In this document: in pieces, positions 1 through 64,000 of the stretch | Position numbering within the stretch: position 1 is the first letter of the stretch | Layout: the number at the start of each line of letters is the position of its first letter | DNA from: Alphaproteobacteria bacterium | Lineage (GTDB): Bacteria; Pseudomonadota; Alphaproteobacteria; Caulobacterales; Hyphomonadaceae | Assembly (NCBI GenBank): GCA_018222605.1 | Contig: JAAEZZ010000010.1 | Coordinates: 62,001 to 126,000 of the forward strand | Reading direction: 5' to 3' | DNA length: 64,000 nt | Notes under the pieces: generated by a model | Told to the model about the DNA's origin: nothing | Seen by the model: the letters and a program-made list of their open reading frames with translations, nothing else | Databases searched by the model: none | Program-made: the position numbers and the translations under genes

Positions 1-370
1 TCCTCACAACCGAGTCAAAATTCGTGCGCATCACGGTCTCGAAATTCTCAGGGCTCATCTCGTGAAAACGCGCTGCATCACCAGAAACGCCTGCATTGAA
101 GACGATCGCATCCAGACGACCAAACGCACTCAGCGCCCGCGCGATCATCCGCTCACCGGCATCCGGCGCGGTGACATCGCTCGTCTCCGTAACGGCCTGC
201 CCGCCGACCTCGGCTATCTCACTCGCGACCTGCTCGGCAGAGTTTTCCTGGCCGTCGCGTACGCGGTTGTTGACCACGATACGACAGCCTTGCCGGGCAA
301 GGTCCAGCGCGAATGCGCGGCCCAATCCCTTGCCGCCGCCTGTTACGATCACAACTCTGCCGTCACTCAT
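1..370 (-). CDS. Short-chain dehydrogenase/reductase, partial (N-terminal 123 residues)
   Basis: The reading frame on the minus strand runs off the left edge of the window. It begins MSDGRVVIVTGGGKGLG, the Rossmann TGxxxGxG dinucleotide-binding motif, and later has FNAG, the SDR equivalent of NNAG. The catalytic Tyr-x-x-x-Lys lies outside the window. A GGAGGGA ribosome site at 376-382 fits the ATG at 370 better than the ATG at 373. It starts 28 bp after the thiolase stop on the same strand, so the two are probably one operon, with the SDR doing a 3-hydroxyacyl or ketone redox step. NAD(P) use is inferred from the family; the substrate is unknown. Confidence 0.85.
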   Translation of the reverse strand, partial: MSDGRVVIVTGGGKGLGRAFALDLARQGCRIVVNNRVRDGQENSAEQVASEIAEVGGQAVTETSDVTAPDAGERMIARALSAFGRLDAIVFNAGVSGDAARFHEMSPENFETVMRTNFDSVVR

Positions 371-398
371 CATTGTCCCTCCAGGCTCAGACCGGTAA

Positions 399-1646
399 TT
401 ATACGCGCTCGATCACCAGCGCTGCGCCGACACCGCCGCCGGCCAATGTTACCACCATGCCGCACTTGGCATCCCTGCGCTCCAGCTCATGCAGCAGGGT
501 TGTCGTCAGAATCGCCCCGGTCGCACCCATCGGGTGCCCCATGGCCAGATGTCCGCCATTGACGTTTACCCGGTCCATGTCCGGCCTGTATGTCCGTTCA
601 AAGAACAAGGGGGGAGCCGCAAAGGCCTCCATGAATTCAATCAGGTCCAGGTCATCGATGGAAAGGCCCGCGCGGCGCAGCACCTCTTCCATCGCCATGA
701 AGCCGCCGCGGAACTGGTCTACCGGATGGGATGTCGCCTCCGCATAAGCCACTACCCGCGCGCGAGGCGTCAGGCCTGCGGCATCTCCAGCAGCTTTCCC
801 GCCCATCAGGACCAGCGCCGCGGCATCCGACAGGCCCGGCGTGTTCGATACGGAATGGACATAGGAGATCTCACCCAGCTCCGGCTTGTGGCGCAGCATG
901 ATTGCCTCGCCGCCCGCCTTGCCGAGTTCCGCAAAGGCAGGCGCGCGCCGGCTGAGCGCTTCCACGCTCATATCACCCTTCACCCATTCATCCCGACCGC
1001 AGAGAACCTCCCCCGCCTCGGAAACCACCGGCACGACACTCGTATCATAATGCCCGGCCTGCCATGCTGCTGCGGCCTTCCTGTGAGAGCGCGCAGTAAT
1101 GTCATCCACATCCTGCTTGGTGAACCCGGCCTCAGTGGCCAGCAGTTCAGCCCCCAGGATCGGCGCCAGCCAGTTCAGCCTGTCTGCGCGCTCAGGGTCT
1201 GTGTAGACTGGCGCACTATCGGCCATGAATGGCACTCGCGACAACATCTCCACGCCGCCAGCCAGCATCAGACCGTCTTCCCCGCCCCTAACAGCCATTG
1301 CCGTATCGCCAATCGCGGACAGGCCAGAGACACAGTAATTGTTCAGTGTACGGGTCGTGACATTCCCGTTCAGGCCCGCACTGGCCTTGGCCAGATGCGC
1401 GATCTGGCCGCCTTGGGCGCCAACCTGCCCAACACAGCCAAGCGTCAACCGCGACAGATGTTGGTCAAGGTCCACACACTCACGCCGGGCGATTTCCCGC
1501 AGCAGTCCTGCAACCAGGTCTTCCGGATAAATCCCTTTCAGGCTGCCCTCTGCCCGCGCTTTCGCGCGCGGCGTTCGTAGCGCCTGATAAATAAATGCGT
1601 CCTGCAAGGCGCCCTCCCTGGCGGGGTCTGATGCCCCCGCATTCAT
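399..1646 (-). CDS. Thiolase-family protein (acetyl-CoA acyltransferase-like) with altered catalytic residues
   Basis: This 415-residue protein has the length and order of a FadA/AtoB-type thiolase. The acyl-accepting nucleophile is visible as Cys105 in NNYCVSG, and the GHPMGATG loop supplies His371. Two usual active-site elements differ. The NEAF asparagine is replaced (MEAF at 339-342). The C-terminal Cys-x-GGG acid/base cysteine is absent: the sequence reads TLAGGGVGAAL at 400-410, with Leu where Cys is expected. The family normally interconverts 3-ketoacyl-CoA and two acyl-CoAs; with these changes its direction or chemistry may differ. It sits directly upstream of the partial SDR on the same strand, which suggests a short beta-oxidation-type operon. 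Confidence 0.88.
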   Translation of the reverse strand: MNAGASDPAREGALQDAFIYQALRTPRAKARAEGSLKGIYPEDLVAGLLREIARRECVDLDQHLSRLTLGCVGQVGAQGGQIAHLAKASAGLNGNVTTRTLNNYCVSGLSAIGDTAMAVRGGEDGLMLAGGVEMLSRVPFMADSAPVYTDPERADRLNWLAPILGAELLATEAGFTKQDVDDITARSHRKAAAAWQAGHYDTSVVPVVSEAGEVLCGRDEWVKGDMSVEALSRRAPAFAELGKAGGEAIMLRHKPELGEISYVHSVSNTPGLSDAAALVLMGGKAAGDAAGLTPRARVVAYAEATSHPVDQFRGGFMAMEEVLRRAGLSIDDLDLIEFMEAFAAPPLFFERTYRPDMDRVNVNGGHLAMGHPMGATGAILTTTLLHELERRDAKCGMVVTLAGGGVGAALVIERV

Positions 1647-1849
1647 CCACTAAACAAACTTGCTTTATCGTACCCTAAATCAAGTTTGCGGCGAACATCA
1701 ACACGCCATTCCAGCATATTCATGTTCCTAACTGATATATTCCCCCAAGCAACTCACCAAGGGTTCTTTATTGCAAGTCATTTGGGATCAAGATAGCTTT
1801 CCGGCAACATACTGTGCTTAAGTGAGACAAAAGAATCCGGGGAGAACTC

Positions 1850-2650
1850 ATGCTTCAAATCATTGCCATCAATTTCGGCATATCGCTCGCGGCCTTCATT
1901 GCCCTCTGGGCGATCAGTGTGAAAATACGCAATGCCAGTATCGTGGATATTTTCTGGGGCCCGACCTGCGCCCTGCCCGCGCTGATGACCTGGCTGCAGC
2001 TTGGCCATCACAGCCTGCGCGCCACCCTGCTGACTGCCCTCGTCCTGCTCTGGGGCATGCGGCTCGGTCTGTACCTGTTCAGCCGCAATATCGGCCATGG
2101 CGAAGACTTCCGATATGTCCGCATGCGGGAAAAGGCGGGCGGTGATAAAGTGTTCGTCATGCGCAGCCTGACGCATGTCTTCATCCTGCAATGCGTGATT
2201 TCCTTCTTCGTCTCCCTGCCCGTCCAGATCGGCCAGTTCGGCGTCTCGCCCTGGTTCCTGTTCCCGGAAGGTGAACTCGGCGCGCTCGCCTATGCCGGCA
2301 TTGCGATCTTTGCCATCGGCCTGATCTTTGAGGCCGTCGGCGATTTCCAGCTGCAGCAATTCAAGAAAGACCCAGCCAACAAGGGCAAGCTGATGGACCG
2401 CGGCCTTTGGGGCTGGACGCGCCACCCGAACTATTTCGGCGATGCGGCCGTCTGGACCGGCCTGACGCTCATCGCCCTGGAAAGCCAGTGGGGCTTCCTG
2501 ACGATCCTCAGCCCGGCCCTGATGATCTATTTCCTCTATCACGCCTCCGGGAAGGCCCTGCTGGAGCGCTCCATGTCGCGCCGCTATCCGGAATACGAAA
2601 CCTACAAGAAGCGGGTCAGCGGTTTCTTCCCGCTGCCCCCTTCCAGATAG
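1850..2650 (+). CDS. DUF1295 family integral membrane protein (steroid 5-alpha-reductase-like fold)
   Basis: The 266-residue protein is almost wholly hydrophobic, with about six to seven predicted membrane segments. It carries the DUF1295 signature near its C-terminal third, RGLWGWTRHPNYFGDAAVW, and an early SIVDIFWG motif. The family is related to isoprenylcysteine methyltransferases and steroid 5-alpha-reductases, so a membrane-bound lipid or steroid reductase or methyltransferase role is possible, but no substrate can be read from the sequence. A GGGGAG ribosome site lies six bases before the ATG. It is transcribed divergently from the thiolase and converges on the CoA-ligase gene with only 3 bp between the stop codons. 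Confidence 0.85.
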   Translation: MLQIIAINFGISLAAFIALWAISVKIRNASIVDIFWGPTCALPALMTWLQLGHHSLRATLLTALVLLWGMRLGLYLFSRNIGHGEDFRYVRMREKAGGDKVFVMRSLTHVFILQCVISFFVSLPVQIGQFGVSPWFLFPEGELGALAYAGIAIFAIGLIFEAVGDFQLQQFKKDPANKGKLMDRGLWGWTRHPNYFGDAAVWTGLTLIALESQWGFLTILSPALMIYFLYHASGKALLERSMSRRYPEYETYKKRVSGFFPLPPSR

Positions 2651-2653
2651 GCC

Positions 2654-4450
2654 CTAAAAGCTCTGGACGCCCTCCGGCACAGGATCCGCATACAGCCAGC
2701 GGACTGTGTCGGCACGGCGCCGGATGGACAGGGCCTGGTTGATCGAGCCCTTGTCGGAGACCTCTCCCTCTGCCGCGACTGGCGGCTCCTCCAGGAAGGC
2801 AAACCGGCGCACACGCTCGCTTGAACCCTTGGCCTTGGCATTGAAATCTTCAATCCGCCCCCGGATGTCTTCTTCGCTCGCCTTCAGGCCCTGTGCCGTA
2901 GGCCAAGCCAGAATGCCGATCCGGTCATAGCCTTCCCCGCAGACCAGCGCGTCGGCCACATAGGGCGCCAGCTCTTTCACGACATTCGCGCGCAGTTCCC
3001 CGCCCTTGATCCAGGTGCCCGTGCTCAGCTTGAAGTCTTCCGACAGCCGCCCGGCAAATTGTAGCCCCTTGGCCGGCTCTGACGGGTCATTGAAAGCCGC
3101 TGCGTCACCGATGCAGTAATAGCCGTCCTCATCGAAGCTCTTCTCCGCGAGCCCCTCCTGCCGCAAGTATTGCGACATCACACAGGGCCCCTTCATGCGC
3201 AGCTCATAACGGTCCTGCATCGGCACCAGCTTCAGGCTGATCCCCGGCAGAGGCAGCCCGATGCCAACCCGGTCCGTTTCGAAATAGATACTCATACAGC
3301 CTGAGGTCGTCTCCGTCGCGCCGTACCCGGAGGTAATCAGAATGCGGAAACCTGTGGATTTCACCGCCAGTGCCTGCAGCCGATCATAGATAGGCTGTGG
3401 CAGGCCTGCGCCGCCGAACAGCAGCACGCGCATCTTCGCAAAGAAATGATCGCGCAGCGCGTCATCCTGCTCCAGCGCCTCAACCAGCATGGCATAGCCA
3501 ATCGGGACGCTGGTAAAGGTCGTCAGTTCCAAATCGTGAATGTTCCGAAGGGATTTGTCGAACATGCCGGGCAAGGGCCTGCCATCATCGACATGATACG
3601 ATCCGCCCACCAGCAGCGCCGCGACGGACACATAAAACCCCGACACATGGCTCCACGGCAGCCATTCCAGAATCTCCTGGTCCCAGGTGCCGGTACCCTT
3701 CATCGCCCACCAGCTTTGGGAAACACAAACGATCATCATTTCATGTGTCTGCACAACGGCCTTCGGCATGCCGGTAGAGCCTGATGTCAGCATATAGGCC
3801 GCATGGGTCTGCGGGGTCAGCGCAGCAATGCTCTGATCCACAGCATCGGTTTCCGGCGTTCCCGTCAGCACACCGAAAGGAATCAGTTTCGCATCGCCCG
3901 CAATGTTCTCGCGTGAGATGATTGTCGCATCCGGCAGGCATTCCCGCGCGGCAATTGCGTGAGCCTCACGCTCTGCAAACACGAAATGCGCCTGCACAAT
4001 GGACTGCGCATGCCGCAGGCGGGCATAGTCATTGTCCCGCCCGAGCAGGACATAATTCTCGCTGACCGGGGCGACAGGAATACCGGCGCACAGCGCACCA
4101 AAGCGTACAATTGCGTGCGAGATGGAGTTGCCGGACACGATCATCAGTGGGGTTTCCGCGCTGGCGCCCTGATCCAGAAACCATTGCGCGCAGGCCCGTA
4201 CGTCCCGCACAAACTCCTTATAGGTCTTGCGTATCCAGGCGCCATCCGGTCCGCGCTCGGCCATGGCTACACGGTCCGGCCAGGCCTCTGCCGCCTTCAT
4301 CAACCCCTGCGGAACCGTCGGCGCGATAAACTCCAGATCCGCCTCGGTTGACATGAGAATTGTGCCGTCATCGCGCGTTTCCATATCAAGCGCCACCGGC
4401 GGAAAGGCGACTTCCCGGAACGGGACAGTCTCAACTTTACTCTCGGTCAA
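2654..4450 (-). CDS. Feruloyl-CoA synthase-like acid-CoA ligase (ANL superfamily)
   Basis: This 598-residue cytoplasmic enzyme should activate a carboxylic acid, likely aromatic, as acyl-AMP and then acyl-CoA. The adenylate-forming P-loop TSGSTGMPK is at 222-230 and the A5 motif YGATETTSG at 376-384. The later GDAAAF and FAGRLSEDFKLSTGTW segments match the feruloyl-CoA synthase subgroup rather than generic fatty-acid ligases. A SDKGSINQ segment near the C-terminus carries the probable catalytic lysine. It is divergent from the SDR-oxygenase-thiolase run, with 186 bp between, and shares that control region. The oxygenase of the lignostilbene family next door supports a phenylpropanoid-type acid as substrate, but this is inference. 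Confidence 0.85.
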   Translation of the reverse strand: MTESKVETVPFREVAFPPVALDMETRDDGTILMSTEADLEFIAPTVPQGLMKAAEAWPDRVAMAERGPDGAWIRKTYKEFVRDVRACAQWFLDQGASAETPLMIVSGNSISHAIVRFGALCAGIPVAPVSENYVLLGRDNDYARLRHAQSIVQAHFVFAEREAHAIAARECLPDATIISRENIAGDAKLIPFGVLTGTPETDAVDQSIAALTPQTHAAYMLTSGSTGMPKAVVQTHEMMIVCVSQSWWAMKGTGTWDQEILEWLPWSHVSGFYVSVAALLVGGSYHVDDGRPLPGMFDKSLRNIHDLELTTFTSVPIGYAMLVEALEQDDALRDHFFAKMRVLLFGGAGLPQPIYDRLQALAVKSTGFRILITSGYGATETTSGCMSIYFETDRVGIGLPLPGISLKLVPMQDRYELRMKGPCVMSQYLRQEGLAEKSFDEDGYYCIGDAAAFNDPSEPAKGLQFAGRLSEDFKLSTGTWIKGGELRANVVKELAPYVADALVCGEGYDRIGILAWPTAQGLKASEEDIRGRIEDFNAKAKGSSERVRRFAFLEEPPVAAEGEVSDKGSINQALSIRRRADTVRWLYADPVPEGVQSF

Positions 4451-4543
4451 CTTAGTTCCTCCACTTGAATCTCGTTACTGGGTATGCTTTTACAATTGAC
4501 TGCAAGATGAGGGTCTGTTCCAATCAAAGTCAACAGGCTGCGG

Positions 4544-4610
4544 CTCGTCAGAACACAGCTACGCACAAAACTCGTCAGAATGCGCACTCAGCGGACTGCG
4601 CATTGACGAG
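4544..4610. promoter_or_regulatory. Direct and inverted repeats in the ligase/SDR divergent control region
   Basis: CTCGTCAGAA occurs at 4544-4553 and again at 4571-4580, 27 bp apart. The second copy also forms an inverted repeat: CTCGTCAGAATGCGC at 4571-4585 faces GCGCATTGACGAG at 4598-4610, pairing apart from a two-base bulge. The structure lies 27 bp before the SDR start and between divergent genes, so it could be a regulator site or an untranslated-leader hairpin. No regulator gene is adjacent. Confidence 0.45.
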
Positions 4611-4636
4611 ATAAAAAGACGGCAAAGGGAAACGTA

Positions 4637-5377
4637 ATGAAAATTGAAGGCTGCACGGCGCTGGTCACCGGAGGAAATCGCGGCATTGGTCAGGGGTTCG
4701 TCGAAGAACTTCTGAGCGCTGGCGCTCGCAAGGTTTATGTCGGCTCCCGCAATCCCGAAGACATTCCCGACAGCTACGCTGATCTTGGCGACAGGATTGA
4801 AGTCATCAAGCTGGACATCAGCAACCCGGATCAAGTCGCCGCCGCAGCCAGCAAGGCCACTGACGTCAATCTTCTGGTCAACAATGCCGGCGTTTTCCAC
4901 ATGACGACCCTGATGACCGCGCCGACCATGGATGACATGCGGTCTGAAATGGAGGTCAATTTCTTTGGCACCATGGCCATGTGCCGGGCCTTTGCGCCGA
5001 TCATAGAAGCCAATGGCGGCGGCACAATCGTGAACGTCCTCTCGGCGGGCGGCATTGTGGCCGTGCCGAACATGGGCGGCTATAGCCCCTCCAAATTCGC
5101 GATGCGCGCCGCATCAGACTGCCTGCGCGCAGAGCTCCGCTCAAGGAATATTCATGTCGCCGCCCTGATCGTCGGCTCTGTGAAGACACGCATGGCCGAG
5201 CATATCAAGAACATGAAACAGGCCCTGCCTTCCGATATCGGCAAAGCTGGCATTTTCGCGATTGAGAACAATATCAATGAACATGACACGGACCCACACG
5301 CCGTCAGCGTTCGCGCCTTCCTGGCACGCGACCCGCACGGCCTGGCGGAATCCATGGCCGCCCGTATGGCAAAGTGA
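4637..5377 (+). CDS. Short-chain dehydrogenase/reductase
   Basis: A complete 246-residue classical SDR. The cofactor loop TGGNRGIG is near residue 12, NNAG near residue 83, and the active-site YSPSK near residue 154. The length is typical of 240-260 residue members. It should be a cytosolic NAD(P)-linked alcohol/ketone oxidoreductase; the substrate is not readable. It opens a plus-strand run with the carotenoid-oxygenase-family gene (21 bp downstream), the thiolase and the flavin oxidoreductase, so it probably acts on an intermediate of the same pathway. An AAGGGAAACGTA stretch before the ATG is the likely ribosome site. Confidence 0.88.
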   Translation: MKIEGCTALVTGGNRGIGQGFVEELLSAGARKVYVGSRNPEDIPDSYADLGDRIEVIKLDISNPDQVAAAASKATDVNLLVNNAGVFHMTTLMTAPTMDDMRSEMEVNFFGTMAMCRAFAPIIEANGGGTIVNVLSAGGIVAVPNMGGYSPSKFAMRAASDCLRAELRSRNIHVAALIVGSVKTRMAEHIKNMKQALPSDIGKAGIFAIENNINEHDTDPHAVSVRAFLARDPHGLAESMAARMAK

Positions 5378-5398
5378 TTATTGTAACGGACATAGCTC

Positions 5399-6868
5399 AT
5401 GACTATTCTTTATAAAAACGAAATTGACTTCAAGATTCCGCCGAACGAGCATCCTTATCTCAATGGCGCATGGACACCGTGCCGCGAGGAAGTGGACGCC
5501 GTCGACATGGAAGTGATCGGGGAAATCCCGAAGGATATTTCCGGCATCTATGTCCGCAATACCGAGAACCCGGTGCATGAGGCGATTGGCGTCTACCACC
5601 CCTTTGATGGTGACGGCATGCTGCACGCCATGTCTTTCCACAATGGCCAGGCCAAATACTCAAACCGTCTTGTGCGCACCAAAGGCCTGCAAGCCGAAAC
5701 CGACGCGGGCCGCTCTCTTTGGACGGGAATTGCTGGAAACCCGGCCAAGTCGGAGCAGGAGGGCTGGGGCGCGCGCGGGCGCATGAAGGATGCATCGTCT
5801 ACGGACGTCGTGGTTCATGCCGGCCACATCCTGTCCACCTTCTATATGTGCGGTGAAGGCTATATGGTGGATCCGGAAACCCTGGAAACTACAGGCACCG
5901 CAGACTGGGTGCCGAAGGAAGGCATATCCGCCCACCCGAAAGTGGACCTCGCCACCGGAGAATTGCTGTTCTTCAATTACGGTAAGGAAGCGCCCTACAT
6001 GCACTATGGCGTGGTTGGGGCGGACAACAAGCTGAAACATTACATTCCCGTCGAACTGCCCGGCGCGCGCATGCCCCACGATATGGCGTTTACGGAGAAT
6101 TACTCCATTCTGGTTGACCTGCCCCTGTTCTGGCGACCTGACCTGTTGGAAGCCGGCATTCACGCTAATGGCTATTTTCCAGAGCTGCCAACACGCTTCG
6201 CCATCGTGCCGCGCTATGGCAGCGCGAATGAAATCCGCTGGTTCGAAGCCGCGCCAACTTATGTTCTCCACTGGATGAATGCCTGGGAAGAAGGCGACGA
6301 AATCATTCTCGATGGCTATTTCCAGGAAAACCCGGACCCGGCTCCGCTGGACGTTCCGGGCCTGGACAAACGCTTTGGCAAACTGCTCGCCAATATTGAT
6401 GAGCATTCCTTCCGTCCGAAGCTGCACCGCTGGCGCTTCAACCTGGTCACCGGCAAGACGACGGAAGAGCATCTGGACGAGCGGCTTCTGGAGTTTGGCT
6501 CCTTCAACCAGACTTATGCAGGCAGGAAATCCCGCTATCTCTACTCCACAACAACCAAGCCTGGCTGGTTCCTGTTCAATGGAATCGTGAAGCACGATAT
6601 GGAAACCGGCGATTCCGAAAGCTTCATGCTGGAAGACGGCCGCTATGCCAGCGAGTCGCCTTTTGTGCCACGCATCAATGCCAAGTCAGAGGATGACGGC
6701 TATCTCGTCAGCTTCATCATTGATACGGTGAATGACCGCTCCGAATGCGTCCTGATCGACGCGCAGAACATTTCGGCTGGCCCGGTTTGCCGGATCATTC
6801 TGCCGCACCGCATCTCCAGCGGTACACACGCGACCTGGGCGAACAAGGACGAACTCGTAACCGTTTAG
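5399..6868 (+). CDS. Carotenoid cleavage oxygenase family protein (lignostilbene dioxygenase-like), copy 1
   Basis: The 489-residue protein has the length of bacterial lignostilbene/apocarotenoid dioxygenases, seven-bladed propellers that split a C=C bond with O2 at a non-haem Fe(II). All four expected iron histidines are visible: His179 (SAHPKVD), His227 (PHDMAFTENY), His291 (LHWMNAWEEG) and His477 (SGTHATW). The usual N-terminal LRNGPNP motif is altered to VRNTENP, so it is a divergent member. It follows the SDR by 21 bp. Proximity to a feruloyl-CoA synthase-like ligase suggests cleavage of a stilbenoid or phenylpropanoid to aldehydes, but a carotenoid or retinoid substrate cannot be excluded. 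Confidence 0.88.
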   Translation: MTILYKNEIDFKIPPNEHPYLNGAWTPCREEVDAVDMEVIGEIPKDISGIYVRNTENPVHEAIGVYHPFDGDGMLHAMSFHNGQAKYSNRLVRTKGLQAETDAGRSLWTGIAGNPAKSEQEGWGARGRMKDASSTDVVVHAGHILSTFYMCGEGYMVDPETLETTGTADWVPKEGISAHPKVDLATGELLFFNYGKEAPYMHYGVVGADNKLKHYIPVELPGARMPHDMAFTENYSILVDLPLFWRPDLLEAGIHANGYFPELPTRFAIVPRYGSANEIRWFEAAPTYVLHWMNAWEEGDEIILDGYFQENPDPAPLDVPGLDKRFGKLLANIDEHSFRPKLHRWRFNLVTGKTTEEHLDERLLEFGSFNQTYAGRKSRYLYSTTTKPGWFLFNGIVKHDMETGDSESFMLEDGRYASESPFVPRINAKSEDDGYLVSFIIDTVNDRSECVLIDAQNISAGPVCRIILPHRISSGTHATWANKDELVTV

Positions 6869-6912
6869 GCCATTTCCGCGCCCGGCGCTGACACGAACAA
6901 GGATCAAGAACA

Positions 6913-8148
6913 ATGACGGCACCAGTCTATATTCTCGGCGGAACACAAAGTGACTTCTCGCTCAACTGGACCCGCGCGAACAAAAGCCTTTTCGACCTTT
7001 TCTCCGAAACGGTTCTGAGCGCGCTCGACAAGACCGGGCTGGAGCCCAGAGACGTGCAAGTCGGCCATGTCGGAAACTTTGTGGCCGAACTCTTCACCGG
7101 CCAGGGAATGCTCGGCGGATATTTCGGCCATGTGCATCCGGACTTTGCAGGCATGCCGGCCTCTCGCCATGAAGGCGCTTGCGCGTCCGGATCGCTCGCC
7201 GCACTGGCCGCCATGGCAGATATCCAGAGCGGGAAGTACGATCTCGCCTGCGTCGCGGGTATCGAGCTGATGCGGAATGTAGACGGCGAACAGGCCGCGA
7301 AGAATCTGGGCGCCGCCGCCTGGGTTGGCCGCGAGGCTCAGGGCCGTAAATATCTCTGGCCCGCCATGTTCTCTGATCTGTGTGATGAATATGAAAAGCG
7401 CTACGGATTGAATTATGATCACCTGATGGGTATCTCGAAAATCAATTTCGAGAATGGCCGTCGCAACCCCAATTCCCAAGCGCGGAAATGGCAGTTTAAC
7501 GACAAGAGCTTCACTGCCGATGATGAAGCCAACCCCGTGATCGATGGCTGGATGCGCCGTCAGGATTGCGGCCAGGTCACCGATGGCGCGGCGGTTATAT
7601 TCCTCGCCTCCGAAGAGCGCGCGCGTCAGTATGCGAAAGAGCGCGACATTGATTTCAACAAGCTGGCGGTCATCCGCGGCTGGGGCCACACGACGGCGCC
7701 GCTGCTGATGGAGACCAAGCTGGAGGAAAGCCGTGACCAGGATTACGTGCTTCCCTGGACCCGCAAGGCCATTACAGATGCCTATGCCCGCGCCGGGATT
7801 TCCGGTGTGGAAGAGGTCGACGCGATCGAGACGCATGATTGTTTCTCCATCACCGAATATATGGCGATTGAGCATTTCGGCATCACCGCGCCGGGCGAAG
7901 CCTGGAAGGCGGTTGAGGATGGCCGGATTGCCATGGGCGGCTCAATTCCGGTGAACCCATCGGGCGGCCTGATCGGCCTTGGCCACCCTGTCGGCGCGAC
8001 GGGCGTTCGGATGATGCTGGACTCCTATCGTCAGGTGACGGATCAGGCAGGTGACTATCAGGTCGAAGGCGCGAAAACCATGGCGACCTTCAATGTCGGC
8101 GGCTCTGGCACGACCAATTGCTCCTTTGTCATCGGCACGGCGGAATAG
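6913..8148 (+). CDS. SCP2-type thiolase / acetyl-CoA acetyltransferase
   Basis: A 411-residue thiolase of the SCP2-thiolase branch. The nucleophile is Cys90 in HEGACASGS. The HDCF motif characteristic of this branch is visible (ETHDCFSITEY), followed by NPSGGLIGLGHPVGATG with the catalytic His. It should cleave or form 3-ketoacyl-CoA. It lies 44 bp after the oxygenase gene and 45 bp before the flavin oxidoreductase in the same orientation, which suggests one operon. Unlike the thiolase at 399-1646 its active-site motifs are intact, so the two are not simple duplicates. Confidence 0.9.
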   Translation: MTAPVYILGGTQSDFSLNWTRANKSLFDLFSETVLSALDKTGLEPRDVQVGHVGNFVAELFTGQGMLGGYFGHVHPDFAGMPASRHEGACASGSLAALAAMADIQSGKYDLACVAGIELMRNVDGEQAAKNLGAAAWVGREAQGRKYLWPAMFSDLCDEYEKRYGLNYDHLMGISKINFENGRRNPNSQARKWQFNDKSFTADDEANPVIDGWMRRQDCGQVTDGAAVIFLASEERARQYAKERDIDFNKLAVIRGWGHTTAPLLMETKLEESRDQDYVLPWTRKAITDAYARAGISGVEEVDAIETHDCFSITEYMAIEHFGITAPGEAWKAVEDGRIAMGGSIPVNPSGGLIGLGHPVGATGVRMMLDSYRQVTDQAGDYQVEGAKTMATFNVGGSGTTNCSFVIGTAE

Positions 8149-8193
8149 AAAGCTGCTTCGGCAAGACTGACACCATTACAGAAAGGTTCACCG

Positions 8194-9135
8194 ATGGCCG
8201 CGCCAGCGTCTCAGGCCCTTGCGGGCATTCGGAACAAGCTCTCCATTCCGGCCATTTCGGCCCCGATGTTTCTGGTCTCCGGACCAGACCTGGTGAAAGC
8301 CACCTGCCGGAATGGCGTCATTGGCGCGTTTCCGTTTCCCAATGCCCGCACGATTGAAACGCTGGATCTGTGGCTGGACGATCTGGGGCGCACTCTGAAA
8401 GCTGATGAAAGCGCCGCGCCTTATGCCGTCAATCTGACGACGCACAAATCCTACGACCGTCTGGCTGACGAGATTGATTTGATCCGCAATCACAAGCCGA
8501 AGATCGTGATCACCGCGCTTGGCGGGCCGGACCCCGTGATTGATGTGGTCCATGACTATGGCGGCCTGGTGATTGCGGATGTGAACAGTCTGGACCATGC
8601 GCGCAAGGCGGTGGAAAAGGGCGCGGACGGGGTGGCGCTTGTCTCTTCCGGTGCGGGCGGACATACGGGCGCGATGTCCGGATTTGCCTTTGTCCCGGCT
8701 GTACGGGAGTTCTTTGACGGCGTGGTGATCCTGGCCGGATCGATCAGCACGGGCCGGGCGCTTCGTGCGGCGGAAGTGCTGGGCGCAGACCTTTGCTATA
8801 TCGGCACCAGTTTCATTGCAGCCGAAGAGAGTCTTGCCACACCGGAATATCGCGAGATGCTGGTAGCGGCGACCTATAATGATCTTGTGCTGAGCAATTC
8901 CCTGACCGGAGCCTATGCCAATTATCTGCGCCAGAGCTTGGACAAGATGGGCGTTGAATATGGCGGCCCGTCTTCGGCCGGCAAAATGGACCTGTCCAAT
9001 TCAGACTCCAAGATCAAGGCCTGGAGAGATGTCTGGTCAGCTGGCCATGGCGTCGGCAGCGTTCGCAGGATCGAACCCGCGGCAGACATTATCCAGCGCC
9101 TGCGTGCGGAATATGATGAGGCCAGCAAGCTGTAA
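8194..9135 (+). CDS. Nitronate monooxygenase-family FMN oxidoreductase
   Basis: A 313-residue TIM-barrel flavoprotein of the nitronate monooxygenase / 2-nitropropane dioxygenase family. The N-terminal substrate strand reads PAISAPMFLVSGPDLVKA, and phosphate-binding FMN segments are visible as SSGAGGHTGAMSGFA and LAGSISTGRALRAAEVLGAD. Members oxidise nitronates or act as NAD(P)H-dependent enoyl or quinone reductases, and sequence alone does not separate these. A GAAAGG ribosome site precedes the ATG. It is the last gene of the SDR-oxygenase-thiolase run and could reduce an unsaturated intermediate. It converges on the hypothetical gene at 9206. Confidence 0.85.
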   Translation: MAAPASQALAGIRNKLSIPAISAPMFLVSGPDLVKATCRNGVIGAFPFPNARTIETLDLWLDDLGRTLKADESAAPYAVNLTTHKSYDRLADEIDLIRNHKPKIVITALGGPDPVIDVVHDYGGLVIADVNSLDHARKAVEKGADGVALVSSGAGGHTGAMSGFAFVPAVREFFDGVVILAGSISTGRALRAAEVLGADLCYIGTSFIAAEESLATPEYREMLVAATYNDLVLSNSLTGAYANYLRQSLDKMGVEYGGPSSAGKMDLSNSDSKIKAWRDVWSAGHGVGSVRRIEPAADIIQRLRAEYDEASKL

Positions 9136-9205
9136 TATCCATTGCAGCACATCTGCCCGGCCCCGCGGTGCGGTCCGGTCAGGCGAGCCGTGTTTTCAGC
9201 GCATC

Positions 9206-9832
9206 TCAGCCAGAGCTTTCCCAGCTTTCCAGCCCGGCGCGGATAAAGCCCGGCAGCGCGGTTGCCACCGCGCCAAGCTCTGGCGACAGACGAAACGCGC
9301 CCGCCGCCGGGCCGACCATGGGCCGGGCCTCTCCCTTCGCCTGCATCCGCTGCAGCGTGCGCGCCAGGCGTTTGGCAGCGGCCTCCGGCGCTTTCAGGAT
9401 CTTCTGAAGCGCCAGAATGCGGTCAATCAGCGGCTGGGTGCTGACCGGCCCGGACGGGCCCAAAACAGCCCCGGATGTGTCCCGGATCTGATCCGACAGG
9501 ATGACCTGCCGCGCAGGCGGCATCAGCGTGAAGCGCTTGACCGGCACGTGCGGAAAAATGGCAAGCTCGACGCCTTCCGGCAGGTCTGGCTCGCCCTGAG
9601 GCGCGCGCGGTTGACCCGCGACCAGCGGGCCGAGCTTCAGCGCGAGCGCCATCAGAAGGATCAGACGCCGGACGATTATCTCGATCTGTTTCAGCCGGCC
9701 ATTGGCTTTCGCCCGGCGCGAACGCGGCATGGTTTTCGGGTTGAGCTGGAGATTGTCCCGCCCCACCACATCCACCACAGCCCGCCGCGCCTGCTCCAGC
9801 CCGTGCACAAGAAAATCGCCCATCGCATCCAT
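9206..9832 (-). CDS. Hypothetical protein
   Basis: A 208-residue open frame if the internal ATG at 9832 (MDAMGDFLVHGLEQARR) is used; the frame stays open to 9958 but the extra residues look like translated promoter. It has a basic stretch (MPRSRRAKANGRLKQIEII), one hydrophobic stretch (ILLMALALKLGPLVAG) that may be a membrane helix, and a helical C-terminal half with ILALQKILKAPEAAAKRLARTLQ. I do not recognise the family, and no catalytic motif or signal peptide is visible. It is transcribed divergently from TonB receptor 1 and convergently with the flavin oxidoreductase. Confidence 0.6.
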   Translation of the reverse strand: MDAMGDFLVHGLEQARRAVVDVVGRDNLQLNPKTMPRSRRAKANGRLKQIEIIVRRLILLMALALKLGPLVAGQPRAPQGEPDLPEGVELAIFPHVPVKRFTLMPPARQVILSDQIRDTSGAVLGPSGPVSTQPLIDRILALQKILKAPEAAAKRLARTLQRMQAKGEARPMVGPAAGAFRLSPELGAVATALPGFIRAGLESWESSG

Positions 9833-9976
9833 GCCGCAAAGTATCAATGCGCGCCTTTTCAGACGGATTGGGACGTGAAACAGCCATATGCAACTTTGAC
9901 CGTGAAAAAGCCATAAAACATGGTTTTGCAAGTCATATTGCACGTCACATATTTGCAACTCTCAATAAACACAGGC

Positions 9977-10007
9977 TTGACAAGATCAGCGTCGCAGTCG
10001 AGATACT
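9977..10007 (+). promoter_or_regulatory. Candidate promoter for TonB receptor 1
   Basis: A perfect TTGACA lies at 9977-9982, and an AGATAC or GATACT hexamer follows at 10001-10007 with 18-19 bp spacing. The start codon is about 45 bp downstream. The -10 match is only fair. Confidence 0.3.
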
Positions 10008-10051
10008 TGCTTAACAAAACTAACAGCATATCTTCTGGGAGGAAGGCTATT

Positions 10052-12286
10052 ATGGCGCAATCGCGTTTTACCAAGGGCGTATTCTACTCTGCAGTGGCCA
10101 CAGCCGCCCTGGCTGTGGCCATGCCGAGTGTAGGCTGGGCCCAGACCGATACGACGACCAATGAGGGCGAGCCGTTGATGCTCGACGAACTGGTCATCAC
10201 GGCCCGCAAACGCGAGGAAAGCCTGCAGGATGTTCCGATCGCGGTGACCGGCATTGGCGGCGACCAGCTGCGTGATGAGCAGATCACGGATCTTTCCGAA
10301 ATCGCCCTGCAGGTGCCGAGCTTCACCTTCCAGTCCCAAAACAGTATGGAATCGGAAATGTTCATCCGGGGCGTCGGGTCTGTCCGCCTGAACGGCGCGA
10401 CGGCTGACCCGTCCATCGGCACTTTCCTGAACGAGGTCTATGTCGGTCGCCGCGGCTCTGCCACGCCGCCGATCTTTGACCTCGCCCGTGTTGAGGTTCT
10501 GCGCGGTCCGCAAGGCACGCTGTTCGGAAAGAATATTGTCGGCGGCGCGATCAATCTAATCACCGCCGCGCCGCAGGACGAATTCGGGGCTGGTGGGTCC
10601 CTCTCAATCGGCAATTATTCCAGCGTGCTGGCCGAAGGCTATGTAACCGGGCCGATCAGCGATAAAGCCTCTGCGCGCCTGGCGCTGTTCCGTGAAGCCC
10701 ATGACGGCTATGCCGAAAACGACATCACGGGTCAGGAACTGGAAGACAAGGATTCCATCGCCGGACGCGTCTCCTTGAACTGGGATGCCTCCGAGAATGT
10801 ATTCGTCTCCATCATCGCAGATTATAGCCAGGATCGCGGGGGTGGCCCGTCCCGCCATGCCGTGGATGACCCGAACATTCCGGGCTTCGGCTTTATCACG
10901 CCGAACGTGCCGTCTGATCCGCGCACGAACGTCTCCCCCTATGACCAGTATGCCGACCGCGATACAGCGGGCCTGACCGGCCGCCTGGAATGGGATATTG
11001 GCGAGATGTCCCTCACCTATCTGGCCGCGTACCGGTATGGTCTGGGCGATGGCCGCTGGACACAGGCCGGCGCAGGCTCCCCGCCTTCCATCACAGACAG
11101 TACGCTGACGCAGCACGAGATGTATCAGGGCGTGACGCAGGAGATTCGCCTAGCCTCCTCTCAGGACAATCGCCTGCGCTGGATTGCCGGCCTCTATTAT
11201 CTGGATGAAAACGTGAAGCGCGTGTCGCGCAACACGGCGACCTCTTTCCTGCCGGGCGGACCGGGCAGCACGCGCGATACGCTGGACGGGGACAATATCT
11301 TCCTCGGCTATAGCGACACGGCCAGCTACGCCGCCTTTGGCGAAGTTGAATATGACCTGATGCCGAACCTCACCTTGGCCGTGGGTGGACGTTATACAAC
11401 GGACAAAAAGGATCTGGACACACGGGCCGTGATTCTGGACCTTGGCCAGCCGGGCGACCTCTTCTCTCCGGCCCCGCTGCAGGAGGCGTATGATGTCGTC
11501 GACAGCAAGGAATGGTCTGAGTTCACACCCAAAATTGCGCTGAACTGGAAACCCACCGACAACGCCCTGCTCTATGCCTCCTATGCCAGCGGCTACAAGG
11601 GCGGCGGTTGGCAAGGCGCAACGGCAAATGCCGTGGCCGCCGAGACGCCGTATGATCCAGAATCTGCAACGACGTATGAAGTTGGCCTGAAAGCGGAGTG
11701 GCTGAACAATCGCCTGCGCACCAATTTGGCCGCATTCTATACGGACTTCTCAGACCTTCAGGTGGAGTTGCTGGACGACGAGAATCTGACGCTGGTTGTG
11801 GCCAACGCGGCCGATGCCTCCATCAAGGGCATCGAATATGAAGTGCGCGTTCTGCCGACCGAATGGCTGACTCTGTTCGCGGCGGGCTCTTTCCTGGATA
11901 CAGAGTACAAGGATTATATCGATCCACTGCGCGGCCTGGACTATAGTGGCAACAAGCTGCAGAGAACGCCGGACTATCAGTTCACGCTCGGCGCAGATGT
12001 AGAGCATCGCCTGACCGACTCGCTCAACTTCGTTGCGGCCCTGAACTATTCCTATCAGGATCAGTTCTTCTGGGGCCCGGACAACACGAATGTTGAAGAT
12101 GGCTATGGTCTGCTGAATGGCCGAATCGGTGTGGCTGCCGTAGATGGCAGCTGGACGCTGTCTCTTTGGGGCAAGAACATGAATGATGAACTCTATCGCG
12201 TCAGCATCATTCCGTTTGTGGGAGATGAAGTCTCTGTCTTCGGAACCCCGCAAACCTATGGTGTGCGCCTGTCTGCGCGCTACTAG
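10052..12286 (+). CDS. TonB-dependent outer-membrane receptor 1
   Basis: A 744-residue receptor starting MAQSRFTKG with a cleavable signal peptide ending near GWAQ. The ATG at 10052 is chosen because GGGAGGAAG (10037-10045) sits six bases upstream; the frame stays open further 5'. A TonB-box-like segment DELVITARKREESLQDVP leads into the plug, which contains VEVLRGPQGTLFGKN and GGAINLIT. A 22-strand barrel should follow, ending in the outer-membrane C-terminal signature YGVRLSARY. The type is the one common in TonB-rich alphaproteobacteria for sugars, aromatics or peptides; the ligand is unknown. A strong terminator follows. The adjoining catabolic genes at 4.6-9.1 kb may consume what it imports. 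Confidence 0.92.
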   Translation: MAQSRFTKGVFYSAVATAALAVAMPSVGWAQTDTTTNEGEPLMLDELVITARKREESLQDVPIAVTGIGGDQLRDEQITDLSEIALQVPSFTFQSQNSMESEMFIRGVGSVRLNGATADPSIGTFLNEVYVGRRGSATPPIFDLARVEVLRGPQGTLFGKNIVGGAINLITAAPQDEFGAGGSLSIGNYSSVLAEGYVTGPISDKASARLALFREAHDGYAENDITGQELEDKDSIAGRVSLNWDASENVFVSIIADYSQDRGGGPSRHAVDDPNIPGFGFITPNVPSDPRTNVSPYDQYADRDTAGLTGRLEWDIGEMSLTYLAAYRYGLGDGRWTQAGAGSPPSITDSTLTQHEMYQGVTQEIRLASSQDNRLRWIAGLYYLDENVKRVSRNTATSFLPGGPGSTRDTLDGDNIFLGYSDTASYAAFGEVEYDLMPNLTLAVGGRYTTDKKDLDTRAVILDLGQPGDLFSPAPLQEAYDVVDSKEWSEFTPKIALNWKPTDNALLYASYASGYKGGGWQGATANAVAAETPYDPESATTYEVGLKAEWLNNRLRTNLAAFYTDFSDLQVELLDDENLTLVVANAADASIKGIEYEVRVLPTEWLTLFAAGSFLDTEYKDYIDPLRGLDYSGNKLQRTPDYQFTLGADVEHRLTDSLNFVAALNYSYQDQFFWGPDNTNVEDGYGLLNGRIGVAAVDGSWTLSLWGKNMNDELYRVSIIPFVGDEVSVFGTPQTYGVRLSARY

Positions 12287-12302
12287 TCCAGCTAAATACA
12301 GC

Positions 12303-12340
12303 AAAGGGCGGCACTGCAAATTGCGACGCCGCCCTTTTGT
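12303..12340 (+). terminator. Rho-independent terminator after TonB receptor 1
   Basis: AAAGGGCGGC (12303-12312) pairs with GCCGCCCTTTT (12328-12338) around a 15-base loop, followed by GTTTTG. It lies just after the receptor stop. The complementary A-run on the other side would also let it serve the convergent response-regulator gene. Confidence 0.8.
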
Positions 12341-12371
12341 TTTGCTGACAAGGCCTGTTGCCCCAGAGAAC

Positions 12372-12770
12372 CTAAAGCGCGCTTTGCAGGCCGGCTGTCG
12401 GGATATCCAGATGGCGTTTGATGCGCTGAACCAGAATGTCGGGATTGAAAGGCTTGTTGATGAAATCAGCGGCGCCAAGGCGCTTGGCCTCTGACACATC
12501 AGACTCTTCCCTGCGAGCCGTCAGCATAATGACGGGAATGGATTTCAGTTCAGAGTCTGATTTCAGTTGCTTGATGGTCTCCGTCCCATCCAGGACAGGC
12601 ATCATGCTATCGAGGACGATAAGGTCCGGCAGTTCCTGACGCGCCAGCTCAAGCCCCTGCTTTCCGTTTGAAGCTTCAACAACGCTGTACTTCTCTGCCG
12701 TAAGCTTGAACACGAGCAATGTTCGTAGCATCGCGTCATCGTCTACAATCAGAATCTTATGCTTCTGCAT
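12372..12770 (-). CDS. Single-domain response regulator (CheY-like)
   Basis: The 132-residue protein is only a receiver domain. Acidic residues are seen in LIVDDDAMLR, the phospho-acceptor Asp in LIVLDSMMPVLDG (about residue 54), the switch Thr in IMLTARRE and the conserved Lys in INKPFNP. It lacks an output domain, so it probably relays phosphate or binds a partner. It lies 122 bp downstream of the hybrid kinase on the same strand, which makes it the natural acceptor of that kinase's Hpt domain. Confidence 0.92.
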   Translation of the reverse strand: MQKHKILIVDDDAMLRTLLVFKLTAEKYSVVEASNGKQGLELARQELPDLIVLDSMMPVLDGTETIKQLKSDSELKSIPVIMLTARREESDVSEAKRLGAADFINKPFNPDILVQRIKRHLDIPTAGLQSAL

Positions 12771-12892
12771 ATCAAAACCCTCTTTCTCCCTACCTTGTAG
12801 CGCAATATGGGAAATCTGAAATTAAACTGATGTGTTGAATTTCATCGATTTCCCCAGCGCTCCAAAACAGGGGAAATATGGCGCACGGGAAA

Positions 12893-15800
12893 TTACGCCG
12901 CCGCTTTCTCGGTGGTCTGCATGAAGTTCTTCAGTTCGGAAATGAACTCTTCCGAATACTGTCCTGTGCCGATCAATTTCTTTGCAGCAGCTTCCAAAGC
13001 AAAAGCCGCTTCCGAGACTTCATCGAAACCGAAACTGCCTGCTGCACCCGCAATGGAATGCGCAATCCGGTAGACGCTTTGCAGGGTTTCTTCACGGTCA
13101 TGATGACTCATGATCTGCACAAACTCCATCGCGACCCCGGACAGATAGACCTTGTAACGATGAGTCAGCTCGGCATACGGGTCTTTTTCAGGCTCCTCAG
13201 TCGCAATCACTGGCGTGCAGGCAGTATGTTTTTTAAGGGTCTTGCGGATAAATCCATCCAGTTCTTCAAGGTCAACCGGTTTGGGAAAATGAGCGGTCAT
13301 GCCGGCATCAAGATATGTTTTCACATCCTCTGGCAGCACATTTGCCGAGAGAGCAATTACGGGCACATGACAGATAGGTTTAGGTAGTACTCGGATCATC
13401 CGCGTAGCCGTTACCCCATCCATGTTCGGCATCTGAATATCCATCAGGACCAGATCGAAATCCGATCCATTTCTGAGCAGTTCCAGAGCCTGCTCAGCCG
13501 AACTGCACGTTACGATCTCATGCCCAGCCCTGGTCATGCCAAACTCAAGCAGTTCCAGATTAAGCTCAACATCATCAACCGCGAGTATTTTCAGGGAAGC
13601 CTTCTGGTCTGAGGCCTCTGCCAATTCGGGCGCAAGTTCATCGTCCTTGGCAGGAATATAAGGTAGCGTGACGCGCGCCGTTGTGCCTATACCAAGTTCA
13701 CTTTCCAGAACCAGGTCGCCTCCGAGTTGCCTCGCCAGGGAACGGCTAATGGACAGCCCCAGACCGGTACCGCCGAAACGCCGTGTAATGCTGTTATCCG
13801 CCTGCTGAAAACTTTCGAACACGCTTTCCAATTGCTTGGCGGCAATGCCCTCGCCCGTATCGGTGACCTCAATGACAAGCTGGTCGCCCTTCCTGCTGGC
13901 TTCGACGCGGATACTTCCCTCTTGAGTAAACTTGGCCGCATTGCCGACCAGATTGGTCAGGATCTGTTTCAGGCGGACTTCATCAGATTTGATACCGAGA
14001 TCCGGCACGTCGCATGATATGGTCGCCGTCTTGTCAGTACGCGCAGCATCCACAATGCCGACAACTTCTCCAACCAGGCTTTTCAGGTTCACACTGGTCT
14101 CATCAAGCACTAGTTTGCCTGCACTGATCTTGGAGAAGTCCAGAATATCGTTGACAATCTCGCGCAGCATGCGCCCCGCAGAAACCGTCTTGTCCAGATA
14201 ACGACGCTGCTCTTCATCCAGGTTTGTCTGCGACAGCAATTGCGCGAAGCCGAGTACACCGTTCAGCGGCGTTCTGATTTCATGGCTCATGTGAGACAGG
14301 AATTCCGTCTTCGCATGACCAGCCTTCTCGGCCTCGATACGGGCTTCAGCCAGCGCCTCTTCACGCTCCTTCCGATCCGTCACATCCCGGAATGTGGAAA
14401 TGACTGCCTCGGGCTTGCCATTCTTGCCCATGATAACCTGAGGACTGCCCTCCAGCCAGATGATCTGCCCCTCAGCGTTTCTGACACGTATTTCACGACG
14501 CGTCGTGATATCCGGTTCGCCTTTCACAAACAGTTCATCCGTTATGTCCTTGGCATAGTTACGATCCTCCGGAATGGCAAAATCTATCGTCCTCATACCC
14601 ACGGCCTGCTCAGGCGTGACACCCAAAATTTTGCAGGACGGCGAAGCATAGGTGATCAGGCCATCCATGCCGAACCGCACGATAATGTCTGTCGAGTGAT
14701 CGGCCAGAACCCTGTATTGCGCTTCGCTTTCACTTAAGGCCTGCAGCAGTTTCTGCTCATCGGTGACATCCCGGAACACGCCGATGACCCGGGCAACCTC
14801 GCCGCGCTCATTCGTGATACAATCCGCGATCGAATGCACCTGGCGTAGCGCACCATCGGACCTGCGCTTTAGGGTGGCATGGAACTCCCAGCCCTCGGCC
14901 TTCTCGATACCCCGTGCAACCATTTCGGAAACCATCTCGCGATCGCTTGGGATATAAAAGCTGACGGCATCATCATAGGAGGGGTTGAACTCCTCATCGG
15001 TTACGCCGTGAATGGCATAGACCTCAGGAGACCAGAAGACTTCCTGTGTTTGGGCATCCAGAGCCCAGTGGCCGAGGCCTGCCATACGTTCGGCAAGCTG
15101 CGCCTTGGATATCATTTCCTTCTGTTGCATATTTTTCGCGCGCAGCCTTTCGCGTGAACGCTGCATTTGAAGGAAAATGCGCCGACGGTCAGCCGCAGCA
15201 GCCCCAACAGAGAGGGCAAGAACGGAATTGGCAGCCAGAAATATCTGAAGCGTGAGGATGCGTGTGGGCAGGTCGGCACTCATGAGCCCGGTCGGCCCGC
15301 TGCCCGCAAAGGTAAACGGGATGGAAATCGCTGTAACGGCCAGCAGCCCGCCTGCTGCCCCCTTAACGCCGCCGCTGAAACTGAGCAGCACCAGAACAGG
15401 CGGCACAAGGAAGAGGAATGGATATTTCGTCTGAGCAAAGACGAACAGCGTCGTGCCACATACTATGATATATTCGATGAATGTGCGCATCGGCGCTGTG
15501 CCGGTGACAAGCTTTACAGAGCTGTCCGCCAGCGACCAGAGAACAGGCACAAACAATACGATCCCCAGAAAGTCCGCCGCGAACCACAGAAGGGCGTCTC
15601 CGCCAGACACCAGATGCGAGGACACATAAAGACCAATGGTTGCAAGCGATGCCGATACGGCACACGCCGCCAGGGTCGCAATCACAAGCGTTACAATGCC
15701 CATCAGGCTAATCAGCTTAATACGTTTGCGATACTTCATCGCCGCCGAGACAATGAAAACCTCAACCACATTTGCAAGGGACAGGATGATGGCACGTGGC

Positions 15801-16087
15801 ACATGATCCCCAATGATTGTATTGGCCGCCACAAGGCCCACGGTCATCGCGAGGAGCAAACGCGCCCACTCGCTGCGACGGTGGCGCAGGGCAATGACAA
15901 TCAGAACGGCATTCACCGGCCAGATCGCGGCGATGCGACCATCTCCATTTGTATATCGAATGGCAGTGTAGGCCAGTACGAACACCATGGTGGCGACTGA
16001 CAGACATTTCAGCACGGAATAAATCGGTTTCGGAATTATCGCCACGGTCTGGTGAAACCGCGAAAACAATCTCTGAACTGCAAACAT
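12893..16087 (-). CDS. Hybrid sensor histidine kinase: MASE1-PAS-PAS-HisKA-HATPase-REC-Hpt
   Basis: A 1064-residue inner-membrane phosphorelay kinase. Residues about 25-310 form a multi-helix MASE1-type sensor (AAIWPVNAVLIVIAL). Two PAS domains follow at roughly 340-570. HisKA carries SHMSHEIRTPLNG near residue 600, and the ATPase has LVGNAAKF and GGTGLGLSIS. The receiver has VLMDIQMPNMDG near 880, and a C-terminal Hpt domain has AHSIAGAAGSFGF near 1010. Such a protein can autophosphorylate, pass phosphate to its own receiver and Hpt, and then to a separate receiver. Candidate partners are the CheY-like protein downstream and the divergent PhyR-type regulator. The signal is unknown. Confidence 0.93.
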   Translation of the reverse strand: MFAVQRLFSRFHQTVAIIPKPIYSVLKCLSVATMVFVLAYTAIRYTNGDGRIAAIWPVNAVLIVIALRHRRSEWARLLLAMTVGLVAANTIIGDHVPRAIILSLANVVEVFIVSAAMKYRKRIKLISLMGIVTLVIATLAACAVSASLATIGLYVSSHLVSGGDALLWFAADFLGIVLFVPVLWSLADSSVKLVTGTAPMRTFIEYIIVCGTTLFVFAQTKYPFLFLVPPVLVLLSFSGGVKGAAGGLLAVTAISIPFTFAGSGPTGLMSADLPTRILTLQIFLAANSVLALSVGAAAADRRRIFLQMQRSRERLRAKNMQQKEMISKAQLAERMAGLGHWALDAQTQEVFWSPEVYAIHGVTDEEFNPSYDDAVSFYIPSDREMVSEMVARGIEKAEGWEFHATLKRRSDGALRQVHSIADCITNERGEVARVIGVFRDVTDEQKLLQALSESEAQYRVLADHSTDIIVRFGMDGLITYASPSCKILGVTPEQAVGMRTIDFAIPEDRNYAKDITDELFVKGEPDITTRREIRVRNAEGQIIWLEGSPQVIMGKNGKPEAVISTFRDVTDRKEREEALAEARIEAEKAGHAKTEFLSHMSHEIRTPLNGVLGFAQLLSQTNLDEEQRRYLDKTVSAGRMLREIVNDILDFSKISAGKLVLDETSVNLKSLVGEVVGIVDAARTDKTATISCDVPDLGIKSDEVRLKQILTNLVGNAAKFTQEGSIRVEASRKGDQLVIEVTDTGEGIAAKQLESVFESFQQADNSITRRFGGTGLGLSISRSLARQLGGDLVLESELGIGTTARVTLPYIPAKDDELAPELAEASDQKASLKILAVDDVELNLELLEFGMTRAGHEIVTCSSAEQALELLRNGSDFDLVLMDIQMPNMDGVTATRMIRVLPKPICHVPVIALSANVLPEDVKTYLDAGMTAHFPKPVDLEELDGFIRKTLKKHTACTPVIATEEPEKDPYAELTHRYKVYLSGVAMEFVQIMSHHDREETLQSVYRIAHSIAGAAGSFGFDEVSEAAFALEAAAKKLIGTGQYSEEFISELKNFMQTTEKAAA

Positions 16088-16462
16088 GGCTTTTTACTCA
16101 CTTGTCAGCCGGATGCTCGCACTATTGGGGTAAATTATCCCTAAAACCAAAGCCGTCAAATTGAACGTAAGAACTCGACCAAAATGACCGGAAACGCGGG
16201 ACTTTTTGGCATTTCATGGTACCGCGGGACAATGCCGGACAGTGCTAATGTGCATCAGCCACTACAGCCCACATAAAGTAATTATAATTACTTTTTCGTT
16301 TTTTACATTACGTAAAAAGAATGACTGAGCATGATTCAAGTATATGCATGCGTAATCTCCATTTCTATTCATTTTTTGTTTAGTCAATATGTCTATTTGT
16401 GTATTCTAGGCGATATGCGGGAACCGTATGCATCGGGCTAGAAGGTTTAGCTGGAGCTTGTC
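16088..16462. other. AT-rich intergenic region between kinase and PhyR genes
   Basis: This 375-bp divergent control region is strongly AT-rich around 16260-16400. I found no convincing small gene. A GGAAC at 16419-16423 resembles the -35 of EcfG-type promoters, but no CGTT follows at 16-17 bp, so that promoter is not supported. No nepR or ecfG gene is present, although these usually neighbour phyR. Confidence 0.5.
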
Positions 16463-17227
16463 ATGCTCTCCGATCTGATCACATCCGAACTGACAATGCT
16501 GCGCCTTTATGCGCACAGCATACTGGGTGATCACAAGACTGGAGACGACACGGTTTGTGAGCTGATCGAGGCGCTTACTCACCAAATGGAAGCAGACCCT
16601 GACTACTCCCTGAGCAGATTGGGCCTTTATCTCGCTCTGGATAGACACCTTCTGCCCAAGGCGCAGGCGAAACCAGCTAACCTTCAATTCACAGGCCCGT
16701 TTCAGAAAATGTCCCGGGAAGAGCGCCGGGCCAGCCTGTTGCACTTCTCTGGTGGCTTCAGCATTGAGGAAACGGCCTCCATTCTGGGCTGCGATAGCCA
16801 GACCGCCCGCGCGCTGATCGAATCAGCGACGGCAGCGAGCCTTCTGCCCGTCAGAACCGGCGTTCTGATCCTGGAGGATGAACCACACGTTGCTGCATTG
16901 CTGGGCCTGCTTGTCGAGCAATCGGGCCATTGGGTTGCCGCTACCGCTCACACGCACAACGAGGCCGTGAACGTCGCCATGCAGACGGAATTTGGTCTGA
17001 TCATCTCGGATATGAAACTGGCGGATGACTCGCTCGGCACCCAGGCCGTCGAAGAAATATTGCTGCGCAAGAAGCAAGCTATACCGGTTGTGTATATCAC
17101 GGCCCATCCGGCTCTGGTGCAAGAGTCCATGTCAGATGAAGCCCCATTCCTGATCCGGAAGCCATTCGATATCTGGAACGTGCGCAACGCCGTCAACAGA
17201 GCCGCACTGTCGGCTTTAGCGGCCTGA
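16463..17227 (+). CDS. PhyR-type general stress response regulator (sigma-like domain plus receiver)
   Basis: The 254-residue protein has the hallmark order of PhyR. A sigma-factor-like region lies at about 1-125, with a region-4 helix-turn-helix FSIEETASILGCDSQTARALI, and a receiver domain at about 133-250. In the receiver, Glu138/Asp139/Glu140, phospho-acceptor Asp183 (ISDMKLAD), Thr213 and Lys233 (RKPF) are all in place. In alphaproteobacteria phosphorylated PhyR sequesters the anti-sigma NepR and frees the EcfG sigma factor. Here no nepR/ecfG pair is adjacent. Instead it diverges from a hybrid kinase, so it may be a second, orphan PhyR fed by that kinase. Confidence 0.85.
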   Translation: MLSDLITSELTMLRLYAHSILGDHKTGDDTVCELIEALTHQMEADPDYSLSRLGLYLALDRHLLPKAQAKPANLQFTGPFQKMSREERRASLLHFSGGFSIEETASILGCDSQTARALIESATAASLLPVRTGVLILEDEPHVAALLGLLVEQSGHWVAATAHTHNEAVNVAMQTEFGLIISDMKLADDSLGTQAVEEILLRKKQAIPVVYITAHPALVQESMSDEAPFLIRKPFDIWNVRNAVNRAALSALAA

Positions 17228-17274
17228 GAGTGAGCCGCCTTGCCAGCAGGCATACACACCCTAAGAAGCAAAGA

Positions 17275-17308
17275 CATGAGCGCCACTGCGGGTGTAGCAG
17301 CGCTCATG
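17275..17308. terminator. Hairpin terminator between convergent PhyR and M14 genes
   Basis: CATGAGCGC (17275-17283) and GCGCTCATG (17300-17308) form a perfect 9-bp stem with a 16-base loop. On the minus strand it is followed by a T-rich stretch (TCTTTGCTTCTT), so it best serves the M14 peptidase transcript; it also lies just after the PhyR stop. Confidence 0.65.
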
Positions 17309-17318
17309 AAAAGGCCTA

Positions 17319-18521
17319 TTACTCGCCTGCTGTCCTGGACAGGAAGTTAATCACCGTATGAGCCGACAGACGGCCGATGCTTTCGATCTCTGCGGGCGGC
17401 GCGTCATCTCCCAGCTCGACAGTCAGGCCAGCAACATCCAGCGTCTGCAAGGCCCAGTTCTTCGATGTGCCTGCCTCGGCATTATGACCGTCGATCCATT
17501 CAGGGGCCGGATCAATACCGGTATCAAAGGCATTTTTCAGCGCTTGCGGAAAGCTCATGTCAGCATACGCCTCCTCGAAGGGGGGCGTATAGACGAGCGT
17601 CTTTTGCGTGGAATGAAAGTCCAGAAACGCCACGACATCGCGTCCTTCAGCCTCTTGCGAGATATAGCGCGTAATTGCCTTGATCGCCGGCTGAGACTTG
17701 TTCATCCAATCCCGGTTTAAGTCCAGACCGCCATTATTATGACGCCAGTTCCCACGCGCGCGGCCATCCGGATTGACCAGAGGGAAAAACACAAAACGTG
17801 TGTCAGCCCGCGTCTCGGCCGGTACTTCTGCCATTAGCGTTTCGGCAAATACCTCAAAAGCGGCAACGCCGGACTGTTCGGGTGGATGCTGCCCGGTCAG
17901 TGCAATGACAATACGGCTGGCTGAGTCAGGCCCGATGGTCAGGGCCTCCAGTGATCGGCCATCCAGGCTTTTGCCATATGTGATGCGCTGCAAGCCGTAG
18001 CGCTCTGCCAAGCGAGCACTCCAGGCACTCATATCAGCTGGCGTGATCAGCGGGCGCCCCGCGACCAGAATGGAATCCGGCCCACCGGGCAACGTGACAG
18101 TGGCAATGTGCCCCTCATCCCCGACAGTGACGGCATCCTCGCCCAGCTTCTGCCAAGACTGGCCATTGTCACGGCTGATCCAGGGGAAATAACGATGCCA
18201 GTAGCCAGCATAATCAAGCCGCAGCTTTACCGGCTCACTGGAATGGATGTCCGCCTCAAACGCATACCACGGGCTGGGATTGATCGGGCCGGCAATCGAT
18301 GCTTCGGGCCAGACCGTCAGGACCGGTCCATCCGTAGAGATGGCGCATCCATGGTGCCCGGCACCGTCAAACTCGGTCGAAATCGTTACGGCGTCCGTTT
18401 CGCAAAGGACTTCGGACGTCATTACGGCGGTCATATCCGCCGTATGTGCGCACGCCGCCAGGGCGAGCGCGGATGCTGCGAGGCCGAAGCCCCGCAACAT
18501 CACACGACCACTCTTCTGCAT
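17319..18521 (-). CDS. M14-family zinc carboxypeptidase lipoprotein
   Basis: The 400-residue protein starts with a lipoprotein signal whose lipobox is LAAC (Cys24), so it is anchored in an envelope membrane facing the periplasm or outside. The M14 zinc site is complete: His212 and Glu215 (GQHPPE) and His303 (LDFHSTQ). The general-base Glu369 (LTVELGD) and substrate-binding Asn269/Arg270 (LNRDW) are also present. About 150 residues of beta-rich sequence precede the catalytic domain. It should trim C-terminal residues from peptides. Its ATG overlaps the stop of the TonB receptor by one base (TAATG), so receptor and peptidase are translationally coupled, pointing to extracellular peptide use. 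Confidence 0.88.
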   Translation of the reverse strand: MQKSGRVMLRGFGLAASALALAACAHTADMTAVMTSEVLCETDAVTISTEFDGAGHHGCAISTDGPVLTVWPEASIAGPINPSPWYAFEADIHSSEPVKLRLDYAGYWHRYFPWISRDNGQSWQKLGEDAVTVGDEGHIATVTLPGGPDSILVAGRPLITPADMSAWSARLAERYGLQRITYGKSLDGRSLEALTIGPDSASRIVIALTGQHPPEQSGVAAFEVFAETLMAEVPAETRADTRFVFFPLVNPDGRARGNWRHNNGGLDLNRDWMNKSQPAIKAITRYISQEAEGRDVVAFLDFHSTQKTLVYTPPFEEAYADMSFPQALKNAFDTGIDPAPEWIDGHNAEAGTSKNWALQTLDVAGLTVELGDDAPPAEIESIGRLSAHTVINFLSRTAGE

Positions 18522-21500
18522 TAGAAGGTCTTCCTTGCACTCACATAAACAAAGCGTCCACGTGGGGAGTGAAGACCGCCCATATACCCGAAGGACTCAT
18601 CCGCAAGCGGCGGCTCTTCGTCGAACAGGTTACGCGCACCAACGCGCATTTGCAGCGGCTTATCGGTATCATAGCCGAAGGTGTACTGAACATAAGCATT
18701 GTGGCGAATGTCGGAGTCGACTGCCCAATACTCGCCGGTATCGTCATTCGTCGCGCTCGTGTCGAGCACATCATCAATATAGCTCGTGTACCAGCCGGCA
18801 CCCCAAGCATCCATGCGCCAGGTTGCAGAGGCGCTCCAGCGCCATTCCGGACGGCCATCCTGAGCGATCAGGTCACCAACGCCTGCCAGCGCCGCAACGT
18901 CACTGATTTCACCGGCTTCCTGCGCTGCCAGGATTTCAGCCTCACGCGGAGCGAGATCCTGGTAGAATTTGCGCAGCTGAGCGACGTTCACCTTGAGGCC
19001 AAAATCGCCCCACTTGGCAGTATCAAGATCGTAGTAGACACCGATGTCCAGACCTTCAACGTCACGCGGCAGCAGGTTCAGGTAATTGTCATCGACATAG
19101 AGAACCTCACCGGCAGCTTCGAGACCCGTGCCTTCATAGGCAGCAATGTCTTCAGCAGTCGGATCTGCGCGCACAACAGCGGGGTTGGAGCTGCCCCGTG
19201 TACGCAGCAGATAGTCGAGGATCAGATGGTTTTCGTCACCAAAGATACCGACAACATTTTCCTGCTCGATAGACCAGTAATCCACGGTCAGCTGAAGCGT
19301 ACCAACTTCTTCCGGCAGGAATGTGGCGTCGAAGACGAAGCCTGCAGAGAAGTTTTCGGACTCTTCAGGCCCAAGCTCCTGGGAGCCCTGACGCTGGCTG
19401 ACCACAGACTGGGCCTGATCACAGTCAGAGAAGCTGGCGATACGACCTGCGCGCAGGTCTGCCTCACACTGAATATAGTCTGTGCGCGTATTAGTCCGCT
19501 CAAGGCTGCGGTCGAATTGCTGTTGCAGGTTCGGTGCCTTGAAGCCTTGCGACCATGCCGTTCGGAACAACAGGAAGTCGGACGGGCGCCAGGACAGGGC
19601 CACTTTCGGCTTGGTGACGCTGCCGAAGAGGTCATAGTCCTCGTAGCGCACAGCCAGCTGCATATTGACCGACTGCGCCAGCGGGATGTTCATTTCCGGC
19701 GAAATGATGGGCACGGCCAATTCGGCGAAGGCCGAGAACACGTCCCGCTCACCTTCGGAATCCAGCGTCGGGCTGGAGCCCATCACGTCGCTGGTTGCTT
19801 CACCCGTCAGCGGAGAGATGAACTGGATCGTGCCATCAAGGCGCGGATCGCGGTCATCTTTATATTCCTCATGACGTGCTTCCACGCCGACCGCAGCCCC
19901 GACTGGACCGGCTGGCATCTGGAACAGGTCAGGACGGGAGAGTTTGAAGTCCCACATCGTCAGGCTGGTGGTAGACTTGCGATAAACTGGCACCATGAAA
20001 TTCTTCATGGTCTGCGCATCGCTGGGCGTGCCATCGCCTTCATCAGACAGCGGAAGACCGCCACCATTGAAGGGGTTGTACGCATCCGGCGTCGTCAGGC
20101 TCAGCGCCTCAAGGAACAGCGTGTTGGAAACGCGCGAGGTTGTGTCGTTCGTTTCTGCTTCAGAGTAGACGATCGCAGATTCCCAGTCGAAGCCTTTGAA
20201 GTCACCTCTCAGGCCACCAAGCAGACGCCAATTGGTGTTCTCGACCTCGATCTTGCGCGGACCAGCATCGACCAAGCGATACCGGCGCAGTTCAACATCC
20301 AGGCCTTCTTCCGGCGTCCCGATCCCTTCGATCCGGTTCGGCGAGCCGACCGGACCAAACGGGTTGTAGTAATTGTCCGCAGGAATGAGCGTGCGGTCTG
20401 CCGTCAGGTTTGCAGAGCCTGCGCGTTCAGCATTGGACGTTGCCTTGTAGAGGCCGGCTTCGGAGAAGAAGCGCACACCATTCTCAAAATCATGATTGAA
20501 CGTGCTGAACAGGTTCAGACGCTCAACGCCGTTATTGATCGTACGCGCGGAGTTAGTGTTGTAGCGCTGCGGGATGGAGCCGGAGGAGTTGCTGTCGTCC
20601 AAGCAGATTCCATCGCCGAGCGATGCGACGCAGCCCGCTTCGGTGTCCGGCTGAATGTGTACACCACCGGAGCTGTTGGAGATGCCAGCGAGATTGTAAG
20701 GCTGCCCCGTCTCAGGGTCACGCAGCGTGAATGCGCCCCATGGGGTGTTCGTGGAGGTATTGCGGAAATCGGTATCTCCAGCCCAGCTTTCCGGCAGGCG
20801 GTCGCGGAGATCTGCATTTGCCGAGAAACCATACTCGGAGGCAAACACGGGATCGCGATCCGTATAGGCGGCGAAGAGCGCAATATTGGAGCGCCCATTG
20901 TTGAAGTTCTTGCCGGCCTGAAGGTTCAGATTGAACTCATCTGCGTCGACATCAGGCTCAACGCCATAGCGGCCGCTGACGATCAGGCCGTCAAAATCAT
21001 CCTTGAGCACCGTATTGACCACACCCGCAACAGCATCAGAGCCGTAGAGAGCAGAAGCGCCATCGAGAAGAACTTCAACCCGGCTGATCCCGGTCACCGG
21101 GATGGCATTCGCATTGACCGTCGTGACCGGCACGAGGTTCTCGGACTGGGTGCCCGGATGGTTCACCATGCGGCGACCATTGAGCAGGACGAGCGTGTTG
21201 CCCGTTCCTAGTGCGCGCAAATTGATGGAGGCAACGTCGCCGCGTGCGGAGTTCACGCCACCAGATACGTTTCCGGTGCTGTTGAAGCCGACATCGCCGA
21301 ATTGCGGGATGGAACGAAAGACATCATCACCGTCGACGGCAGCGATGGCAGCAAGCTGATCATCGCCAACGACCGTGACCGGCAGCTCGCCATCGACTTG
21401 AGCGCCACGGATCTGACTACCGACAACAACAACGCTGTCGAGGCGCGCTTCTTTATCTTCTTCCTGAGGCGCAGCTATCGCAACCGGGGCTTCAGTTTGC

Positions 21501-21868
21501 TGAACCTGACGCGGTGCCGGAGCAGCCTGTTGAGGCACAGGTGCCGGCTCGGCCTGGGCGTAGACCAGAATGGCGCCAGACTCGTCTGAGCGCATTTGCA
21601 GGCTTGACCCGTCCAGCAGACGGGCAAGGGCTTCCTTGTCAGAAAGCTCGCCCTCAACGCTGGATACGGAAATGTTCTGAACCTGATCGGTACGATAAAT
21701 CAGGTCGCGACCGGATTGTGCGATAAAGGCATCCAGCGCATTGCTGAGAGGCCCGGCAGGCAAATCGAATGTTTGAACCGAAGCGGGTTGAACCTGCGCA
21801 AAGGCTGGCGTTGCAGTCAGCGCGACGATTGCCGCGCCCCCGAGTAGTCTAGCAGACCAATTTCTCAT
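18521..21868 (-). CDS. TonB-dependent receptor 2 with N-terminal STN signalling domain
   Basis: A 1115-residue receptor. The ATG at 21868 (MRNWSARLLGG) is chosen over the longer frame because GGGGAG precedes it and a signal peptide ending PAFAQ follows. After the signal comes an STN (secretin/TonB) domain, FDLPAGPLSNALDAFIAQSGRDL, seen in receptors that signal to FecR-type anti-sigma factors. A linker rich in Ala, Pro and Gln precedes the plug (VVVGSQIRGAQ; NTLVLLNGRRM; VEVLLDGASALYGSDAVAGVVN) and a large barrel. The FecI-like sigma and FecR genes lie immediately upstream on the same strand and an M14 peptidase downstream. Inferred role: ligand-induced uptake of peptides or a peptide-bearing compound. 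Confidence 0.92.
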   Translation of the reverse strand: MRNWSARLLGGAAIVALTATPAFAQVQPASVQTFDLPAGPLSNALDAFIAQSGRDLIYRTDQVQNISVSSVEGELSDKEALARLLDGSSLQMRSDESGAILVYAQAEPAPVPQQAAPAPRQVQQTEAPVAIAAPQEEDKEARLDSVVVVGSQIRGAQVDGELPVTVVGDDQLAAIAAVDGDDVFRSIPQFGDVGFNSTGNVSGGVNSARGDVASINLRALGTGNTLVLLNGRRMVNHPGTQSENLVPVTTVNANAIPVTGISRVEVLLDGASALYGSDAVAGVVNTVLKDDFDGLIVSGRYGVEPDVDADEFNLNLQAGKNFNNGRSNIALFAAYTDRDPVFASEYGFSANADLRDRLPESWAGDTDFRNTSTNTPWGAFTLRDPETGQPYNLAGISNSSGGVHIQPDTEAGCVASLGDGICLDDSNSSGSIPQRYNTNSARTINNGVERLNLFSTFNHDFENGVRFFSEAGLYKATSNAERAGSANLTADRTLIPADNYYNPFGPVGSPNRIEGIGTPEEGLDVELRRYRLVDAGPRKIEVENTNWRLLGGLRGDFKGFDWESAIVYSEAETNDTTSRVSNTLFLEALSLTTPDAYNPFNGGGLPLSDEGDGTPSDAQTMKNFMVPVYRKSTTSLTMWDFKLSRPDLFQMPAGPVGAAVGVEARHEEYKDDRDPRLDGTIQFISPLTGEATSDVMGSSPTLDSEGERDVFSAFAELAVPIISPEMNIPLAQSVNMQLAVRYEDYDLFGSVTKPKVALSWRPSDFLLFRTAWSQGFKAPNLQQQFDRSLERTNTRTDYIQCEADLRAGRIASFSDCDQAQSVVSQRQGSQELGPEESENFSAGFVFDATFLPEEVGTLQLTVDYWSIEQENVVGIFGDENHLILDYLLRTRGSSNPAVVRADPTAEDIAAYEGTGLEAAGEVLYVDDNYLNLLPRDVEGLDIGVYYDLDTAKWGDFGLKVNVAQLRKFYQDLAPREAEILAAQEAGEISDVAALAGVGDLIAQDGRPEWRWSASATWRMDAWGAGWYTSYIDDVLDTSATNDDTGEYWAVDSDIRHNAYVQYTFGYDTDKPLQMRVGARNLFDEEPPLADESFGYMGGLHSPRGRFVYVSARKTF

Positions 21869-22010
21869 GTATTTCTCCCCAGAAACAATGGGCTGGCGGA
21901 AAGGTCCACCTGCCTTCATTCGGGTGAGACGAGTGGCAAAAAGTTTTCCCTCAACATTTTTGACAAAAAATACATCAATTATGTCAGCATGGCTGTAATT
22001 GCCGGCACAC

Positions 22011-23021
22011 TCACTTGCTGGAAAGTTCGATCCGTCCCGGCGCGTGACTGACATCCAGCCCCAGCCCCTGATTGGCCAGGCGGGCAAAAGCCTCAACATT
22101 ATCAAGGCGGAAGGTGCCACCGATTTCAATATCGCCCGTCACGTCATCGGTGATGACAAGTTGTATCGTATTGTAGCGGTTGAACTCGGCCGCGACCTCC
22201 CGCAAGGGCGTATCATCGAAGCTCAGCCGGCCTTCACGCCACAGCAAACGCTGGCCAACCGCCTCAACACCAGAGGTCTCGACCATGACGCCACTGACGC
22301 TCGCATAGCCAATCATTCCAGGCATGAGGATGCTTTCGGACATGTCCGCATGGGCGGAGCTTCCGATCCAGACTGTGCCTTCGCTGACGGCGACTTCGAC
22401 AACGTTCTGACGCCGCTCAATACCGAATGAGGTACCAAGCACCCTGACCTGCCCTTCGCCTGCATTGATGAGGAAAGGCCGCTCCGGCGCCTTTGCGACA
22501 TCAAAGAAGACCTCGCCCTCAATCAGCGCGACTTGTCTTTCGTCGTCGCTGAAGATGACGTCCACACTTGTATCTGTGTTCAAGGTCAGAACCGAGCCGT
22601 CTTCCAGCGTCAGTGTTTTGATCTCTCCACGAGCCGTCTGATAGTGAAGCGGCGCAGGCTGGCCAGGCGCGCCATCAAACAGACCGAGCGGAATAACAAC
22701 AAGCGCCGCCATTGCGATACACGCTGCCGCCGCAAGCATCTGGATGACCGGTCGATGAAGTATGGGCCGCCGCGGAATGGCTCCATTTGTTCTAAGCGCC
22801 GCAAGGCGCTCTGCCCGGGACCAGGCGGTCGCCGCCCGCAGGAATGCCACGCGGTGCGCCACCTCGGCATTTAGCCAAACGTCAAAATCATGCCGCGCGT
22901 CACACAAGGCATCCACATCGACAGGGCCGTTGAGCAAGCCGTCACGGTCAAGCCGCGCCAGCCAATCCGCGGCCGCCTGTTCAGCATCGTCAGCTGAAAG
23001 GAGAGCATGTTCAGCGTTCAC
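22011..23021 (-). CDS. FecR-family anti-sigma/regulatory membrane protein
   Basis: A 336-residue protein with an N-terminal cytoplasmic anti-sigma segment. One transmembrane helix lies near residues 93-112 (AAAACIAMAALVVIPLGLF). The periplasmic FecR domain contains YQTARGEIKTLTLEDGSV and ALIEGEVFFDVAKAPERPF, and the C-terminal STN-like part contains GRLSFDDTPLREVAAEFNRYN. I prefer the GTG start at 23021: GGGAGG sits about five bases upstream and the gene then overlaps the sigma stop by 11 bp. An ATG at 23039 is the alternative. It should hold the ECF sigma inactive until TonB receptor 2 signals. Confidence 0.9.
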   Translation of the reverse strand: MNAEHALLSADDAEQAAADWLARLDRDGLLNGPVDVDALCDARHDFDVWLNAEVAHRVAFLRAATAWSRAERLAALRTNGAIPRRPILHRPVIQMLAAAACIAMAALVVIPLGLFDGAPGQPAPLHYQTARGEIKTLTLEDGSVLTLNTDTSVDVIFSDDERQVALIEGEVFFDVAKAPERPFLINAGEGQVRVLGTSFGIERRQNVVEVAVSEGTVWIGSSAHADMSESILMPGMIGYASVSGVMVETSGVEAVGQRLLWREGRLSFDDTPLREVAAEFNRYNTIQLVITDDVTGDIEIGGTFRLDNVEAFARLANQGLGLDVSHAPGRIELSSK

Positions 23022-23580
23022 GCTCGCCCTCCCTGTCATTCGCCGGTGAAATCACGGCTCCACGATGCACGCCAAGTTTGGCCAGAGCATCCGCCAGCAG
23101 ACGCACACCTTTACTTACATGACGCTCAACCGTCGGCTCAGACACCCCAAGCGCATGCGCGGTGTCCCGCTGCGACATGCCCTGAACACGACGCATCTGA
23201 ACGATGTCGCGTGTGCGCCTGGGCAAGGTTTCAAGAGCCGTTCGAAGCATACTGAGTTCCTGTCGGGCCGATACCGTCTCAAATGGACCGGCCTCTTCAG
23301 ATGAGACGTCCCAGCTTTCAAAATCCATCACGGTCTCGATAGAAACCACACGTTTACGACGAACCAGGTCAATGATCAGGTTGCGAGCCGTTGAATACAT
23401 CAGAGCGCGCGTATTATGCGGCAGACCATTCGCTGCCGCCTTGTAGAGGCGGCTGTAAACTTCTTGGCGCAGATCCCGGACTTCAGATGCGTCAGACCAA
23501 TGGCGAGCCAGGAATCGCTCCAGCTCCGCCTCCAGGGGCAACACCGTGTCCATGAACCATTGGTCGACAGTCTTCGACAT
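23011..23580 (-). CDS. FecI-like ECF RNA polymerase sigma factor
   Basis: A 189-residue ECF sigma factor. Region 2 includes DLRQEVYSRLYKAAANG and TRALMYSTARNLIIDLVRRKRV. Region 4 includes LETLPRRTRDIVQMRRVQGMS and a helix-turn-helix DTAHALGVSEPTVERHVSKGV. The gene is first in a minus-strand order of sigma, FecR, TonB receptor with STN domain, and M14 peptidase, the standard layout of cell-surface signalling. It should transcribe the receptor/peptidase operon, and possibly its own operon, on receipt of the extracellular ligand. The coupled overlap with fecR supports equal production. Confidence 0.92.
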   Translation of the reverse strand: MSKTVDQWFMDTVLPLEAELERFLARHWSDASEVRDLRQEVYSRLYKAAANGLPHNTRALMYSTARNLIIDLVRRKRVVSIETVMDFESWDVSSEEAGPFETVSARQELSMLRTALETLPRRTRDIVQMRRVQGMSQRDTAHALGVSEPTVERHVSKGVRLLADALAKLGVHRGAVISPANDREGERER

Positions 23581-23894
23581 GTTGGTGCGATAATCTGTAT
23601 TTTGCAGGCAGGAAAGAGGCTGGCGTCAATTTCTTCGCTGGCTGACGCCCCCATGAGCGAAAGGGCACCTACTGCAGCACATAGCGGGCGGTCTTTTACG
23701 CCTGCAGACAAAGGCAATTCGCCCACTGATGACACGAAGCTGAATACCGGTCTTGAGAGTTCGGCCACAATTCCCATCGATGACCACCAGTGGACGAATG
23801 GCCTGACCGGATGTTATGCATCTAATCGTTGCAAATGAAATTAATCTGGGGCCGTTATGAAGACCTCAGATATGCTCGATCCCGGGAGATCCTC
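23581..23894. other. Divergent intergenic region, sigma factor / M3 peptidase
   Basis: This 314-bp region separates the minus-strand sigma gene and the plus-strand peptidase. It must hold both promoters. I see no small gene with a convincing ribosome site and no clear repeat. Confidence 0.4.
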
Positions 23895-26138
23895 ATGACA
23901 AAATCCGCCCTCATCGCCAGTGCTTCGGCGTTCGCTTTGCTTGCAATTACGTCGTGTGAGAGCACTGAGGACGTAGCAGGCCCTGAAGAGCAGATGGAGC
24001 AAATGCAGGATTCCATGGATGATATGGCGCAGGTGAACGAAGACGATACCTACCGGGTGCTTCTCGAAGAATGGAAAGGCCCGTATGGCGGTGTCCCCCC
24101 CTTTGACAAGGTGGAAGTCTCCATGTTTCAGCCTGCCCTTGAGGCAGCGATTGAGAGCGCCCGCGCCGAGATTGACGCCATCGCTTCACAGACAGCCCCG
24201 CCAACCTTTGAGAACACAATCCTGGCAATGGAGGAATCAGGCGGCGAGCTTGATCGTGTTGGCACGATCTACGGGATATACGCATCAGGCCTGAGCAGTC
24301 CTGCCGTGCAGGAAGTTCAGCGTGAAATGGCTCCGAAGCTCGCGGCCTTTAGAGATTCAATCTACCAGAACAAGGCACTCTATGATCGCATAGAGGCGAT
24401 CTACAAGGGGGACGGCTATGATGCGCTCACCCCAGAACAACAGCGTCTTGTCTGGGACTATTATACAGACTTCGAGCGCGCCGGCGCTGGTCTGGATGGT
24501 ACAGACAAGGCGCGTGTTGCCGAGATCAATCAGCAGCTCGCCTCCCTCTACACAACCTTCTCGAACAACCTGCTCCATGATGAGGAAGCCTATGTAACCT
24601 GGCTCACCGAGGACCAGATTTCCGGTCTGCCGGAATCGGTCATCAGTGCTGCAGAGTCAGCCGCCGAGTCGCGTGACAATGAGGGTGGCAAGTATGCCAT
24701 TCTCAATACACGCTCCTCCATGGACCCGTTCCTGACCTATTCCGACAATCGCGAGCTGCGTGAGGAAGTGTGGAAGACCTATTACAATCGCGGCGATAAT
24801 GGCGACGCCTATGACAACAATCAGGTGATTGCCGATATCATGAAGCTGCGCGCGGAACGCTCCAAGATTCTGGGCTATGACAATTATGCCGCCTGGTCGA
24901 TCGAGAAGGCCGTTGCGAAGGCACCCGATGCCGCCATGGAGCTGATGCTGAAGGTCTGGCCTGCTGCAAAGGCCAAGGTGGCAGACGAAGTTGCCGCGAT
25001 GCAGGAAATTGCTGACGCGGAAGGCGCAGACATAACGATCGCGCCTTGGGATTATCGCTATTATGCAGAAAAGGTCCGTCAGGCCGACTATGATTTCGAT
25101 TCCGAGGAAGTGAAACAATACCTGCAGCTGGAAAAGCTGCGTGAGGGCATGTTCTGGATGGCCGGCGAGCTGTACGGCTTTGAGTTCAAACCCGTTGAAA
25201 ACGTTCCCGTCTTCCATGAAGATGTACGCGTGTGGGAGGTCCTTCGGGACGGGCAGCATGTCGGCCTTTGGTATTTCGATCCGTATGCCCGTTCCGGAAA
25301 GCGTTCGGGAGCATGGATGAATGCTTACCGTTCACAGAACAATATTGACGGCTTCACCACGCCAATCGTTTCAAACAATTCCAACTTCGTTGAGGGTGCT
25401 CCTGGAGAGCCAATCCTGATTTCATGGGATGATGCGTCAACTCTGTTCCACGAATTTGGCCATGCGTTGCATGGGCTCAACTCGAATGTGACCTATCCTT
25501 CGCTTGCAGGCACGGCCGTACCGCGGGATTATGTGGAGTTCCCCAGCCAGGTTCACGAGAACTGGCTGCCGACACCGGAAATCCTGCAACGCTTTGCCCT
25601 TCATGTGGACACCGGCGAGCCAATCCCGCAGGAACTGGTGGAGAAGATCGAACGGGCGGCCAATGCCCGGCAGGGATTTGACACGACCGAATATCTCGCA
25701 AGTGCTCTGGTAGATATGAAGCTTCACACCATGACAGACTTCACAGACTTTGACGCAGATACGTTCGAGCGTGAAACCCTGGTCGAGCTGGGTATGCCGA
25801 AAGAACTGCCCATGCGTCACCGCATGCCGCAATTCTCTCACGTCTTTTCCGGTGAAGGCTATGCCGCTGGCTATTATGCCTATCTCTGGGCGGACACTTT
25901 TAGCGCAGATGCATGGGAAGCTTTTGAGGAAGCAGGCGGGCCCTATGACAAAGCAACCGCCGCGAAGTTCCGCAAGTGGATCCTCTCGGTTGGGAACACT
26001 ATTGATCCCTCAGAGGCGTATGTGAAGTTCCGGGGGCATGCACCAGACACAAACGCGCTGATGCGTGACCGTGGATTTGGTGTGCCCGGTGAAGCGACCG
26101 GCGACACCGGAATGGATGCCGGCGGAGTTAAAAACTAG
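23895..26138 (+). CDS. M3-family oligopeptidase lipoprotein (peptidyl-dipeptidase Dcp-like)
   Basis: A 747-residue zinc oligopeptidase. The ATG at 23895 follows GGGAGA and gives a lipoprotein signal ending ITSC, so the mature enzyme is envelope-anchored. The M3 zinc motif is visible as LFHEFGHALHG near residue 520, with the third ligand in PSQVHENW about 28 residues later. The length and the SGAWMNAYRSQ region match Dcp/oligopeptidase A types, which release dipeptides or cut short oligopeptides. It diverges from the sigma/FecR/receptor/M14 operon, so the two peptidases probably digest the same peptides before or after TonB import. Confidence 0.9.
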   Translation: MTKSALIASASAFALLAITSCESTEDVAGPEEQMEQMQDSMDDMAQVNEDDTYRVLLEEWKGPYGGVPPFDKVEVSMFQPALEAAIESARAEIDAIASQTAPPTFENTILAMEESGGELDRVGTIYGIYASGLSSPAVQEVQREMAPKLAAFRDSIYQNKALYDRIEAIYKGDGYDALTPEQQRLVWDYYTDFERAGAGLDGTDKARVAEINQQLASLYTTFSNNLLHDEEAYVTWLTEDQISGLPESVISAAESAAESRDNEGGKYAILNTRSSMDPFLTYSDNRELREEVWKTYYNRGDNGDAYDNNQVIADIMKLRAERSKILGYDNYAAWSIEKAVAKAPDAAMELMLKVWPAAKAKVADEVAAMQEIADAEGADITIAPWDYRYYAEKVRQADYDFDSEEVKQYLQLEKLREGMFWMAGELYGFEFKPVENVPVFHEDVRVWEVLRDGQHVGLWYFDPYARSGKRSGAWMNAYRSQNNIDGFTTPIVSNNSNFVEGAPGEPILISWDDASTLFHEFGHALHGLNSNVTYPSLAGTAVPRDYVEFPSQVHENWLPTPEILQRFALHVDTGEPIPQELVEKIERAANARQGFDTTEYLASALVDMKLHTMTDFTDFDADTFERETLVELGMPKELPMRHRMPQFSHVFSGEGYAAGYYAYLWADTFSADAWEAFEEAGGPYDKATAAKFRKWILSVGNTIDPSEAYVKFRGHAPDTNALMRDRGFGVPGEATGDTGMDAGGVKN

Positions 26139-26204
26139 CATTGGTGCTCGCATAGCCTGCTTTGCAAGCCAGGCAGATGTGAGACTGCAAACGCAATTGC
26201 TTAT

Positions 26205-26248
26205 GACCATGACGAAGCCCATATCCGGTGCATCGTCATGGTCTTTGC
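26205..26248 (+). terminator. Hairpin terminator after the M3 peptidase
   Basis: GACCATGACGA (26205-26215) and TCGTCATGGTC (26233-26243) are perfect 11-bp inverted arms with a 17-base loop, followed by TTTGCAT. It lies 67 bp after the peptidase stop. The short T-run makes it a moderate terminator. Confidence 0.6.
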
Positions 26249-26470
26249 ATATGTATCCTGATAGCTGAGTCTAAGAACTGATACTTCTGTAGAATTACGC
26301 CTCCGCATCATGCGTGCAGACTTCATCTGACAGAGAGCCAGCAAGCCCGACGCATACCTTATACCGTTCTTGATCCGGTTGCGGGGAGGACGTGCAGACA
26401 AGTCAGCTTTAAGTACGCTATTCCGCATAACTCTCCGCCACTGCGGCAATACGATACCTGTTATGGTGGC

Positions 26471-26492
26471 GTCTCATGAGGGCCTATGAGAC
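26471..26492. promoter_or_regulatory. Inverted repeat just upstream of the amidohydrolase pair
   Basis: GTCTCAT (26471-26477) and ATGAGAC (26486-26492) are perfect arms with an 8-base spacer, ending 24 bp before the proposed TTG start. The position suits an operator or a leader hairpin. The rest of the 26244-26470 intergenic stretch shows no gene to me. Confidence 0.4.
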
Positions 26493-26516
26493 GTGCTTTA
26501 TGATTTGGAGGTCAGT

Positions 26517-27977
26517 TTGCCGAACCCTGTACGACGTAACCCCTTAAACCTGATGGGAACATCAATCCGAACTGTTGGCATGCTCACCCTCTTGCTGGCC
26601 AGCGCGGCCGGTAATATGGCCTATGCAGAAGATGCGTCTGAAGCGCACCCGATAACCGCACCCTGGGCCGAAGATCCCTACCCGTCCACCTACAAGCCCG
26701 AAACCGTGGCACCCGTTGCGATCACCAACGCCACCATTCTCACGGCTGCAGGGCCGGCTATCGGAAGCGGGACATTGCTCATCGAGAACAACAAGATCCG
26801 CGCAGTCGGCGCAAACATAGAAGTTCCAGATGGCTGGCAGGTCATTGATGCCTCTGGCCAATGGGTAACGCCGGGCATCATCGACGCCCACTCGCATGCC
26901 GGTACGGCTGCTGTGCCTGGTGTTGAAGATGGTCTCAATGAGATGACTGGACCAAACACCGCAGAGATGTTTGCAGAATTCAGCCTGTGGCCCCAAAGCC
27001 CGGTATATCCGCGTCTTCGCAATGCGGGTGTGACAACCATTCAGGTGCTTCCGGGCTCTGCCAATATCTTTGGCGGACGTACGGCGATCCTGAAAATGGT
27101 TCCGTCGACGACAATACAGGGCATGAAATTTCCGGGTGCCAAGTATGGCCTGAAGATGGTCTGCGGTGAGAACCCGACACGGGTCTATGGTGCGCAGAAC
27201 CGCGCACCTATGGGACGGTCCGGCCTCATGGCGATGATGCGGAAATATTTCGCCGATGCGGCCAAATATGTCGAAGACTGGACTGGCTATGCAGACAAGC
27301 TCGCAGACGAAAACATCGACAGTGATGCGGCCGCACCAGCCCGGGACTTCCAGCTGGACTCGATCGCGGGTGGCATCACCGGAGATGTTCGCATCAATAC
27401 CCACTGCTACCGCGCCGAGGACATGACGAACGTCCTGATCACGGCGAAGGAATACAATGTGAAAGTGTCGAGCTTCCATCATGCGATAGAAGCCTACAAG
27501 ATCATGGGGACACTGAAGGAGACCGATACCTGCATCGCAGGATGGGGCCCGGACTGGGGCGGCTTCAAGATGGAAGCCTATGACTTCTCCTCCCTCAGCA
27601 TTCCGATGCTGAGCGAAGCAGGCGTTTGCGTCGCGGTGACGTCGGACTCCGATGAAACAGGCCAGCACCTCAACATCGATGCCGCCCGCTCCCTCGCCGC
27701 AGGCCAGCGCGCCGGACTGGACGTGAACGAGGAAGATGCCATCCGCTGGATCACGTATTATCCGGCCAAAATTCTGGGGCTCGAAAAAGAAACCGGCACA
27801 CTGGAAGTCGGCAAAATGGCGGATGTTGTAATCTGGAGCGCCAATCCATTCAGCTCTTACGCGCACCCTGAAAAGGTCTTCATTGACGGCGTCGAAGTCT
27901 TCGACCGCTCAGATGCATCTGCTGCGCCGCTGTCTGATTATGAAATCACCCCTTCGGACAAGGGAGATACCCAATGA
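26517..27977 (+). CDS. Secreted amidohydrolase (imidazolonepropionase-like family), catalytic member of a pair
   Basis: A 486-residue amidohydrolase-superfamily enzyme. I choose the TTG at 26517 because GGAGG (26507-26511) is five bases upstream and a signal peptide follows (LTLLLASAAGNMAYA); an ATG at 26553 is also possible. Metal-site residues are present: His125 and His127 (DAHSHAG), later histidines in NTHCYRAEDM and SSFHHAIEAYK, and Asp in VTSDSDE. It should hydrolyse a C-N bond of a cyclic or acylated amino compound in the periplasm. Its stop overlaps the next gene's ATG (ATGA), so both are made together, and an S10 peptidase follows. Confidence 0.85.
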   Translation: MPNPVRRNPLNLMGTSIRTVGMLTLLLASAAGNMAYAEDASEAHPITAPWAEDPYPSTYKPETVAPVAITNATILTAAGPAIGSGTLLIENNKIRAVGANIEVPDGWQVIDASGQWVTPGIIDAHSHAGTAAVPGVEDGLNEMTGPNTAEMFAEFSLWPQSPVYPRLRNAGVTTIQVLPGSANIFGGRTAILKMVPSTTIQGMKFPGAKYGLKMVCGENPTRVYGAQNRAPMGRSGLMAMMRKYFADAAKYVEDWTGYADKLADENIDSDAAAPARDFQLDSIAGGITGDVRINTHCYRAEDMTNVLITAKEYNVKVSSFHHAIEAYKIMGTLKETDTCIAGWGPDWGGFKMEAYDFSSLSIPMLSEAGVCVAVTSDSDETGQHLNIDAARSLAAGQRAGLDVNEEDAIRWITYYPAKILGLEKETGTLEVGKMADVVIWSANPFSSYAHPEKVFIDGVEVFDRSDASAAPLSDYEITPSDKGDTQ

Positions 27978-29278
27978 GCCTTGTGAAACCTCTTATTGCG
28001 GCCTGTCTGGCCAGTATTGCGCTCGTTCCGGTCTCCATCGCTGAGACAACCGCGATTACAAACGCCCACATCCTGACCATGGGGCCAGACGGCGAAATCC
28101 AGAATGGCACCATTGTTTTCGACCAAGACAAGATCATCTCGATCGGTACAAGGCTTCGTATCCCCTCCGACGCAAAGGTGATTGATGCACACGGACAGGT
28201 TGTCATGCCGGGTTTCATCATGACCGGTACCTCATTGGGGATCAGCAATCTGCCCAGCTATGGCTCACTGGACGACAGCTCTACGAATAATCCTTATGTC
28301 ACGGCGGCATATGATGTTCGATATGCTCTCAACCCGGATGACCCACAGATTGTCGTGGCGAAGTCTGAGGGCGTCACCGGCGCGCTCGTGACCCCTGATC
28401 TCTGGACAGGCTCTGCAGCTGATCCACGCATGTTCGCAGGAACGTCCACCAGTGTCGCCCTTGCAGAAGACGAAGACATGATCCTGCGGACAAGCGCAGG
28501 CATTGTAATGGTGGCCGGCACGTCTGGCGCCAGCAAGGTTGGCGGCGGCCGTCCTTCCGAGATTGCACTTTTCCGTTCAGCCTTGAAGGAAGCTCGCTCC
28601 TATACGAAGTCCCGTAAGCGGGAACTGTCACGGTCAGCCACCAGCCTCGGGCTGTCACCGCTTGACCTGGAGGCGCTGGCGCGCGTTGCAGATCGCAAGG
28701 AGCCTCTCCTGGTGGACGTTCATAATGCGACGGACATTCTCAACATGATCGACATCGCGAAAGCCGAAGGGATCGATCTTGTCCTCCTTGGCGCCAATGA
28801 AGGATGGACTGTTGCAGACCAAATCGCTGCCGCAAATATCCCGGTGATCGTAGACCCGGAAGTCAATGTTCCTGGCGACCTGTCGAGCAAATACACCACG
28901 AACGAAAATGCGGCACGTCTTATCGCAGCGGGGGTTAAAGTCGGCTTCAAAGCCGTTCATGGGCGCCCCTTCTGGTACATCCGAAGCCCACGCTCGGTAG
29001 TAGGCCGACTGGTCGGCTATACGGACCTCAGCTATGGCGATGCCCTAATTGCCCTTACAATCCATGGCGCGGAAATCGCAGGCATCGCGGATCAGACGGG
29101 CTCTCTTGAAGAGGGAAAACGTGCGGATATCGTCATCTGGGATGGCGACCCACTCGAAGCCATGTCTCATCCCGCTTACGTTTTCATAAACGGACGTGAG
29201 CAGAACATCACCACACGGGGTGAGTTACTGGGCAAACGCTATCTGGAGATTGCGCGAAAAGACGGCGTGCTGCGCTGA
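27974..29278 (+). CDS. Amidohydrolase-like protein lacking the HxH metal motif
   Basis: A 434-residue exported protein (signal peptide to about residue 23) with the composite fold of amidohydrolases: an N-terminal beta-sandwich (TNAHILTMGPDGEIQNGT) and a C-terminal return (EEGKRADIVIWDGDPLEAMSHP). Where the family has MPGxIDxHxH, this protein reads MPGFIMTGTSLGI at 78-90, so both metal histidines are gone (Gly85 and Ser87). Later positions also lack a clear metal set. It is therefore probably non-catalytic or binds metal differently. It is translationally coupled to the intact amidohydrolase, so a heterodimer in which it is the structural or substrate-binding half is a reasonable inference. 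Confidence 0.8.
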   Translation: MSLVKPLIAACLASIALVPVSIAETTAITNAHILTMGPDGEIQNGTIVFDQDKIISIGTRLRIPSDAKVIDAHGQVVMPGFIMTGTSLGISNLPSYGSLDDSSTNNPYVTAAYDVRYALNPDDPQIVVAKSEGVTGALVTPDLWTGSAADPRMFAGTSTSVALAEDEDMILRTSAGIVMVAGTSGASKVGGGRPSEIALFRSALKEARSYTKSRKRELSRSATSLGLSPLDLEALARVADRKEPLLVDVHNATDILNMIDIAKAEGIDLVLLGANEGWTVADQIAAANIPVIVDPEVNVPGDLSSKYTTNENAARLIAAGVKVGFKAVHGRPFWYIRSPRSVVGRLVGYTDLSYGDALIALTIHGAEIAGIADQTGSLEEGKRADIVIWDGDPLEAMSHPAYVFINGREQNITTRGELLGKRYLEIARKDGVLR

Positions 29279-29326
29279 TCACCCCGCACCTTTGCCCCAC
29301 ATTGCCAGCTTAAGGGTACTCATGAA

Positions 29327-30805
29327 ATGACTGAATCTGCTGCCACACTCTCCCGCCGAACGATCTTGCTGGCCATGGGCGCGACTGCAACAACGCCGCT
29401 TATTCCCTCGGCTTTTGCCGCAGAACCGGCCACCATTCCCATAGCCCGCAAGGAGGCGGTTGCCTATGTTCGCGGCATTCGCGTGCCCTATATCTCCGAA
29501 GCACAGGAGACGGTTCTGCGTAATTCTTCTGGCGAAGCGCGCGCGACCATATTTGGTGCCTCCTATATCACCAAGAACCAGAAAACCGCTGAGCGACCCG
29601 TTACCTTCTTCTTCAATGGCGGGCCAGGCGGCGCAAGCTGGCCACTTCACAGCACACTCTCACCCCGAAAATTTGCCCCAACCGAAAATGATCGCGGCTT
29701 TTCCATCGTCAACAATGAGGACAGCCCGATAGACTGCTCCGACCTCGTCTTTATTGATGCCCCGGGCACAGGATACAGCCGTTTCTTCACGGATGACGCA
29801 AAACCTGAATATTGGGGCGTAGAGCAGGACGCAGCGGGTGTTGCAGCTTATATCGAGGACTGGCTAAAACGTCACAAGCGCCAGAAATCTCCGGTCTATA
29901 TTGCCGGCGAAAGCTATGGCGGCACACGCACCGCACAACTGTTGCGTATCCTCGGCCTGCGCGAAAATCCGGTAAACATCGCCGGCTGTATTCTCATTAG
30001 CCCGACTGTGGACCCTACAGGGTCTGATCAGATGGATGGTATCGATATGCAGGTCATCAGCCTGCCCACGCTTGCCGCTGTAGCACGATGGTATGGAAAA
30101 GGCGCCTATACTCAACACTCTGTGGATACAGTTGCAGATATGGCGACAGAATACGCCAATTCTCAATATGCCGCCGCGCTAGGTTCGCTCGAAACACTTT
30201 CCGATGCTGAAAAGCAGGCGCTGGCAGCGCAGCTTTCAGACTTCATCGGCCTGTCGCCAGAACTGATCGCTCGCCAGGGCTATCGCATATCAACACAGGA
30301 ATTCTCAAAAACTCTTCTGGCCTCGGACGGCCTTTTGACCAAAATGTCAGATGCGCGTGGCTCTTACCCTGTACCGAAAGAGGGCAACGATTCATCTCTC
30401 ATGAGCCAGGCAGACGGTTACGATCTGCATGAAGCGATCCTCAGTCTCCTGAATGAAGAACTCGGCTACAGCTCCAAAAACATTTATCAGCGCAATCCGC
30501 TTGAAGCGAACCAAAAGTGGAACCACGCAATTACCCAAACGCCAGCAAGACTGGATCGCGTTGTCGAAGCGATGGTCTCAAAGAAACCAGATTTCCGTCT
30601 GCTGCTTCTCACTGGCCGGTTTGATCTTATCATCCCTTATCGTCTGCCCATGACTGTGCTGGAGCAGGCGAACCTGCCGGATGGCGCATACAATCACGCA
30701 CTCTATTCTGCCGGACACGCAATCCCGGATGATGAGATCATCCGCGCGGTTGCGACCGATGACATGCGGGCATTCTATCGCGGTCAGCAAGTAAGCCGTA
30801 GCTAG
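29327..30805 (+). CDS. Tat-exported S10-family serine carboxypeptidase-like protein
   Basis: The 492-residue protein begins with a twin-arginine signal (SRRTILLAMGA) and probable cleavage after AFAA. S10 hallmarks are clear: FFNGGPGGASWP (oxyanion/substrate-binding), the nucleophile Ser196 in AGESYGGTR, and C-terminal Asp (LTGRFDLIIPY) and His (YSAGHAIPDDE). S10 enzymes remove C-terminal residues at acidic pH. It starts 48 bp after the amidohydrolase pair and probably shares their transcript. Together they could degrade peptides and capped or cyclised amino acids in the periplasm. Confidence 0.88.
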   Translation: MTESAATLSRRTILLAMGATATTPLIPSAFAAEPATIPIARKEAVAYVRGIRVPYISEAQETVLRNSSGEARATIFGASYITKNQKTAERPVTFFFNGGPGGASWPLHSTLSPRKFAPTENDRGFSIVNNEDSPIDCSDLVFIDAPGTGYSRFFTDDAKPEYWGVEQDAAGVAAYIEDWLKRHKRQKSPVYIAGESYGGTRTAQLLRILGLRENPVNIAGCILISPTVDPTGSDQMDGIDMQVISLPTLAAVARWYGKGAYTQHSVDTVADMATEYANSQYAAALGSLETLSDAEKQALAAQLSDFIGLSPELIARQGYRISTQEFSKTLLASDGLLTKMSDARGSYPVPKEGNDSSLMSQADGYDLHEAILSLLNEELGYSSKNIYQRNPLEANQKWNHAITQTPARLDRVVEAMVSKKPDFRLLLLTGRFDLIIPYRLPMTVLEQANLPDGAYNHALYSAGHAIPDDEIIRAVATDDMRAFYRGQQVSRS

Positions 30806-30827
30806 ACCTCCAGAGGTAGCGCAATTT

Positions 30828-30845
30828 GGTATCAGTCGTGATACC
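30828..30845. promoter_or_regulatory. Perfect inverted repeat GGTATCA-GTCG-TGATACC
   Basis: Seven-base arms (30828-30834 and 30839-30845) flank a 4-base spacer, downstream of the S10 gene and 130 bp upstream of the second oxygenase gene. There is no T-run, so a protein-binding site is more likely than a terminator. A second, looser symmetry, CATAAT (918-923 of 30900s) with ATTATG (931-936), lies nearer the oxygenase start. Confidence 0.4.
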
Positions 30846-30974
30846 TCCTCATTGACTGAGTTTGCTCTCCCAAAAATCTGAACGCTCCCCAGTGGCATAG
30901 GTATTCCCACTTAATTGCATAATCATACCCATTATGGTTCCTAGTCAGCATAGTGTTTTGACTTGGAGAGACCC

Positions 30975-32426
30975 ATGCCCCTATTGCTCAAGGATCCCGA
31001 GGCCCCGTTCGGCGACTCGCACGGCCCCATGCTGACCGGCCCCTTCGCCCCCATCTTCGATGAGACTGTCATGACAAATCTTCAGGTCGAAGGGAAAATA
31101 CCCACGGACCTGAACGGTGTTTACCTGCGCAATGGTCCAAACCCGCGCTTTGAGCCCAAGGGCGACTATCACGCCTTTGACGGTGACGGCATGATACATG
31201 CTGCAGAATTCCGCAAAGGCAAGGTTACGTATCGCAACAAATGGATCCGCACCGCAGACTGGATCGAGGATGACCTACAGGGAGAAGAAACTCATTGGGG
31301 CATCGTGCAGACGCTGAAGGGCCGGACTGACAAGGTACTTGCTGATACGGCGAACACAGACATTATCGGACATTCAGGCAAGGCCGTCGCCAGCTGGTAC
31401 CTGTCTGGCGTGCCCTATCTGATCGATCCCATTACCTTGGAAACAGTCTCTACTGCAGACTATGTGAGCGAGCCGGGCAACGGCATGTCAGCACATTCAA
31501 AAGTCGACGAAGTAACAGGCGAACTTATCTTTTTCGACTATTTCGATACCGCACCACACATGACCTATAGCGTAGTCGACAAGGATGGAAAGCTGGTTCA
31601 CACCACCCCTGTCGGGTTGCCGGGCGATCGCCTGCCGCATGATATGGGCATTACGGAGCACTACTCCATTCTGCACGATTTACCAGTGTATCATGATGAG
31701 GAGGCGCTGCGCGCGGGCCGGCACAAGATCCGCTTTGATGCCTCCCTCCCGGCCCGTCTTGGCGTCATTCCGCGCTACGGGAAAGGCGATGAAATCCGCT
31801 GGTTCGAATTCTCCCCCTGCTTCATCTATCACGTCGTAAATTGCTGGGAGGATGGCGACGAAGTCGTCATGATCGCGTGCCGCTACATGCCCAGCCTGAA
31901 AGAGACTGGCGAAATTGATGAGGCAAAGACGGCCAAGCGCATCGCACAGCTTCAGATGGATGCGCGGCTGTGGTCTTACCGCATGAATATGAAAACGGGC
32001 GAAGCCACGGAAGCATGCCTCGACCCGGACAGGAATGTTGAATTCCCGACCTATGATAGCGCCAAGACAGGGCGCTATACCAAATGGGGCTATCTGGTCG
32101 ATCACGACCCGATGGTGCTTCGCTGGACAGGCCTGCGGAAGTACAACACTGATACGGGAGAATGCGTCGGTGCTTGGTCAGATGGGGAAGATGATTGCTG
32201 GTATAGCGAGCCCTGGTTTGCTCCAGCCGATGATCAGCAAACAGAAGACCATGGGTATGTCATCACCTTTGTCTGGAACAACAAGACACATGTCCAGCAA
32301 TTGCAGGTTTTCGATGCCTTGGACATCAGCAAAGGCCCGGTTACCCGGATCACCCTTCCCCGCCGCGTGCCCTCTGGCTTTCATGCCTGCTGGATGAAAG
32401 CCAGCCAGATCGAGAATTGGGACTAA
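30975..32426 (+). CDS. Carotenoid cleavage oxygenase family protein (lignostilbene dioxygenase-like), copy 2
   Basis: The 483-residue protein starts at the ATG at 30975, preceded by GGAGAG at four bases. It keeps the classical YLRNGPNPRFEP motif that copy 1 has lost, plus all four iron ligands: His174 (SAHSKVD), His222 (PHDMGITEHY), His286 (YHVVNCWEDG) and His470 (SGFHACW). It should be a cytosolic Fe(II) dioxygenase cleaving a C=C bond of a stilbenoid, apocarotenoid or related compound. It stands alone between hairpins, amid peptide and D-amino-acid genes. Its link to those neighbours is not evident from the sequence. Confidence 0.9.
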   Translation: MPLLLKDPEAPFGDSHGPMLTGPFAPIFDETVMTNLQVEGKIPTDLNGVYLRNGPNPRFEPKGDYHAFDGDGMIHAAEFRKGKVTYRNKWIRTADWIEDDLQGEETHWGIVQTLKGRTDKVLADTANTDIIGHSGKAVASWYLSGVPYLIDPITLETVSTADYVSEPGNGMSAHSKVDEVTGELIFFDYFDTAPHMTYSVVDKDGKLVHTTPVGLPGDRLPHDMGITEHYSILHDLPVYHDEEALRAGRHKIRFDASLPARLGVIPRYGKGDEIRWFEFSPCFIYHVVNCWEDGDEVVMIACRYMPSLKETGEIDEAKTAKRIAQLQMDARLWSYRMNMKTGEATEACLDPDRNVEFPTYDSAKTGRYTKWGYLVDHDPMVLRWTGLRKYNTDTGECVGAWSDGEDDCWYSEPWFAPADDQQTEDHGYVITFVWNNKTHVQQLQVFDALDISKGPVTRITLPRRVPSGFHACWMKASQIENWD

Positions 32427-32437
32427 ATATGATTATT

Positions 32438-32478
32438 GCCTCAGCCTTCCTTCATGAAGTGGCTGAGGCAGAATGTTT
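32438..32478 (+). terminator. Hairpin terminator after oxygenase copy 2
   Basis: GCCTCAGCC (32438-32446) pairs perfectly with GGCTGAGGC (32461-32469) over a 14-base loop, 12 bp after the stop codon. The tail (AGAATGTTTTC) holds a TTTT a few bases on, so termination strength is uncertain. Confidence 0.6.
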
Positions 32479-32630
32479 TCAAAATATGAGATAATCATGC
32501 GCGCCTGATCGTGTGCCCCCATAATGGCCTCTTCAAGGATGAGTTGGCCTTATGGAGAGGACCATGCCCCGGCTGCCTCAGATCTGCGCACTATCCCATG
32601 AATGGGCTCTGGCGCCCCCAAAACGGCCAT

Positions 32631-32647
32631 TAATGCAGCATTATAAT
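32631..32647. promoter_or_regulatory. Operator TAATGCAGCATTA overlapping a TATAAT box, upstream of dgcN
   Basis: TAATGC-A-GCATTA (32631-32643) is a perfect palindrome and is followed within the same bases by TATAAT (32642-32647), a good -10 element. The identical 13-mer stands upstream of TonB receptor 3 at 41772-41784, with a one-mismatch copy at 41804-41816. The GntR-family gene at 33.9 kb is the obvious candidate binder. Position over the -10 suggests repression. Confidence 0.65.
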
Positions 32648-32739
32648 TATATATTTGTAGATAAGGTCTCCATAATATGATCTTAAGAGCATCTGGGACG
32701 TCTTCGCTCCAGTTTACTCGAAATCAGATAGAGATCCTT

Positions 32740-33807
32740 ATGCCTGCCTCTAAGATACAGTCCAATTCCGGAAATGCCTCAAACTCCAGCACGGCTTCTG
32801 TCCTGATGCTGAAGCCGCCTTATCTGATTTATGTTGGCGATGAAACACGCGCGACCTATGCCAAGACTGGGGCTGGCATCGCCTATTGGCGCAAGGATAT
32901 GTGCCTGGGACAATTCCGGAATGACACCTCTGCAGTCGACTTAGGCCTTCCGGATCTAACCATTGAAGAGGCCGTAGCACAGGGGGCGGGCTCACTCGTG
33001 GTCGGTACCGCGCAAATAGGCGGCGGTATCTCCGAAGCCCTTCTGCAAGTTGCCACTGAAGCCGCTTCCAATGGTATGGATATTGTCGCGGGCCTGCACA
33101 GCCCCCTGAGCTCGATTGAACCTCTTGCCAAGGCAGCTGCCGAAGGTGGCGCAAGGATCATTGATGTACGTATCCCTCCAAAAGACCTGCCGATCGGGAC
33201 AGGTCAAAAACGCTCGGGCAAGCGTGTGCTGACAGTTGGCACCGACTGCGCACTGGGCAAAAAGTACACCGCGCTCCAAATGCAGAAAGACATGCAGGCC
33301 CGCGGCTTGAAAGCCACCTTTCGCGCGAGTGGTCAAACCGGCATCATGATCGCAGGCTCCGGCATTCCGATTGATGCAGTTGTATCAGACTTCCTGGTTG
33401 GTGCAGCAGAGCTGCTTTCCCCGCAGAATGATGCCGACCATTGGGATGTGATCGAGGGTCAGGGAGCCATATTCCATCCCGCCTACGCACCTGTCAGCCA
33501 TGGCCTGCTGCTCGGCTCGCAACCGGACGCCATTGTTGTTTGCCATGAAGCCAACAGAACGCATGTATCGGGCTGGTCCGACTTTGAACTTCCCAGCATT
33601 GAGAATGTCATCGCCAGGAATCTGGAATTGGCCAGGCGCGTGAACCCAAAAGCGATTTGCGTAGGCATCAGCATCAATACATCGAAACTGCCAGCCGAGC
33701 AGCGGGAGGATTATCTAAAATCCTTGTCCGATCAGTACGATCTGCCCTGTGTCGACCCAATCATTGATGGAACAGATCCTCTGATAGATAGACTGCAAAT
33801 GATGTAA
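32740..33807 (+). CDS. dgcN: DUF1611 family protein, DgcN-like D-glutamate N-acetyltransferase
   Basis: A 355-residue cytosolic protein of the DUF1611 family. Signatures are LKPPYLIYVGDE near the N-terminus, a P-loop-like VGTDCALGKKYTA at about 166-178, FRASGQTGIMIAGSG, HWDVIEGQGAIFHP and VVCHEANR. The family includes DgcN, which is described as acetylating D-glutamate in the marine D-glutamate pathway that also uses DgcA. A dgcA-like gene lies 5 kb away under a shared operator, which supports the assignment. The start is uncertain: ATG at 32740 is preferred over 32677 because homologues begin close to the LKPPYL segment. The GntR regulator follows by 60-110 bp. Confidence 0.8.
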   Translation: MPASKIQSNSGNASNSSTASVLMLKPPYLIYVGDETRATYAKTGAGIAYWRKDMCLGQFRNDTSAVDLGLPDLTIEEAVAQGAGSLVVGTAQIGGGISEALLQVATEAASNGMDIVAGLHSPLSSIEPLAKAAAEGGARIIDVRIPPKDLPIGTGQKRSGKRVLTVGTDCALGKKYTALQMQKDMQARGLKATFRASGQTGIMIAGSGIPIDAVVSDFLVGAAELLSPQNDADHWDVIEGQGAIFHPAYAPVSHGLLLGSQPDAIVVCHEANRTHVSGWSDFELPSIENVIARNLELARRVNPKAICVGISINTSKLPAEQREDYLKSLSDQYDLPCVDPIIDGTDPLIDRLQMM

Positions 33808-33918
33808 GCGGTTCCGTTCGCGTATCTTTCTTTGTTAGGATTCTTGTGGTTTCATCGCCAGTCTTGATTGGGAGATCTCCAGAGCTTGGCCACTAATTCA
33901 AAATCCGAACAAAGTGAG

Positions 33919-34596
33919 ATGAACGCGGACTTTGACGCGCATGAGGATCTGCAACGTCAGGTCAAAGAGGCGATCATCTGCCAGAGACTTGCGCCTGGGC
34001 AGAAGGTGACAGAGCTTGTCCTGACTGAAATGTTTCATACGACGCGTACAGTTGCGCGCAGTCTTATGGAGCAGCTGACGGTGCAGGGCTTTTTGATCTC
34101 TATATCACCGCGGATCACCCGAGTGTCTCCGCTCACAGTGCTCAGCATCAAGGAGAATTTCGCGCTCCGCAAAATGCTGATCCCGGACCTCGCTTCGGAG
34201 TCTCTGACCTTTGTCGATTTCTCCGAACTGGAACGCATCAACCGGGAAATTTCCAAAGCAACTTTCTCACCAGACAATGAGCAGGACATCCTGAACCTGC
34301 TGCATCTGAACAGTGCCTATAATCTAGTTCTGGTTTCCGGCGTACAATATCCGCTGGCTTTGAAATGGGCGCATCTCCTGGAAGATGTCGCCAAACGGAT
34401 TTACTGGCTTTACGTTAAGAGGACAGGTGATCTGCCGTTTAATGTGCGAGGCCATGAGCAGATAGAACAGCTGCGCCACGGAGATCCGGCCCGCGTGAAG
34501 AACATGCTGAGTGAGTCACTCTATCAGACCGAGCAGAGAATCCTGACCTCCATATTCTTTCAGGAACCTCTCTACGCGAAAAACCTGGACATTTAG
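33919..34596 (+). CDS. GntR-family transcriptional regulator (FCD-type)
   Basis: A 225-residue regulator from the ATG at 33919; in-frame TTG codons at 33886 (GGGAG 11 bases upstream) and 33868 could extend it by up to 17 residues. The N-terminal winged helix reads QVKEAIICQRLAPGQKVTEL and FHTTRTVARSLMEQLTVQGFL, close to the GntR/FadR consensus. The helical C-terminal FCD-like domain (LRKMLIPDLASESLTF; HEQIEQLRHGDPARVKNML) would bind a small acid, often via a metal. It follows dgcN and probably represses the dgcN and TonB receptor 3/dgcA promoters through the TAATGCAGCATTA sites. Confidence 0.88.
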   Translation: MNADFDAHEDLQRQVKEAIICQRLAPGQKVTELVLTEMFHTTRTVARSLMEQLTVQGFLISISPRITRVSPLTVLSIKENFALRKMLIPDLASESLTFVDFSELERINREISKATFSPDNEQDILNLLHLNSAYNLVLVSGVQYPLALKWAHLLEDVAKRIYWLYVKRTGDLPFNVRGHEQIEQLRHGDPARVKNMLSESLYQTEQRILTSIFFQEPLYAKNLDI

Positions 34597-34659
34597 CTTT
34601 TCACGCAGCGGCAGCCTTTCAGGGGCAGCATGCCCACACGCGAAGAAATATCCCCTTAC

Positions 34660-34704
34660 ACAGAATTGGTTGCTCAGGCCTGATGGTCTGAACAACCCTT
34701 CTGT
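34660..34704. terminator. Long imperfect hairpin between convergent GntR and S12 genes
   Basis: The left arm starting ACAGAATTGGTTG (34660) pairs with the right arm ending CAACCCTTCTGT (34704), about 17 of 20 positions, with a TGAT loop. It lies between two convergent stops (34596 and 34729) and could end both transcripts. No long T-run is present. Confidence 0.5.
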
Positions 34705-34728
34705 GCTGAAAATGCGTGAACCGCAGAG

Positions 34729-36681
34729 CTACCAGAAATTATATCCGATCATGTCCCAGTTACTGGCCTGCAGGAAGAAATAGACCAGAACAAGAAGATA
34801 AATGGCATAGTGTGTCTTCCTCCAGATCGAGACCTCCCCCGACCGCATGACAGGATACGCTCCAATGAAAAGAGCCACAGTCAGAAGCAAAAGCAGCAAT
34901 ATGCCGGTCATGAAAATGATCACACCGACGCTTGGATATACGAACATGGCCTCATTGCCGAGGGACACCAGATTGACGATAGAGATAGCGCCTACCACCA
35001 AAGTCCCCATAGCAAGACCTGCTGCCGCAACAAGGGACAAGGAAATCCGCTTGACAGAAGTGTTCGTGATCGGAGGATCGGAGCGACGCTTCCAGGCCGC
35101 CACAAGCTGGAACAGCGAAAACAGGAACAGTAGACCCAAGGCCAGATACAGCTGGTTGACGTCTGTAGCCCCCGTTACGCGCTGGTAAAGGCTTCCATAA
35201 TCCGAGTAGAAAGCGTCGACGTCTCCTTTTTCATTCGTCTCGAACATGAGAAGCATGCCTGTTTCCCTGTTCTCGAACTTGTTGTTGCCCAGAGGCACAT
35301 ACTCACTTCCGTGGATAAGCAGCGTGTCATTGTCGGTCACAGACACTTTAAGGCTGCTTGCCGTCAAAGCCTTCACGAAGTCCTTGAAGAAACGGCGTGT
35401 GGTTTGATAGCTGCCAGCATATGCCTGCAGCTCTTCTTGAGACAACTCAATCGGGGAGCGCTGATTGCGCGCACGGTCCCCGATCATGTGGATTATTATC
35501 CGTTCACTAATCTCATAAGGACCAACATTGTTTGACCCGCCATTGACGGACACAAATACGCCCATATCAAGTTCAGGAACCATCAGGATAGAAGAGAAAG
35601 AAGTAAATGTCGCTCCTGTGTGCCCCATGGTCTCGTAGCCACGGATGTCCGTAGTCCGGAAGGCATGATAGTAATCGGAGACAGGACGATCATCATACAG
35701 TTTCTGATGCATCTTTGCCGCCGTTTCCGGCGAATAAATGCGTACACCATCCAGCTCACCACCATTCAAGTGTGCGAGCATATAGCGCGCCATATCAGAC
35801 GCAGTGGAGGTGACAGACCCCGCCGCCACCGGGACGATCACATCATGATCTTCCTTCTTCTCATATCCTTCCGTATGGGAATAAACAGAGGCAAGGTTTT
35901 CCTTGAGCCTACGAGACATTGCGCCGGGCGTGCCTTCCGGAAGGGGCTGGCGCGCTGTGGTATGCGTCATACCCAGCGGTTTATAGATATGCTCTTCGAC
36001 ATAGTCTTGATATTGCTCGCCACTGACTTCCTCGACGATATAGCCCGCCAGAGCCGCGCCATAGTTTGAGTAAGCCGTTAGCTCGCCAACCGGGAAGACG
36101 CGTTCAGGGATATTGTCCTTGAGCCAATCTCCCATTGTCTGAATGTTGGTCGGGTCCAGCACCCACATTCCCCTAGCAACCTCCTGAAATCCGGCCCGGT
36201 GCGCCATCAGGGAACGCAATGTGATTGGGCCAAATTTGGATTCAGGAAACTGGAATGTTGTGAGATAGGTATTTACGTCCGCATCAATATCGACCAGCCC
36301 CTGCTCTGCCAACTGCATGACCGATGTGAACGTCATGGTTTTGGTAATAGAGCCTATGTAAAAGCCACTCTTATATGGATCGACGGGAATTTTTTTCTCC
36401 CGATCGGCATAGCCATATCCTTTTATGAGAATTGGCTTGCCATCCTTCACGATAGAAAGCGTGACGCCCGGATAGTCAAAATCAAGCATACCCATATCAA
36501 CGACGCCATCGACATAGGCTTCCAGTTCTGCAACCGACCTGTCCCCTTCAGTCTGCTGCGTAGCAGTCTCCGTAACCGCAGCATCACTGGCCGGAACGTC
36601 CATCTGAGTCTGTGCCTGGGCCAGACAGCCAAACAGCAGCGCGAAGGCAACCAGCAGGCCATTCATAAAGCTCTTTTTCAT
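34729..36681 (-). CDS. S12-family serine hydrolase (beta-lactamase fold) with C-terminal membrane domain
   Basis: A 650-residue exported protein; the ATG at 36681 follows CAGGAG at six bases and a signal peptide ends near CLAQAQ. The penicillin-binding fold has Ser111-x-x-Lys114 (GSITKTM), a YSN element (LTAYSNYGAALAGY) and an HTG motif (MGHTGATF). After about residue 500 come four hydrophobic helices (for example LYLALGLLFLFSLFQLVAAW), so the catalytic domain is tethered to the inner membrane facing the periplasm. Family roles include D-aminopeptidase, DD-peptidase and esterase. Its place after an N-acyl-D-amino-acid deacylase and DgcA favours action on D-residue peptides. Confidence 0.85.
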   Translation of the reverse strand: MKKSFMNGLLVAFALLFGCLAQAQTQMDVPASDAAVTETATQQTEGDRSVAELEAYVDGVVDMGMLDFDYPGVTLSIVKDGKPILIKGYGYADREKKIPVDPYKSGFYIGSITKTMTFTSVMQLAEQGLVDIDADVNTYLTTFQFPESKFGPITLRSLMAHRAGFQEVARGMWVLDPTNIQTMGDWLKDNIPERVFPVGELTAYSNYGAALAGYIVEEVSGEQYQDYVEEHIYKPLGMTHTTARQPLPEGTPGAMSRRLKENLASVYSHTEGYEKKEDHDVIVPVAAGSVTSTASDMARYMLAHLNGGELDGVRIYSPETAAKMHQKLYDDRPVSDYYHAFRTTDIRGYETMGHTGATFTSFSSILMVPELDMGVFVSVNGGSNNVGPYEISERIIIHMIGDRARNQRSPIELSQEELQAYAGSYQTTRRFFKDFVKALTASSLKVSVTDNDTLLIHGSEYVPLGNNKFENRETGMLLMFETNEKGDVDAFYSDYGSLYQRVTGATDVNQLYLALGLLFLFSLFQLVAAWKRRSDPPITNTSVKRISLSLVAAAGLAMGTLVVGAISIVNLVSLGNEAMFVYPSVGVIIFMTGILLLLLLTVALFIGAYPVMRSGEVSIWRKTHYAIYLLVLVYFFLQASNWDMIGYNFW

Positions 36682-36695
36682 CTTCAACTCCTGCA

Positions 36696-38306
36696 TCAAT
36701 CTTGTACCATACCGGCTGTTTCATGTCTGACTGGCCGGCGGATAGGACGCCCAGGCAAAACGCTTGTGTCCAGCTCGCCTTCAGCAATCAGTGGTGTGCC
36801 AGCTACAAATACATACTCAAACCCCTCAGAGAGATGAGCCGGGTCAAGATAGGTTGCCTTATCGGAAACACTCGCCAGATCAAACACCACAATATCTGCA
36901 TCGGCCCCAGCCTGAATGCGTCCTTTACGCGCCATGGCAGGAACAGAGTCCTCCATATATTTGGCTGGCAGATAGCTCATCTTTGCGATCGCATCGAGCA
37001 GAGAAATGGCCTCGCGCTCTCGCACATATTGCCGAAGAAATCTGGAGAAGGTGCCAGCACTGCGCGGATGGTTCAGGGCCTCAGCTGGCACAGGCCAAGT
37101 CTCGCCATCATAAGGCTTTCCTGTCGGTGCGAGCCAATCGCCCCCATCGGAGGCAATCAATCCACCCGGATAGAGCACGGACTTGTCAATTACAGACTGA
37201 TGCGCCGGGTTTGTCTCCGGGTTCATAAAATGCACGATGACCGGTGTGCCCGGCGCATCGGCTTGCAATTCATCAAAGGATTCCTCGTCCAACTGTCCCC
37301 TCACGGAGACAAAATCTGTCTTTTTGACGCCACCAAGACGTTCCTGCCATTGAGGCCCGCGGAACAGCGCAGCCCCAATGCTGGTGGCGCCTGCACCATA
37401 CGGATAGGCCTCAACCGTGATGTTCACGCCCTGCCCAATCGCGCCATCGACAAGCTCCACAATGTCATCGATATCGCGCAGGCTGAGGCTATTGAGGTGA
37501 CAGATGTGCATATGCGCGCCGGTCGAAGCCGACACAGCGATCATTTCCTCAAATCCCTCAAACGAGCTTTGAGGTTCGATCGTTGAAAGGAAACGGGCAT
37601 GCGTGTAAGTCGGGACACCATGCTCGGCCGCAACACGGTTCACAAAATTATATTCCTTGCGGCCCGTAGCAGGGGCATAGCCAAGCAGGAATCCGATGCC
37701 GAGCCCTCCCTGATCAAGGCCCTCCTCGACGCGGCTGATAATACCCGCCAGTTCCTGTTCGTCTGCCAGTTCTTCCTGCCACGAACGTTCCTTAAGACTG
37801 TTTTGGAAAAAGCTGAAATCGGCAACAGGCTCAGCCCCGGTCTTTTCCGAAATTCGCGCAGCCGCCCAGCTGACAGAGGCACCATAATTGATGGGCCGCC
37901 CTTCTCTCGCAAGCCGGTCATAATAGTCTGAAACGGGCATGATACCCGCTTCCAGTTCCAGCGCCGTCGTGACCCCGTCAAATGCCTGGGTACGACCGGA
38001 CATGATGGATTGGCCATGTGCGTGATAGTCAATAAATCCCGGTGCGACGACTTTGCCGCTGGCATCGACCATATACGCGCCTGTTATGGCAGCATCTGTC
38101 ACGATGGATATCTCATCCCCCGTTATGCCTACATTGCGTACCGCATCCAATCCGCTTTCAGGGTCAATGACCCTGCCGTTCAGGATCACAATGTCATAAG
38201 CCTGCGCGTCATTTGAGAAAAATTCCTCTACCGCGACACTTGAGGCGCAAGCCTGGATGACCGACATTAGTCCGACTGCGAAAAATGTGTTCAGCAGCTT
38301 CTTCAT
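36696..38306 (-). CDS. N-acyl-D-amino-acid deacylase / D-aminoacylase family lipoprotein
   Basis: The 536-residue protein starts with a lipoprotein-like signal (lipobox VIQAC, Cys20). It belongs to amidohydrolase family 3: DIVILNGRVIDPESG, then the HxH pair His95/His97 (FIDYHAHGQS), further histidines in PTYTHARF and MHICHLNSL, and Asp in LIASDGGDW. The position that is a metal-bridging Cys in D-aminoacylases appears to be Glu here (ALELEAGI). It should release D-amino acids from N-acylated forms. It sits 9 bp after dgcA and 14 bp before the S12 gene in one operon, linking deacylation, racemisation and peptide cleavage. Confidence 0.85.
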   Translation of the reverse strand: MKKLLNTFFAVGLMSVIQACASSVAVEEFFSNDAQAYDIVILNGRVIDPESGLDAVRNVGITGDEISIVTDAAITGAYMVDASGKVVAPGFIDYHAHGQSIMSGRTQAFDGVTTALELEAGIMPVSDYYDRLAREGRPINYGASVSWAAARISEKTGAEPVADFSFFQNSLKERSWQEELADEQELAGIISRVEEGLDQGGLGIGFLLGYAPATGRKEYNFVNRVAAEHGVPTYTHARFLSTIEPQSSFEGFEEMIAVSASTGAHMHICHLNSLSLRDIDDIVELVDGAIGQGVNITVEAYPYGAGATSIGAALFRGPQWQERLGGVKKTDFVSVRGQLDEESFDELQADAPGTPVIVHFMNPETNPAHQSVIDKSVLYPGGLIASDGGDWLAPTGKPYDGETWPVPAEALNHPRSAGTFSRFLRQYVREREAISLLDAIAKMSYLPAKYMEDSVPAMARKGRIQAGADADIVVFDLASVSDKATYLDPAHLSEGFEYVFVAGTPLIAEGELDTSVLPGRPIRRPVRHETAGMVQD

Positions 38307-38315
38307 ATTAGTCTC

Positions 38316-39350
38316 CTACTTCGCCTGCGCGCCACCTGGTGACAGATGCATATTACCCCAGAAGCTGCCGTTCGGGGCCTTCACTTGCGCCCCTGAATAG
38401 GACAACCCGCCAAGATAATCCGAGCTCAGAAGAAGTGGGCCATCAATGTCAACAAAGTCACAAAGCTGCGCAATCACGAAACTGGGGCACATGGAAAGTG
38501 ATGTCCCGCTCATGTTCCCAACCATGACTTTTTTGCCAGCCTCTCGCGCCATGCGCGCTAGTTTTATCGCATTCGTAAGACCGCCGGTCTTGTCCAACTT
38601 GATATTGATCATGCTGTACTTTGAAAGGGCAGCCGGCAGTTCCCCCGTATGCAGGCAGCTCTCATCCGCACAGACATCAATGGGGGACACCATGGTCTCC
38701 AGGGCATCATCGTCCCCTCTTGGCAAGGGCTGCTCCAGCATGGCAACTCCAAGCTCAGCCATCCCTGGCAAAATCTCCTCCAGCTGCTCAGCAGAAAAAC
38801 CCTGATTTGCGTCGACAACCAAGATCGCATCGGGGCGGGCAGACCGGATGGCCGTCAACCGCTCAATAGGCTCTTTAGCATCCAGCTTGATTTTCAGGAT
38901 AGGATAGGCAGCGGCCTCACCGGCCTTGCGACCCATCTCTTCCGGCGTCTCCTCTATGCCAATAGTATAAACCGTGCGGGTCTCCGCCTTTGGGGCAATA
39001 CCCGTCAGCTCCCAGATAGATTTTCCGGTTCGTTGCGCTTCCAGATCCCAGAGCGCACAGTCCAGAGCATTCCGTGCACCGCCCGGCGGCAGCAATTGCT
39101 GCGCCTCTTCAAGTGTTACCCCGCGTTCAATATCAGAACGCACTTTCTCCAACTCATTCCGGATCGTCTCTACAGTATCGTCGAGGTAATAGACCCCAAC
39201 GCCTTCCCCGCGACCAATCTTTCCCTCGCACCCAATTTCCAGGACAACTGTTTCAGATTGCCGAAATTCTTTCCCGGAAATTCGGAAGGGTGTTATGAAG
39301 GGCCATACGGCCCTGTGAATGCTGACGTCGTACTTCAACCCAATACCCAA
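38316..39350 (-). CDS. dgcA: Enolase-superfamily racemase/epimerase, DgcA-like
   Basis: A 344-residue muconate-lactonising-enzyme-type barrel enzyme. Catalytic Lys153-x-Lys155 (LKIKLD) and Lys251 (INIKLDKTGG) flank metal ligands Asp180 (VVDANQ), Glu206 (LEQPL) and Asp229 (CADES). This is the set used for 1,1-proton transfer in dipeptide epimerases and in DgcA, described as an N-acetyl-D-glutamate racemase. DgcN in the same regulon favours DgcA over L-Ala-D/L-Glu epimerase. No ATG opens the frame: TTG at 39350 or at 39338 is the likely start, implying modest translation. A terminator separates it from the receptor gene upstream. Confidence 0.82.
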   Translation of the reverse strand: MGIGLKYDVSIHRAVWPFITPFRISGKEFRQSETVVLEIGCEGKIGRGEGVGVYYLDDTVETIRNELEKVRSDIERGVTLEEAQQLLPPGGARNALDCALWDLEAQRTGKSIWELTGIAPKAETRTVYTIGIEETPEEMGRKAGEAAAYPILKIKLDAKEPIERLTAIRSARPDAILVVDANQGFSAEQLEEILPGMAELGVAMLEQPLPRGDDDALETMVSPIDVCADESCLHTGELPAALSKYSMINIKLDKTGGLTNAIKLARMAREAGKKVMVGNMSGTSLSMCPSFVIAQLCDFVDIDGPLLLSSDYLGGLSYSGAQVKAPNGSFWGNMHLSPGGAQAK

Positions 39351-39402
39351 TTCATCAAGAGTTTATGTTCTCAGGCATGACGATGCGAGAACCGTATGAA
39401 TC

Positions 39403-39434
39403 AAAAAAGTGGCGATCCTCAGGGTCGCCACTTT
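39403..39434 (-). terminator. Rho-independent terminator between TonB receptor 3 and dgcA
   Basis: Read on the minus strand, AAAGTGGCGA pairs perfectly with TCGCCACTTT over a 9-base loop and is followed by six T (39403-39408). It lies 9 bp after the receptor stop and before dgcA, so downstream genes either rely on read-through or have their own weak promoter. Confidence 0.85.
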
Positions 39435-39442
39435 GAAGATGA

Positions 39443-41689
39443 TCAGAACGAGTATCCGACGTTCACACCAATCGTACGTGGGCGAACATAGATACCTGTC
39501 GAGCTGTCCAGACCGGTTGTGTAGACATTGTCAAAGTTTACATCTGTGTCTGTGCGGGTGGACAAGGCACGCTCATCAAAGAGGTTCTTGACGTAGAGAC
39601 CTACGCGCACGGAGCCGTTTGTCGCGTTCCAGCTCACATCCGTGATTGTCCGGGCATCCAGCTTGCCCGCAAAGGTCGCTCTTGGCACAGCGAAACGTGA
39701 TGTCTGCTCGCCCGTGTACACGACACTGCCGCTGAAGCTACCAGTCCAGTCCGGCGTCAGATCATGAGTGTACTGCCATTGAAGCCCTGCCTTGTACTCG
39801 GGAACCATTGGCAATTGCTCACCTTTAACTCCGCCAAAACCGGGCTCATCTTCCTTAAGTTCGCTCTGGGCGTAGGAGAAAGTCGCACCGATCTCAAAAG
39901 CAGAAGTTGGCTTGAATTGCATAGCGGCATCAATGCCATATGCCTCAAGACCACTCTCGGCATTTTGCAGCGTGTTGATACCGTTGGCGATGAGCGGAGA
40001 TTGAACTTTGTCCAGCTCCACCGTCCAGATCGCAGCATCATAATTCACGCGGCCATTCAGAAGCTTGCCCTTTGCCCCTACTTCATAGCTCCAGCCCGAA
40101 TCCGACTCAACGACCGGGAATGTAATGACTTCACCAGTCGATTGATCGGCAAGCGGGATGTTCGGGGACGCAGGACGATAACCATTGGCAATACGGGCAT
40201 AGAGAGACAGGTCATCCGTTGGTCTGTAGCGCCCCGTAAACAGATACGTATCCACCGTATCCTTCACGCTGTCATTTATCGAAATGGGGGGATTTGGGCC
40301 AACAACCAGCAAACCTTCCCCCTTAAAAACGAGACCGACTTCATTTTCGCTGAGGCGGGCGCCCACTGTCACATCCAACTGATCCGTCAGATAATAGGTG
40401 ACATCACCGAAGATCGCATATTCTTCATAATCGTTCGGAAAATAGCTGTTGAAAAGCTTGATGGGCGTTTCCGGTACAACAATCAATTCCTGACTATTGG
40501 TACCTTCTTCCTTGACGTAGAACGCTCCGAGAATCCATTCCAGCTTCTTGTTGGAGTCTGATGTCAGCTTGAATTCCTGAGTGAACCGCTCCGAAGAAAT
40601 GCCGATAATGTTCGTCAATGACTTGGTGGTGCCAGGTGTGAGGCCGAAAATATAGTCAACCTGAATTGCCGATGCAGATTCATCAGACCGCGTATCGACT
40701 GAGTATTCAGACTTGCTGGTCGTGGATGTAAACGTCGCGAAGTCGAAATCGTAATCGAATGTACCCGATACAATGTCGTATTCGTAATTCATCGGTTCCC
40801 GCTGAGCCGTCGTTCCAAACGTACCGAGCGGTGAGTTGTCAGAGGTGAGTGATTCCAGCCTTACACGTGACCCTGCATCTGCCGTGGTCTTCTGGTGAAT
40901 GTACTTGAGACGGAAATCCATCCTCTCATTCGCACGGAACAACATGTCCGCCGCGTATGCCTCGACCTCGGAGGAATCAATATCCTCCGCGAGCAGATTA
41001 CCCGTGTTATCATACTGGTCGACATATCCGCCAAATTCCTGGCGGTAACCTGATAGCGTAATCCCAAGCTTGTCCTTCACCAGAGGGGCGCTGACACGCG
41101 CACTCAGAACATTGCTCATCTCGCCTTCATTGGTCCAGCTCACATCTGCTGAAACAGACCCACGCATCTCCTGAAGCGCCGGCTCCCGGGTGATGTAACG
41201 GGCAATCCCCGAAAGTGCAGATGCCCCGAAAAGCGTACCCTGCGGGCCTTTGACAACTTCAACGCGCTCCAGATCCAGCAGCAAGCCGTCCAGTATGAAT
41301 GTCGCACCAGACGTGAAGGAGCTGCTGCTCGTTAGCGGCGTATCATCCAAATAAATTCCAAAAACGGCGGTATTACCGATTTGTGGAATGCCGCGCGCAG
41401 ACATACGTGTCGCTCCCGGACGTCCAATGTCTTCAGCATAAACACCAGGTGTCAGCTCCACGATGTCCTTGATGCTGGTTTTACCTGCCTCAATAAGCAC
41501 TTGCGGATCAGTGCTACTCACCGATGCCGGAACATCCTGTAGATTTTCTTCACGCCGAGATGCCGTCACCACGATGGTTTCGGCAACATACTCTTCATCC
41601 GCCGCTTCGGATGCATCCTGCGCGAAAGCCGGTACAGCCATCAATGGCATGATCATGGCTATCGCTGTGGTCAGCTTCATCTGTTTCAT
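39443..41689 (-). CDS. TonB-dependent receptor 3
   Basis: A 748-residue receptor. I place the start at the ATG at 41689 (MKQMKLTTAIAM), giving a clean signal peptide ending PAFAQ; GGAGG lies 12 bases upstream. The TonB-box region is AETIVVTASRREENLQDVPASV. The plug has VEVVKGPQGTLFGASALSGIARYIT, and the barrel ends in the strand TIGVNVGYSF with terminal Phe. It heads the minus-strand set receptor-dgcA-deacylase-S12, and two TAATGCNGCATTA-type operators stand before it. Inferred substrate: a D-amino-acid-containing or N-acylated peptide. Confidence 0.92.
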   Translation of the reverse strand: MKQMKLTTAIAMIMPLMAVPAFAQDASEAADEEYVAETIVVTASRREENLQDVPASVSSTDPQVLIEAGKTSIKDIVELTPGVYAEDIGRPGATRMSARGIPQIGNTAVFGIYLDDTPLTSSSSFTSGATFILDGLLLDLERVEVVKGPQGTLFGASALSGIARYITREPALQEMRGSVSADVSWTNEGEMSNVLSARVSAPLVKDKLGITLSGYRQEFGGYVDQYDNTGNLLAEDIDSSEVEAYAADMLFRANERMDFRLKYIHQKTTADAGSRVRLESLTSDNSPLGTFGTTAQREPMNYEYDIVSGTFDYDFDFATFTSTTSKSEYSVDTRSDESASAIQVDYIFGLTPGTTKSLTNIIGISSERFTQEFKLTSDSNKKLEWILGAFYVKEEGTNSQELIVVPETPIKLFNSYFPNDYEEYAIFGDVTYYLTDQLDVTVGARLSENEVGLVFKGEGLLVVGPNPPISINDSVKDTVDTYLFTGRYRPTDDLSLYARIANGYRPASPNIPLADQSTGEVITFPVVESDSGWSYEVGAKGKLLNGRVNYDAAIWTVELDKVQSPLIANGINTLQNAESGLEAYGIDAAMQFKPTSAFEIGATFSYAQSELKEDEPGFGGVKGEQLPMVPEYKAGLQWQYTHDLTPDWTGSFSGSVVYTGEQTSRFAVPRATFAGKLDARTITDVSWNATNGSVRVGLYVKNLFDERALSTRTDTDVNFDNVYTTGLDSSTGIYVRPRTIGVNVGYSF

Positions 41690-41771
41690 TTGCTTTTTCG
41701 TCCTCCAAACTCGAGCCGCTGTTCCCTCGTGCACACTGTATAGATGTGCATTGGCGCCCTCTTGCTTAGAT

Positions 41772-41818
41772 TAATGCAGCATTATTTTCATTTTAAAAGC
41801 AATTATTGCGGCATTATA
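41772..41818 (-). promoter_or_regulatory. Tandem operators and -10 box upstream of TonB receptor 3
   Basis: TAATGCAGCATTA at 41772-41784 is identical to the dgcN-upstream palindrome. A second site, TATTGCGGCATTA at 41804-41816, has one arm mismatch. The copies are 32 bp apart, about three helical turns. Read on the minus strand, the second site overlaps a perfect TATAAT (41813-41818). This arrangement suits a dimeric GntR repressor covering the promoter. Confidence 0.65.
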
Positions 41819-41959
41819 TAAAAATATGACGTTTTTTGTGCAGTTTAAAGCTATTCCGCCAGATATGGCAGCATTCTCCTCCCCCCTCCATAGGATTTGA
41901 GCCAGGATTCTATTGAGTAGGATGAAGAAGCCTCCGGCCAAAGATACCCTCGCTGACAG

Positions 41960-42700
41960 AAATGTTGTGTCACCAGGTTCTGTCTCTAGAGAATGGCTCA
42001 TTACCTAGGGCGGGCGCATGCAGGAGGGATTGGGACTTACTTCATAAGACGCAGTGTCGTCTCTGCCTCACCGATACAGGCGGATCAGGTTCTTATCGGC
42101 AATACGAACGGTCGGCGGCCAGACCGGTCGCAACCGGCACGGAAATACTTATACCCCAGCTCTTTCAAGATGCGTAGGATCTCCGTCGAAGACAGCGACA
42201 GAGGGCTCGATCCTGCGCGGATCGCAAATGAAATAGCGACAGGCGCGAAGCTGATTGTGGATCCGAACCAGAACTGGTCGCCCGTACAGCTTGAAAAACA
42301 CACATCGACTGGGGGCAACTCAATATAGTTCTCTTCGAACACTCCCTCCCTGTCGGCGAGGATGGTTTCCAGGCCTCACTGGAAAGACGAATTGCGATCG
42401 CCGCAGATGAGTCCTTTACCGATGCAGCCTCAATAGCGTCGCTTCGCGATCGCTACGATGTCCTGAATATCAAACTCGACAAAACCGGTAGCCTGACAGC
42501 GACCCTTGAGGTCATCAGAGATCCCGCAAATGCTGAGTTAGACTTCATGATTGGCTGCATGGTCGGCAACTCTCTAGCGATCGCCCCTGCCATCATTATC
42601 GCCCAGCATTGTACCTGTATTGACCTTGACGGCCCGCTTCTACACAGCGCCGATGTAGATACACCGCTCCAATATAGTATTAGCCACCTATGCCAAGCAC
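41960..42700 (+). pseudogene. Decayed DgcA-like / dipeptide-epimerase-family gene
   Basis: Pieces of an enolase-superfamily enzyme appear in order but in different frames. Near 41975-42040 there is a remnant of the LPPGGARNAIDxALWD region. In frame from about 42150 comes ARIANEIATGAKLIVDPNQNW, the metal-ligand strand. After a frameshift near 42280-42310, LFEHSLPVGEDGF, AADESFTDA and VLNIKLDKTGSLT (42331-42500) follow, then IDLDGPLLHS to about 42700. The N-terminal third and a proper start are missing. It lies opposite in strand to the intact dgcA and looks like the wreck of a second racemase. Confidence 0.7.
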
Positions 42701-42735
42701 TGTACGTCACGACATCCTTACACGAGATGCCCCAA

Positions 42736-43128
42736 TCAATCGGCGGTGCTCAATTGTGCCAGATATTCGATTATCGCCGTCCGTTTCTCAGGTCGACGTT
42801 CACCGGGATAAGACATATTGGTTCCAGGCACATGCTTGCGCGGAGACTCTATAAAGGAGTCGAGCTCTTTGGCGTTCCAGACAAAGCCTACGTCTTTCAT
42901 TGCGCGCGAATAACGAAAGCCTTCCAGAATCCCAGCAGGACGTCCCACCACTCCTGCGAGACTCGGGCCCATCAGGGTTTGGCCGGGCACAACCGAGTGG
43001 CAAACGGCACATTGTCTTTTAAAGAGAGCCTCTCCTTCCGATGGTTCATCGGCCAAGGCAACGCCGGAGACCAAAGCCCACAGAACCATGGTTGGAATGA
43101 ATCTCGTGCGAGTGATTGGCATTTTCAT
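42736..43128 (-). CDS. Small periplasmic class I cytochrome c
   Basis: A 130-residue protein with signal peptide (cleavage near VALADEP). It has one haem site Cys40-x-x-Cys43-His44 (CAVCH) and a probable axial Met in GTNMSYPG, the layout of cytochrome c2/c550-type electron carriers. It is transcribed divergently from the amine dehydrogenase operon across 489 bp. A soluble one-haem carrier beside a periplasmic quinoprotein dehydrogenase is a likely electron acceptor taking electrons to the terminal oxidase; this pairing is inferred from position. Confidence 0.85.
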   Translation of the reverse strand: MKMPITRTRFIPTMVLWALVSGVALADEPSEGEALFKRQCAVCHSVVPGQTLMGPSLAGVVGRPAGILEGFRYSRAMKDVGFVWNAKELDSFIESPRKHVPGTNMSYPGERRPEKRTAIIEYLAQLSTAD

Positions 43129-43617
43129 ATCGTCTGCTTCCATGCTGATTCAAGTATTCTGCGGACAGAGATTATTTAAAATACCTGTCGTTCAATGAAC
43201 CTGATATGAAAAATGAAGAGGCATGTGCACAGTCTCTTTGCACACACACCTCTTCGCACACAACGCTTTCGCTCTCTGCTGCACGATCTACAGGCAAGGT
43301 TGTTCGCTGTTGAGGCATGGAAGGAAACCCAGGCGTATTTTTTCGTCCACCTTTGCGAGTTTTTACATCAAGAGAACCACGACGGGCACGAAAGTAATCA
43401 TTACCAATACGATTTTGCGCGATGCATGTGCGGACACGGGACCGATCCGCTTTATCGTCAAAATAAGTCTGGATCACGACCAATCCATCAAAATAACAAT
43501 TGTGTCAGATAGGGTGTCTTAGGGAAGAATTCAGTTTGGCACTCAAAAATTTTAAAGGGCGGTGACGACTTCCGGGGCAAGAGCAAATTTTTTGATCGCT
43601 TTAACGAGGAAGTTCAA
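43129..43617. other. Divergent intergenic region upstream of the amine dehydrogenase operon
   Basis: The 489 bp between the cytochrome c and aauB-like starts contain three overlapping frames of about 100 codons that do not resemble any protein I know and conflict with each other, so I treat them as non-coding. A GAGGAAG ribosome site for aauB lies at its end. The length suggests regulated divergent promoters. Confidence 0.45.
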
Positions 43618-44775
43618 ATGACTAAACACTGGTTCGGCGCATCGTTACTCGCGTTGTCTCTTTCTGTCTCATGGGCCAATGCTCAAGAGACAAGCATACC
43701 TGATCCGATCGAACCCGAGGAACTTACCGTAGAGGCGGAAATATCGCCTGGTGCCAACCTCTTTGTCGTATCACCATCTTGGGGAGGCGCTGGCGCGATT
43801 ACTATTCTCTCTACTGATGATCTTTCCTACAAGGCAAACTTCGCGACAGGAATGACCGCACAGTTCGCACTCGGACCGGATGCAAAGTTCGGCTATTCAT
43901 CATCTGCGTTTCCCGAGCGCATCACATATGGGCCGATAAAAGCCTACCTCCAGAAATTTGACATTAAGACACTTAAGACAACGCAGGAAATCGAGCTCCC
44001 TCCACAGATGGCTCAAACGGCTGCACAGCAACCGGCCTTGGTCATTAGTGCAGACAGCAAATGGGCTTTTGTACAAAATGCGACGCCTGCAACTTCAGTG
44101 TCTGTCGTAGACCTGACGGCTGGAGAAGTAGTTGCAGAAATTCCTAACCCTGGCTGCTGGGGCATCTATCTTGCGGAAAAGGGGTCAAAGTTTTCCAGCC
44201 TTTGCGGCGATGGAACCATGCTGACTGTTCAGCTTACGTCCAAAGGGAAACTGAAGAGCCAAGCGTACAGCGATCAGGTATTCGATGTCGAAAGCGAACC
44301 CCTCTTTGTCCACTCCGTTCGGATAGACGGAAACCTCACCTTCTCGACCTATGATGGCAAGTTCGTCACAATTTCTGATAAAGACAAAAAAGCCAAGCTT
44401 CTGGACAGCTGGTCTTATACGGATGGTATTGAGGGCAATTGGGCACCGGGCGGATACGAGATCCTCGCCTACAACGAACCTAACGGCATCATGTTCGTGC
44501 CGATGCACCCAGACGCTGAAGACGGCAGCCACAAGTTTGGCGCAGAAGAAATTTGGGCCATCGACATGAAAGAGAAAAAGGTTCTCTATCGTTCGCATGT
44601 CGAGCACATGACCCACATCGTTGTGACAGACGATGCGGAGGCGCCGGTCCTGTTCGGTGTAAACAGCCATGGTGGCTCGGTTTATCGCTATGAAATCGAC
44701 CCCACAGCGAAATTTGCCGCGAAGTACACAGGCTCTCTGGAAATCCAGGACGCTGGCTATTTGGTGGTGGAATAA
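43618..44775 (+). CDS. aauB: TTQ amine dehydrogenase large (heavy) subunit, AauB/MauB-like
   Basis: A 385-residue periplasmic beta-propeller protein with a Sec signal (ALSLSVSWANAQ). Family features are the early segment ISPGANLFVVSPSWGGAGAI, repeated blades such as ALVISADSKWAFVQNATP, and the C-terminal region HMTHIVVTDDAEAPVLFGVN. It is slightly shorter than methylamine dehydrogenase heavy chains. The large subunit packs against the quinone-bearing small subunit in an alpha2-beta2 enzyme that oxidises primary amines to aldehyde and ammonia. Gene order B-E-D-A plus a monohaem cytochrome matches the aromatic amine dehydrogenase cluster of Alcaligenes more closely than mau clusters. Confidence 0.85.
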   Translation: MTKHWFGASLLALSLSVSWANAQETSIPDPIEPEELTVEAEISPGANLFVVSPSWGGAGAITILSTDDLSYKANFATGMTAQFALGPDAKFGYSSSAFPERITYGPIKAYLQKFDIKTLKTTQEIELPPQMAQTAAQQPALVISADSKWAFVQNATPATSVSVVDLTAGEVVAEIPNPGCWGIYLAEKGSKFSSLCGDGTMLTVQLTSKGKLKSQAYSDQVFDVESEPLFVHSVRIDGNLTFSTYDGKFVTISDKDKKAKLLDSWSYTDGIEGNWAPGGYEILAYNEPNGIMFVPMHPDAEDGSHKFGAEEIWAIDMKEKKVLYRSHVEHMTHIVVTDDAEAPVLFGVNSHGGSVYRYEIDPTAKFAAKYTGSLEIQDAGYLVVE

Positions 44776-44777
44776 GC

Positions 44778-45347
44778 ATGGGTCAAAGCATGCTTATTCT
44801 TTTACAAACGACTGCTGCGTTTTTCCTGGCCTTGCTGTTTTTGCGCGCAGCACTTCACAAGCTGGGAGACAGGTACCGCTTTCAGGGAATATTGGCTGAC
44901 TACGGACTTGTTCCGGAAAAGGCGCTTAGCTTCATAGCCTTTGCGGCACCTACCCTTGAATTGGCTACGACAGTGATGCTGATTATTCCATCAGTCCGGC
45001 TTGTCGGGGCAGTGCTTGCGGCGAGTTTATTGGCAGGCTACGCCATAGCGATAGCAGTAAATCTCGCACGTGGTCACCACCTTGTGGATTGCGGCTGCGG
45101 TGGAGCACCGGAGCCAATCAGCTGGAAACTTGTCGTCCGGAATGCCGTCCTCGTCGGACTGATCGCACCTACAGCAACGGGTTTGGTGTTCCCCATAGAC
45201 TCCAGCCTCGCGCTGGATGTGACCTCCCTTGGTATCGCTACGCTCGCCCTGCTCGTCTGGATGACGGGAGAGACTATGCTCGCCAATAACCGGCGGATGA
45301 ATGAGGACCTTCCGGGTCCAGCAACAACATGGAGCACTGCACAATGA
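44778..45347 (+). CDS. aauE: MauE/AauE-like membrane protein for TTQ dehydrogenase maturation
   Basis: A 189-residue integral membrane protein with about five hydrophobic helices. The motifs FLRAALHKLGDRYRFQGILADYGLVP and VDCGCGG are typical of MauE. MauE and MauD are needed for export, folding and disulfide formation of the small subunit. MauE carries a Cys pair (DCGCG) that could pass electrons to the thioredoxin-like MauD. It starts 2 bp after the large-subunit stop, and its own stop overlaps the aauD start (ATGA), so translation is coupled. Confidence 0.85.
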   Translation: MGQSMLILLQTTAAFFLALLFLRAALHKLGDRYRFQGILADYGLVPEKALSFIAFAAPTLELATTVMLIIPSVRLVGAVLAASLLAGYAIAIAVNLARGHHLVDCGCGGAPEPISWKLVVRNAVLVGLIAPTATGLVFPIDSSLALDVTSLGIATLALLVWMTGETMLANNRRMNEDLPGPATTWSTAQ

Positions 45348-45940
45348 TCAGCATCCTTAGCTTTACTGTAATCGCACTCTGGCTGGTCGTGGTGGCAATG
45401 GCCGTGATGATGTGGGTGATGCTCCGCCAGATCGGGGTACTGTATGAACGTGTCGCCCCCGTAGGCGCCCTGATGGACCAGGCGGGACCGCAAGTGGGCG
45501 AGGCAAGCCCGGTTTTCCCGCTGCAAAGCCTTACAGGCGGCAACGTTCGTGTCGGGGCATCTGGCACGAAGGCAATGCTCGTCTTCTTCCTGTCGCCAAC
45601 GTGCCCGGTCTGCAAACAACTTTTGCCCGCTCTTGCAGGAATTCAGTCTGCTGAAAAAGAGTGGCTGGATGTAGTACTCGCCAGTGATGGTAACCAGGAC
45701 AAGCATCTGGAATTCATCACTCGCCAGAAGCTTTCAAATTTCCCCTATGTCCTCTCGACAGACCTTGGCATGGCGTACCGGGTCCAGCGCCTGCCCTTTG
45801 CGGTTCTGGTCGACCAGTCCGGAACTGTGAAGGCCAAAGGCCTGATCAATAACCGGGAGCAACTGGACAGCTTGTTCAATGCTCTGGACGCTGGCGTAGC
45901 CTCCTTTCAGCAAATGAAATCCATCCGGGAGGCAGGATAA
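45344..45940 (+). CDS. aauD: MauD/AauD-like thioredoxin-fold disulfide protein
   Basis: A 198-residue protein from the ATG at 45344, whose ATGA overlaps the aauE stop; an in-frame ATG at 45329 is less likely. An N-terminal membrane anchor (VIALWLVVVAMAVMMWVML) is followed by a periplasmic thioredoxin-like domain. The active site is Cys87-Pro-Val-Cys90 in FFLSPTCPVCK, with a cis-Pro region LPFAVLVDQSG. It should form or isomerise the many disulfides of the amine dehydrogenase small subunit. It lies between aauE and aauA, the order seen in mau and aau clusters. Confidence 0.88.
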   Translation: MISILSFTVIALWLVVVAMAVMMWVMLRQIGVLYERVAPVGALMDQAGPQVGEASPVFPLQSLTGGNVRVGASGTKAMLVFFLSPTCPVCKQLLPALAGIQSAEKEWLDVVLASDGNQDKHLEFITRQKLSNFPYVLSTDLGMAYRVQRLPFAVLVDQSGTVKAKGLINNREQLDSLFNALDAGVASFQQMKSIREAG

Positions 45941-46012
45941 TGCCCCAGACGGAGTAACAGATGAACGAAGACCGCTTTGAAAAGAAGACCTTTAAATTCA
46001 GGAGAGACAAGA

Positions 46013-46546
46013 GTGTTGAAAATCTTTGAACGTATCCAGAGCGCCCTTAGCGGCCTTGTTGAGACCTCAGCGCGCCAGAGTGCCCGGCAATATGGACGCC
46101 GCAGTGCCCTGGCCAGAATGGGCAGCATAATGGTGGGTGGCGCAGTATTCACAGCCTTGCCATTTGACCGGGCCTGGGGGGCGACCCCATCGGGCGATGG
46201 TACCTATAACGACAAGAGCTGTGATTACTGGCGGTATTGTGCACTCGACGGTTTCCTGTGCACTACGGCAGGCGGCAGCAAATCAAGCTGTCCGGTCGGC
46301 GCCGAAGCATCGCTCGTGTCATGGGTGGGCACCTGTCACAACCCGGCCGACGACAGAGACTATCTGGTCTCTTACTATGATTGCTGCGGGAAGACGGCTT
46401 TCTCGGGCGCTCAATTCTGCCTGCGCAGTGAAGGAGAACGCCCTGCCTACTCGATGGGTCTCCACAATGACATCAACTGGTGCATGTCCAATGCCAACAA
46501 AGGTTATCACTGCACTGTGGCACTTGTAGTTGGAGTGGCCGAATAA
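46013..46546 (+). CDS. aauA: TTQ amine dehydrogenase small (light) subunit, AauA/MauA-like
   Basis: A 177-residue precursor from the GTG at 46013, with AGGAGAG at 46000-46006. The long leader contains a twin arginine (GRRSALARMG, Arg29-30), as in MADH/AADH small subunits, which fold before Tat export. The mature part has CDYWRYCALDGFLC, SWVGTCHNP and NDINWCMSN. Trp104 and Trp156 are the expected pair that become tryptophan tryptophylquinone, with Asp79 nearby. Only ten cysteines are present (70, 76, 83, 93, 108, 124, 125, 136, 157, 167), fewer than the twelve of MADH, so one or more disulfides differ. Substrate (aromatic or alkyl amine) is not decided by sequence. Confidence 0.9.
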   Translation: MLKIFERIQSALSGLVETSARQSARQYGRRSALARMGSIMVGGAVFTALPFDRAWGATPSGDGTYNDKSCDYWRYCALDGFLCTTAGGSKSSCPVGAEASLVSWVGTCHNPADDRDYLVSYYDCCGKTAFSGAQFCLRSEGERPAYSMGLHNDINWCMSNANKGYHCTVALVVGVAE

Positions 46547-47055
46547 TGAAGCTGCGAACGCTTGCCTTTAGTATATGTCTTGTCACTCTGCTGGGCCTGA
46601 CATTGCCCATGATTACATCCGCTGAGCAACAGGCGCCTACGGGCATTGACGGTCACGACAAGGTCATCCGTGAGATGACATCTGCGAAGTCCCTTTACAT
46701 GCTAAAGTGTTCGGGATGTCACAGGGTGGATGGCACAGGCGCACCAGAGGCAGGCATTCCTCCTTTCCCGGGGTTCATCGCTCCACTGGCAAGGAATCCA
46801 GATGGACGTGTCTATATCTCTCATGTTCCAGGTATTATGGGGTCGAGACTATCAAACGAGCAACTCGCCGATGTCTTGAATTATGTGATTGATGAATGGG
46901 CCGGAGAAGATGCATCCGGCACACCAAGATTTACAGTTGAGGAGCTTGCCGCCCTGCGGGAAATTCCGGTTACAAACATTGTAGAATACCGACGAGATAT
47001 CGTAAACCAGTTAATTGAATCCGGCGATCCGGTTGCTGATTACCCATGGCCATAA
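46546..47055 (+). CDS. Monohaem cytochrome c of the amine dehydrogenase operon
   Basis: A 169-residue periplasmic protein whose ATG shares one base with the aauA stop (TAATG). A signal peptide (VTLLGLTLPMITSAE) precedes a single haem site Cys55-Ser-Gly-Cys58-His59 (LKCSGCHRVDG); a Met axial ligand may be in HVPGIMGSRLS. The position directly after the small-subunit gene equals that of the monohaem cytochrome gene in the Alcaligenes aau cluster. It could accept electrons from TTQ or take part in cofactor maturation. It is not a MauG: it has one haem, not two, and is about half the length. Confidence 0.87.
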   Translation: MKLRTLAFSICLVTLLGLTLPMITSAEQQAPTGIDGHDKVIREMTSAKSLYMLKCSGCHRVDGTGAPEAGIPPFPGFIAPLARNPDGRVYISHVPGIMGSRLSNEQLADVLNYVIDEWAGEDASGTPRFTVEELAALREIPVTNIVEYRRDIVNQLIESGDPVADYPWP

Positions 47056-47175
47056 CCTGACGATAAATCTCGTAAACACAATTCTCCAGTCACCAAAGAC
47101 TGGAAAATAAATGGTGCGCAGCCGGGGCCAGCTGCACGTCAAAAATAAAAAAGGGAGCCAAAATGTAAGCAAGCG

Positions 47176-47192
47176 CCTCCGCTACGCGGAGG
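47176..47192 (+). promoter_or_regulatory. GC-rich stem-loop in the leader of TonB receptor 4
   Basis: CCTCCGC (47176-47182) and GCGGAGG (47186-47192) form a tight 7-bp stem with a TAC loop, 38 bp before the chosen ATG, in an otherwise AT-rich stretch. The right arm contains GGAGG, so the hairpin could mask a ribosome-site-like sequence or mark attenuation. Confidence 0.4.
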
Positions 47193-47230
47193 GGCACAGG
47201 GAAGTTGTGTTCAAAATTGGGATAACAAAA

Positions 47231-49555
47231 ATGCGCGATCATAAATTGTTTTGTGGACTGAAGGAATATTCCACTTCGACGGCAAAGAAAAAATTGCTGG
47301 GAGTTTCCGGACTTGTGTTAGCATTTTCGCTGATGGTGGCACCCGCTGCCCACGCCGAAGATGACCCGGACAGCGAGAACCTGATGTTCGAGAAAGTCAC
47401 TGTGACCGCGCAGAAGCGGGAACAGGATTCCCAGGACGTCGGTATCGCGATTACAGCACTGAGCGGTGAGCAACTGGAAGCACTAGGGTATACAAATGCT
47501 CAAGACGTAGCGGCATTCTCTCCAGGCGTTGTATCAGTTCAGCCGAATGGAGAAGGCAGCTACTCCTTTGCCATTCGCGGCGTTGCCAATAACGACCTCA
47601 GCACAAACGTTGAAAGTCCTGTCGCCGTCTATATTGACGATGTTTACATCAGCCAAATGTCAGCAACCGGATTTCTGCTCTTCGATATTGATCGGGCAGA
47701 AGTTCTCCGTGGTCCACAGGGCACACTGTTTGGACGGAATGCCACCGGGGGGCTCGTTTCCTTCACCACGGTAAAGCCGGGCAAGGAATTTGAAGGTTAC
47801 GGCAGTGTCTCATACGGTCAGTATGATGACATGATGCTGGAAGGCGCCGTCAACATCCCGCTCAATAACTGGATCTCTGCACGCGTTTCAGCCGCGCAAC
47901 ATACTTCTACCGGATATGTTACCAACCGGGAGCATCCAGAAGAAAAACTGAACAACAATAATGATTACGGTTTACGCTTTCAGATTCTCATGGAGCCGAC
48001 GGATGACCTGAGCATCCTGCTGAATGCACGCGTTGGCGGGCAGGAAATCCGGACAGGTTTCTTTGAGTATAAATCTGCCGTGAACGGTGGCGGACAATAT
48101 ACGCCAGGAGAACTGAATGAGTTTCTGGGCAACTATGAAGATACCGATGATGATGTCTGGGCGGGTGACTACGACACTCGAGGTCATAATATCTCCGATA
48201 CCGAAGGTTATACGGCCACTGTCAACTGGGATGTTGGCAACTGGACACTGACCTCCATCACGGATTATCAGAAGAACTTCCGAGACTATATTGAAGATAC
48301 CGATGCGACCCCTGTTCGCGCATACGAGTATTTTCAGACCAATGACGCAGAGCAGTTCTCTCAGGAACTTCGCGCCTCCACCGAAATCGGCCCCATCGAT
48401 TTCGTTACGGGCCTGTATTACATGGATCTCAGCAGCTCGGATTCCACCGGCGGCATTGCACCACTTATGTATACCGACCCAGACAATGGTATCTTTGAAG
48501 AAGATGTCATGACCGATCCGACACTGGCGAATGGTGACCGGACACCATCGGAATCCTCGACCAAATCCGCATCGATTTTCGCCCAGGGAGAATACAAGTG
48601 GCAGGATTTCACATTCATTGGCGGTCTTCGCTACATTAACGAAAAGCGCGACTTCGTTTCCACTCGCCAGGATGTGCACTTCGACGAGAATGCCACAAGC
48701 GGTCTCGATCCTCGCACGATTGTCACCTACACCTATTCCACGTTCGATCCTGCGGAGCGAGAGTTCGACATGTGGTCATGGCGGGCCCAAGCGAACTACC
48801 AGCCTACTGAGGATGTCCTGTATTATCTGAGCTGGAACCGGGGCGTTAAATCAGGTGGCTTCAGCCAACCCCCTTACGACCCAACATCTGCACTTCTGAC
48901 CTCTCCCGAAAACCTGACCTACGAACCGGAAGAGCTGGATGCCTATGAGGTCGGCATGAAGTGGGATGCCATACCTGGATATCTTCGGATCAACGGTTCA
49001 GCGTACTACTATGATTACGGAAACTATCAGGCGTATACGAGCTTCCCAGGAAGCCTGGGAAGCGCAACGATCAATGCTCAAGCTAAAAACAAGGGGGCAG
49101 AAATTGAAATCCAGGCTGCTCCTATTGACGGCCTCAGCACCCAACTGGGCATCGGGTATGCAGACATCAAGGTTACCGACGTCATCGGCTTTGAAGGTAT
49201 GACATTGACGTCTGTCAATTCACCGGAATGGAATGTGAATGGTCTGGTTCGCTATGAATTCCCAGTTGGAAAATGGGGCAACCTGGCCCTTCAGGCAGAT
49301 GCCCAGTATCAGTCTGAGCATTATTTCGGTCTTGATGTGACGCCCGCCACAACAGAAGACGGCTACACTGTGGGGAATGTTTCGGCGACTTGGCTGCCAG
49401 CAGACGCTGACTGGAAATTCAGTCTGTCCGTCGAAAACGTGACTAACGAGAAATATCTGGTCCAGACCTTCGACCTGTCCGACTGGATTGGCATGATTGA
49501 AGAGTACTACGGCAAGCCGCGCTGGGTCAGAGCAAAGCTAAGCTGGGAGTTTTAG
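47231..49555 (+). CDS. TonB-dependent receptor 4 (amine dehydrogenase locus)
   Basis: A 774-residue receptor. The ATG at 47231 (MRDHKLF) gives a long signal peptide ending near APAAHAED; the frame is open to 47111 without a better start. TonB-box/plug: EKVTVTAQKREQDSQDVGIAI, VYIDDVYISQ, AEVLRGPQGTLFGRNATGGLVSF. The barrel ends WVRAKLSWEF. It lies 175 bp after the cytochrome gene in the same direction and may be co-transcribed with the amine dehydrogenase operon. Known amine dehydrogenase substrates pass porins freely, so a dedicated active receptor suggests a larger amine-bearing substrate. This is inference. Confidence 0.92.
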   Translation: MRDHKLFCGLKEYSTSTAKKKLLGVSGLVLAFSLMVAPAAHAEDDPDSENLMFEKVTVTAQKREQDSQDVGIAITALSGEQLEALGYTNAQDVAAFSPGVVSVQPNGEGSYSFAIRGVANNDLSTNVESPVAVYIDDVYISQMSATGFLLFDIDRAEVLRGPQGTLFGRNATGGLVSFTTVKPGKEFEGYGSVSYGQYDDMMLEGAVNIPLNNWISARVSAAQHTSTGYVTNREHPEEKLNNNNDYGLRFQILMEPTDDLSILLNARVGGQEIRTGFFEYKSAVNGGGQYTPGELNEFLGNYEDTDDDVWAGDYDTRGHNISDTEGYTATVNWDVGNWTLTSITDYQKNFRDYIEDTDATPVRAYEYFQTNDAEQFSQELRASTEIGPIDFVTGLYYMDLSSSDSTGGIAPLMYTDPDNGIFEEDVMTDPTLANGDRTPSESSTKSASIFAQGEYKWQDFTFIGGLRYINEKRDFVSTRQDVHFDENATSGLDPRTIVTYTYSTFDPAEREFDMWSWRAQANYQPTEDVLYYLSWNRGVKSGGFSQPPYDPTSALLTSPENLTYEPEELDAYEVGMKWDAIPGYLRINGSAYYYDYGNYQAYTSFPGSLGSATINAQAKNKGAEIEIQAAPIDGLSTQLGIGYADIKVTDVIGFEGMTLTSVNSPEWNVNGLVRYEFPVGKWGNLALQADAQYQSEHYFGLDVTPATTEDGYTVGNVSATWLPADADWKFSLSVENVTNEKYLVQTFDLSDWIGMIEEYYGKPRWVRAKLSWEF

Positions 49556-49568
49556 GACTCCTTGCGGA

Positions 49569-49614
49569 TGGGGCGGGGAAGGATTTGTCCCCCGTCAAAG
49601 CCTAACCCGCCCCA
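49569..49614 (+). terminator. GC-rich hairpin after TonB receptor 4
   Basis: TGGGGCGGG (49569-49577) can pair with CCCGCCCCA (49606-49614). It lies 13 bp after the stop. The loop is long (28 bases) and there is no T-run, so this is a modest candidate. Confidence 0.4.
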
Positions 49615-49683
49615 CCTTCCTGAAAGCCTGCAGACGGCCTACGCATCATACTGACAGTCAGGGCGCCCTGAAGAGAGCGTAGC

Positions 49684-50871
49684 TCAGGCCTGCTTTCCCG
49701 ACGTATCCGTACGCATAAAATGGGCAAACCCGAACAAAATGATTGAGACCGCGACCAGAGTGTTTGCCGTTATCGAAACCTGGTGAAACAGGCTTCCTGT
49801 CTCAGACCCCAAACTGACGAGGGCTGGCCCTACTCCCATGCCGGCAAACGCCAATACAGGCAGCAAGGACGTCACACGATCACTCGTGTCAACGTCTGCC
49901 ACAGCGGCCATCATCAGGGGTAAGCCGGCACCCCAAGCGAACAGATACAAGCCAGTTGCCACAAAGAATGTGCTCACGCTCATCCCAGGCGCGAGTAGCA
50001 ACACACTCAGCACAATGAACAGTCCAGTGACTACGACAGGGCCGACGCGGCCGAACCGAGACGTGATCACTGCCGCCAATAACGAGCCCGCGATGGCAGC
50101 CACATTCCCGACGGCAAGCGCTTTGCCAATCACGGAATCAGGCAATCCCGCCGAGAGTCCCAATGCACCGGCAAATACCCACAGCACACCCACTGCGGCT
50201 GAAAACAGAAAATACGCGGCCGCCTTGAGCAGCACGGCTGGTCGAAAAGCGCTGGCGTCTTTTGAAATATGGCCTTGGGATTCCACGGTCTTCAGCTTGC
50301 CACCCAATGCCAATCCGATTGGAATCAAAAATGCCTGAAAGCATGCCATGAATGCCATGACAGGCAGAAGACCAGCCTCATTCGTCAGCCCCGGGATGAC
50401 CAATAAAAGAACCACCGCCACAATCGCCTGCAAAGTCAGTATAAACGCGAAACCACGATCTGGATCACTCGAGCCACCCACAATCGCTGCCGACAAGGCC
50501 AATAATATTCCCGCCCCAAAGCCGGCAATTACTTCCATGAACAAGGCACTCTGGAAACCCGGCATCAGGGCGACAGCAAACTGAGCTGAACAAGCCAGGA
50601 AAGCCGCAGAAACGGCGCTTACCCGGAAGGGCAGACGTCGTAAACAGATCGTTACGACCAGCGACCCGGTCGCGGTGCCGAGCAGGTTTGCCAAGCCTAT
50701 AAAGCCTGCCGCAGACTCCCCCATTCCATACGCATTGGCGACCAATGTCGCCAGCAATGGCATCGCAACAATTTGTGATACGGCCACCCCGCCCATGAGA
50801 ATAGCAGCAGTTACCTCTCTCCTCCCAGGTCCGACTTGGGGCGTTGTATTTGTAGACGCTAATTCCATCAT
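49684..50871 (-). CDS. MFS transporter
   Basis: A 395-residue inner-membrane carrier with about twelve hydrophobic helices. The segment between helices 2 and 3 (LRRLPFRVS) and the central loop (LGGKLKTVESQGH) fit the 6+6 arrangement of the major facilitator superfamily. The start codon overlaps the stop of the GMC dehydrogenase gene (ATGA), so it is the last gene of the dioxygenase-GMC-MFS operon and probably imports or exports the compound those enzymes act on. The family branch and substrate cannot be read with confidence. Confidence 0.88.
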   Translation of the reverse strand: MMELASTNTTPQVGPGRREVTAAILMGGVAVSQIVAMPLLATLVANAYGMGESAAGFIGLANLLGTATGSLVVTICLRRLPFRVSAVSAAFLACSAQFAVALMPGFQSALFMEVIAGFGAGILLALSAAIVGGSSDPDRGFAFILTLQAIVAVVLLLVIPGLTNEAGLLPVMAFMACFQAFLIPIGLALGGKLKTVESQGHISKDASAFRPAVLLKAAAYFLFSAAVGVLWVFAGALGLSAGLPDSVIGKALAVGNVAAIAGSLLAAVITSRFGRVGPVVVTGLFIVLSVLLLAPGMSVSTFFVATGLYLFAWGAGLPLMMAAVADVDTSDRVTSLLPVLAFAGMGVGPALVSLGSETGSLFHQVSITANTLVAVSIILFGFAHFMRTDTSGKQA

Positions 50872-52502
50872 CTGGGCGCATCCGCAGGGAGTATGTCATT
50901 GCCCAAAATATGGTCAGAGGCCTTCTCTGCCAGCATCAAGGTAGGTGCATTTATGTTCCCATTCGTGATGTTCGGAAACACGGACGAGTCCACCACCCTA
51001 AGACCCTCAACGCCGATAACCCGGCATTCCGAATCGACGACAGCCCCCGGATCATCCTCAGCGCCCATGCGGCATGTACCGCACGGATGATACGCGCTCT
51101 CGACCTCTTGCCTTACAAATGCATCAATATCTTCATCGCTGGAAAAATCAGGCCCAGGGGCGATTTCTCCCAGACTGTAGGCTTTGAGAGAGGGCTGTGA
51201 GAATATCTCTCGCGTTAGCCTCACACAGGACCGGAAGGCTTTCCAGTCTGCATCGCTTGACATGTAATTAAACTGGATTGACGGTGGCGCTGACGGATCT
51301 GAGGACGCTAGCCGCACCTGTCCGCGCGCTGTGGTTCGTCCGGGTCCAATATGCGCCTGGAACCCGTGAGCCTGAACCGGTTGACTGCCATCATAGCGGA
51401 TAGCTGCCGGCAGAAAATGATACTGGGCATCAGGATAGTCAGCAGAGTGATCAAGCCGCACAAATCCTGCGGTTTCAAAATGATTGGTCGCGCCGATGCC
51501 CGTTCGAGTCAGCAGCCATTGCAAACCCGCTACCCCTTTACTGACAGGGTTCATGTACCGGCGGAGCGTTATGGGTTGGTTGCAACGCATCTGGAGATAA
51601 ATCTCCAAATGGTCCTGCAAATTCTTCCCAACGCCGGGTCGGTCACTGACAACATCAATTCCATAAGACACAAGTTCGTCAGCTGCCCCAACGCCTGACA
51701 ACATCAGCAGTTTGGCGGAATTAAAAACCGAGGCGCTCAGGATAACTTCCTTGCGCGCCTTAATAACACGCTTCTTTCCCTTACGGATTAGTTCAACTCC
51801 TACAGCCTTCTTGCCTTGCCACAGTATTTTGCAGGCCAACCCCCGGTAAAGCGTGAGATTCTCTCTGTACAAGGCAGGCTTGAGGTAGGCATTTGCCGCA
51901 GACCACCGGCGCCCCTTCCAGATGGTCTGGTCCATCGGACCAAACCCTTCCTGATGGAGACCGTTGCAATCCTGTGTTTTCTGGAAGCCCGCTTCCTGCG
52001 CCGCGACCATGAACGCCTGGTCCAATGGGTGGGATTGCTTCGGAATTGTCACATGCATCGGGCCGTCCGTACCCCGGATATCAGGATCACCGCCTTCTAC
52101 ATTTTCCAGTTTCCGGAAATATGGCGCAACATGTCGTCCACTCCACCCCGAAGCGCCCTTGGATTCCCAAGCGTCAAAGTCTTTCGCGTTTCCACGAATA
52201 TAAACAAGGCCATTGATTGAAGAAGATCCGCCTAGAACCTTTCCGCGCGGTGCAGCGAGTTTACGCCCACCAAGATGCGGTTCAGGTTCGCTACGATACC
52301 CCCAGTCGTAGCGCTTCATGTTCATAGGATATGAAAGCGCAGCCGGCATCTGAATGAAGGGGCCCATATCCGTACCCCCATATTCAAGCAGGGCCACATC
52401 ATGCGCCCCTGAAGCAGAAAGACGGTTTGCCAGAACACAGCCAGCAGATCCCGCACCGACGACAACATAGTCCGCCGTACCGATTTCAAGTTTGCTGGCC
52501 AT
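50868..52502 (-). CDS. GMC-family FAD oxidoreductase (choline dehydrogenase-like)
   Basis: A 544-residue flavoprotein close in length to BetA. The FAD-binding GAGSAG motif is at 16-21, then GGRKLAAPRGKVLGGSSSING (GMC signature 1 region). GMC signature 2 is ASVFNSAKLLMLSGVG, and the C-terminal catalytic region has YHPCGTCRMG and GNINAPTLMLAEKASD. It should oxidise an alcohol to an aldehyde, passing electrons to the respiratory chain. The BetB-like aldehyde dehydrogenase at 55.8 kb and BetI-like repressors make choline or a related quaternary amine alcohol a plausible substrate. It starts 2 bp after the dioxygenase gene. Confidence 0.9.
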   Translation of the reverse strand: MASKLEIGTADYVVVGAGSAGCVLANRLSASGAHDVALLEYGGTDMGPFIQMPAALSYPMNMKRYDWGYRSEPEPHLGGRKLAAPRGKVLGGSSSINGLVYIRGNAKDFDAWESKGASGWSGRHVAPYFRKLENVEGGDPDIRGTDGPMHVTIPKQSHPLDQAFMVAAQEAGFQKTQDCNGLHQEGFGPMDQTIWKGRRWSAANAYLKPALYRENLTLYRGLACKILWQGKKAVGVELIRKGKKRVIKARKEVILSASVFNSAKLLMLSGVGAADELVSYGIDVVSDRPGVGKNLQDHLEIYLQMRCNQPITLRRYMNPVSKGVAGLQWLLTRTGIGATNHFETAGFVRLDHSADYPDAQYHFLPAAIRYDGSQPVQAHGFQAHIGPGRTTARGQVRLASSDPSAPPSIQFNYMSSDADWKAFRSCVRLTREIFSQPSLKAYSLGEIAPGPDFSSDEDIDAFVRQEVESAYHPCGTCRMGAEDDPGAVVDSECRVIGVEGLRVVDSSVFPNITNGNINAPTLMLAEKASDHILGNDILPADAPR

Positions 52503-52504
52503 AT

Positions 52505-53338
52505 TCAGTCTTCCAGGAGCGCTCGCGGGCTTCCGACTTCATACATGTTGATCTGGCCACTGCCCCGGCTGGTGCCGTCATAAACATCATAGCCAAGCAT
52601 GCTTTGAGCGCGTTCAGGAAGCCTGCGAACCTTATCCAGGGGAACACCCAGCCAGCTGTTCTCAACCGGCAGCAACCAGCCATGACAGTAGGACACGGAC
52701 AATCCACGCCGCGGAACACCGCTGACATTCTGCCCACCACCATGAAGGGTTTGCCCCGTGAATATGGCCACGGAACCAGGCGACATCACAGCCTGCGTAA
52801 TCTCTTCAGGTTCTGGCTCGCGCTCCAAATCCCATTTTTGGCTACCCGGGACAACAACCGTTGCTCCGTTTTCAGCCGTGTAATCACTCAGCGCGATCAT
52901 GACGTTCACGACAAGCGGAGACGCTGACTGCGCCGCGCGAGGCCAGGAATCATCATCGCGGTGAATTGGTTGCGCCGTCTCGCCCCCACGAATCTCGATC
53001 AGTTCTGCCGCACTAAGCCGGTAATCCGTACAGTTCGGTTTGAGTAATTGGTCCATCACAAACATGATGCGCGGATCAATCATCACATTCGGAAAGCTTG
53101 AGGCTTTTGCTGTCACGCCGTGGAGGCGAACGGTGTAAGAGCCAAGAAAGTCATCATACATGTTCTTTCGAACGCGCGGCTTGCACGCATCAATATGCGG
53201 CTGAAGCTCAGCATTCAGGGAATCTATCATGCTCGTCGGCAGAAAGTCTTCGACAATGACAACCCCATCATTCTCAATCGCCTTGCAAATATCCTCGCCG
53301 GAAGACGAGCCTGGCAAACGCTGCACGGTCGCACCCAT
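52505..53338 (-). CDS. Phytanoyl-CoA dioxygenase (PhyH) family Fe(II)/2-oxoglutarate oxygenase
   Basis: A 277-residue enzyme from the ATG at 53338, six bases after GGAGGG. The jelly-roll iron site is His126-x-Asp128 (IHRDDDSW) and His199 (FTGQTLHGGG), with Arg210/211 placed to hold 2-oxoglutarate. The family hydroxylates diverse small molecules, including ectoine and phytanoyl-CoA. It leads the operon with the GMC dehydrogenase and MFS carrier, 2 bp apart. One reading is that it hydroxylates a substrate (or demethylates an N-methyl group) to give the alcohol or amine oxidised next; the substrate is unknown. Confidence 0.87.
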   Translation of the reverse strand: MGATVQRLPGSSSGEDICKAIENDGVVIVEDFLPTSMIDSLNAELQPHIDACKPRVRKNMYDDFLGSYTVRLHGVTAKASSFPNVMIDPRIMFVMDQLLKPNCTDYRLSAAELIEIRGGETAQPIHRDDDSWPRAAQSASPLVVNVMIALSDYTAENGATVVVPGSQKWDLEREPEPEEITQAVMSPGSVAIFTGQTLHGGGQNVSGVPRRGLSVSYCHGWLLPVENSWLGVPLDKVRRLPERAQSMLGYDVYDGTSRGSGQINMYEVGSPRALLED

Positions 53339-53410
53339 CCTGTTCCCTCCAGATGTCATCATTATACATATGCTGGGTGCAAAATGCGCAAAAATAAGTA
53401 AATGGTCAAG

Positions 53411-53429
53411 CAATTACATTTATAAATTG
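53411..53429. promoter_or_regulatory. Operator CAATTACATT-TATA-AATTG in the PhyH/TetR control region
   Basis: The site has arms CAATT and AATTG. Its ten-base core CAATTACATT recurs on the other strand in the betB/HIBADH control region (55729-55738) with AATTG again 5 bases further. It lies between the divergent dioxygenase and TetR genes, where an autoregulating BetI-like repressor would bind. Confidence 0.55.
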
Positions 53430-53486
53430 CCACGTATATGACGCTACATATTGCACATAGACTTCCCTTTTGGGTTTGAACGACTT

Positions 53487-54134
53487 ATGCGAGAGACTAG
53501 CCGCTTCCCAGAAGCACGAACAGAGGCCCCGAAGAAACTGCCACGCCAACGACGCAACAGTGACGCGAGCCAGAGGCATCTAATCGATGCAACTATTTCA
53601 GCGATCTACAAGCACGGTTTCCATGAAGCCACGGCGCAGCGCATTGCCGAGGAAGCCGGTCTCTCAGCGGGAAATATCCACTATCATTTTGGCTCCAAGG
53701 AAGAATTGTTTACGGCCGCAATGCGGCAACTCATGTCCGACATCAGCGATACACTCGTATACGAACTCGGTAAGGCAGATACGCCCCTCGCACGTACGCA
53801 CGCCATCATCCACGCAAACCTTTCGGAGCGCCTGTATTCTCACCGCAACTGCTTCGTGTGGCTGCAATTCTGGTCGGAAACCGCCAGATCGGAAGAACTG
53901 GCGCGACTGGAGCGCATCAATGCGCAACGCTTTCACCGCAATCTGCTCGATGCCTTAGGCAAACTTCTGCCTCGGGACGAAGCAGAGAAAGTCGCCAGAG
54001 AGCTTGTTGCGATGGTGGATGGTCTGTGGATCCGCAAGGCCCAGGACAATGACTCAATTACGCCCGCCGCAGCTCGGAATTTGGTCTTCGCTTATCTGGA
54101 TCGCCGTCTCGGGTCGATCCCGCAGGCAGGATGA
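53487..54134 (+). CDS. TetR-family regulator, BetI-like (first of a tandem pair)
   Basis: A 215-residue repressor from the ATG at 53487; an in-frame TTG at 53451 would add 12 residues. The helix-turn-helix reads TAQRIAEEAGLSAGNIHYHFGSKEEL. The C-terminal half resembles BetI, the choline-responsive repressor, in FVWLQFWSE and VAMVDGLWIRKAQ. Its stop overlaps the start of the second TetR gene (ATGA). It diverges from the PhyH-GMC-MFS operon across a region carrying a CAATT-type operator, so it likely represses that operon and itself. A choline-like ligand is inferred. Confidence 0.9.
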   Translation: MRETSRFPEARTEAPKKLPRQRRNSDASQRHLIDATISAIYKHGFHEATAQRIAEEAGLSAGNIHYHFGSKEELFTAAMRQLMSDISDTLVYELGKADTPLARTHAIIHANLSERLYSHRNCFVWLQFWSETARSEELARLERINAQRFHRNLLDALGKLLPRDEAEKVARELVAMVDGLWIRKAQDNDSITPAAARNLVFAYLDRRLGSIPQAG

Positions 54135-54718
54135 CCGGCATGGGACGCGCTGAAAAGAAACTCTTGCGGAAGCAAAGCCTGATTGAGGCGACGGTGACGT
54201 GCGTGAACAAGTACGGTTACGCCGAATCGACCGTGCAACGTATCGCAGCAGAGGCCGGCCTGACCGGTGGCACCATTTATCGCCACTTCAACAACAAACG
54301 CGACCTGTTCGAAGCAACAATGCGCTACTTGTTGAGACTGGTCCTGGCCGAAGAGCGACTGGCGGTCGCCGAAGCAGTAAATGACAAGGATCGGCTGAAA
54401 GCGGTTATCTCTTCGAAGTTCGCGCCCTCTCTTTTCACTTCGGAATTCTGCACTGTCTGGTTACACTTCTGGGCACACGCCCAATCAGACCCCGCCTTCA
54501 CGCGGATCGAAAAATTGAGTGACCGCCTGCTGCGGCGCAGTCTTCAACGCTATGCATCGCGACTGATGCCAGAGCATGATACTGCTGATTTTGTTACAGA
54601 AATCACGCTGATCATAGACGGGCTGTGGATTGCGCACGCCCAGCGCGGATCGGAACTTAGCCCACAATCTGCCAATGAGGTTGCCCAAGGCTGCTTGGAG
54701 GCAAAGCTCGGACGCTGA
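54131..54718 (+). CDS. TetR-family regulator, BetI-like (second of a tandem pair)
   Basis: A 195-residue repressor overlapping the first by 4 bp. The helix-turn-helix is TVQRIAAEAGLTGGTIYRHFNNKRDL, and the BetI-like C-terminal elements are VWLHFWAHAQ and IIDGLWIAHAQRG. The two proteins share their layout but are clearly diverged, so this is an old duplication. Co-translation of two paralogous repressors suggests heterodimers or two operators with different affinity. An ATG at 54140 is an alternative start. It converges with the HIBADH-like gene. Confidence 0.9.
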   Translation: MTGMGRAEKKLLRKQSLIEATVTCVNKYGYAESTVQRIAAEAGLTGGTIYRHFNNKRDLFEATMRYLLRLVLAEERLAVAEAVNDKDRLKAVISSKFAPSLFTSEFCTVWLHFWAHAQSDPAFTRIEKLSDRLLRRSLQRYASRLMPEHDTADFVTEITLIIDGLWIAHAQRGSELSPQSANEVAQGCLEAKLGR

Positions 54719-54725
54719 GCCCTCT

Positions 54726-55637
54726 TCAGGCTTCCCAATGTAGCGGCCAGTCGCCTTCCAGCCGCAAATCTTCACCAACAGCATCCTCAATCAGCTTTGC
54801 AACATGTAGCTCTCCAGACCCGCCACCATAGGTCTCGGCGGCAGCAGCGAACCGCTCATGCACTCGTGATCCGATAGGGATTGGCACACCCCCCCGTTCC
54901 GCCAGCGCGGCACACAAGCGAAGGTCCTTCAGACAAAGGTCGAGTGTGAAGGAAGGGTCATAGTGGCCGGCAAAAATAGACGGAGCGTCATGCCTCGCGA
55001 CAAAACTGTCGCCAACACTGTCTTTGATGGCATCCCAGAGCACATCCAGCGGCACACCGGCCCGGCGGCCCAACATCAACCCTTCGCCTATCACCGCCGC
55101 GTGTGTGAACCAGAGGAAGTTGGTCACCAATTTCACGGCGTTACCGGTTCCCAGGCCACCACAGCGAATAACCCGCCCCATGCGCGACAGGATTGGCTCA
55201 GCCGCGTCCAGCGCATCGGCGTCGCCCCCAGCGAACAAGGTAAGCTGGCCACGCCGCGCCCCATCAACCGCGCCGGTCACAGGCGAATCAACCGTCTTCA
55301 CTCCCATTCCGGCTGCGATATCCGCAAGTTCGGCAACCAGACCGGCGTCATTGGTGGTTGTGTCCACCCAAACTGTGCCCCTGTCGATCCCCTCAAACAC
55401 GCCCTTGTCGCCACGCATAACCTTCTCGACGACAACAGGAGTGGGAAGAGACGTGATCACAATATCAACATCACGAGCACATTCGGCTGGGGCCTCCGCC
55501 CATAGCGCCCCAGCCTCAACATGGCTGTCGCCGCGCGCCCTTTCGATGTCGTGAACCTTCAAGTCCAGGCCAGAGCGCAACAGCACCATTGCCATGTTGG
55601 ATCCCATATTCCCTAGGCCGATAAATCCGATCCGCAT
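54726..55637 (-). CDS. 3-hydroxyisobutyrate dehydrogenase-like NAD(P)-binding protein
   Basis: A 303-residue beta-hydroxyacid dehydrogenase. The Rossmann motif GFIGLGNMGSNMA is at residues 4-16, the substrate-binding motif SPVTGAVDGARRGQLT at about 118-133, and catalytic Lys169 (GNAVKLVTNFL) is present. The family oxidises 3-hydroxy acids to semialdehydes or reduces small aldehydes such as succinic semialdehyde. It is divergent from the betB-like gene over 166 bp that contain the shared operator, so both are probably under the BetI-like regulators. A role in handling a C3-C4 hydroxy acid released from the substrate is an inference. Confidence 0.88.
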   Translation of the reverse strand: MRIGFIGLGNMGSNMAMVLLRSGLDLKVHDIERARGDSHVEAGALWAEAPAECARDVDIVITSLPTPVVVEKVMRGDKGVFEGIDRGTVWVDTTTNDAGLVAELADIAAGMGVKTVDSPVTGAVDGARRGQLTLFAGGDADALDAAEPILSRMGRVIRCGGLGTGNAVKLVTNFLWFTHAAVIGEGLMLGRRAGVPLDVLWDAIKDSVGDSFVARHDAPSIFAGHYDPSFTLDLCLKDLRLCAALAERGGVPIPIGSRVHERFAAAAETYGGGSGELHVAKLIEDAVGEDLRLEGDWPLHWEA

Positions 55638-55718
55638 AATTCCTGTTTCCTCCCATTTTAGCCCAGCAAGGCGCCTTTATCCTGTAGCCAGCCACACACC
55701 GGATGTTGCTCAAAAGCA

Positions 55719-55751
55719 CAATTGACAAAATGTAATTGATTGTGCAGTTAT
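55719..55751 (+). promoter_or_regulatory. Operator and candidate promoter between HIBADH-like and betB-like genes
   Basis: CAATT (55719-55723) and AATTG (55734-55738) frame a site whose reverse complement contains CAATTACATT, as at 53411-53420. It is nested in a wider inverted repeat GCACAAT (55716-55722) / ATTGTGC (55739-55745). A perfect TTGACA (55722-55727) overlaps it, with a weak AGTTAT -10 at 55746-55751, so repressor binding would block the promoter. Confidence 0.5.
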
Positions 55752-55803
55752 TTTTAGAGCTAATCTACCAGCCTCAAATCTGCAAGGGAAAAGGAAGCGC
55801 CTA

Positions 55804-57267
55804 GTGAGCTACGCCATAGACTTGTTCATCAACGGCAAACGAGTGGCCGGAGAAGGCGAAGCAGAGTTTATCTGCAGGAATCCGGCGACCGGCGGCGAGA
55901 TCGGCAGATTTCGCGAAGCTAGCCCCGCTCAGATCGAAGCGGCCGTTCAGTCCGCTATCACGGCCCAGAAAGTTTGGGCTGCCATGGCCGCGGAAGAGCG
56001 TGGACGCATCCTGCGCAAAGCAGCAGAGTTGCTGCGTCAACGGAACGATGAACTCGCCCGCATTGAGGTTGAGGATACGGGCAAGCCAATTTCGGAGGCG
56101 CTGGCGGTCGATATACAGACAGGCGCGGATGCCATCGAACACTATGCCAACCTCGCCGGTAGTATAGCTGGAGAATATCAGGATTTCGGCTACGGCTTCT
56201 ATTATACGCGCCGCGAGCCCCTTGGCGTTTGCGCCGGCATCGGCGCCTGGAACTATCCCCTGCAGATCGCATGCTGGAAATCCGCTCCGGCGCTTGCCGC
56301 CGGAAATGCGATGATATTCAAGCCTTCTGAACTGACACCCATCAATGCCGTGCACCTTGCAGAGATATATTGCGAAGCCGGTATGCCACCGGGCGTTTTC
56401 AATGTTCTACAGGGGGAGCGAACTCCCGGAGCGGCCTTGGCCGCCCACCCCGCTATTGAAAAAGTCTCACTGACTGGCAGCGCACCGACAGGCCGGAAAG
56501 TCATGGAAGCGGCATCTCCGCGCCTGAAGGAAGTCTCCCTGGAACTTGGCGGAAAATCGCCCTTCATCATCTTTGAGGATGCAGACCCGGAATACGCCGC
56601 TCGTCTCGCGATGTATGCGAACTTCCTGACGCAGGGAGAGATCTGTGCAAACGGAACGCGCGTGTTCATTCACTCCAGTATCTATGAGGATGTGCTGAGT
56701 GAAATCGTGAAACGTACGGAAAGACTGAAAGTCGGCCCACCTTCTGATGCCAGCACGCAGATCGGATCCCTGATTTCAAAAGCCCACCTTGATGTCGTAA
56801 GCGGATTTGTTGATCGTGCGCGGGAAGCGGGAGCAAGAGTCGTATGTGGCGGAGGCGCCGTTGCCGTTGCCGTTGAAGGATATGAGGGAGGTGCCTTCTA
56901 CGCCCCAACAGTCATCGCAGACAGCACCGACGACATGGAACATGTTCGTGAAGAAATCTTTGGCCCTGTCATGACCGTCCTGAAGTTTGAGACTGAAGAT
57001 GAAGTTTTGGAGCGGGCCAATCAATCCGAATATGGCCTGGCCGGCGGTGTCATAACACAAGACCTGGTAAGGGCGCACCGCGTAGCGGCCAATGTCCAGA
57101 CTGGCATGTTCTGGATCAACACCTATCAGGCACAACCCATGCAAATCCCCTTTGGTGGATACAAGCAATCCGGTATCGGCCGTGAGAATGGCTGGGATGT
57201 GCTCGACGAGTACACGCAAAAGAAAAGTGTCTTTGTGCAGATGAGCCCCGAAGACCTTCCGTTCTGA
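55804..57267 (+). CDS. betB: Betaine-aldehyde dehydrogenase-like aldehyde dehydrogenase
   Basis: A 487-residue NAD(P)-dependent aldehyde dehydrogenase starting at GTG 55804 (MSYAIDLFINGKRVAG). The catalytic Cys281 is in GEICANGTRVF, the general-base Glu in SLELGGKSPFIIF, and the NAD-binding segment in SLTGSAPTGRKVM. Length and motifs fit BetB. With the GMC dehydrogenase it would complete alcohol to aldehyde to acid, as in choline to glycine betaine, although other amino aldehydes are possible. TonB receptor 5 follows after 51 bp and is probably co-transcribed. Confidence 0.85.
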   Translation: MSYAIDLFINGKRVAGEGEAEFICRNPATGGEIGRFREASPAQIEAAVQSAITAQKVWAAMAAEERGRILRKAAELLRQRNDELARIEVEDTGKPISEALAVDIQTGADAIEHYANLAGSIAGEYQDFGYGFYYTRREPLGVCAGIGAWNYPLQIACWKSAPALAAGNAMIFKPSELTPINAVHLAEIYCEAGMPPGVFNVLQGERTPGAALAAHPAIEKVSLTGSAPTGRKVMEAASPRLKEVSLELGGKSPFIIFEDADPEYAARLAMYANFLTQGEICANGTRVFIHSSIYEDVLSEIVKRTERLKVGPPSDASTQIGSLISKAHLDVVSGFVDRAREAGARVVCGGGAVAVAVEGYEGGAFYAPTVIADSTDDMEHVREEIFGPVMTVLKFETEDEVLERANQSEYGLAGGVITQDLVRAHRVAANVQTGMFWINTYQAQPMQIPFGGYKQSGIGRENGWDVLDEYTQKKSVFVQMSPEDLPF

Positions 57268-57318
57268 CATTACCACTTATCAATAAGAAGACCCGCAAAG
57301 CGGCCTTGGGAGGACATA

Positions 57319-59649
57319 ATGAATGATAACATCCGTATACAACTAATTATGGGAGCTGTATCTACACTCGTATTAAGTGTAGCAGCCCCAGCAATAGCGC
57401 AGGAAACCGAAGCCACCCCAGATCGCAGCCGCGTTCTCCAGACGATTGAGGTGACCGCAGAACGGCGGACAGCATCCCAGCAGGACGTTCCGATTACTGT
57501 GACATCGATTGGCGAGGACATGCTGAGCGAAGGTGACTATCGCAGCACTGAAGACCTGTCTCAGCAGATTCCGGGTCTTCAGATCAAATCATCCTTCTCT
57601 GCCTCCAACCCAACCATTTTTATCAGAGGTGTGGGCATCAATGACTTCAATCCCGCCAATAGCGGCGCGATCGGTGTCATGGTGGATGACATGTTCTACA
57701 ATTCGACGACCGGTCAGCTTTTCCAATTGTTTGACCTCGACCGAATTGAAGTTCTGAAGGGTCCACAGGGAACGCTTTACGGGCGCAATACAACAGGCGG
57801 TGTTTTAAGCATTCACACCAAGAGACCTGAATTTGAACAAGGTGGATATATCAGCGCCACCTATGGCCGGTTCAACCAGTTTGATCTGGAAGGCGCAGCG
57901 AACATCCCAGTTAGCGACAAGCTGACATTCCGCATCTCCGGCGTGTCCAATACGCGTGACGGCACACGGGAGATCTCATTTCCGGACGGCAGCCGCGCTG
58001 ATAAGAACACGGTTGATTTTCAGGCTGCTCGCCTGCAGATGATTTACGAGCCGAACAGTGATCTGAGTATACTAGGCAAGGTGGAGTACGGCAAAAGCAG
58101 CGCGACGTCTCGGTCTTATGAAAGCCAGGGACTGATCAATTATGGCACGCTTGAATATGGCCTTGCTGACTATGATGGCGTTTGCGGCGGTCGCGGTGCT
58201 GGTGTCTGCGCAGATGCCTTCGGATATGCAGATGACCAAGACCCCTATTCCGGCGCCGAAAATCTGAAGGATACACCTGAAGACGTTGAGGCATTCACGG
58301 CGAACCTCCAGATTGAATGGACTCTCGGTAAATGGGACCTAACTTCTGTAACGGGTTATCTTGATACAAAACGCGAAGCCATCCTCGAAGTCGACGCCTC
58401 CCCTAACCGCCTGATAGAAGAATATATTGACGACGGCTCGCAGCAGTTCAGCCAGGAAATACGTCTGGCATCAAACTGGGAAGGCCCGATGAGTCTCATC
58501 ATGGGCGCATTTTATCTCACCGATGAACTGACTGGGCAGGACTCGTTCGAACTTCTGGCAGATGCAAGCCCGACACCCGGGATGCCATATTTTGACCCGG
58601 TAAACTTCATTCTCCGGACAGATCGCTTCTACACACAGAAAACCGACACATTTGCAGTGTTTGCACAGTCTGACTACGAACTTACCGATAGGCTGATAGC
58701 AACACTAGGCGCGCGCTTCACATGGGAGGAACGCAATCTGGATCACGTGGCTTATGCTGGCCCGGTGAACGCCGCAAGCCTCGATGCCGAAATGCCTGTG
58801 TACGCAACCCTACTTGATACTTCCAACTTCGAAACCGACAGCCTGACATTCGAAGAACCGACATTCAGAGGGGCGTTGTCCTATCATGTTACGGACGACG
58901 TCATGATATTCGGGTCCGTCTCACGCGGCTTCAAGAGTGGTGGCTTCAATACAGGCGCGACCTCTGATCCGATCGAAGCGTCTATCGTAAAACCCGAAAA
59001 ACTCATGGCTTACGAGGCAGGCATCAAATCCGAATGGTTCGACCGAAGCTTGAGGGCCAATGCCGCCGCGTTTTACTATGACTACACAGATCTGCAGGTC
59101 TTTGGCCTAGCGCCAGGCGCTGTTCCCACTCAAACCCTGTTCAATGCGAAAGAGGCAGAAATCAGGGGCTTTGAATTCGATGTAACCTCCATACCCGTCA
59201 CCGGTCTGCAGTTGAGCTTTGCCGGAACCTATCTCGATGCCGAATATACAGATTTTGTGACACCGATCGGGCAAAACTTCTCCGGCAATACAATGGTAGC
59301 CTCCCCGGAATGGAGCCTGGTGGCACGTGGGCGGTATGAAACCGGCCCCATCTGGAATGATTTGAAACTGGTTGCCAGTGCAGATGCCTCCTACACAGGC
59401 GACCAGTATTTCGACACAGAAAATACGGAGCGTCTGGGCCAGAAAGCCTACTGGATCAGTAATGCACGGTTGGCCTTGGCACCAGAAAGTGACCGTTGGG
59501 AACTCGCCGCATTCGTCAAGAATCTGCCCGATGAAGAATACGTTGTGGACGCATTCGACGTTTCTGATTTCGGTTTCGACGAGTTGGTATACGGAGATCC
59601 CAGAACCTACGGAGTCAGCCTCATTTACCGCTTCGGAAATACAAAATAG
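57319..59649 (+). CDS. TonB-dependent receptor 5 (betaine-like locus)
   Basis: A 776-residue receptor with signal peptide ending APAIAQ. TonB-box/plug motifs are IEVTAERRTASQQDVPITVTS, SNPTIFIRGVGINDF, and IEVLKGPQGTLYGRNTTGGVLS; the barrel ends TYGVSLIYRFGNTK, slightly extended beyond the usual aromatic terminus. The start follows GGGAGGACATA. It is 51 bp downstream of betB in the same direction and ends at a strong terminator. Choline itself does not need active outer-membrane uptake, so a larger choline- or betaine-containing compound is a reasonable guess. Confidence 0.92.
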   Translation: MNDNIRIQLIMGAVSTLVLSVAAPAIAQETEATPDRSRVLQTIEVTAERRTASQQDVPITVTSIGEDMLSEGDYRSTEDLSQQIPGLQIKSSFSASNPTIFIRGVGINDFNPANSGAIGVMVDDMFYNSTTGQLFQLFDLDRIEVLKGPQGTLYGRNTTGGVLSIHTKRPEFEQGGYISATYGRFNQFDLEGAANIPVSDKLTFRISGVSNTRDGTREISFPDGSRADKNTVDFQAARLQMIYEPNSDLSILGKVEYGKSSATSRSYESQGLINYGTLEYGLADYDGVCGGRGAGVCADAFGYADDQDPYSGAENLKDTPEDVEAFTANLQIEWTLGKWDLTSVTGYLDTKREAILEVDASPNRLIEEYIDDGSQQFSQEIRLASNWEGPMSLIMGAFYLTDELTGQDSFELLADASPTPGMPYFDPVNFILRTDRFYTQKTDTFAVFAQSDYELTDRLIATLGARFTWEERNLDHVAYAGPVNAASLDAEMPVYATLLDTSNFETDSLTFEEPTFRGALSYHVTDDVMIFGSVSRGFKSGGFNTGATSDPIEASIVKPEKLMAYEAGIKSEWFDRSLRANAAAFYYDYTDLQVFGLAPGAVPTQTLFNAKEAEIRGFEFDVTSIPVTGLQLSFAGTYLDAEYTDFVTPIGQNFSGNTMVASPEWSLVARGRYETGPIWNDLKLVASADASYTGDQYFDTENTERLGQKAYWISNARLALAPESDRWELAAFVKNLPDEEYVVDAFDVSDFGFDELVYGDPRTYGVSLIYRFGNTK

Positions 59650-59742
59650 GTATTGCCTTACCCAGGTGCGACCAGACACGCTTGAAGGCGATCCTTTCCA
59701 ATTCCGGCATACCTGTTACGTCGCCGGAACTTAAACAAAGAA

Positions 59743-59771
59743 GGCCCCCGATCCTCTATGGAGCGGGGGCC
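59743..59771. terminator. Strong bidirectional terminator between TonB receptor 5 and nhaA
   Basis: GGCCCCCG (59743-59750) pairs with CGGGGGCC (59764-59771) over a 13-base loop, between convergent genes. On the minus strand the hairpin is followed by TTCTTTGTTT; on the plus strand by AATTCTACTT. Confidence 0.8.
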
Positions 59772-59779
59772 AATTCTAC

Positions 59780-60991
59780 TTATACCGTAGCCGGTACGGT
59801 TCGCCCCACAGCGGACTTTGGCTCTTTCTGACCTGCCAGTCTGAGCACCGCATACCCCAGAAGCCCGGATGCAATGGACCCCATCAGAACACCCAACCGA
59901 ACCTGATCGAGTTCTGCCGCGCCGCTGAACGCAAGCCCGCCAATAAAGAGGCTCATCGTAAACCCAACACCTGTCAGACAGGCCACACCATAAATCTGGA
60001 GCCAGTTTACGCCAGAAGGCAGGCGCGCAATGCCGGACTTTACCGCGGCGAAGGTCAGGCCAAAAACGCCCAGCTGCTTACCAAGGAAGAGACCCAGTGC
60101 GATTCCCAGCGGTACCGGTCCCGTCAGCGCATCAAGACTGATCCCGCGAAGGTCAACGCCCGCATTTGCAAAGGCAAAGACAGGCAGGATCATATATGCG
60201 ACCCAGGGATGCAGCCCATGCTCAAGCTTATGCAGCGGCGATTGACCGGTCTCTTTGCGCGGCGCGAGTGGAATAGCGAGTGCCGTGAGGACGCCGGCTA
60301 GCGTGGCATGCACACCGGACTTCAGAACACAAACCCAGATAAACAGACCGACAAGAATGTAGGGCGCGATGCGTTTAACTCCCATCCGGTTCATGATCAT
60401 TAAACCCGCAAACCCCAAACCTGCCAGTCCAAGAGCCTGTACTGAGAGTTGCTCCGTGTAGAACATCGCAATGATTAGAATGGCACCAAGATCATCAATG
60501 ATAGCAATGGCAAGCAGGAATATCTTGAGAGCCACAGGCGCGCGCGTCCCAAGCAAGGCCAAGATACCAAGCGCAAAAGCGATATCCGTCGCAGCAGGAA
60601 TGGCCCAACCGCGGAGACTTACGGGGTCTGCCGAATTCAGCGCCACATAGATGAGTGCTGGCCCCACCATGCCCCCGATGGCCGCGAGCATAGGCAGAAC
60701 CGCTTTGTCAAAGGAGGACAGCTCACCTTCGAGCACCTCTCGCTTGATCTCTAGGCCGACGAGAAGGAAGAATACAGCCATCAGCCCGTCATTGATCCAT
60801 AGGAGCAACGGCTTTGCAATTTCAAGTGTACTGACCTGTATGGCCATAGGCGTCGATAGTAGCCCGCTATACCAATGGCTGAAAAATGTATTATTGGCAG
60901 CGATTGCAAACGCAGCGGCGAGCATCAGTATGAGACCAGCCGCACTCTCGAGTTTGACAAAATCCTGTATTTTCGAGACAACTTTCGTCAT
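59780..60991 (-). CDS. nhaA: NhaA-type Na+/H+ antiporter
   Basis: A 403-residue inner-membrane antiporter. The paired aspartates that bind the ions are Asp166-Asp167 (AIIDDLGAI), with the Thr135-Asp136 unwound-helix motif (ATDIAFALG) and a conserved Lys region later (LGKQLGVFGL). Twelve helices are expected. It expels Na+ in exchange for protons, fitting a saline habitat. The ATG at 60991 is chosen because it overlaps the stop of the small upstream gene (ATGA), which couples their translation; there is no independent ribosome site. Confidence 0.92.
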   Translation of the reverse strand: MTKVVSKIQDFVKLESAAGLILMLAAAFAIAANNTFFSHWYSGLLSTPMAIQVSTLEIAKPLLLWINDGLMAVFFLLVGLEIKREVLEGELSSFDKAVLPMLAAIGGMVGPALIYVALNSADPVSLRGWAIPAATDIAFALGILALLGTRAPVALKIFLLAIAIIDDLGAILIIAMFYTEQLSVQALGLAGLGFAGLMIMNRMGVKRIAPYILVGLFIWVCVLKSGVHATLAGVLTALAIPLAPRKETGQSPLHKLEHGLHPWVAYMILPVFAFANAGVDLRGISLDALTGPVPLGIALGLFLGKQLGVFGLTFAAVKSGIARLPSGVNWLQIYGVACLTGVGFTMSLFIGGLAFSGAAELDQVRLGVLMGSIASGLLGYAVLRLAGQKEPKSAVGRTVPATV

Positions 60992-61254
60992 TTTTGTAAT
61001 CCATTTCTTTGAATCCGAGGGCCAAGCCGCATAGGCGCGCGCGGTCTCGCCATCTGTGCATTGGTGAGACGGCACACCTTGTCCTTGAGGTGCAACTTCT
61101 GGCGCTTGAGCTGTGACAAACGCAGAAAGTCTGGCGCAGGACGTTTCATCTCTTCCCTGATTTCCTTACGGATGTCACCAATACGAGATTGGATAGCGCG
61201 AACATGCACCGACTGATGAAAGAGGATAGAAGTGGAGGGCTTCAGAAGTGACAT
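60988..61254 (-). CDS. DUF465-like small coiled-coil protein
   Basis: An 88-residue, highly basic helical protein. The central segment DFLRLSQLKRQKLHLKDKV matches the DUF465 (YdcH-type) pattern, which is normally a 60-80 residue coiled coil of unknown function. AAGGA lies six bases before the ATG. Its stop overlaps the nhaA start by four bases, so the antiporter is translated after it. The basic C-terminal tail (RPRAPMRLGPRIQRNG) is unusual for the family. Function unknown. Confidence 0.65.
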   Translation of the reverse strand: MSLLKPSTSILFHQSVHVRAIQSRIGDIRKEIREEMKRPAPDFLRLSQLKRQKLHLKDKVCRLTNAQMARPRAPMRLGPRIQRNGLQK

Positions 61255-61529
61255 GATAAATCCTTACACGCACGTAAATTTTCTCAGCCGGAAATATTAA
61301 AACCGGAAATTCATATGATCCTTTGAGGGGAAAATCCCGCCGACAATCCGGTTCGCCCGAGGGTTTCCAGGGTCGGATTGCGACAATTAGGCAAGCCTTC
61401 TTGCCAGCGGGATAGAAACAATTTCGTCAGGCTTGAGCTGAGAGTTATCAGGGCTGAGACAAAGCCGTTTCAAATGCTTTGACGATGTCAAACGTCAAAA
61501 GGGAGTAGCGCCTGATCAACACGGTACCG

Positions 61530-61712
61530 TCAATGTGCGCGGCGCCGTTGACGCCTGCGGCGGCGATATAGAAAGGGCGTTTCTACTGCGCATTTCGTAG
61601 AGCCTTCCGGCCTCATACTATTCACCTCAACGTCCATGTTCCGGCCAGTACGGCCCACGCTAATTGAACCTGAAGGGCTCCCTGTCCAGACGTCGTCGGT
61701 CAGGCGATACAT
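61530..61712 (-). CDS. Small hypothetical protein
   Basis: A possible 60-residue protein starting MYRLTDDVWTGSPSG, with GGAG nine bases before the ATG at 61712. It ends in a very arginine-rich tail (YRRRRRQRRRAH). I do not recognise it. It is divergent from the OxyR-like gene, the usual place for a LysR-family target, which is the main reason to list it. The flanking stretch 61255-61529 shows no other gene. Confidence 0.35.
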   Translation of the reverse strand: MYRLTDDVWTGSPSGSISVGRTGRNMDVEVNSMRPEGSTKCAVETPFLYRRRRRQRRRAH

Positions 61713-61748
61713 TTGTTTGGTCTCCTTTTTACTCTTGTGATGAGCAAG

Positions 61749-61762
61749 ATATGAGGCCATAT
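61749..61762. promoter_or_regulatory. Short palindrome ATATG-AGGC-CATAT upstream of the OxyR-like gene
   Basis: Perfect 5-base arms with a 4-base spacer lie between the small gene and the LysR-type regulator. It could be a binding site, but it is short enough to arise by chance. Confidence 0.25.
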
Positions 61763-61815
61763 GCAAATTCGCTCAAATCGAAAGTAACGACAATACTGAT
61801 AGGTTTTTCCGAATT

Positions 61816-62766
61816 ATGCGTCCCACACTAAGACAGCTCCAATACATTGTTGCCGTGGCTGATATGGGCAGGTTCAGAGACGCTGCAGAACTTCTCGGCG
61901 TCAGTCAGCCAAGTCTTTCCGAACAGGTTTCCGATGCCGAAGCTCAGCTAGGCGTCACCCTGATTGAACGTGCCCGGACGGGCGCTGTCCTCACGCCTAT
62001 CGGAGAAGAGATCGTACACCGTGCCCGTATCATCCTGACCCAGGTTGAGGACCTCAAAACCGTTGCACGCCAGTCTGAAGAGGGTATTTCAGGTCGTTAT
62101 CGCCTGGGGACACTGCCAACCATCGGCCCCTATCTTTTGCCGAGCGCCGTTCGTGAGCTGCACAAATTGTATCCCGATCTTCGCATGAGTGTGCGGGAAG
62201 AACGCACGGTCAACTTGGACGAGAAGCTAAATGATGGACGCCTAGACATGGTCATCTCCACCGCAGAAGATCATGTACATTCTCAGTCGATGCAGCTTTT
62301 TGATGAGCAACTTTATGCTTGCGCAGCAGCAGACGCGTCTTTGTCGGAGGGAACCGGCCCAGTGGAAATATCAGAACTGAAGGGTAAGGAGTTCCTCAGC
62401 CTTGGATACGGTCATAGGCTGAGCATGATTGTACAAAAACTTGCAGAGACTGCTGGTGCCCACATATCCACCGAGTATGAAGGTACTTCGCTTGATGCCA
62501 TTCGGCAAATGGCAGGCATGGGAGCAGGTGTTGCAATACTGCCGAGCCTCTACGCGCTTGTCGAAGCGCAGAAAGACCCCTCCCAGGTCGTACGCCCGAT
62601 AAATCATCCTCTTGCGCGCAGACAGATCAGTCTAGTCTGGCGCGCGGGGTCTCCCCTTGAAGCCAACATCCAGAAACTCGGACTTGTATTCAGGGATGTT
62701 GCAGCAGACCTCCTGAGCCCGCCTCCCGAAGATAGATCACGAAAGGAAATATCTAAGCGAAAGTAA
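61816..62766 (+). CDS. OxyR-like LysR-family regulator lacking redox cysteines
   Basis: A 316-residue LysR-type regulator. The N-terminal helix-turn-helix (RDAAELLGVSQPSLSEQVSDAEAQLGVTL) and effector domain follow the OxyR pattern, including LGTLPTIGPYLLP and MAGMGAGVAILPSLY. In OxyR the peroxidatic Cys lies in a GHC motif and the resolving Cys nine residues later. Here the motif is GHRL (Arg201), and the resolving position is Ala in KLAETAG, so neither redox Cys exists. It therefore cannot sense H2O2 by the OxyR disulfide switch and may sense another ligand or be constitutive. It ends with a basic tail. Confidence 0.85.
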   Translation: MRPTLRQLQYIVAVADMGRFRDAAELLGVSQPSLSEQVSDAEAQLGVTLIERARTGAVLTPIGEEIVHRARIILTQVEDLKTVARQSEEGISGRYRLGTLPTIGPYLLPSAVRELHKLYPDLRMSVREERTVNLDEKLNDGRLDMVISTAEDHVHSQSMQLFDEQLYACAAADASLSEGTGPVEISELKGKEFLSLGYGHRLSMIVQKLAETAGAHISTEYEGTSLDAIRQMAGMGAGVAILPSLYALVEAQKDPSQVVRPINHPLARRQISLVWRAGSPLEANIQKLGLVFRDVAADLLSPPPEDRSRKEISKRK

Positions 62767-62841
62767 GCCACAATCGATTTTACGGAACCATCTACTTTGT
62801 GCATGCTCCCAACACAAATTATATGTAAAGGAGCATCAGCG

Positions 62842-62967
62842 ATGGAAGCTGCGCTTATTCGCATCCAGCCCCGGCTGAAACCGAAGACGATAGACGCGTC
62901 AAACCCGACATTCGGAAATCGCGTGAGATCAATAGACTCAAAGGCGTTCCAATTATTCTGTCATTGA
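62842..62967 (+). CDS. Possible small protein (41 residues)
   Basis: An ATG at 62842 with AAAGGAG eight bases upstream opens a 41-codon frame beginning MEAALIRIQPRLKPKT and ending FQLFCH. It lies between the OxyR-like and TetR genes. No homology is recognised; the good ribosome site is the only support. Confidence 0.25.
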   Translation: MEAALIRIQPRLKPKTIDASNPTFGNRVRSIDSKAFQLFCH

Positions 62968-62995
62968 GCTGGCGATATACTATTATTGCAAGATC

Positions 62996-63655
62996 TTATC
63001 TCTTTCTGCGTGGAACGGGACGCAGAAGAAGTTCAGTCATAGCGTTACTAATCCGCTCAGACACATTTTCGACCGGCTGGCCCGGTGACAGGATTGCCAG
63101 CGCAGACGCCATACGATCTGGCTGACTAAGAGCTGAATTCAAAATGACGAAAACCATCGCAGCGTCAGCGACAGGGATCAGCCCGGCATCGATGCCCTGC
63201 TGAATGAGTGGAGAAGCGACCTCGAACAGAGGCCGGAGCAAGCGCTCTGCAATAATGTCACCTCTTGGCGGTGGCTCAAGACTGCTACGGGCAATAAAGC
63301 CGCGCAGGTCCGGATTTTGCGCATAGTAAGTTGCGGTCATACTGATCGCCTGCTCCAACCGCCCCCGCAGGTTCACCTCCCGATCACGCGATAGAGCGGT
63401 GAGCGCAGCCAGCTTTGGCGCCAGCATCTGCTCTAAATACTCGACGCAGGCGAGCCAAAGCCCCTCCTTGTTCCCGAAATGCACGGCGACCAAATTCGGA
63501 GCGACCTTCGCAGCCTCCGCGATCGCGCGGACGCCAGCAGCCTCGAAACCATGGTCGGCGAAAAACCTCGGTGCCGCGAGTATCAGTGCGTTACGACCAC
63601 CAGGGACATCGGCCCTGCGCCGTCCGCGCGGTTGGCGTTTACCATCTTGACTCAT
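62996..63655 (-). CDS. TetR-family transcriptional regulator (CerR-type C-terminal domain)
   Basis: A 219-residue repressor from the ATG at 63655 (MSQDGKRQPRGRRR). The helix-turn-helix is VRAIAEAAKVAPNLVAVHFGNKEGL. The C-terminal half (MTATYYAQNPDLRGFIARSSLEPP; ERLLRPLFEVASPLIQQG) resembles the group acting on multidrug or envelope operons. It is divergent from the lipoprotein gene at the right edge, and a perfect inverted repeat stands between them. It probably represses itself and that gene. Confidence 0.88.
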   Translation of the reverse strand: MSQDGKRQPRGRRRADVPGGRNALILAAPRFFADHGFEAAGVRAIAEAAKVAPNLVAVHFGNKEGLWLACVEYLEQMLAPKLAALTALSRDREVNLRGRLEQAISMTATYYAQNPDLRGFIARSSLEPPPRGDIIAERLLRPLFEVASPLIQQGIDAGLIPVADAAMVFVILNSALSQPDRMASALAILSPGQPVENVSERISNAMTELLLRPVPRRKR

Positions 63656-63672
63656 ACTAAGCTCCGCAAATA

Positions 63673-63690
63673 TATGTACACTCGTACATA
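63673..63690. promoter_or_regulatory. TetR operator TATGTAC-ACTC-GTACATA
   Basis: Perfect 7-base arms (63673-63679 and 63684-63690) flank four bases, 18 bp upstream of the TetR start and 49 bp before the divergent gene. Size, symmetry and place are typical of a TetR-family operator. Confidence 0.65.
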
Positions 63691-63738
63691 ATTTTACAAT
63701 TCCCAATCGACCATTAGTTCACCTCATGGAGCAGGATC

Positions 63739-64000
63739 ATGCGTCATCTCATCACCCGCCGCGCCATGCTTTACAACCTTTCGACACTGGGAGTCCTGGG
63801 GCTCGGCGCCTGCCGTCCTAAAATTGACCCCAATTCGCGTGAGGAACAACTCACGGCGGTGCTCCATGACACGGTTCTAGACGCATTCTTCTATGCCTTT
63901 GGGCCCTATGAATTTGCCCGGTCGATGCAGGCATTATCTGGCCAAATTAATGTCGGCGATACCCTGGTTTCGGAAGAGGCCCTGGCAGATGCCGCGCGGA
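63739..64000 (+). CDS. Putative lipoprotein, partial (N-terminal 87 residues)
   Basis: The frame opens at ATG 63739 after GGAGCAGGATC and runs off the right edge. It begins MRHLITRRAMLYNLSTLG and has a lipobox-like LGAC (Cys25), so the product is likely exported and lipid-anchored; the RR pair might mean Tat export. The visible mature part (EEQLTAVLHDTVLDAFFYAF) is helical and not assignable. It is divergent from a TetR gene with a palindromic operator between. This arrangement suits an envelope or efflux-related gene under repression, but the identity is open. Confidence 0.6.
   Translation, partial: MRHLITRRAMLYNLSTLGVLGLGACRPKIDPNSREEQLTAVLHDTVLDAFFYAFGPYEFARSMQALSGQINVGDTLVSEEALADAAR

Follow-up and report, generated by a model that had tools for sequence, protein, structure and literature searches.

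The textbook route to the quinone cofactor TTQ is the bis-Fe(IV) chemistry of MauG, which in the best-studied case, that of MADH, finishes the quinone built into the enzyme and is required for the later steps. MauG (PF03150, TIGR03791) contains two hemes and about 390 residues. In Paracoccus denitrificans the mau cluster (locus L189 of our set) surrounds the B-E-D-A core with mauF, mauC (amicyanin), mauJ, mauG and mauM/N. A cluster for aromatic amine dehydrogenase (AADH) without mauFGLMN was reportedly described in Alcaligenes faecalis by Chistoserdov in 2001; it is reported to consist of aauB-E-D-A and a small monohaem cytochrome, with no mauF/G/L/M/N. AADH clusters lacking these genes are not new as such, and it is the genome-wide absence of MauG that is examined here. 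Other enzymes, QhpG, LodB and GoxB, likewise turn Trp into tryptophylquinone but are flavoproteins (PMC7876137).

The locus and its enzyme

The window, a stretch of 64,000 nucleotides, comes from a Hyphomonas-like genome (99.97% complete, a draft of 16 contigs). Positions 43618–47055 hold an intact AADH-type cluster in the order aauB-E-D-A-cytochrome c, with a TonB receptor next to it:

42736–43143, minus strand: divergent canonical class I cytochrome c (PF00034, 33 bits; Met of GTxM kept)
43618–44775, plus strand: aauB, amine dehydrogenase large subunit (PF06433, 91 bits; the only PF06433 match of the genome)
44778–45347, plus strand: aauE, MauE-like membrane redox protein (PF07291, 97 bits)
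45344–45940, plus strand: aauD, MauD thioredoxin-like disulfide protein (TIGR02661, 189.4 bits against a cut-off of 188.6, in a frame scanned from 45329)
46013–46546, plus strand: aauA, TTQ-bearing small subunit (PF02975, 170 bits)
46546–47055, plus strand: monohaem cytochrome c without the Met loop (‘VPG’), putative TTQ maturase (single CxxCH)
47231–49555, plus strand: aau-linked TonB-dependent receptor (PF00593 and PF07715; frame open from 47111)

The original prediction had recognized the AADH layout from the gene order, with the receptor directly behind the cluster and a divergent class I cytochrome c, and the profile matches confirm these assignments. Its description of the coupling holds for the 2-bp gap between B and E, the ATGA overlap of E and D and the TAATG overlap of A and the cytochrome, but “complete” was too strong, as about 72 bp separate aauD from aauA. 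The likely start of aauA is the GTG at 46013, with AGGAG upstream at 46000. The CxxCH motif occurs in five long frames of the window; two belong to the monohaem cytochromes, and the other three lie within longer ORFs or opposite them.

AADH structures (e.g. 2AGL, 2I0R) are the best PDB match for both subunits, with 151 bits for the small subunit against at most 122 for MADH, and 152 bits for the large subunit against at most 63. The TTQ tryptophans W104 and W156 and the catalytic Asp D123 of aauA, which correspond to W57, W108 and D76 of MADH, are invariant in all 121 aligned small subunits, an alignment from which 10 of 130 sequences with a variant CDYW motif were omitted. The predicted product of the locus is AauBA, a TTQ amine dehydrogenase of the AADH type that acts in the periplasm, together with the disulfide and folding helpers AauE and AauD. 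The disulfide C38–C86 of MADH is lost in the clade of this small subunit, which might be taken to mean that the enzyme carries no TTQ, but this is very improbable given that both tryptophans and the Asp are unchanged throughout the alignment.

Compared with the Alcaligenes faecalis system, the window adds the divergent canonical cytochrome and the TonB receptor, and its small subunit has one disulfide fewer. The B-E-D-A core and the TTQ residues are shared with the Paracoccus mau system, while the loop-less cytochrome is found here and mauF, mauC, mauJ, mauG and mauM/N are not. AADH-type enzymes outnumber the mauG-bearing MADH in both of the genome samples described below, and on plasmids the two are about equally common.

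Absence of MauG

Searches of the window by phmmer at E 1e-3, in which the Paracoccus proteins served as queries, gave no match to MauF, MauG, MauJ, MauM, MauN or amicyanin, in agreement with the absence of mauG and mauF noted originally. The same note proposed that TTQ maturation is supplied from elsewhere or works differently, and named a genome-wide search for mauG as the test. The genome has no match to CCP_MauG (PF03150), to TIGR03791 or to a MauG profile built for this analysis, and a Mau-like system with MauG placed elsewhere in the genome was rejected on these negative searches. Without a MauG-family gene, maturation must work differently.

The puzzle is real and extends beyond this genome. 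PF03150 is missing from 12 of the 19 genomes of the order with the enzyme (the present one counted), from 6 of 11 further genomes of the class, including single-contig and two-contig assemblies at 100% completeness, and from 21 of 49 named genomes with AADH, the latter being those searched among the nearest 80 of 327 relatives. It is present in the other 7, 5 and 28, respectively. In the PF03150-positive genomes of the order and class the gene is located on a different contig from the AADH-type cluster or, in G576, at a distance of about 1.3 Mb. Where such proteins occur, a remote MauG-like helper is possible.

That a MauG gene is present but was missed, through an assembly gap or divergence past the models, is hard to sustain. 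The assembly is a draft, and PF03150 spans only part of the protein. However, the genome is nearly complete, the family is equally absent from one- and two-contig genomes of 100% completeness, and control searches with PF03150 gave matches in E. coli and Methanosarcina. A full-length MauG profile, run on a deliberately chosen set of 29 genomes, found nothing in the 27 picked as PF03150-free and matched both PF03150-positive genomes added to them, G759 and G576.

At the level of loci the two systems are clearly separated. None of the 119 fetched AADH-type loci contains mauF, mauG, mauJ, mauM or mauN, and mauF, mauJ and mauG are found together in all eight MADH loci, a small sample with five from Paracoccus. 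In the small-subunit tree the mauG-bearing sequences form one branch (support 100/100), requiring a single change; 35 Pseudomonas loci were left out of this tree as presumed near-duplicates, and all of its non-mau rows are labelled ‘VPG’, including L041, which has no cytochrome, and second copies that share one. No flavoprotein family recurring beside AADH clusters was found among the families identified in 51 hand-picked representative loci, several families being unnamed.

The cytochrome that follows aauA

The protein encoded at 46546–47055 has one CxxCH followed by HVPG at the position of the c552 Met loop. Its nearest solved structure is that of Thermus thermophilus cytochrome c552 (1C52), both in a sequence-profile comparison (E about 4e-24), where some 18 of its residues have no counterpart, and by fold, 1c52 being the best Foldseek match of the AF2 model (pLDDT 93.3). 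Its CxxCH and fold place it among the c552-type class I cytochromes c, but the loop carrying the axial Met is missing. In c552 this ligand, Met69, lies in a loop that is kept there. The loop is also missing relative to the canonical paralogues in the same operons. As judged from their sequences, the cytochromes after aauA are a distinct c552-type family, newly recognized here, which has lost the axial-Met loop of ~18 residues and has ‘VPG’ in its place.

An alignment of 113 distinct cytochromes (the L087 and L204 frames, without a heme motif, were dropped) shows no column beyond CxxCH in which a majority of the sequences carry Met, His, Cys or Lys, and 12 of the 113 lack any Met in this part. 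Met within about ten residues past the V of VPG is observed in 45 of 95, mostly as VPGM as in Pseudomonas, and the window cytochrome itself reads ‘VPGIM’, with a Met close behind VPG; a Met ligand may therefore exist in some members. The conserved Arg, Asn and Glu look ancestral to c552 and not specific to a new activity. A relationship to MauG, as a fragment or otherwise, was rejected, as the protein has a single CxxCH, is not a di-haem CCP_MauG and gives an hhalign probability of only 5. A Novosphingobium ‘hypothetical protein’ after aauA, considered as a form that had lost its heme, proved to contain CxxCH.

Of the 119 AADH-type loci 115 contain the loop-less cytochrome; none of the eight MADH loci does. 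Two of the four exceptions (L005, L033) end at a contig edge, and L155 duplicates aauBA in a genome that carries the cytochrome in its main cluster, leaving L041 as the one true cytochrome-less AADH-type locus, on a contig with two di-haem CCP/MauG-type genes. The count by gene is similar: among 102 aauA genes (duplicates included) 94 have a VPG cytochrome and two a VNG variant within 1.25 kb, and the remaining six are two contig ends, two first members of tandem pairs, the split frame of L087 and the true absence in L041. The set of loci contains Hyphomonas beringensis (L029/L171) and Hyphomonas sp. CY54-11-8 (L030/L168) in duplicate and some short fragments. In two genome samples the cytochrome and the TTQ subunit (PF02975) occur in exactly the same genomes, 19 of 398 and 12 of 385, at a threshold of E 1e-12 set so as to exclude ordinary c552 proteins.

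Across the 51 representative loci, linkage as close to universal as that of the cytochrome is seen for B, E, D and A, and no further candidate of this kind was found; among genuine families, aldehyde dehydrogenase (21) and the TonB receptor (18) come next in frequency. Two families at 36 of 51 were discarded, as most of their members (52 of 62 and 56 of 60) are frames that run antisense to the operon. Eleven members of the first are cytochromes like the divergent one. The earlier reading had noted the AADH layout but missed the near-universal linkage of the downstream cytochrome, the loss of its Met loop and its candidacy as a maturase.

Proposed role of the loop-less cytochrome

Since no di-haem MauG/CCP gene was found and a cytochrome without the distal-Met loop is almost universally linked to the enzyme, we infer that this cytochrome is the strongest candidate for the maturase that is lacking, and the chances are about even that it is the heme protein that matures TTQ in place of MauG. 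In the proposed scheme AauD and AauE would fold the small subunit, and its first tryptophan would receive one hydroxyl group, as happens in preMADH. H2O2 or O2 would then convert the open heme to a high-valent iron state that would oxidize both tryptophans, introducing the second oxygen and the Trp-Trp bond. Electrons of the mature enzyme would exit by way of the Met-ligated cytochrome; in other hosts azurin would take this part.

Several observations argue against this role. MauG has two hemes, and a monohaem protein needs another way to collect oxidizing equivalents. The likeness to MauG is one of proposed role only, given the lack of sequence kinship. Moreover, the cytochrome directly follows the small subunit, in the slot that the electron acceptor amicyanin (mauC) holds in mau clusters.

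This position agrees with the main rival to the maturase role, in which AADH passes its electrons directly to this cytochrome as an obligate acceptor or relay, the loss of the loop bares the heme edge for docking of AauBA, and the maturase is an unlinked, unrecognized enzyme. Near-obligate linkage and co-occurrence suit an acceptor equally well, and in most Pseudomonas loci no other CxxCH gene was found immediately downstream in the same orientation. We nevertheless regard the acceptor role as the less likely of the two, though a serious possibility. The part lost is the axial Met loop, which is typical of ordinary class I electron carriers. Second c552-type cytochromes, in the loci that have one, keep the loop and the Met (16 of 16, read by eye), and the divergent cytochrome of the window also retains its Met, which is invariant across a 13-row alignment (A4), so that an ordinary acceptor is already at hand in such loci. 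This divergent protein (42736–43143) is probably the electron acceptor. In addition, azurin is reported as an AADH electron acceptor (PMC10890351), which suggests that a linked acceptor is dispensable in some hosts.

It is also conceivable, but improbable, that TTQ in AADH forms from AauD, AauE and dioxygen or generic periplasmic oxidants without a dedicated oxidase, since B, E, D and A are the other genes with almost universal linkage. The requirement for MauG in the later steps in MADH speaks against it, and the co-occurrence of a heme protein with the AADH-type small subunit would be left unexplained. In its favor, PMC7876137 describes the initial hydroxylation step of MADH as probably autocatalytic.

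The TonB receptor

In 17 of the 19 genomes of the order the cluster has a TonB receptor next to it, often as an orthologue, and the contigs are cut in the other two. In 15 of 28 other genomes searched, the best match of the window's receptor is the receptor beside the aau cluster, so that orthologues accompany aau in other genera as well. Receptors scoring >60 bits to that of the window, a threshold that distant subfamilies may escape, lie within 1.5 kb of the cluster in 21 of 98 loci with full flanks. The link spans Caulobacterales, some other alphaproteobacteria and two Pseudomonadales MAGs; Pseudomonas clusters have no such receptor alongside, and six genomes of the class with the same cluster have no match to it.

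The association of aau with the receptor is real, a lineage trait and not a general one. The synteny proposed originally recurs in relatives, so that neither of the two conditions set originally for refutation came true, and recurrence across genomes rules out an accident for Caulobacterales. The claim that went with it, of an amine too large or scarce for porins, is weak, as the receptor is missing beside clusters of the same kind.

Implications

The recurring receptor link may help to show which amines are taken up by these bacteria. For the family, if AADH-type enzymes do not use MauG, there is a second route to TTQ, with one named gene as a candidate. A more tentative proposal, to which we give less credence than to the maturase role itself, is that the usual maker of TTQ is a cytochrome c with one heme and no distal ligand, a c552 paralogue minus its Met loop that is firmly tied to the TTQ small subunit in Alpha-, Beta- and Gammaproteobacteria alike, and that the di-haem MauG would be a later replacement in one clade, MADH. 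If true, a monohaem maturase would revise the requirements for long-range protein oxidation.

The aau locus

The aau cluster encodes an enzyme of the aromatic amine dehydrogenase (AADH) type in a host genome of 3.70 Mb (16 contigs, 99.97% complete). Judged by this locus, the closest relative with a name is Hyphomonas beringensis, whose small subunit is 98% identical. The genes are arranged as follows:

42736-43143, class I cytochrome c, divergent to the aau cluster
43618-47055, aauB, aauE, aauD, aauA and a monohaem cytochrome c (46546-47055, the "loop-less" cytochrome), all in one direction
to 49555, TonB-dependent receptor, after the monohaem cytochrome c

Both the large and the small subunit match AADH structures better than those of methylamine dehydrogenase (MADH). 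The complete coupling originally described is correct as to the 2-bp gap and the two overlaps, but aauD and aauA are separated by about 72 bp.

A decayed copy of the enolase-superfamily gene (38316-39350) is apparently present at 41993-42710, where short frames resemble parts of it by eye. The stretch adjoining the aau genes (49684-57267) contains a choline-dehydrogenase-like GMC enzyme (above the betA model cut-off), a PhyH dioxygenase, two BetI-type TetR regulators, and 3-hydroxyisobutyrate-type and aldehyde dehydrogenases, and looks like a catabolic island for quaternary or other amines.

Distribution of MauG

The original prediction saw no mauG in the window, and the absence holds genome-wide, no match being found to PF03150 (CCP_MauG family), the MauG-type model TIGR03791 or a seven-protein MauG profile. 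The TTQ small subunit (PF02975) is present in 19 of the 398 genomes of the order sampled, the host included, and PF03150 in seven of these 19. Among 385 genomes of the class, PF02975 matched in 13 and exceeded the cut-off in 12, the other match (G603) being a stop-ridden fragment; PF03150 was found in 5 of 11 PF02975-bearing class genomes (the host not counted) and was absent from the rest, two of which, one in a single contig and one in two, are 100% complete. Named genomes with an AADH-like small subunit, 49 of them drawn from the nearest 80 of 327 relatives, were also searched; PF03150 was found in 28 and not in 21, among which are Vibrio furnissii, Castellaniella caeni and both Chimaeribacter.

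Where PF03150 genes do occur in the AADH genomes of the order and class, their contig is a different one from that with the AADH-type cluster, except in G576, where about 1.3 Mb separates the two. When 29 selected genomes were searched with the MauG profile, none of the 27 without PF03150 gave a match, and G759 and G576 did. In G759, a MADH locus has mauF, mauJ and, at about 1.1 kb from its small subunit, a di-haem gene; a separate contig holds an AADH-type cluster.

Two gene cassettes

The MADH and AADH cassettes are mutually exclusive. All eight MADH loci, seven on plasmids (L189, L194, L195, L196, L199, L200, L201) and that of G759 (L158), contain mauF, mauJ and mauG, and none contains the loop-less cytochrome. 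In the 119 AADH-type loci fetched, no mauF, mauG, mauJ, mauM or mauN was found, and the loop-less cytochrome was found in 115. On plasmids, the AADH-type clusters L190-L193, L197, L198, L202 and L205 have it; in L204, an AADH-type remnant on a Sphaerotilus plasmid, the matching frame begins inside the heme motif. Chistoserdov reportedly described in 2001 an A. faecalis aau cluster without mau accessory genes and with a monohaem orf-2. The cytochrome, aauB, aauE and aauD were each found in 50 of 51 representative loci, followed by aldehyde dehydrogenase (21) and TonB receptor (18) as the next real families.

Of the four AADH-type loci without the cytochrome, L005 and L033 stop at the end of a contig, L155 is an additional aauBA copy from a genome whose full cluster includes it (L156), and L041, from a Burkholderiaceae MAG, is the only one of the 119 truly missing it. 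In L041, the genes after aauA look DUF1329/DUF1302-like on inspection of the frames, and two consecutive di-haem CCP/MauG-type genes (L259, contig positions 1772-4729) lie roughly 9-12 kb away on the same contig, a single case that is suggestive only.

Tandem or additional aauBA pairs that lack E and D were seen in L080, L095, L102, L042 and L155, in the order BA-BEDA-cytochrome in two Pseudomonadales MAGs and BA-cytochrome in others, which suggests that several amine dehydrogenases share one helper set. A SCO protein, a tyrosinase-family protein and several cytochromes flank the aau cluster of the Paracoccus sp. SMMA_5_TC plasmid (L190). The Thermomicrobium roseum plasmid (L203) has two MADH-light-chain-like stretches (2780-3232 and 8001-8372) among hypothetical proteins and an unusually long MauE-like protein; neither a large subunit nor mauG is annotated nearby, and the fold may serve another purpose here.

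A profile of the loop-less cytochrome, built from 39 sequences, identified 19 of the 398 order genomes, the same set as PF02975, with one copy each, and the same 12 of the 385 class genomes that exceed the PF02975 cut-off. Its match lies 62 to 768 bp downstream of that to PF02975, except in the fragmented draft G306, where the two are on separate contigs.

The loop-less cytochrome

Among solved structures, Thermus c552 is the nearest relative (E about 4e-24 by profile comparison). In the alignment to 1c52, profile positions 61 to 65 span c552 residues 49 to 71, so about 18 residues are missing, the stretch that in c552 carries the axial ligand Met69. Foldseek with the AF2 model (pLDDT 93.3) also placed 1c52 first, at a modest E of 1.5e-3 and TM of 0.61. 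Where an operon has a second, c552-type cytochrome, that one keeps the hairpin and Met by eye in 16 of 16; seven such pairs were aligned.

In 113 distinct loop-less sequences, the "VPG" turn is conserved (V 111, P 111, G 112). After CxxCH, Met, His, Cys or Lys stays below half at every window-aligned position (at most Met, 54/113), and 12 sequences have no Met there at all. Two observations speak against a simple reading: 45 of 95 have some Met at a distance of up to about ten residues from the V of VPG, and the Arg, Asn and Glu positions with strong conservation appear common to this cytochrome and c552.

Proposed maturase or electron acceptor

MauG completes TTQ through long-range oxidation of a mono-hydroxylated precursor (PMC7876137, PMC6405878). 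No MauG was found, and a heme protein that has lost its ligand loop is nearly always there; the simplest proposal would thus make the loop-less cytochrome the oxidant in place of MauG. What is shown is its anatomy and distribution, from which its role as TTQ maturase is inferred, and we consider this an evenly balanced possibility. Its position in the slot of amicyanin makes electron acceptance from AADH the chief rival, a possible role but on the doubtful side: the loop typical of such carriers is missing, an ordinary Met cytochrome often adjoins (e.g., 42736-43143), and azurin is a reported AADH acceptor (PMC10890351), an AADH-azurin crystal structure being cited in the reference list of PMC5286356. 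In listings of the open-licence literature, no paper was found that proposes a role of the loop-less cytochrome in making TTQ.

A tree was built from 96 small subunits and 111 columns, a low number for its size. In it, the eight rows with mauG fall into a single branch (100/100, one change), which is nested among rows without mauG in a midpoint-rooted drawing whose true root may differ. It is plausible that MauG is the later solution.

TonB-dependent receptors

A receptor adjoins the cluster in 17 of the 19 order genomes, the other two (G233, G306) being cut short; the link thus recurs in relatives. A receptor within 1.5 kb was found in 21 of 98 loci whose flanks extend 3 kb to either side, two genomes being counted twice, and in five truncated loci. 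In 28 other genomes searched with the window receptor, the best match was the aau-adjacent receptor in 15 (34-94% identity), other full-length receptors being mostly at 27-33% among the matches listed; the margin is small in G715 and G620 (34% vs 31-33%). The flanking receptor may be downstream or upstream of the cluster, and in G265, G022, G324 and G354 it belongs to other subfamilies and is not the best match. Around the Pseudomonas clusters and the Phenylobacterium locus L035, no receptor was found within 1.5 kb; in L031 one is 5 kb away, and six class genomes with an aau cluster have no match to the window receptor at E 1e-20.

With a receptor recurring in some lineages and not found beside the clusters of others, uptake through a TonB receptor seems to be an adaptation that arose repeatedly in particular lineages. 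It is thus a poor guide to the size of the amine, where the original prediction had read a large or scarce amine. These bacteria use TonB receptors where others use porins, and the adaptation is plausibly owed to this substitution.

The small subunit

AauA retains both TTQ tryptophans and the catalytic Asp (W57, W108 and D76 in MADH numbering), which are invariant in 121 of 121 aligned sequences; ten sequences with a variant CDYW motif were omitted from the alignment and by eye have the same S/T-W, DCC and W-C motifs at their ends. At two further positions (T85 and Q134 in AauA, 46013-46546), Cys is found at both in 104 of the 121, at neither in 17 and at one only in none. These positions correspond to the MADH disulfide C38-C86, which is lost as a pair. 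Such a paired loss offers a natural test of which disulfides are required in TTQ enzymes.
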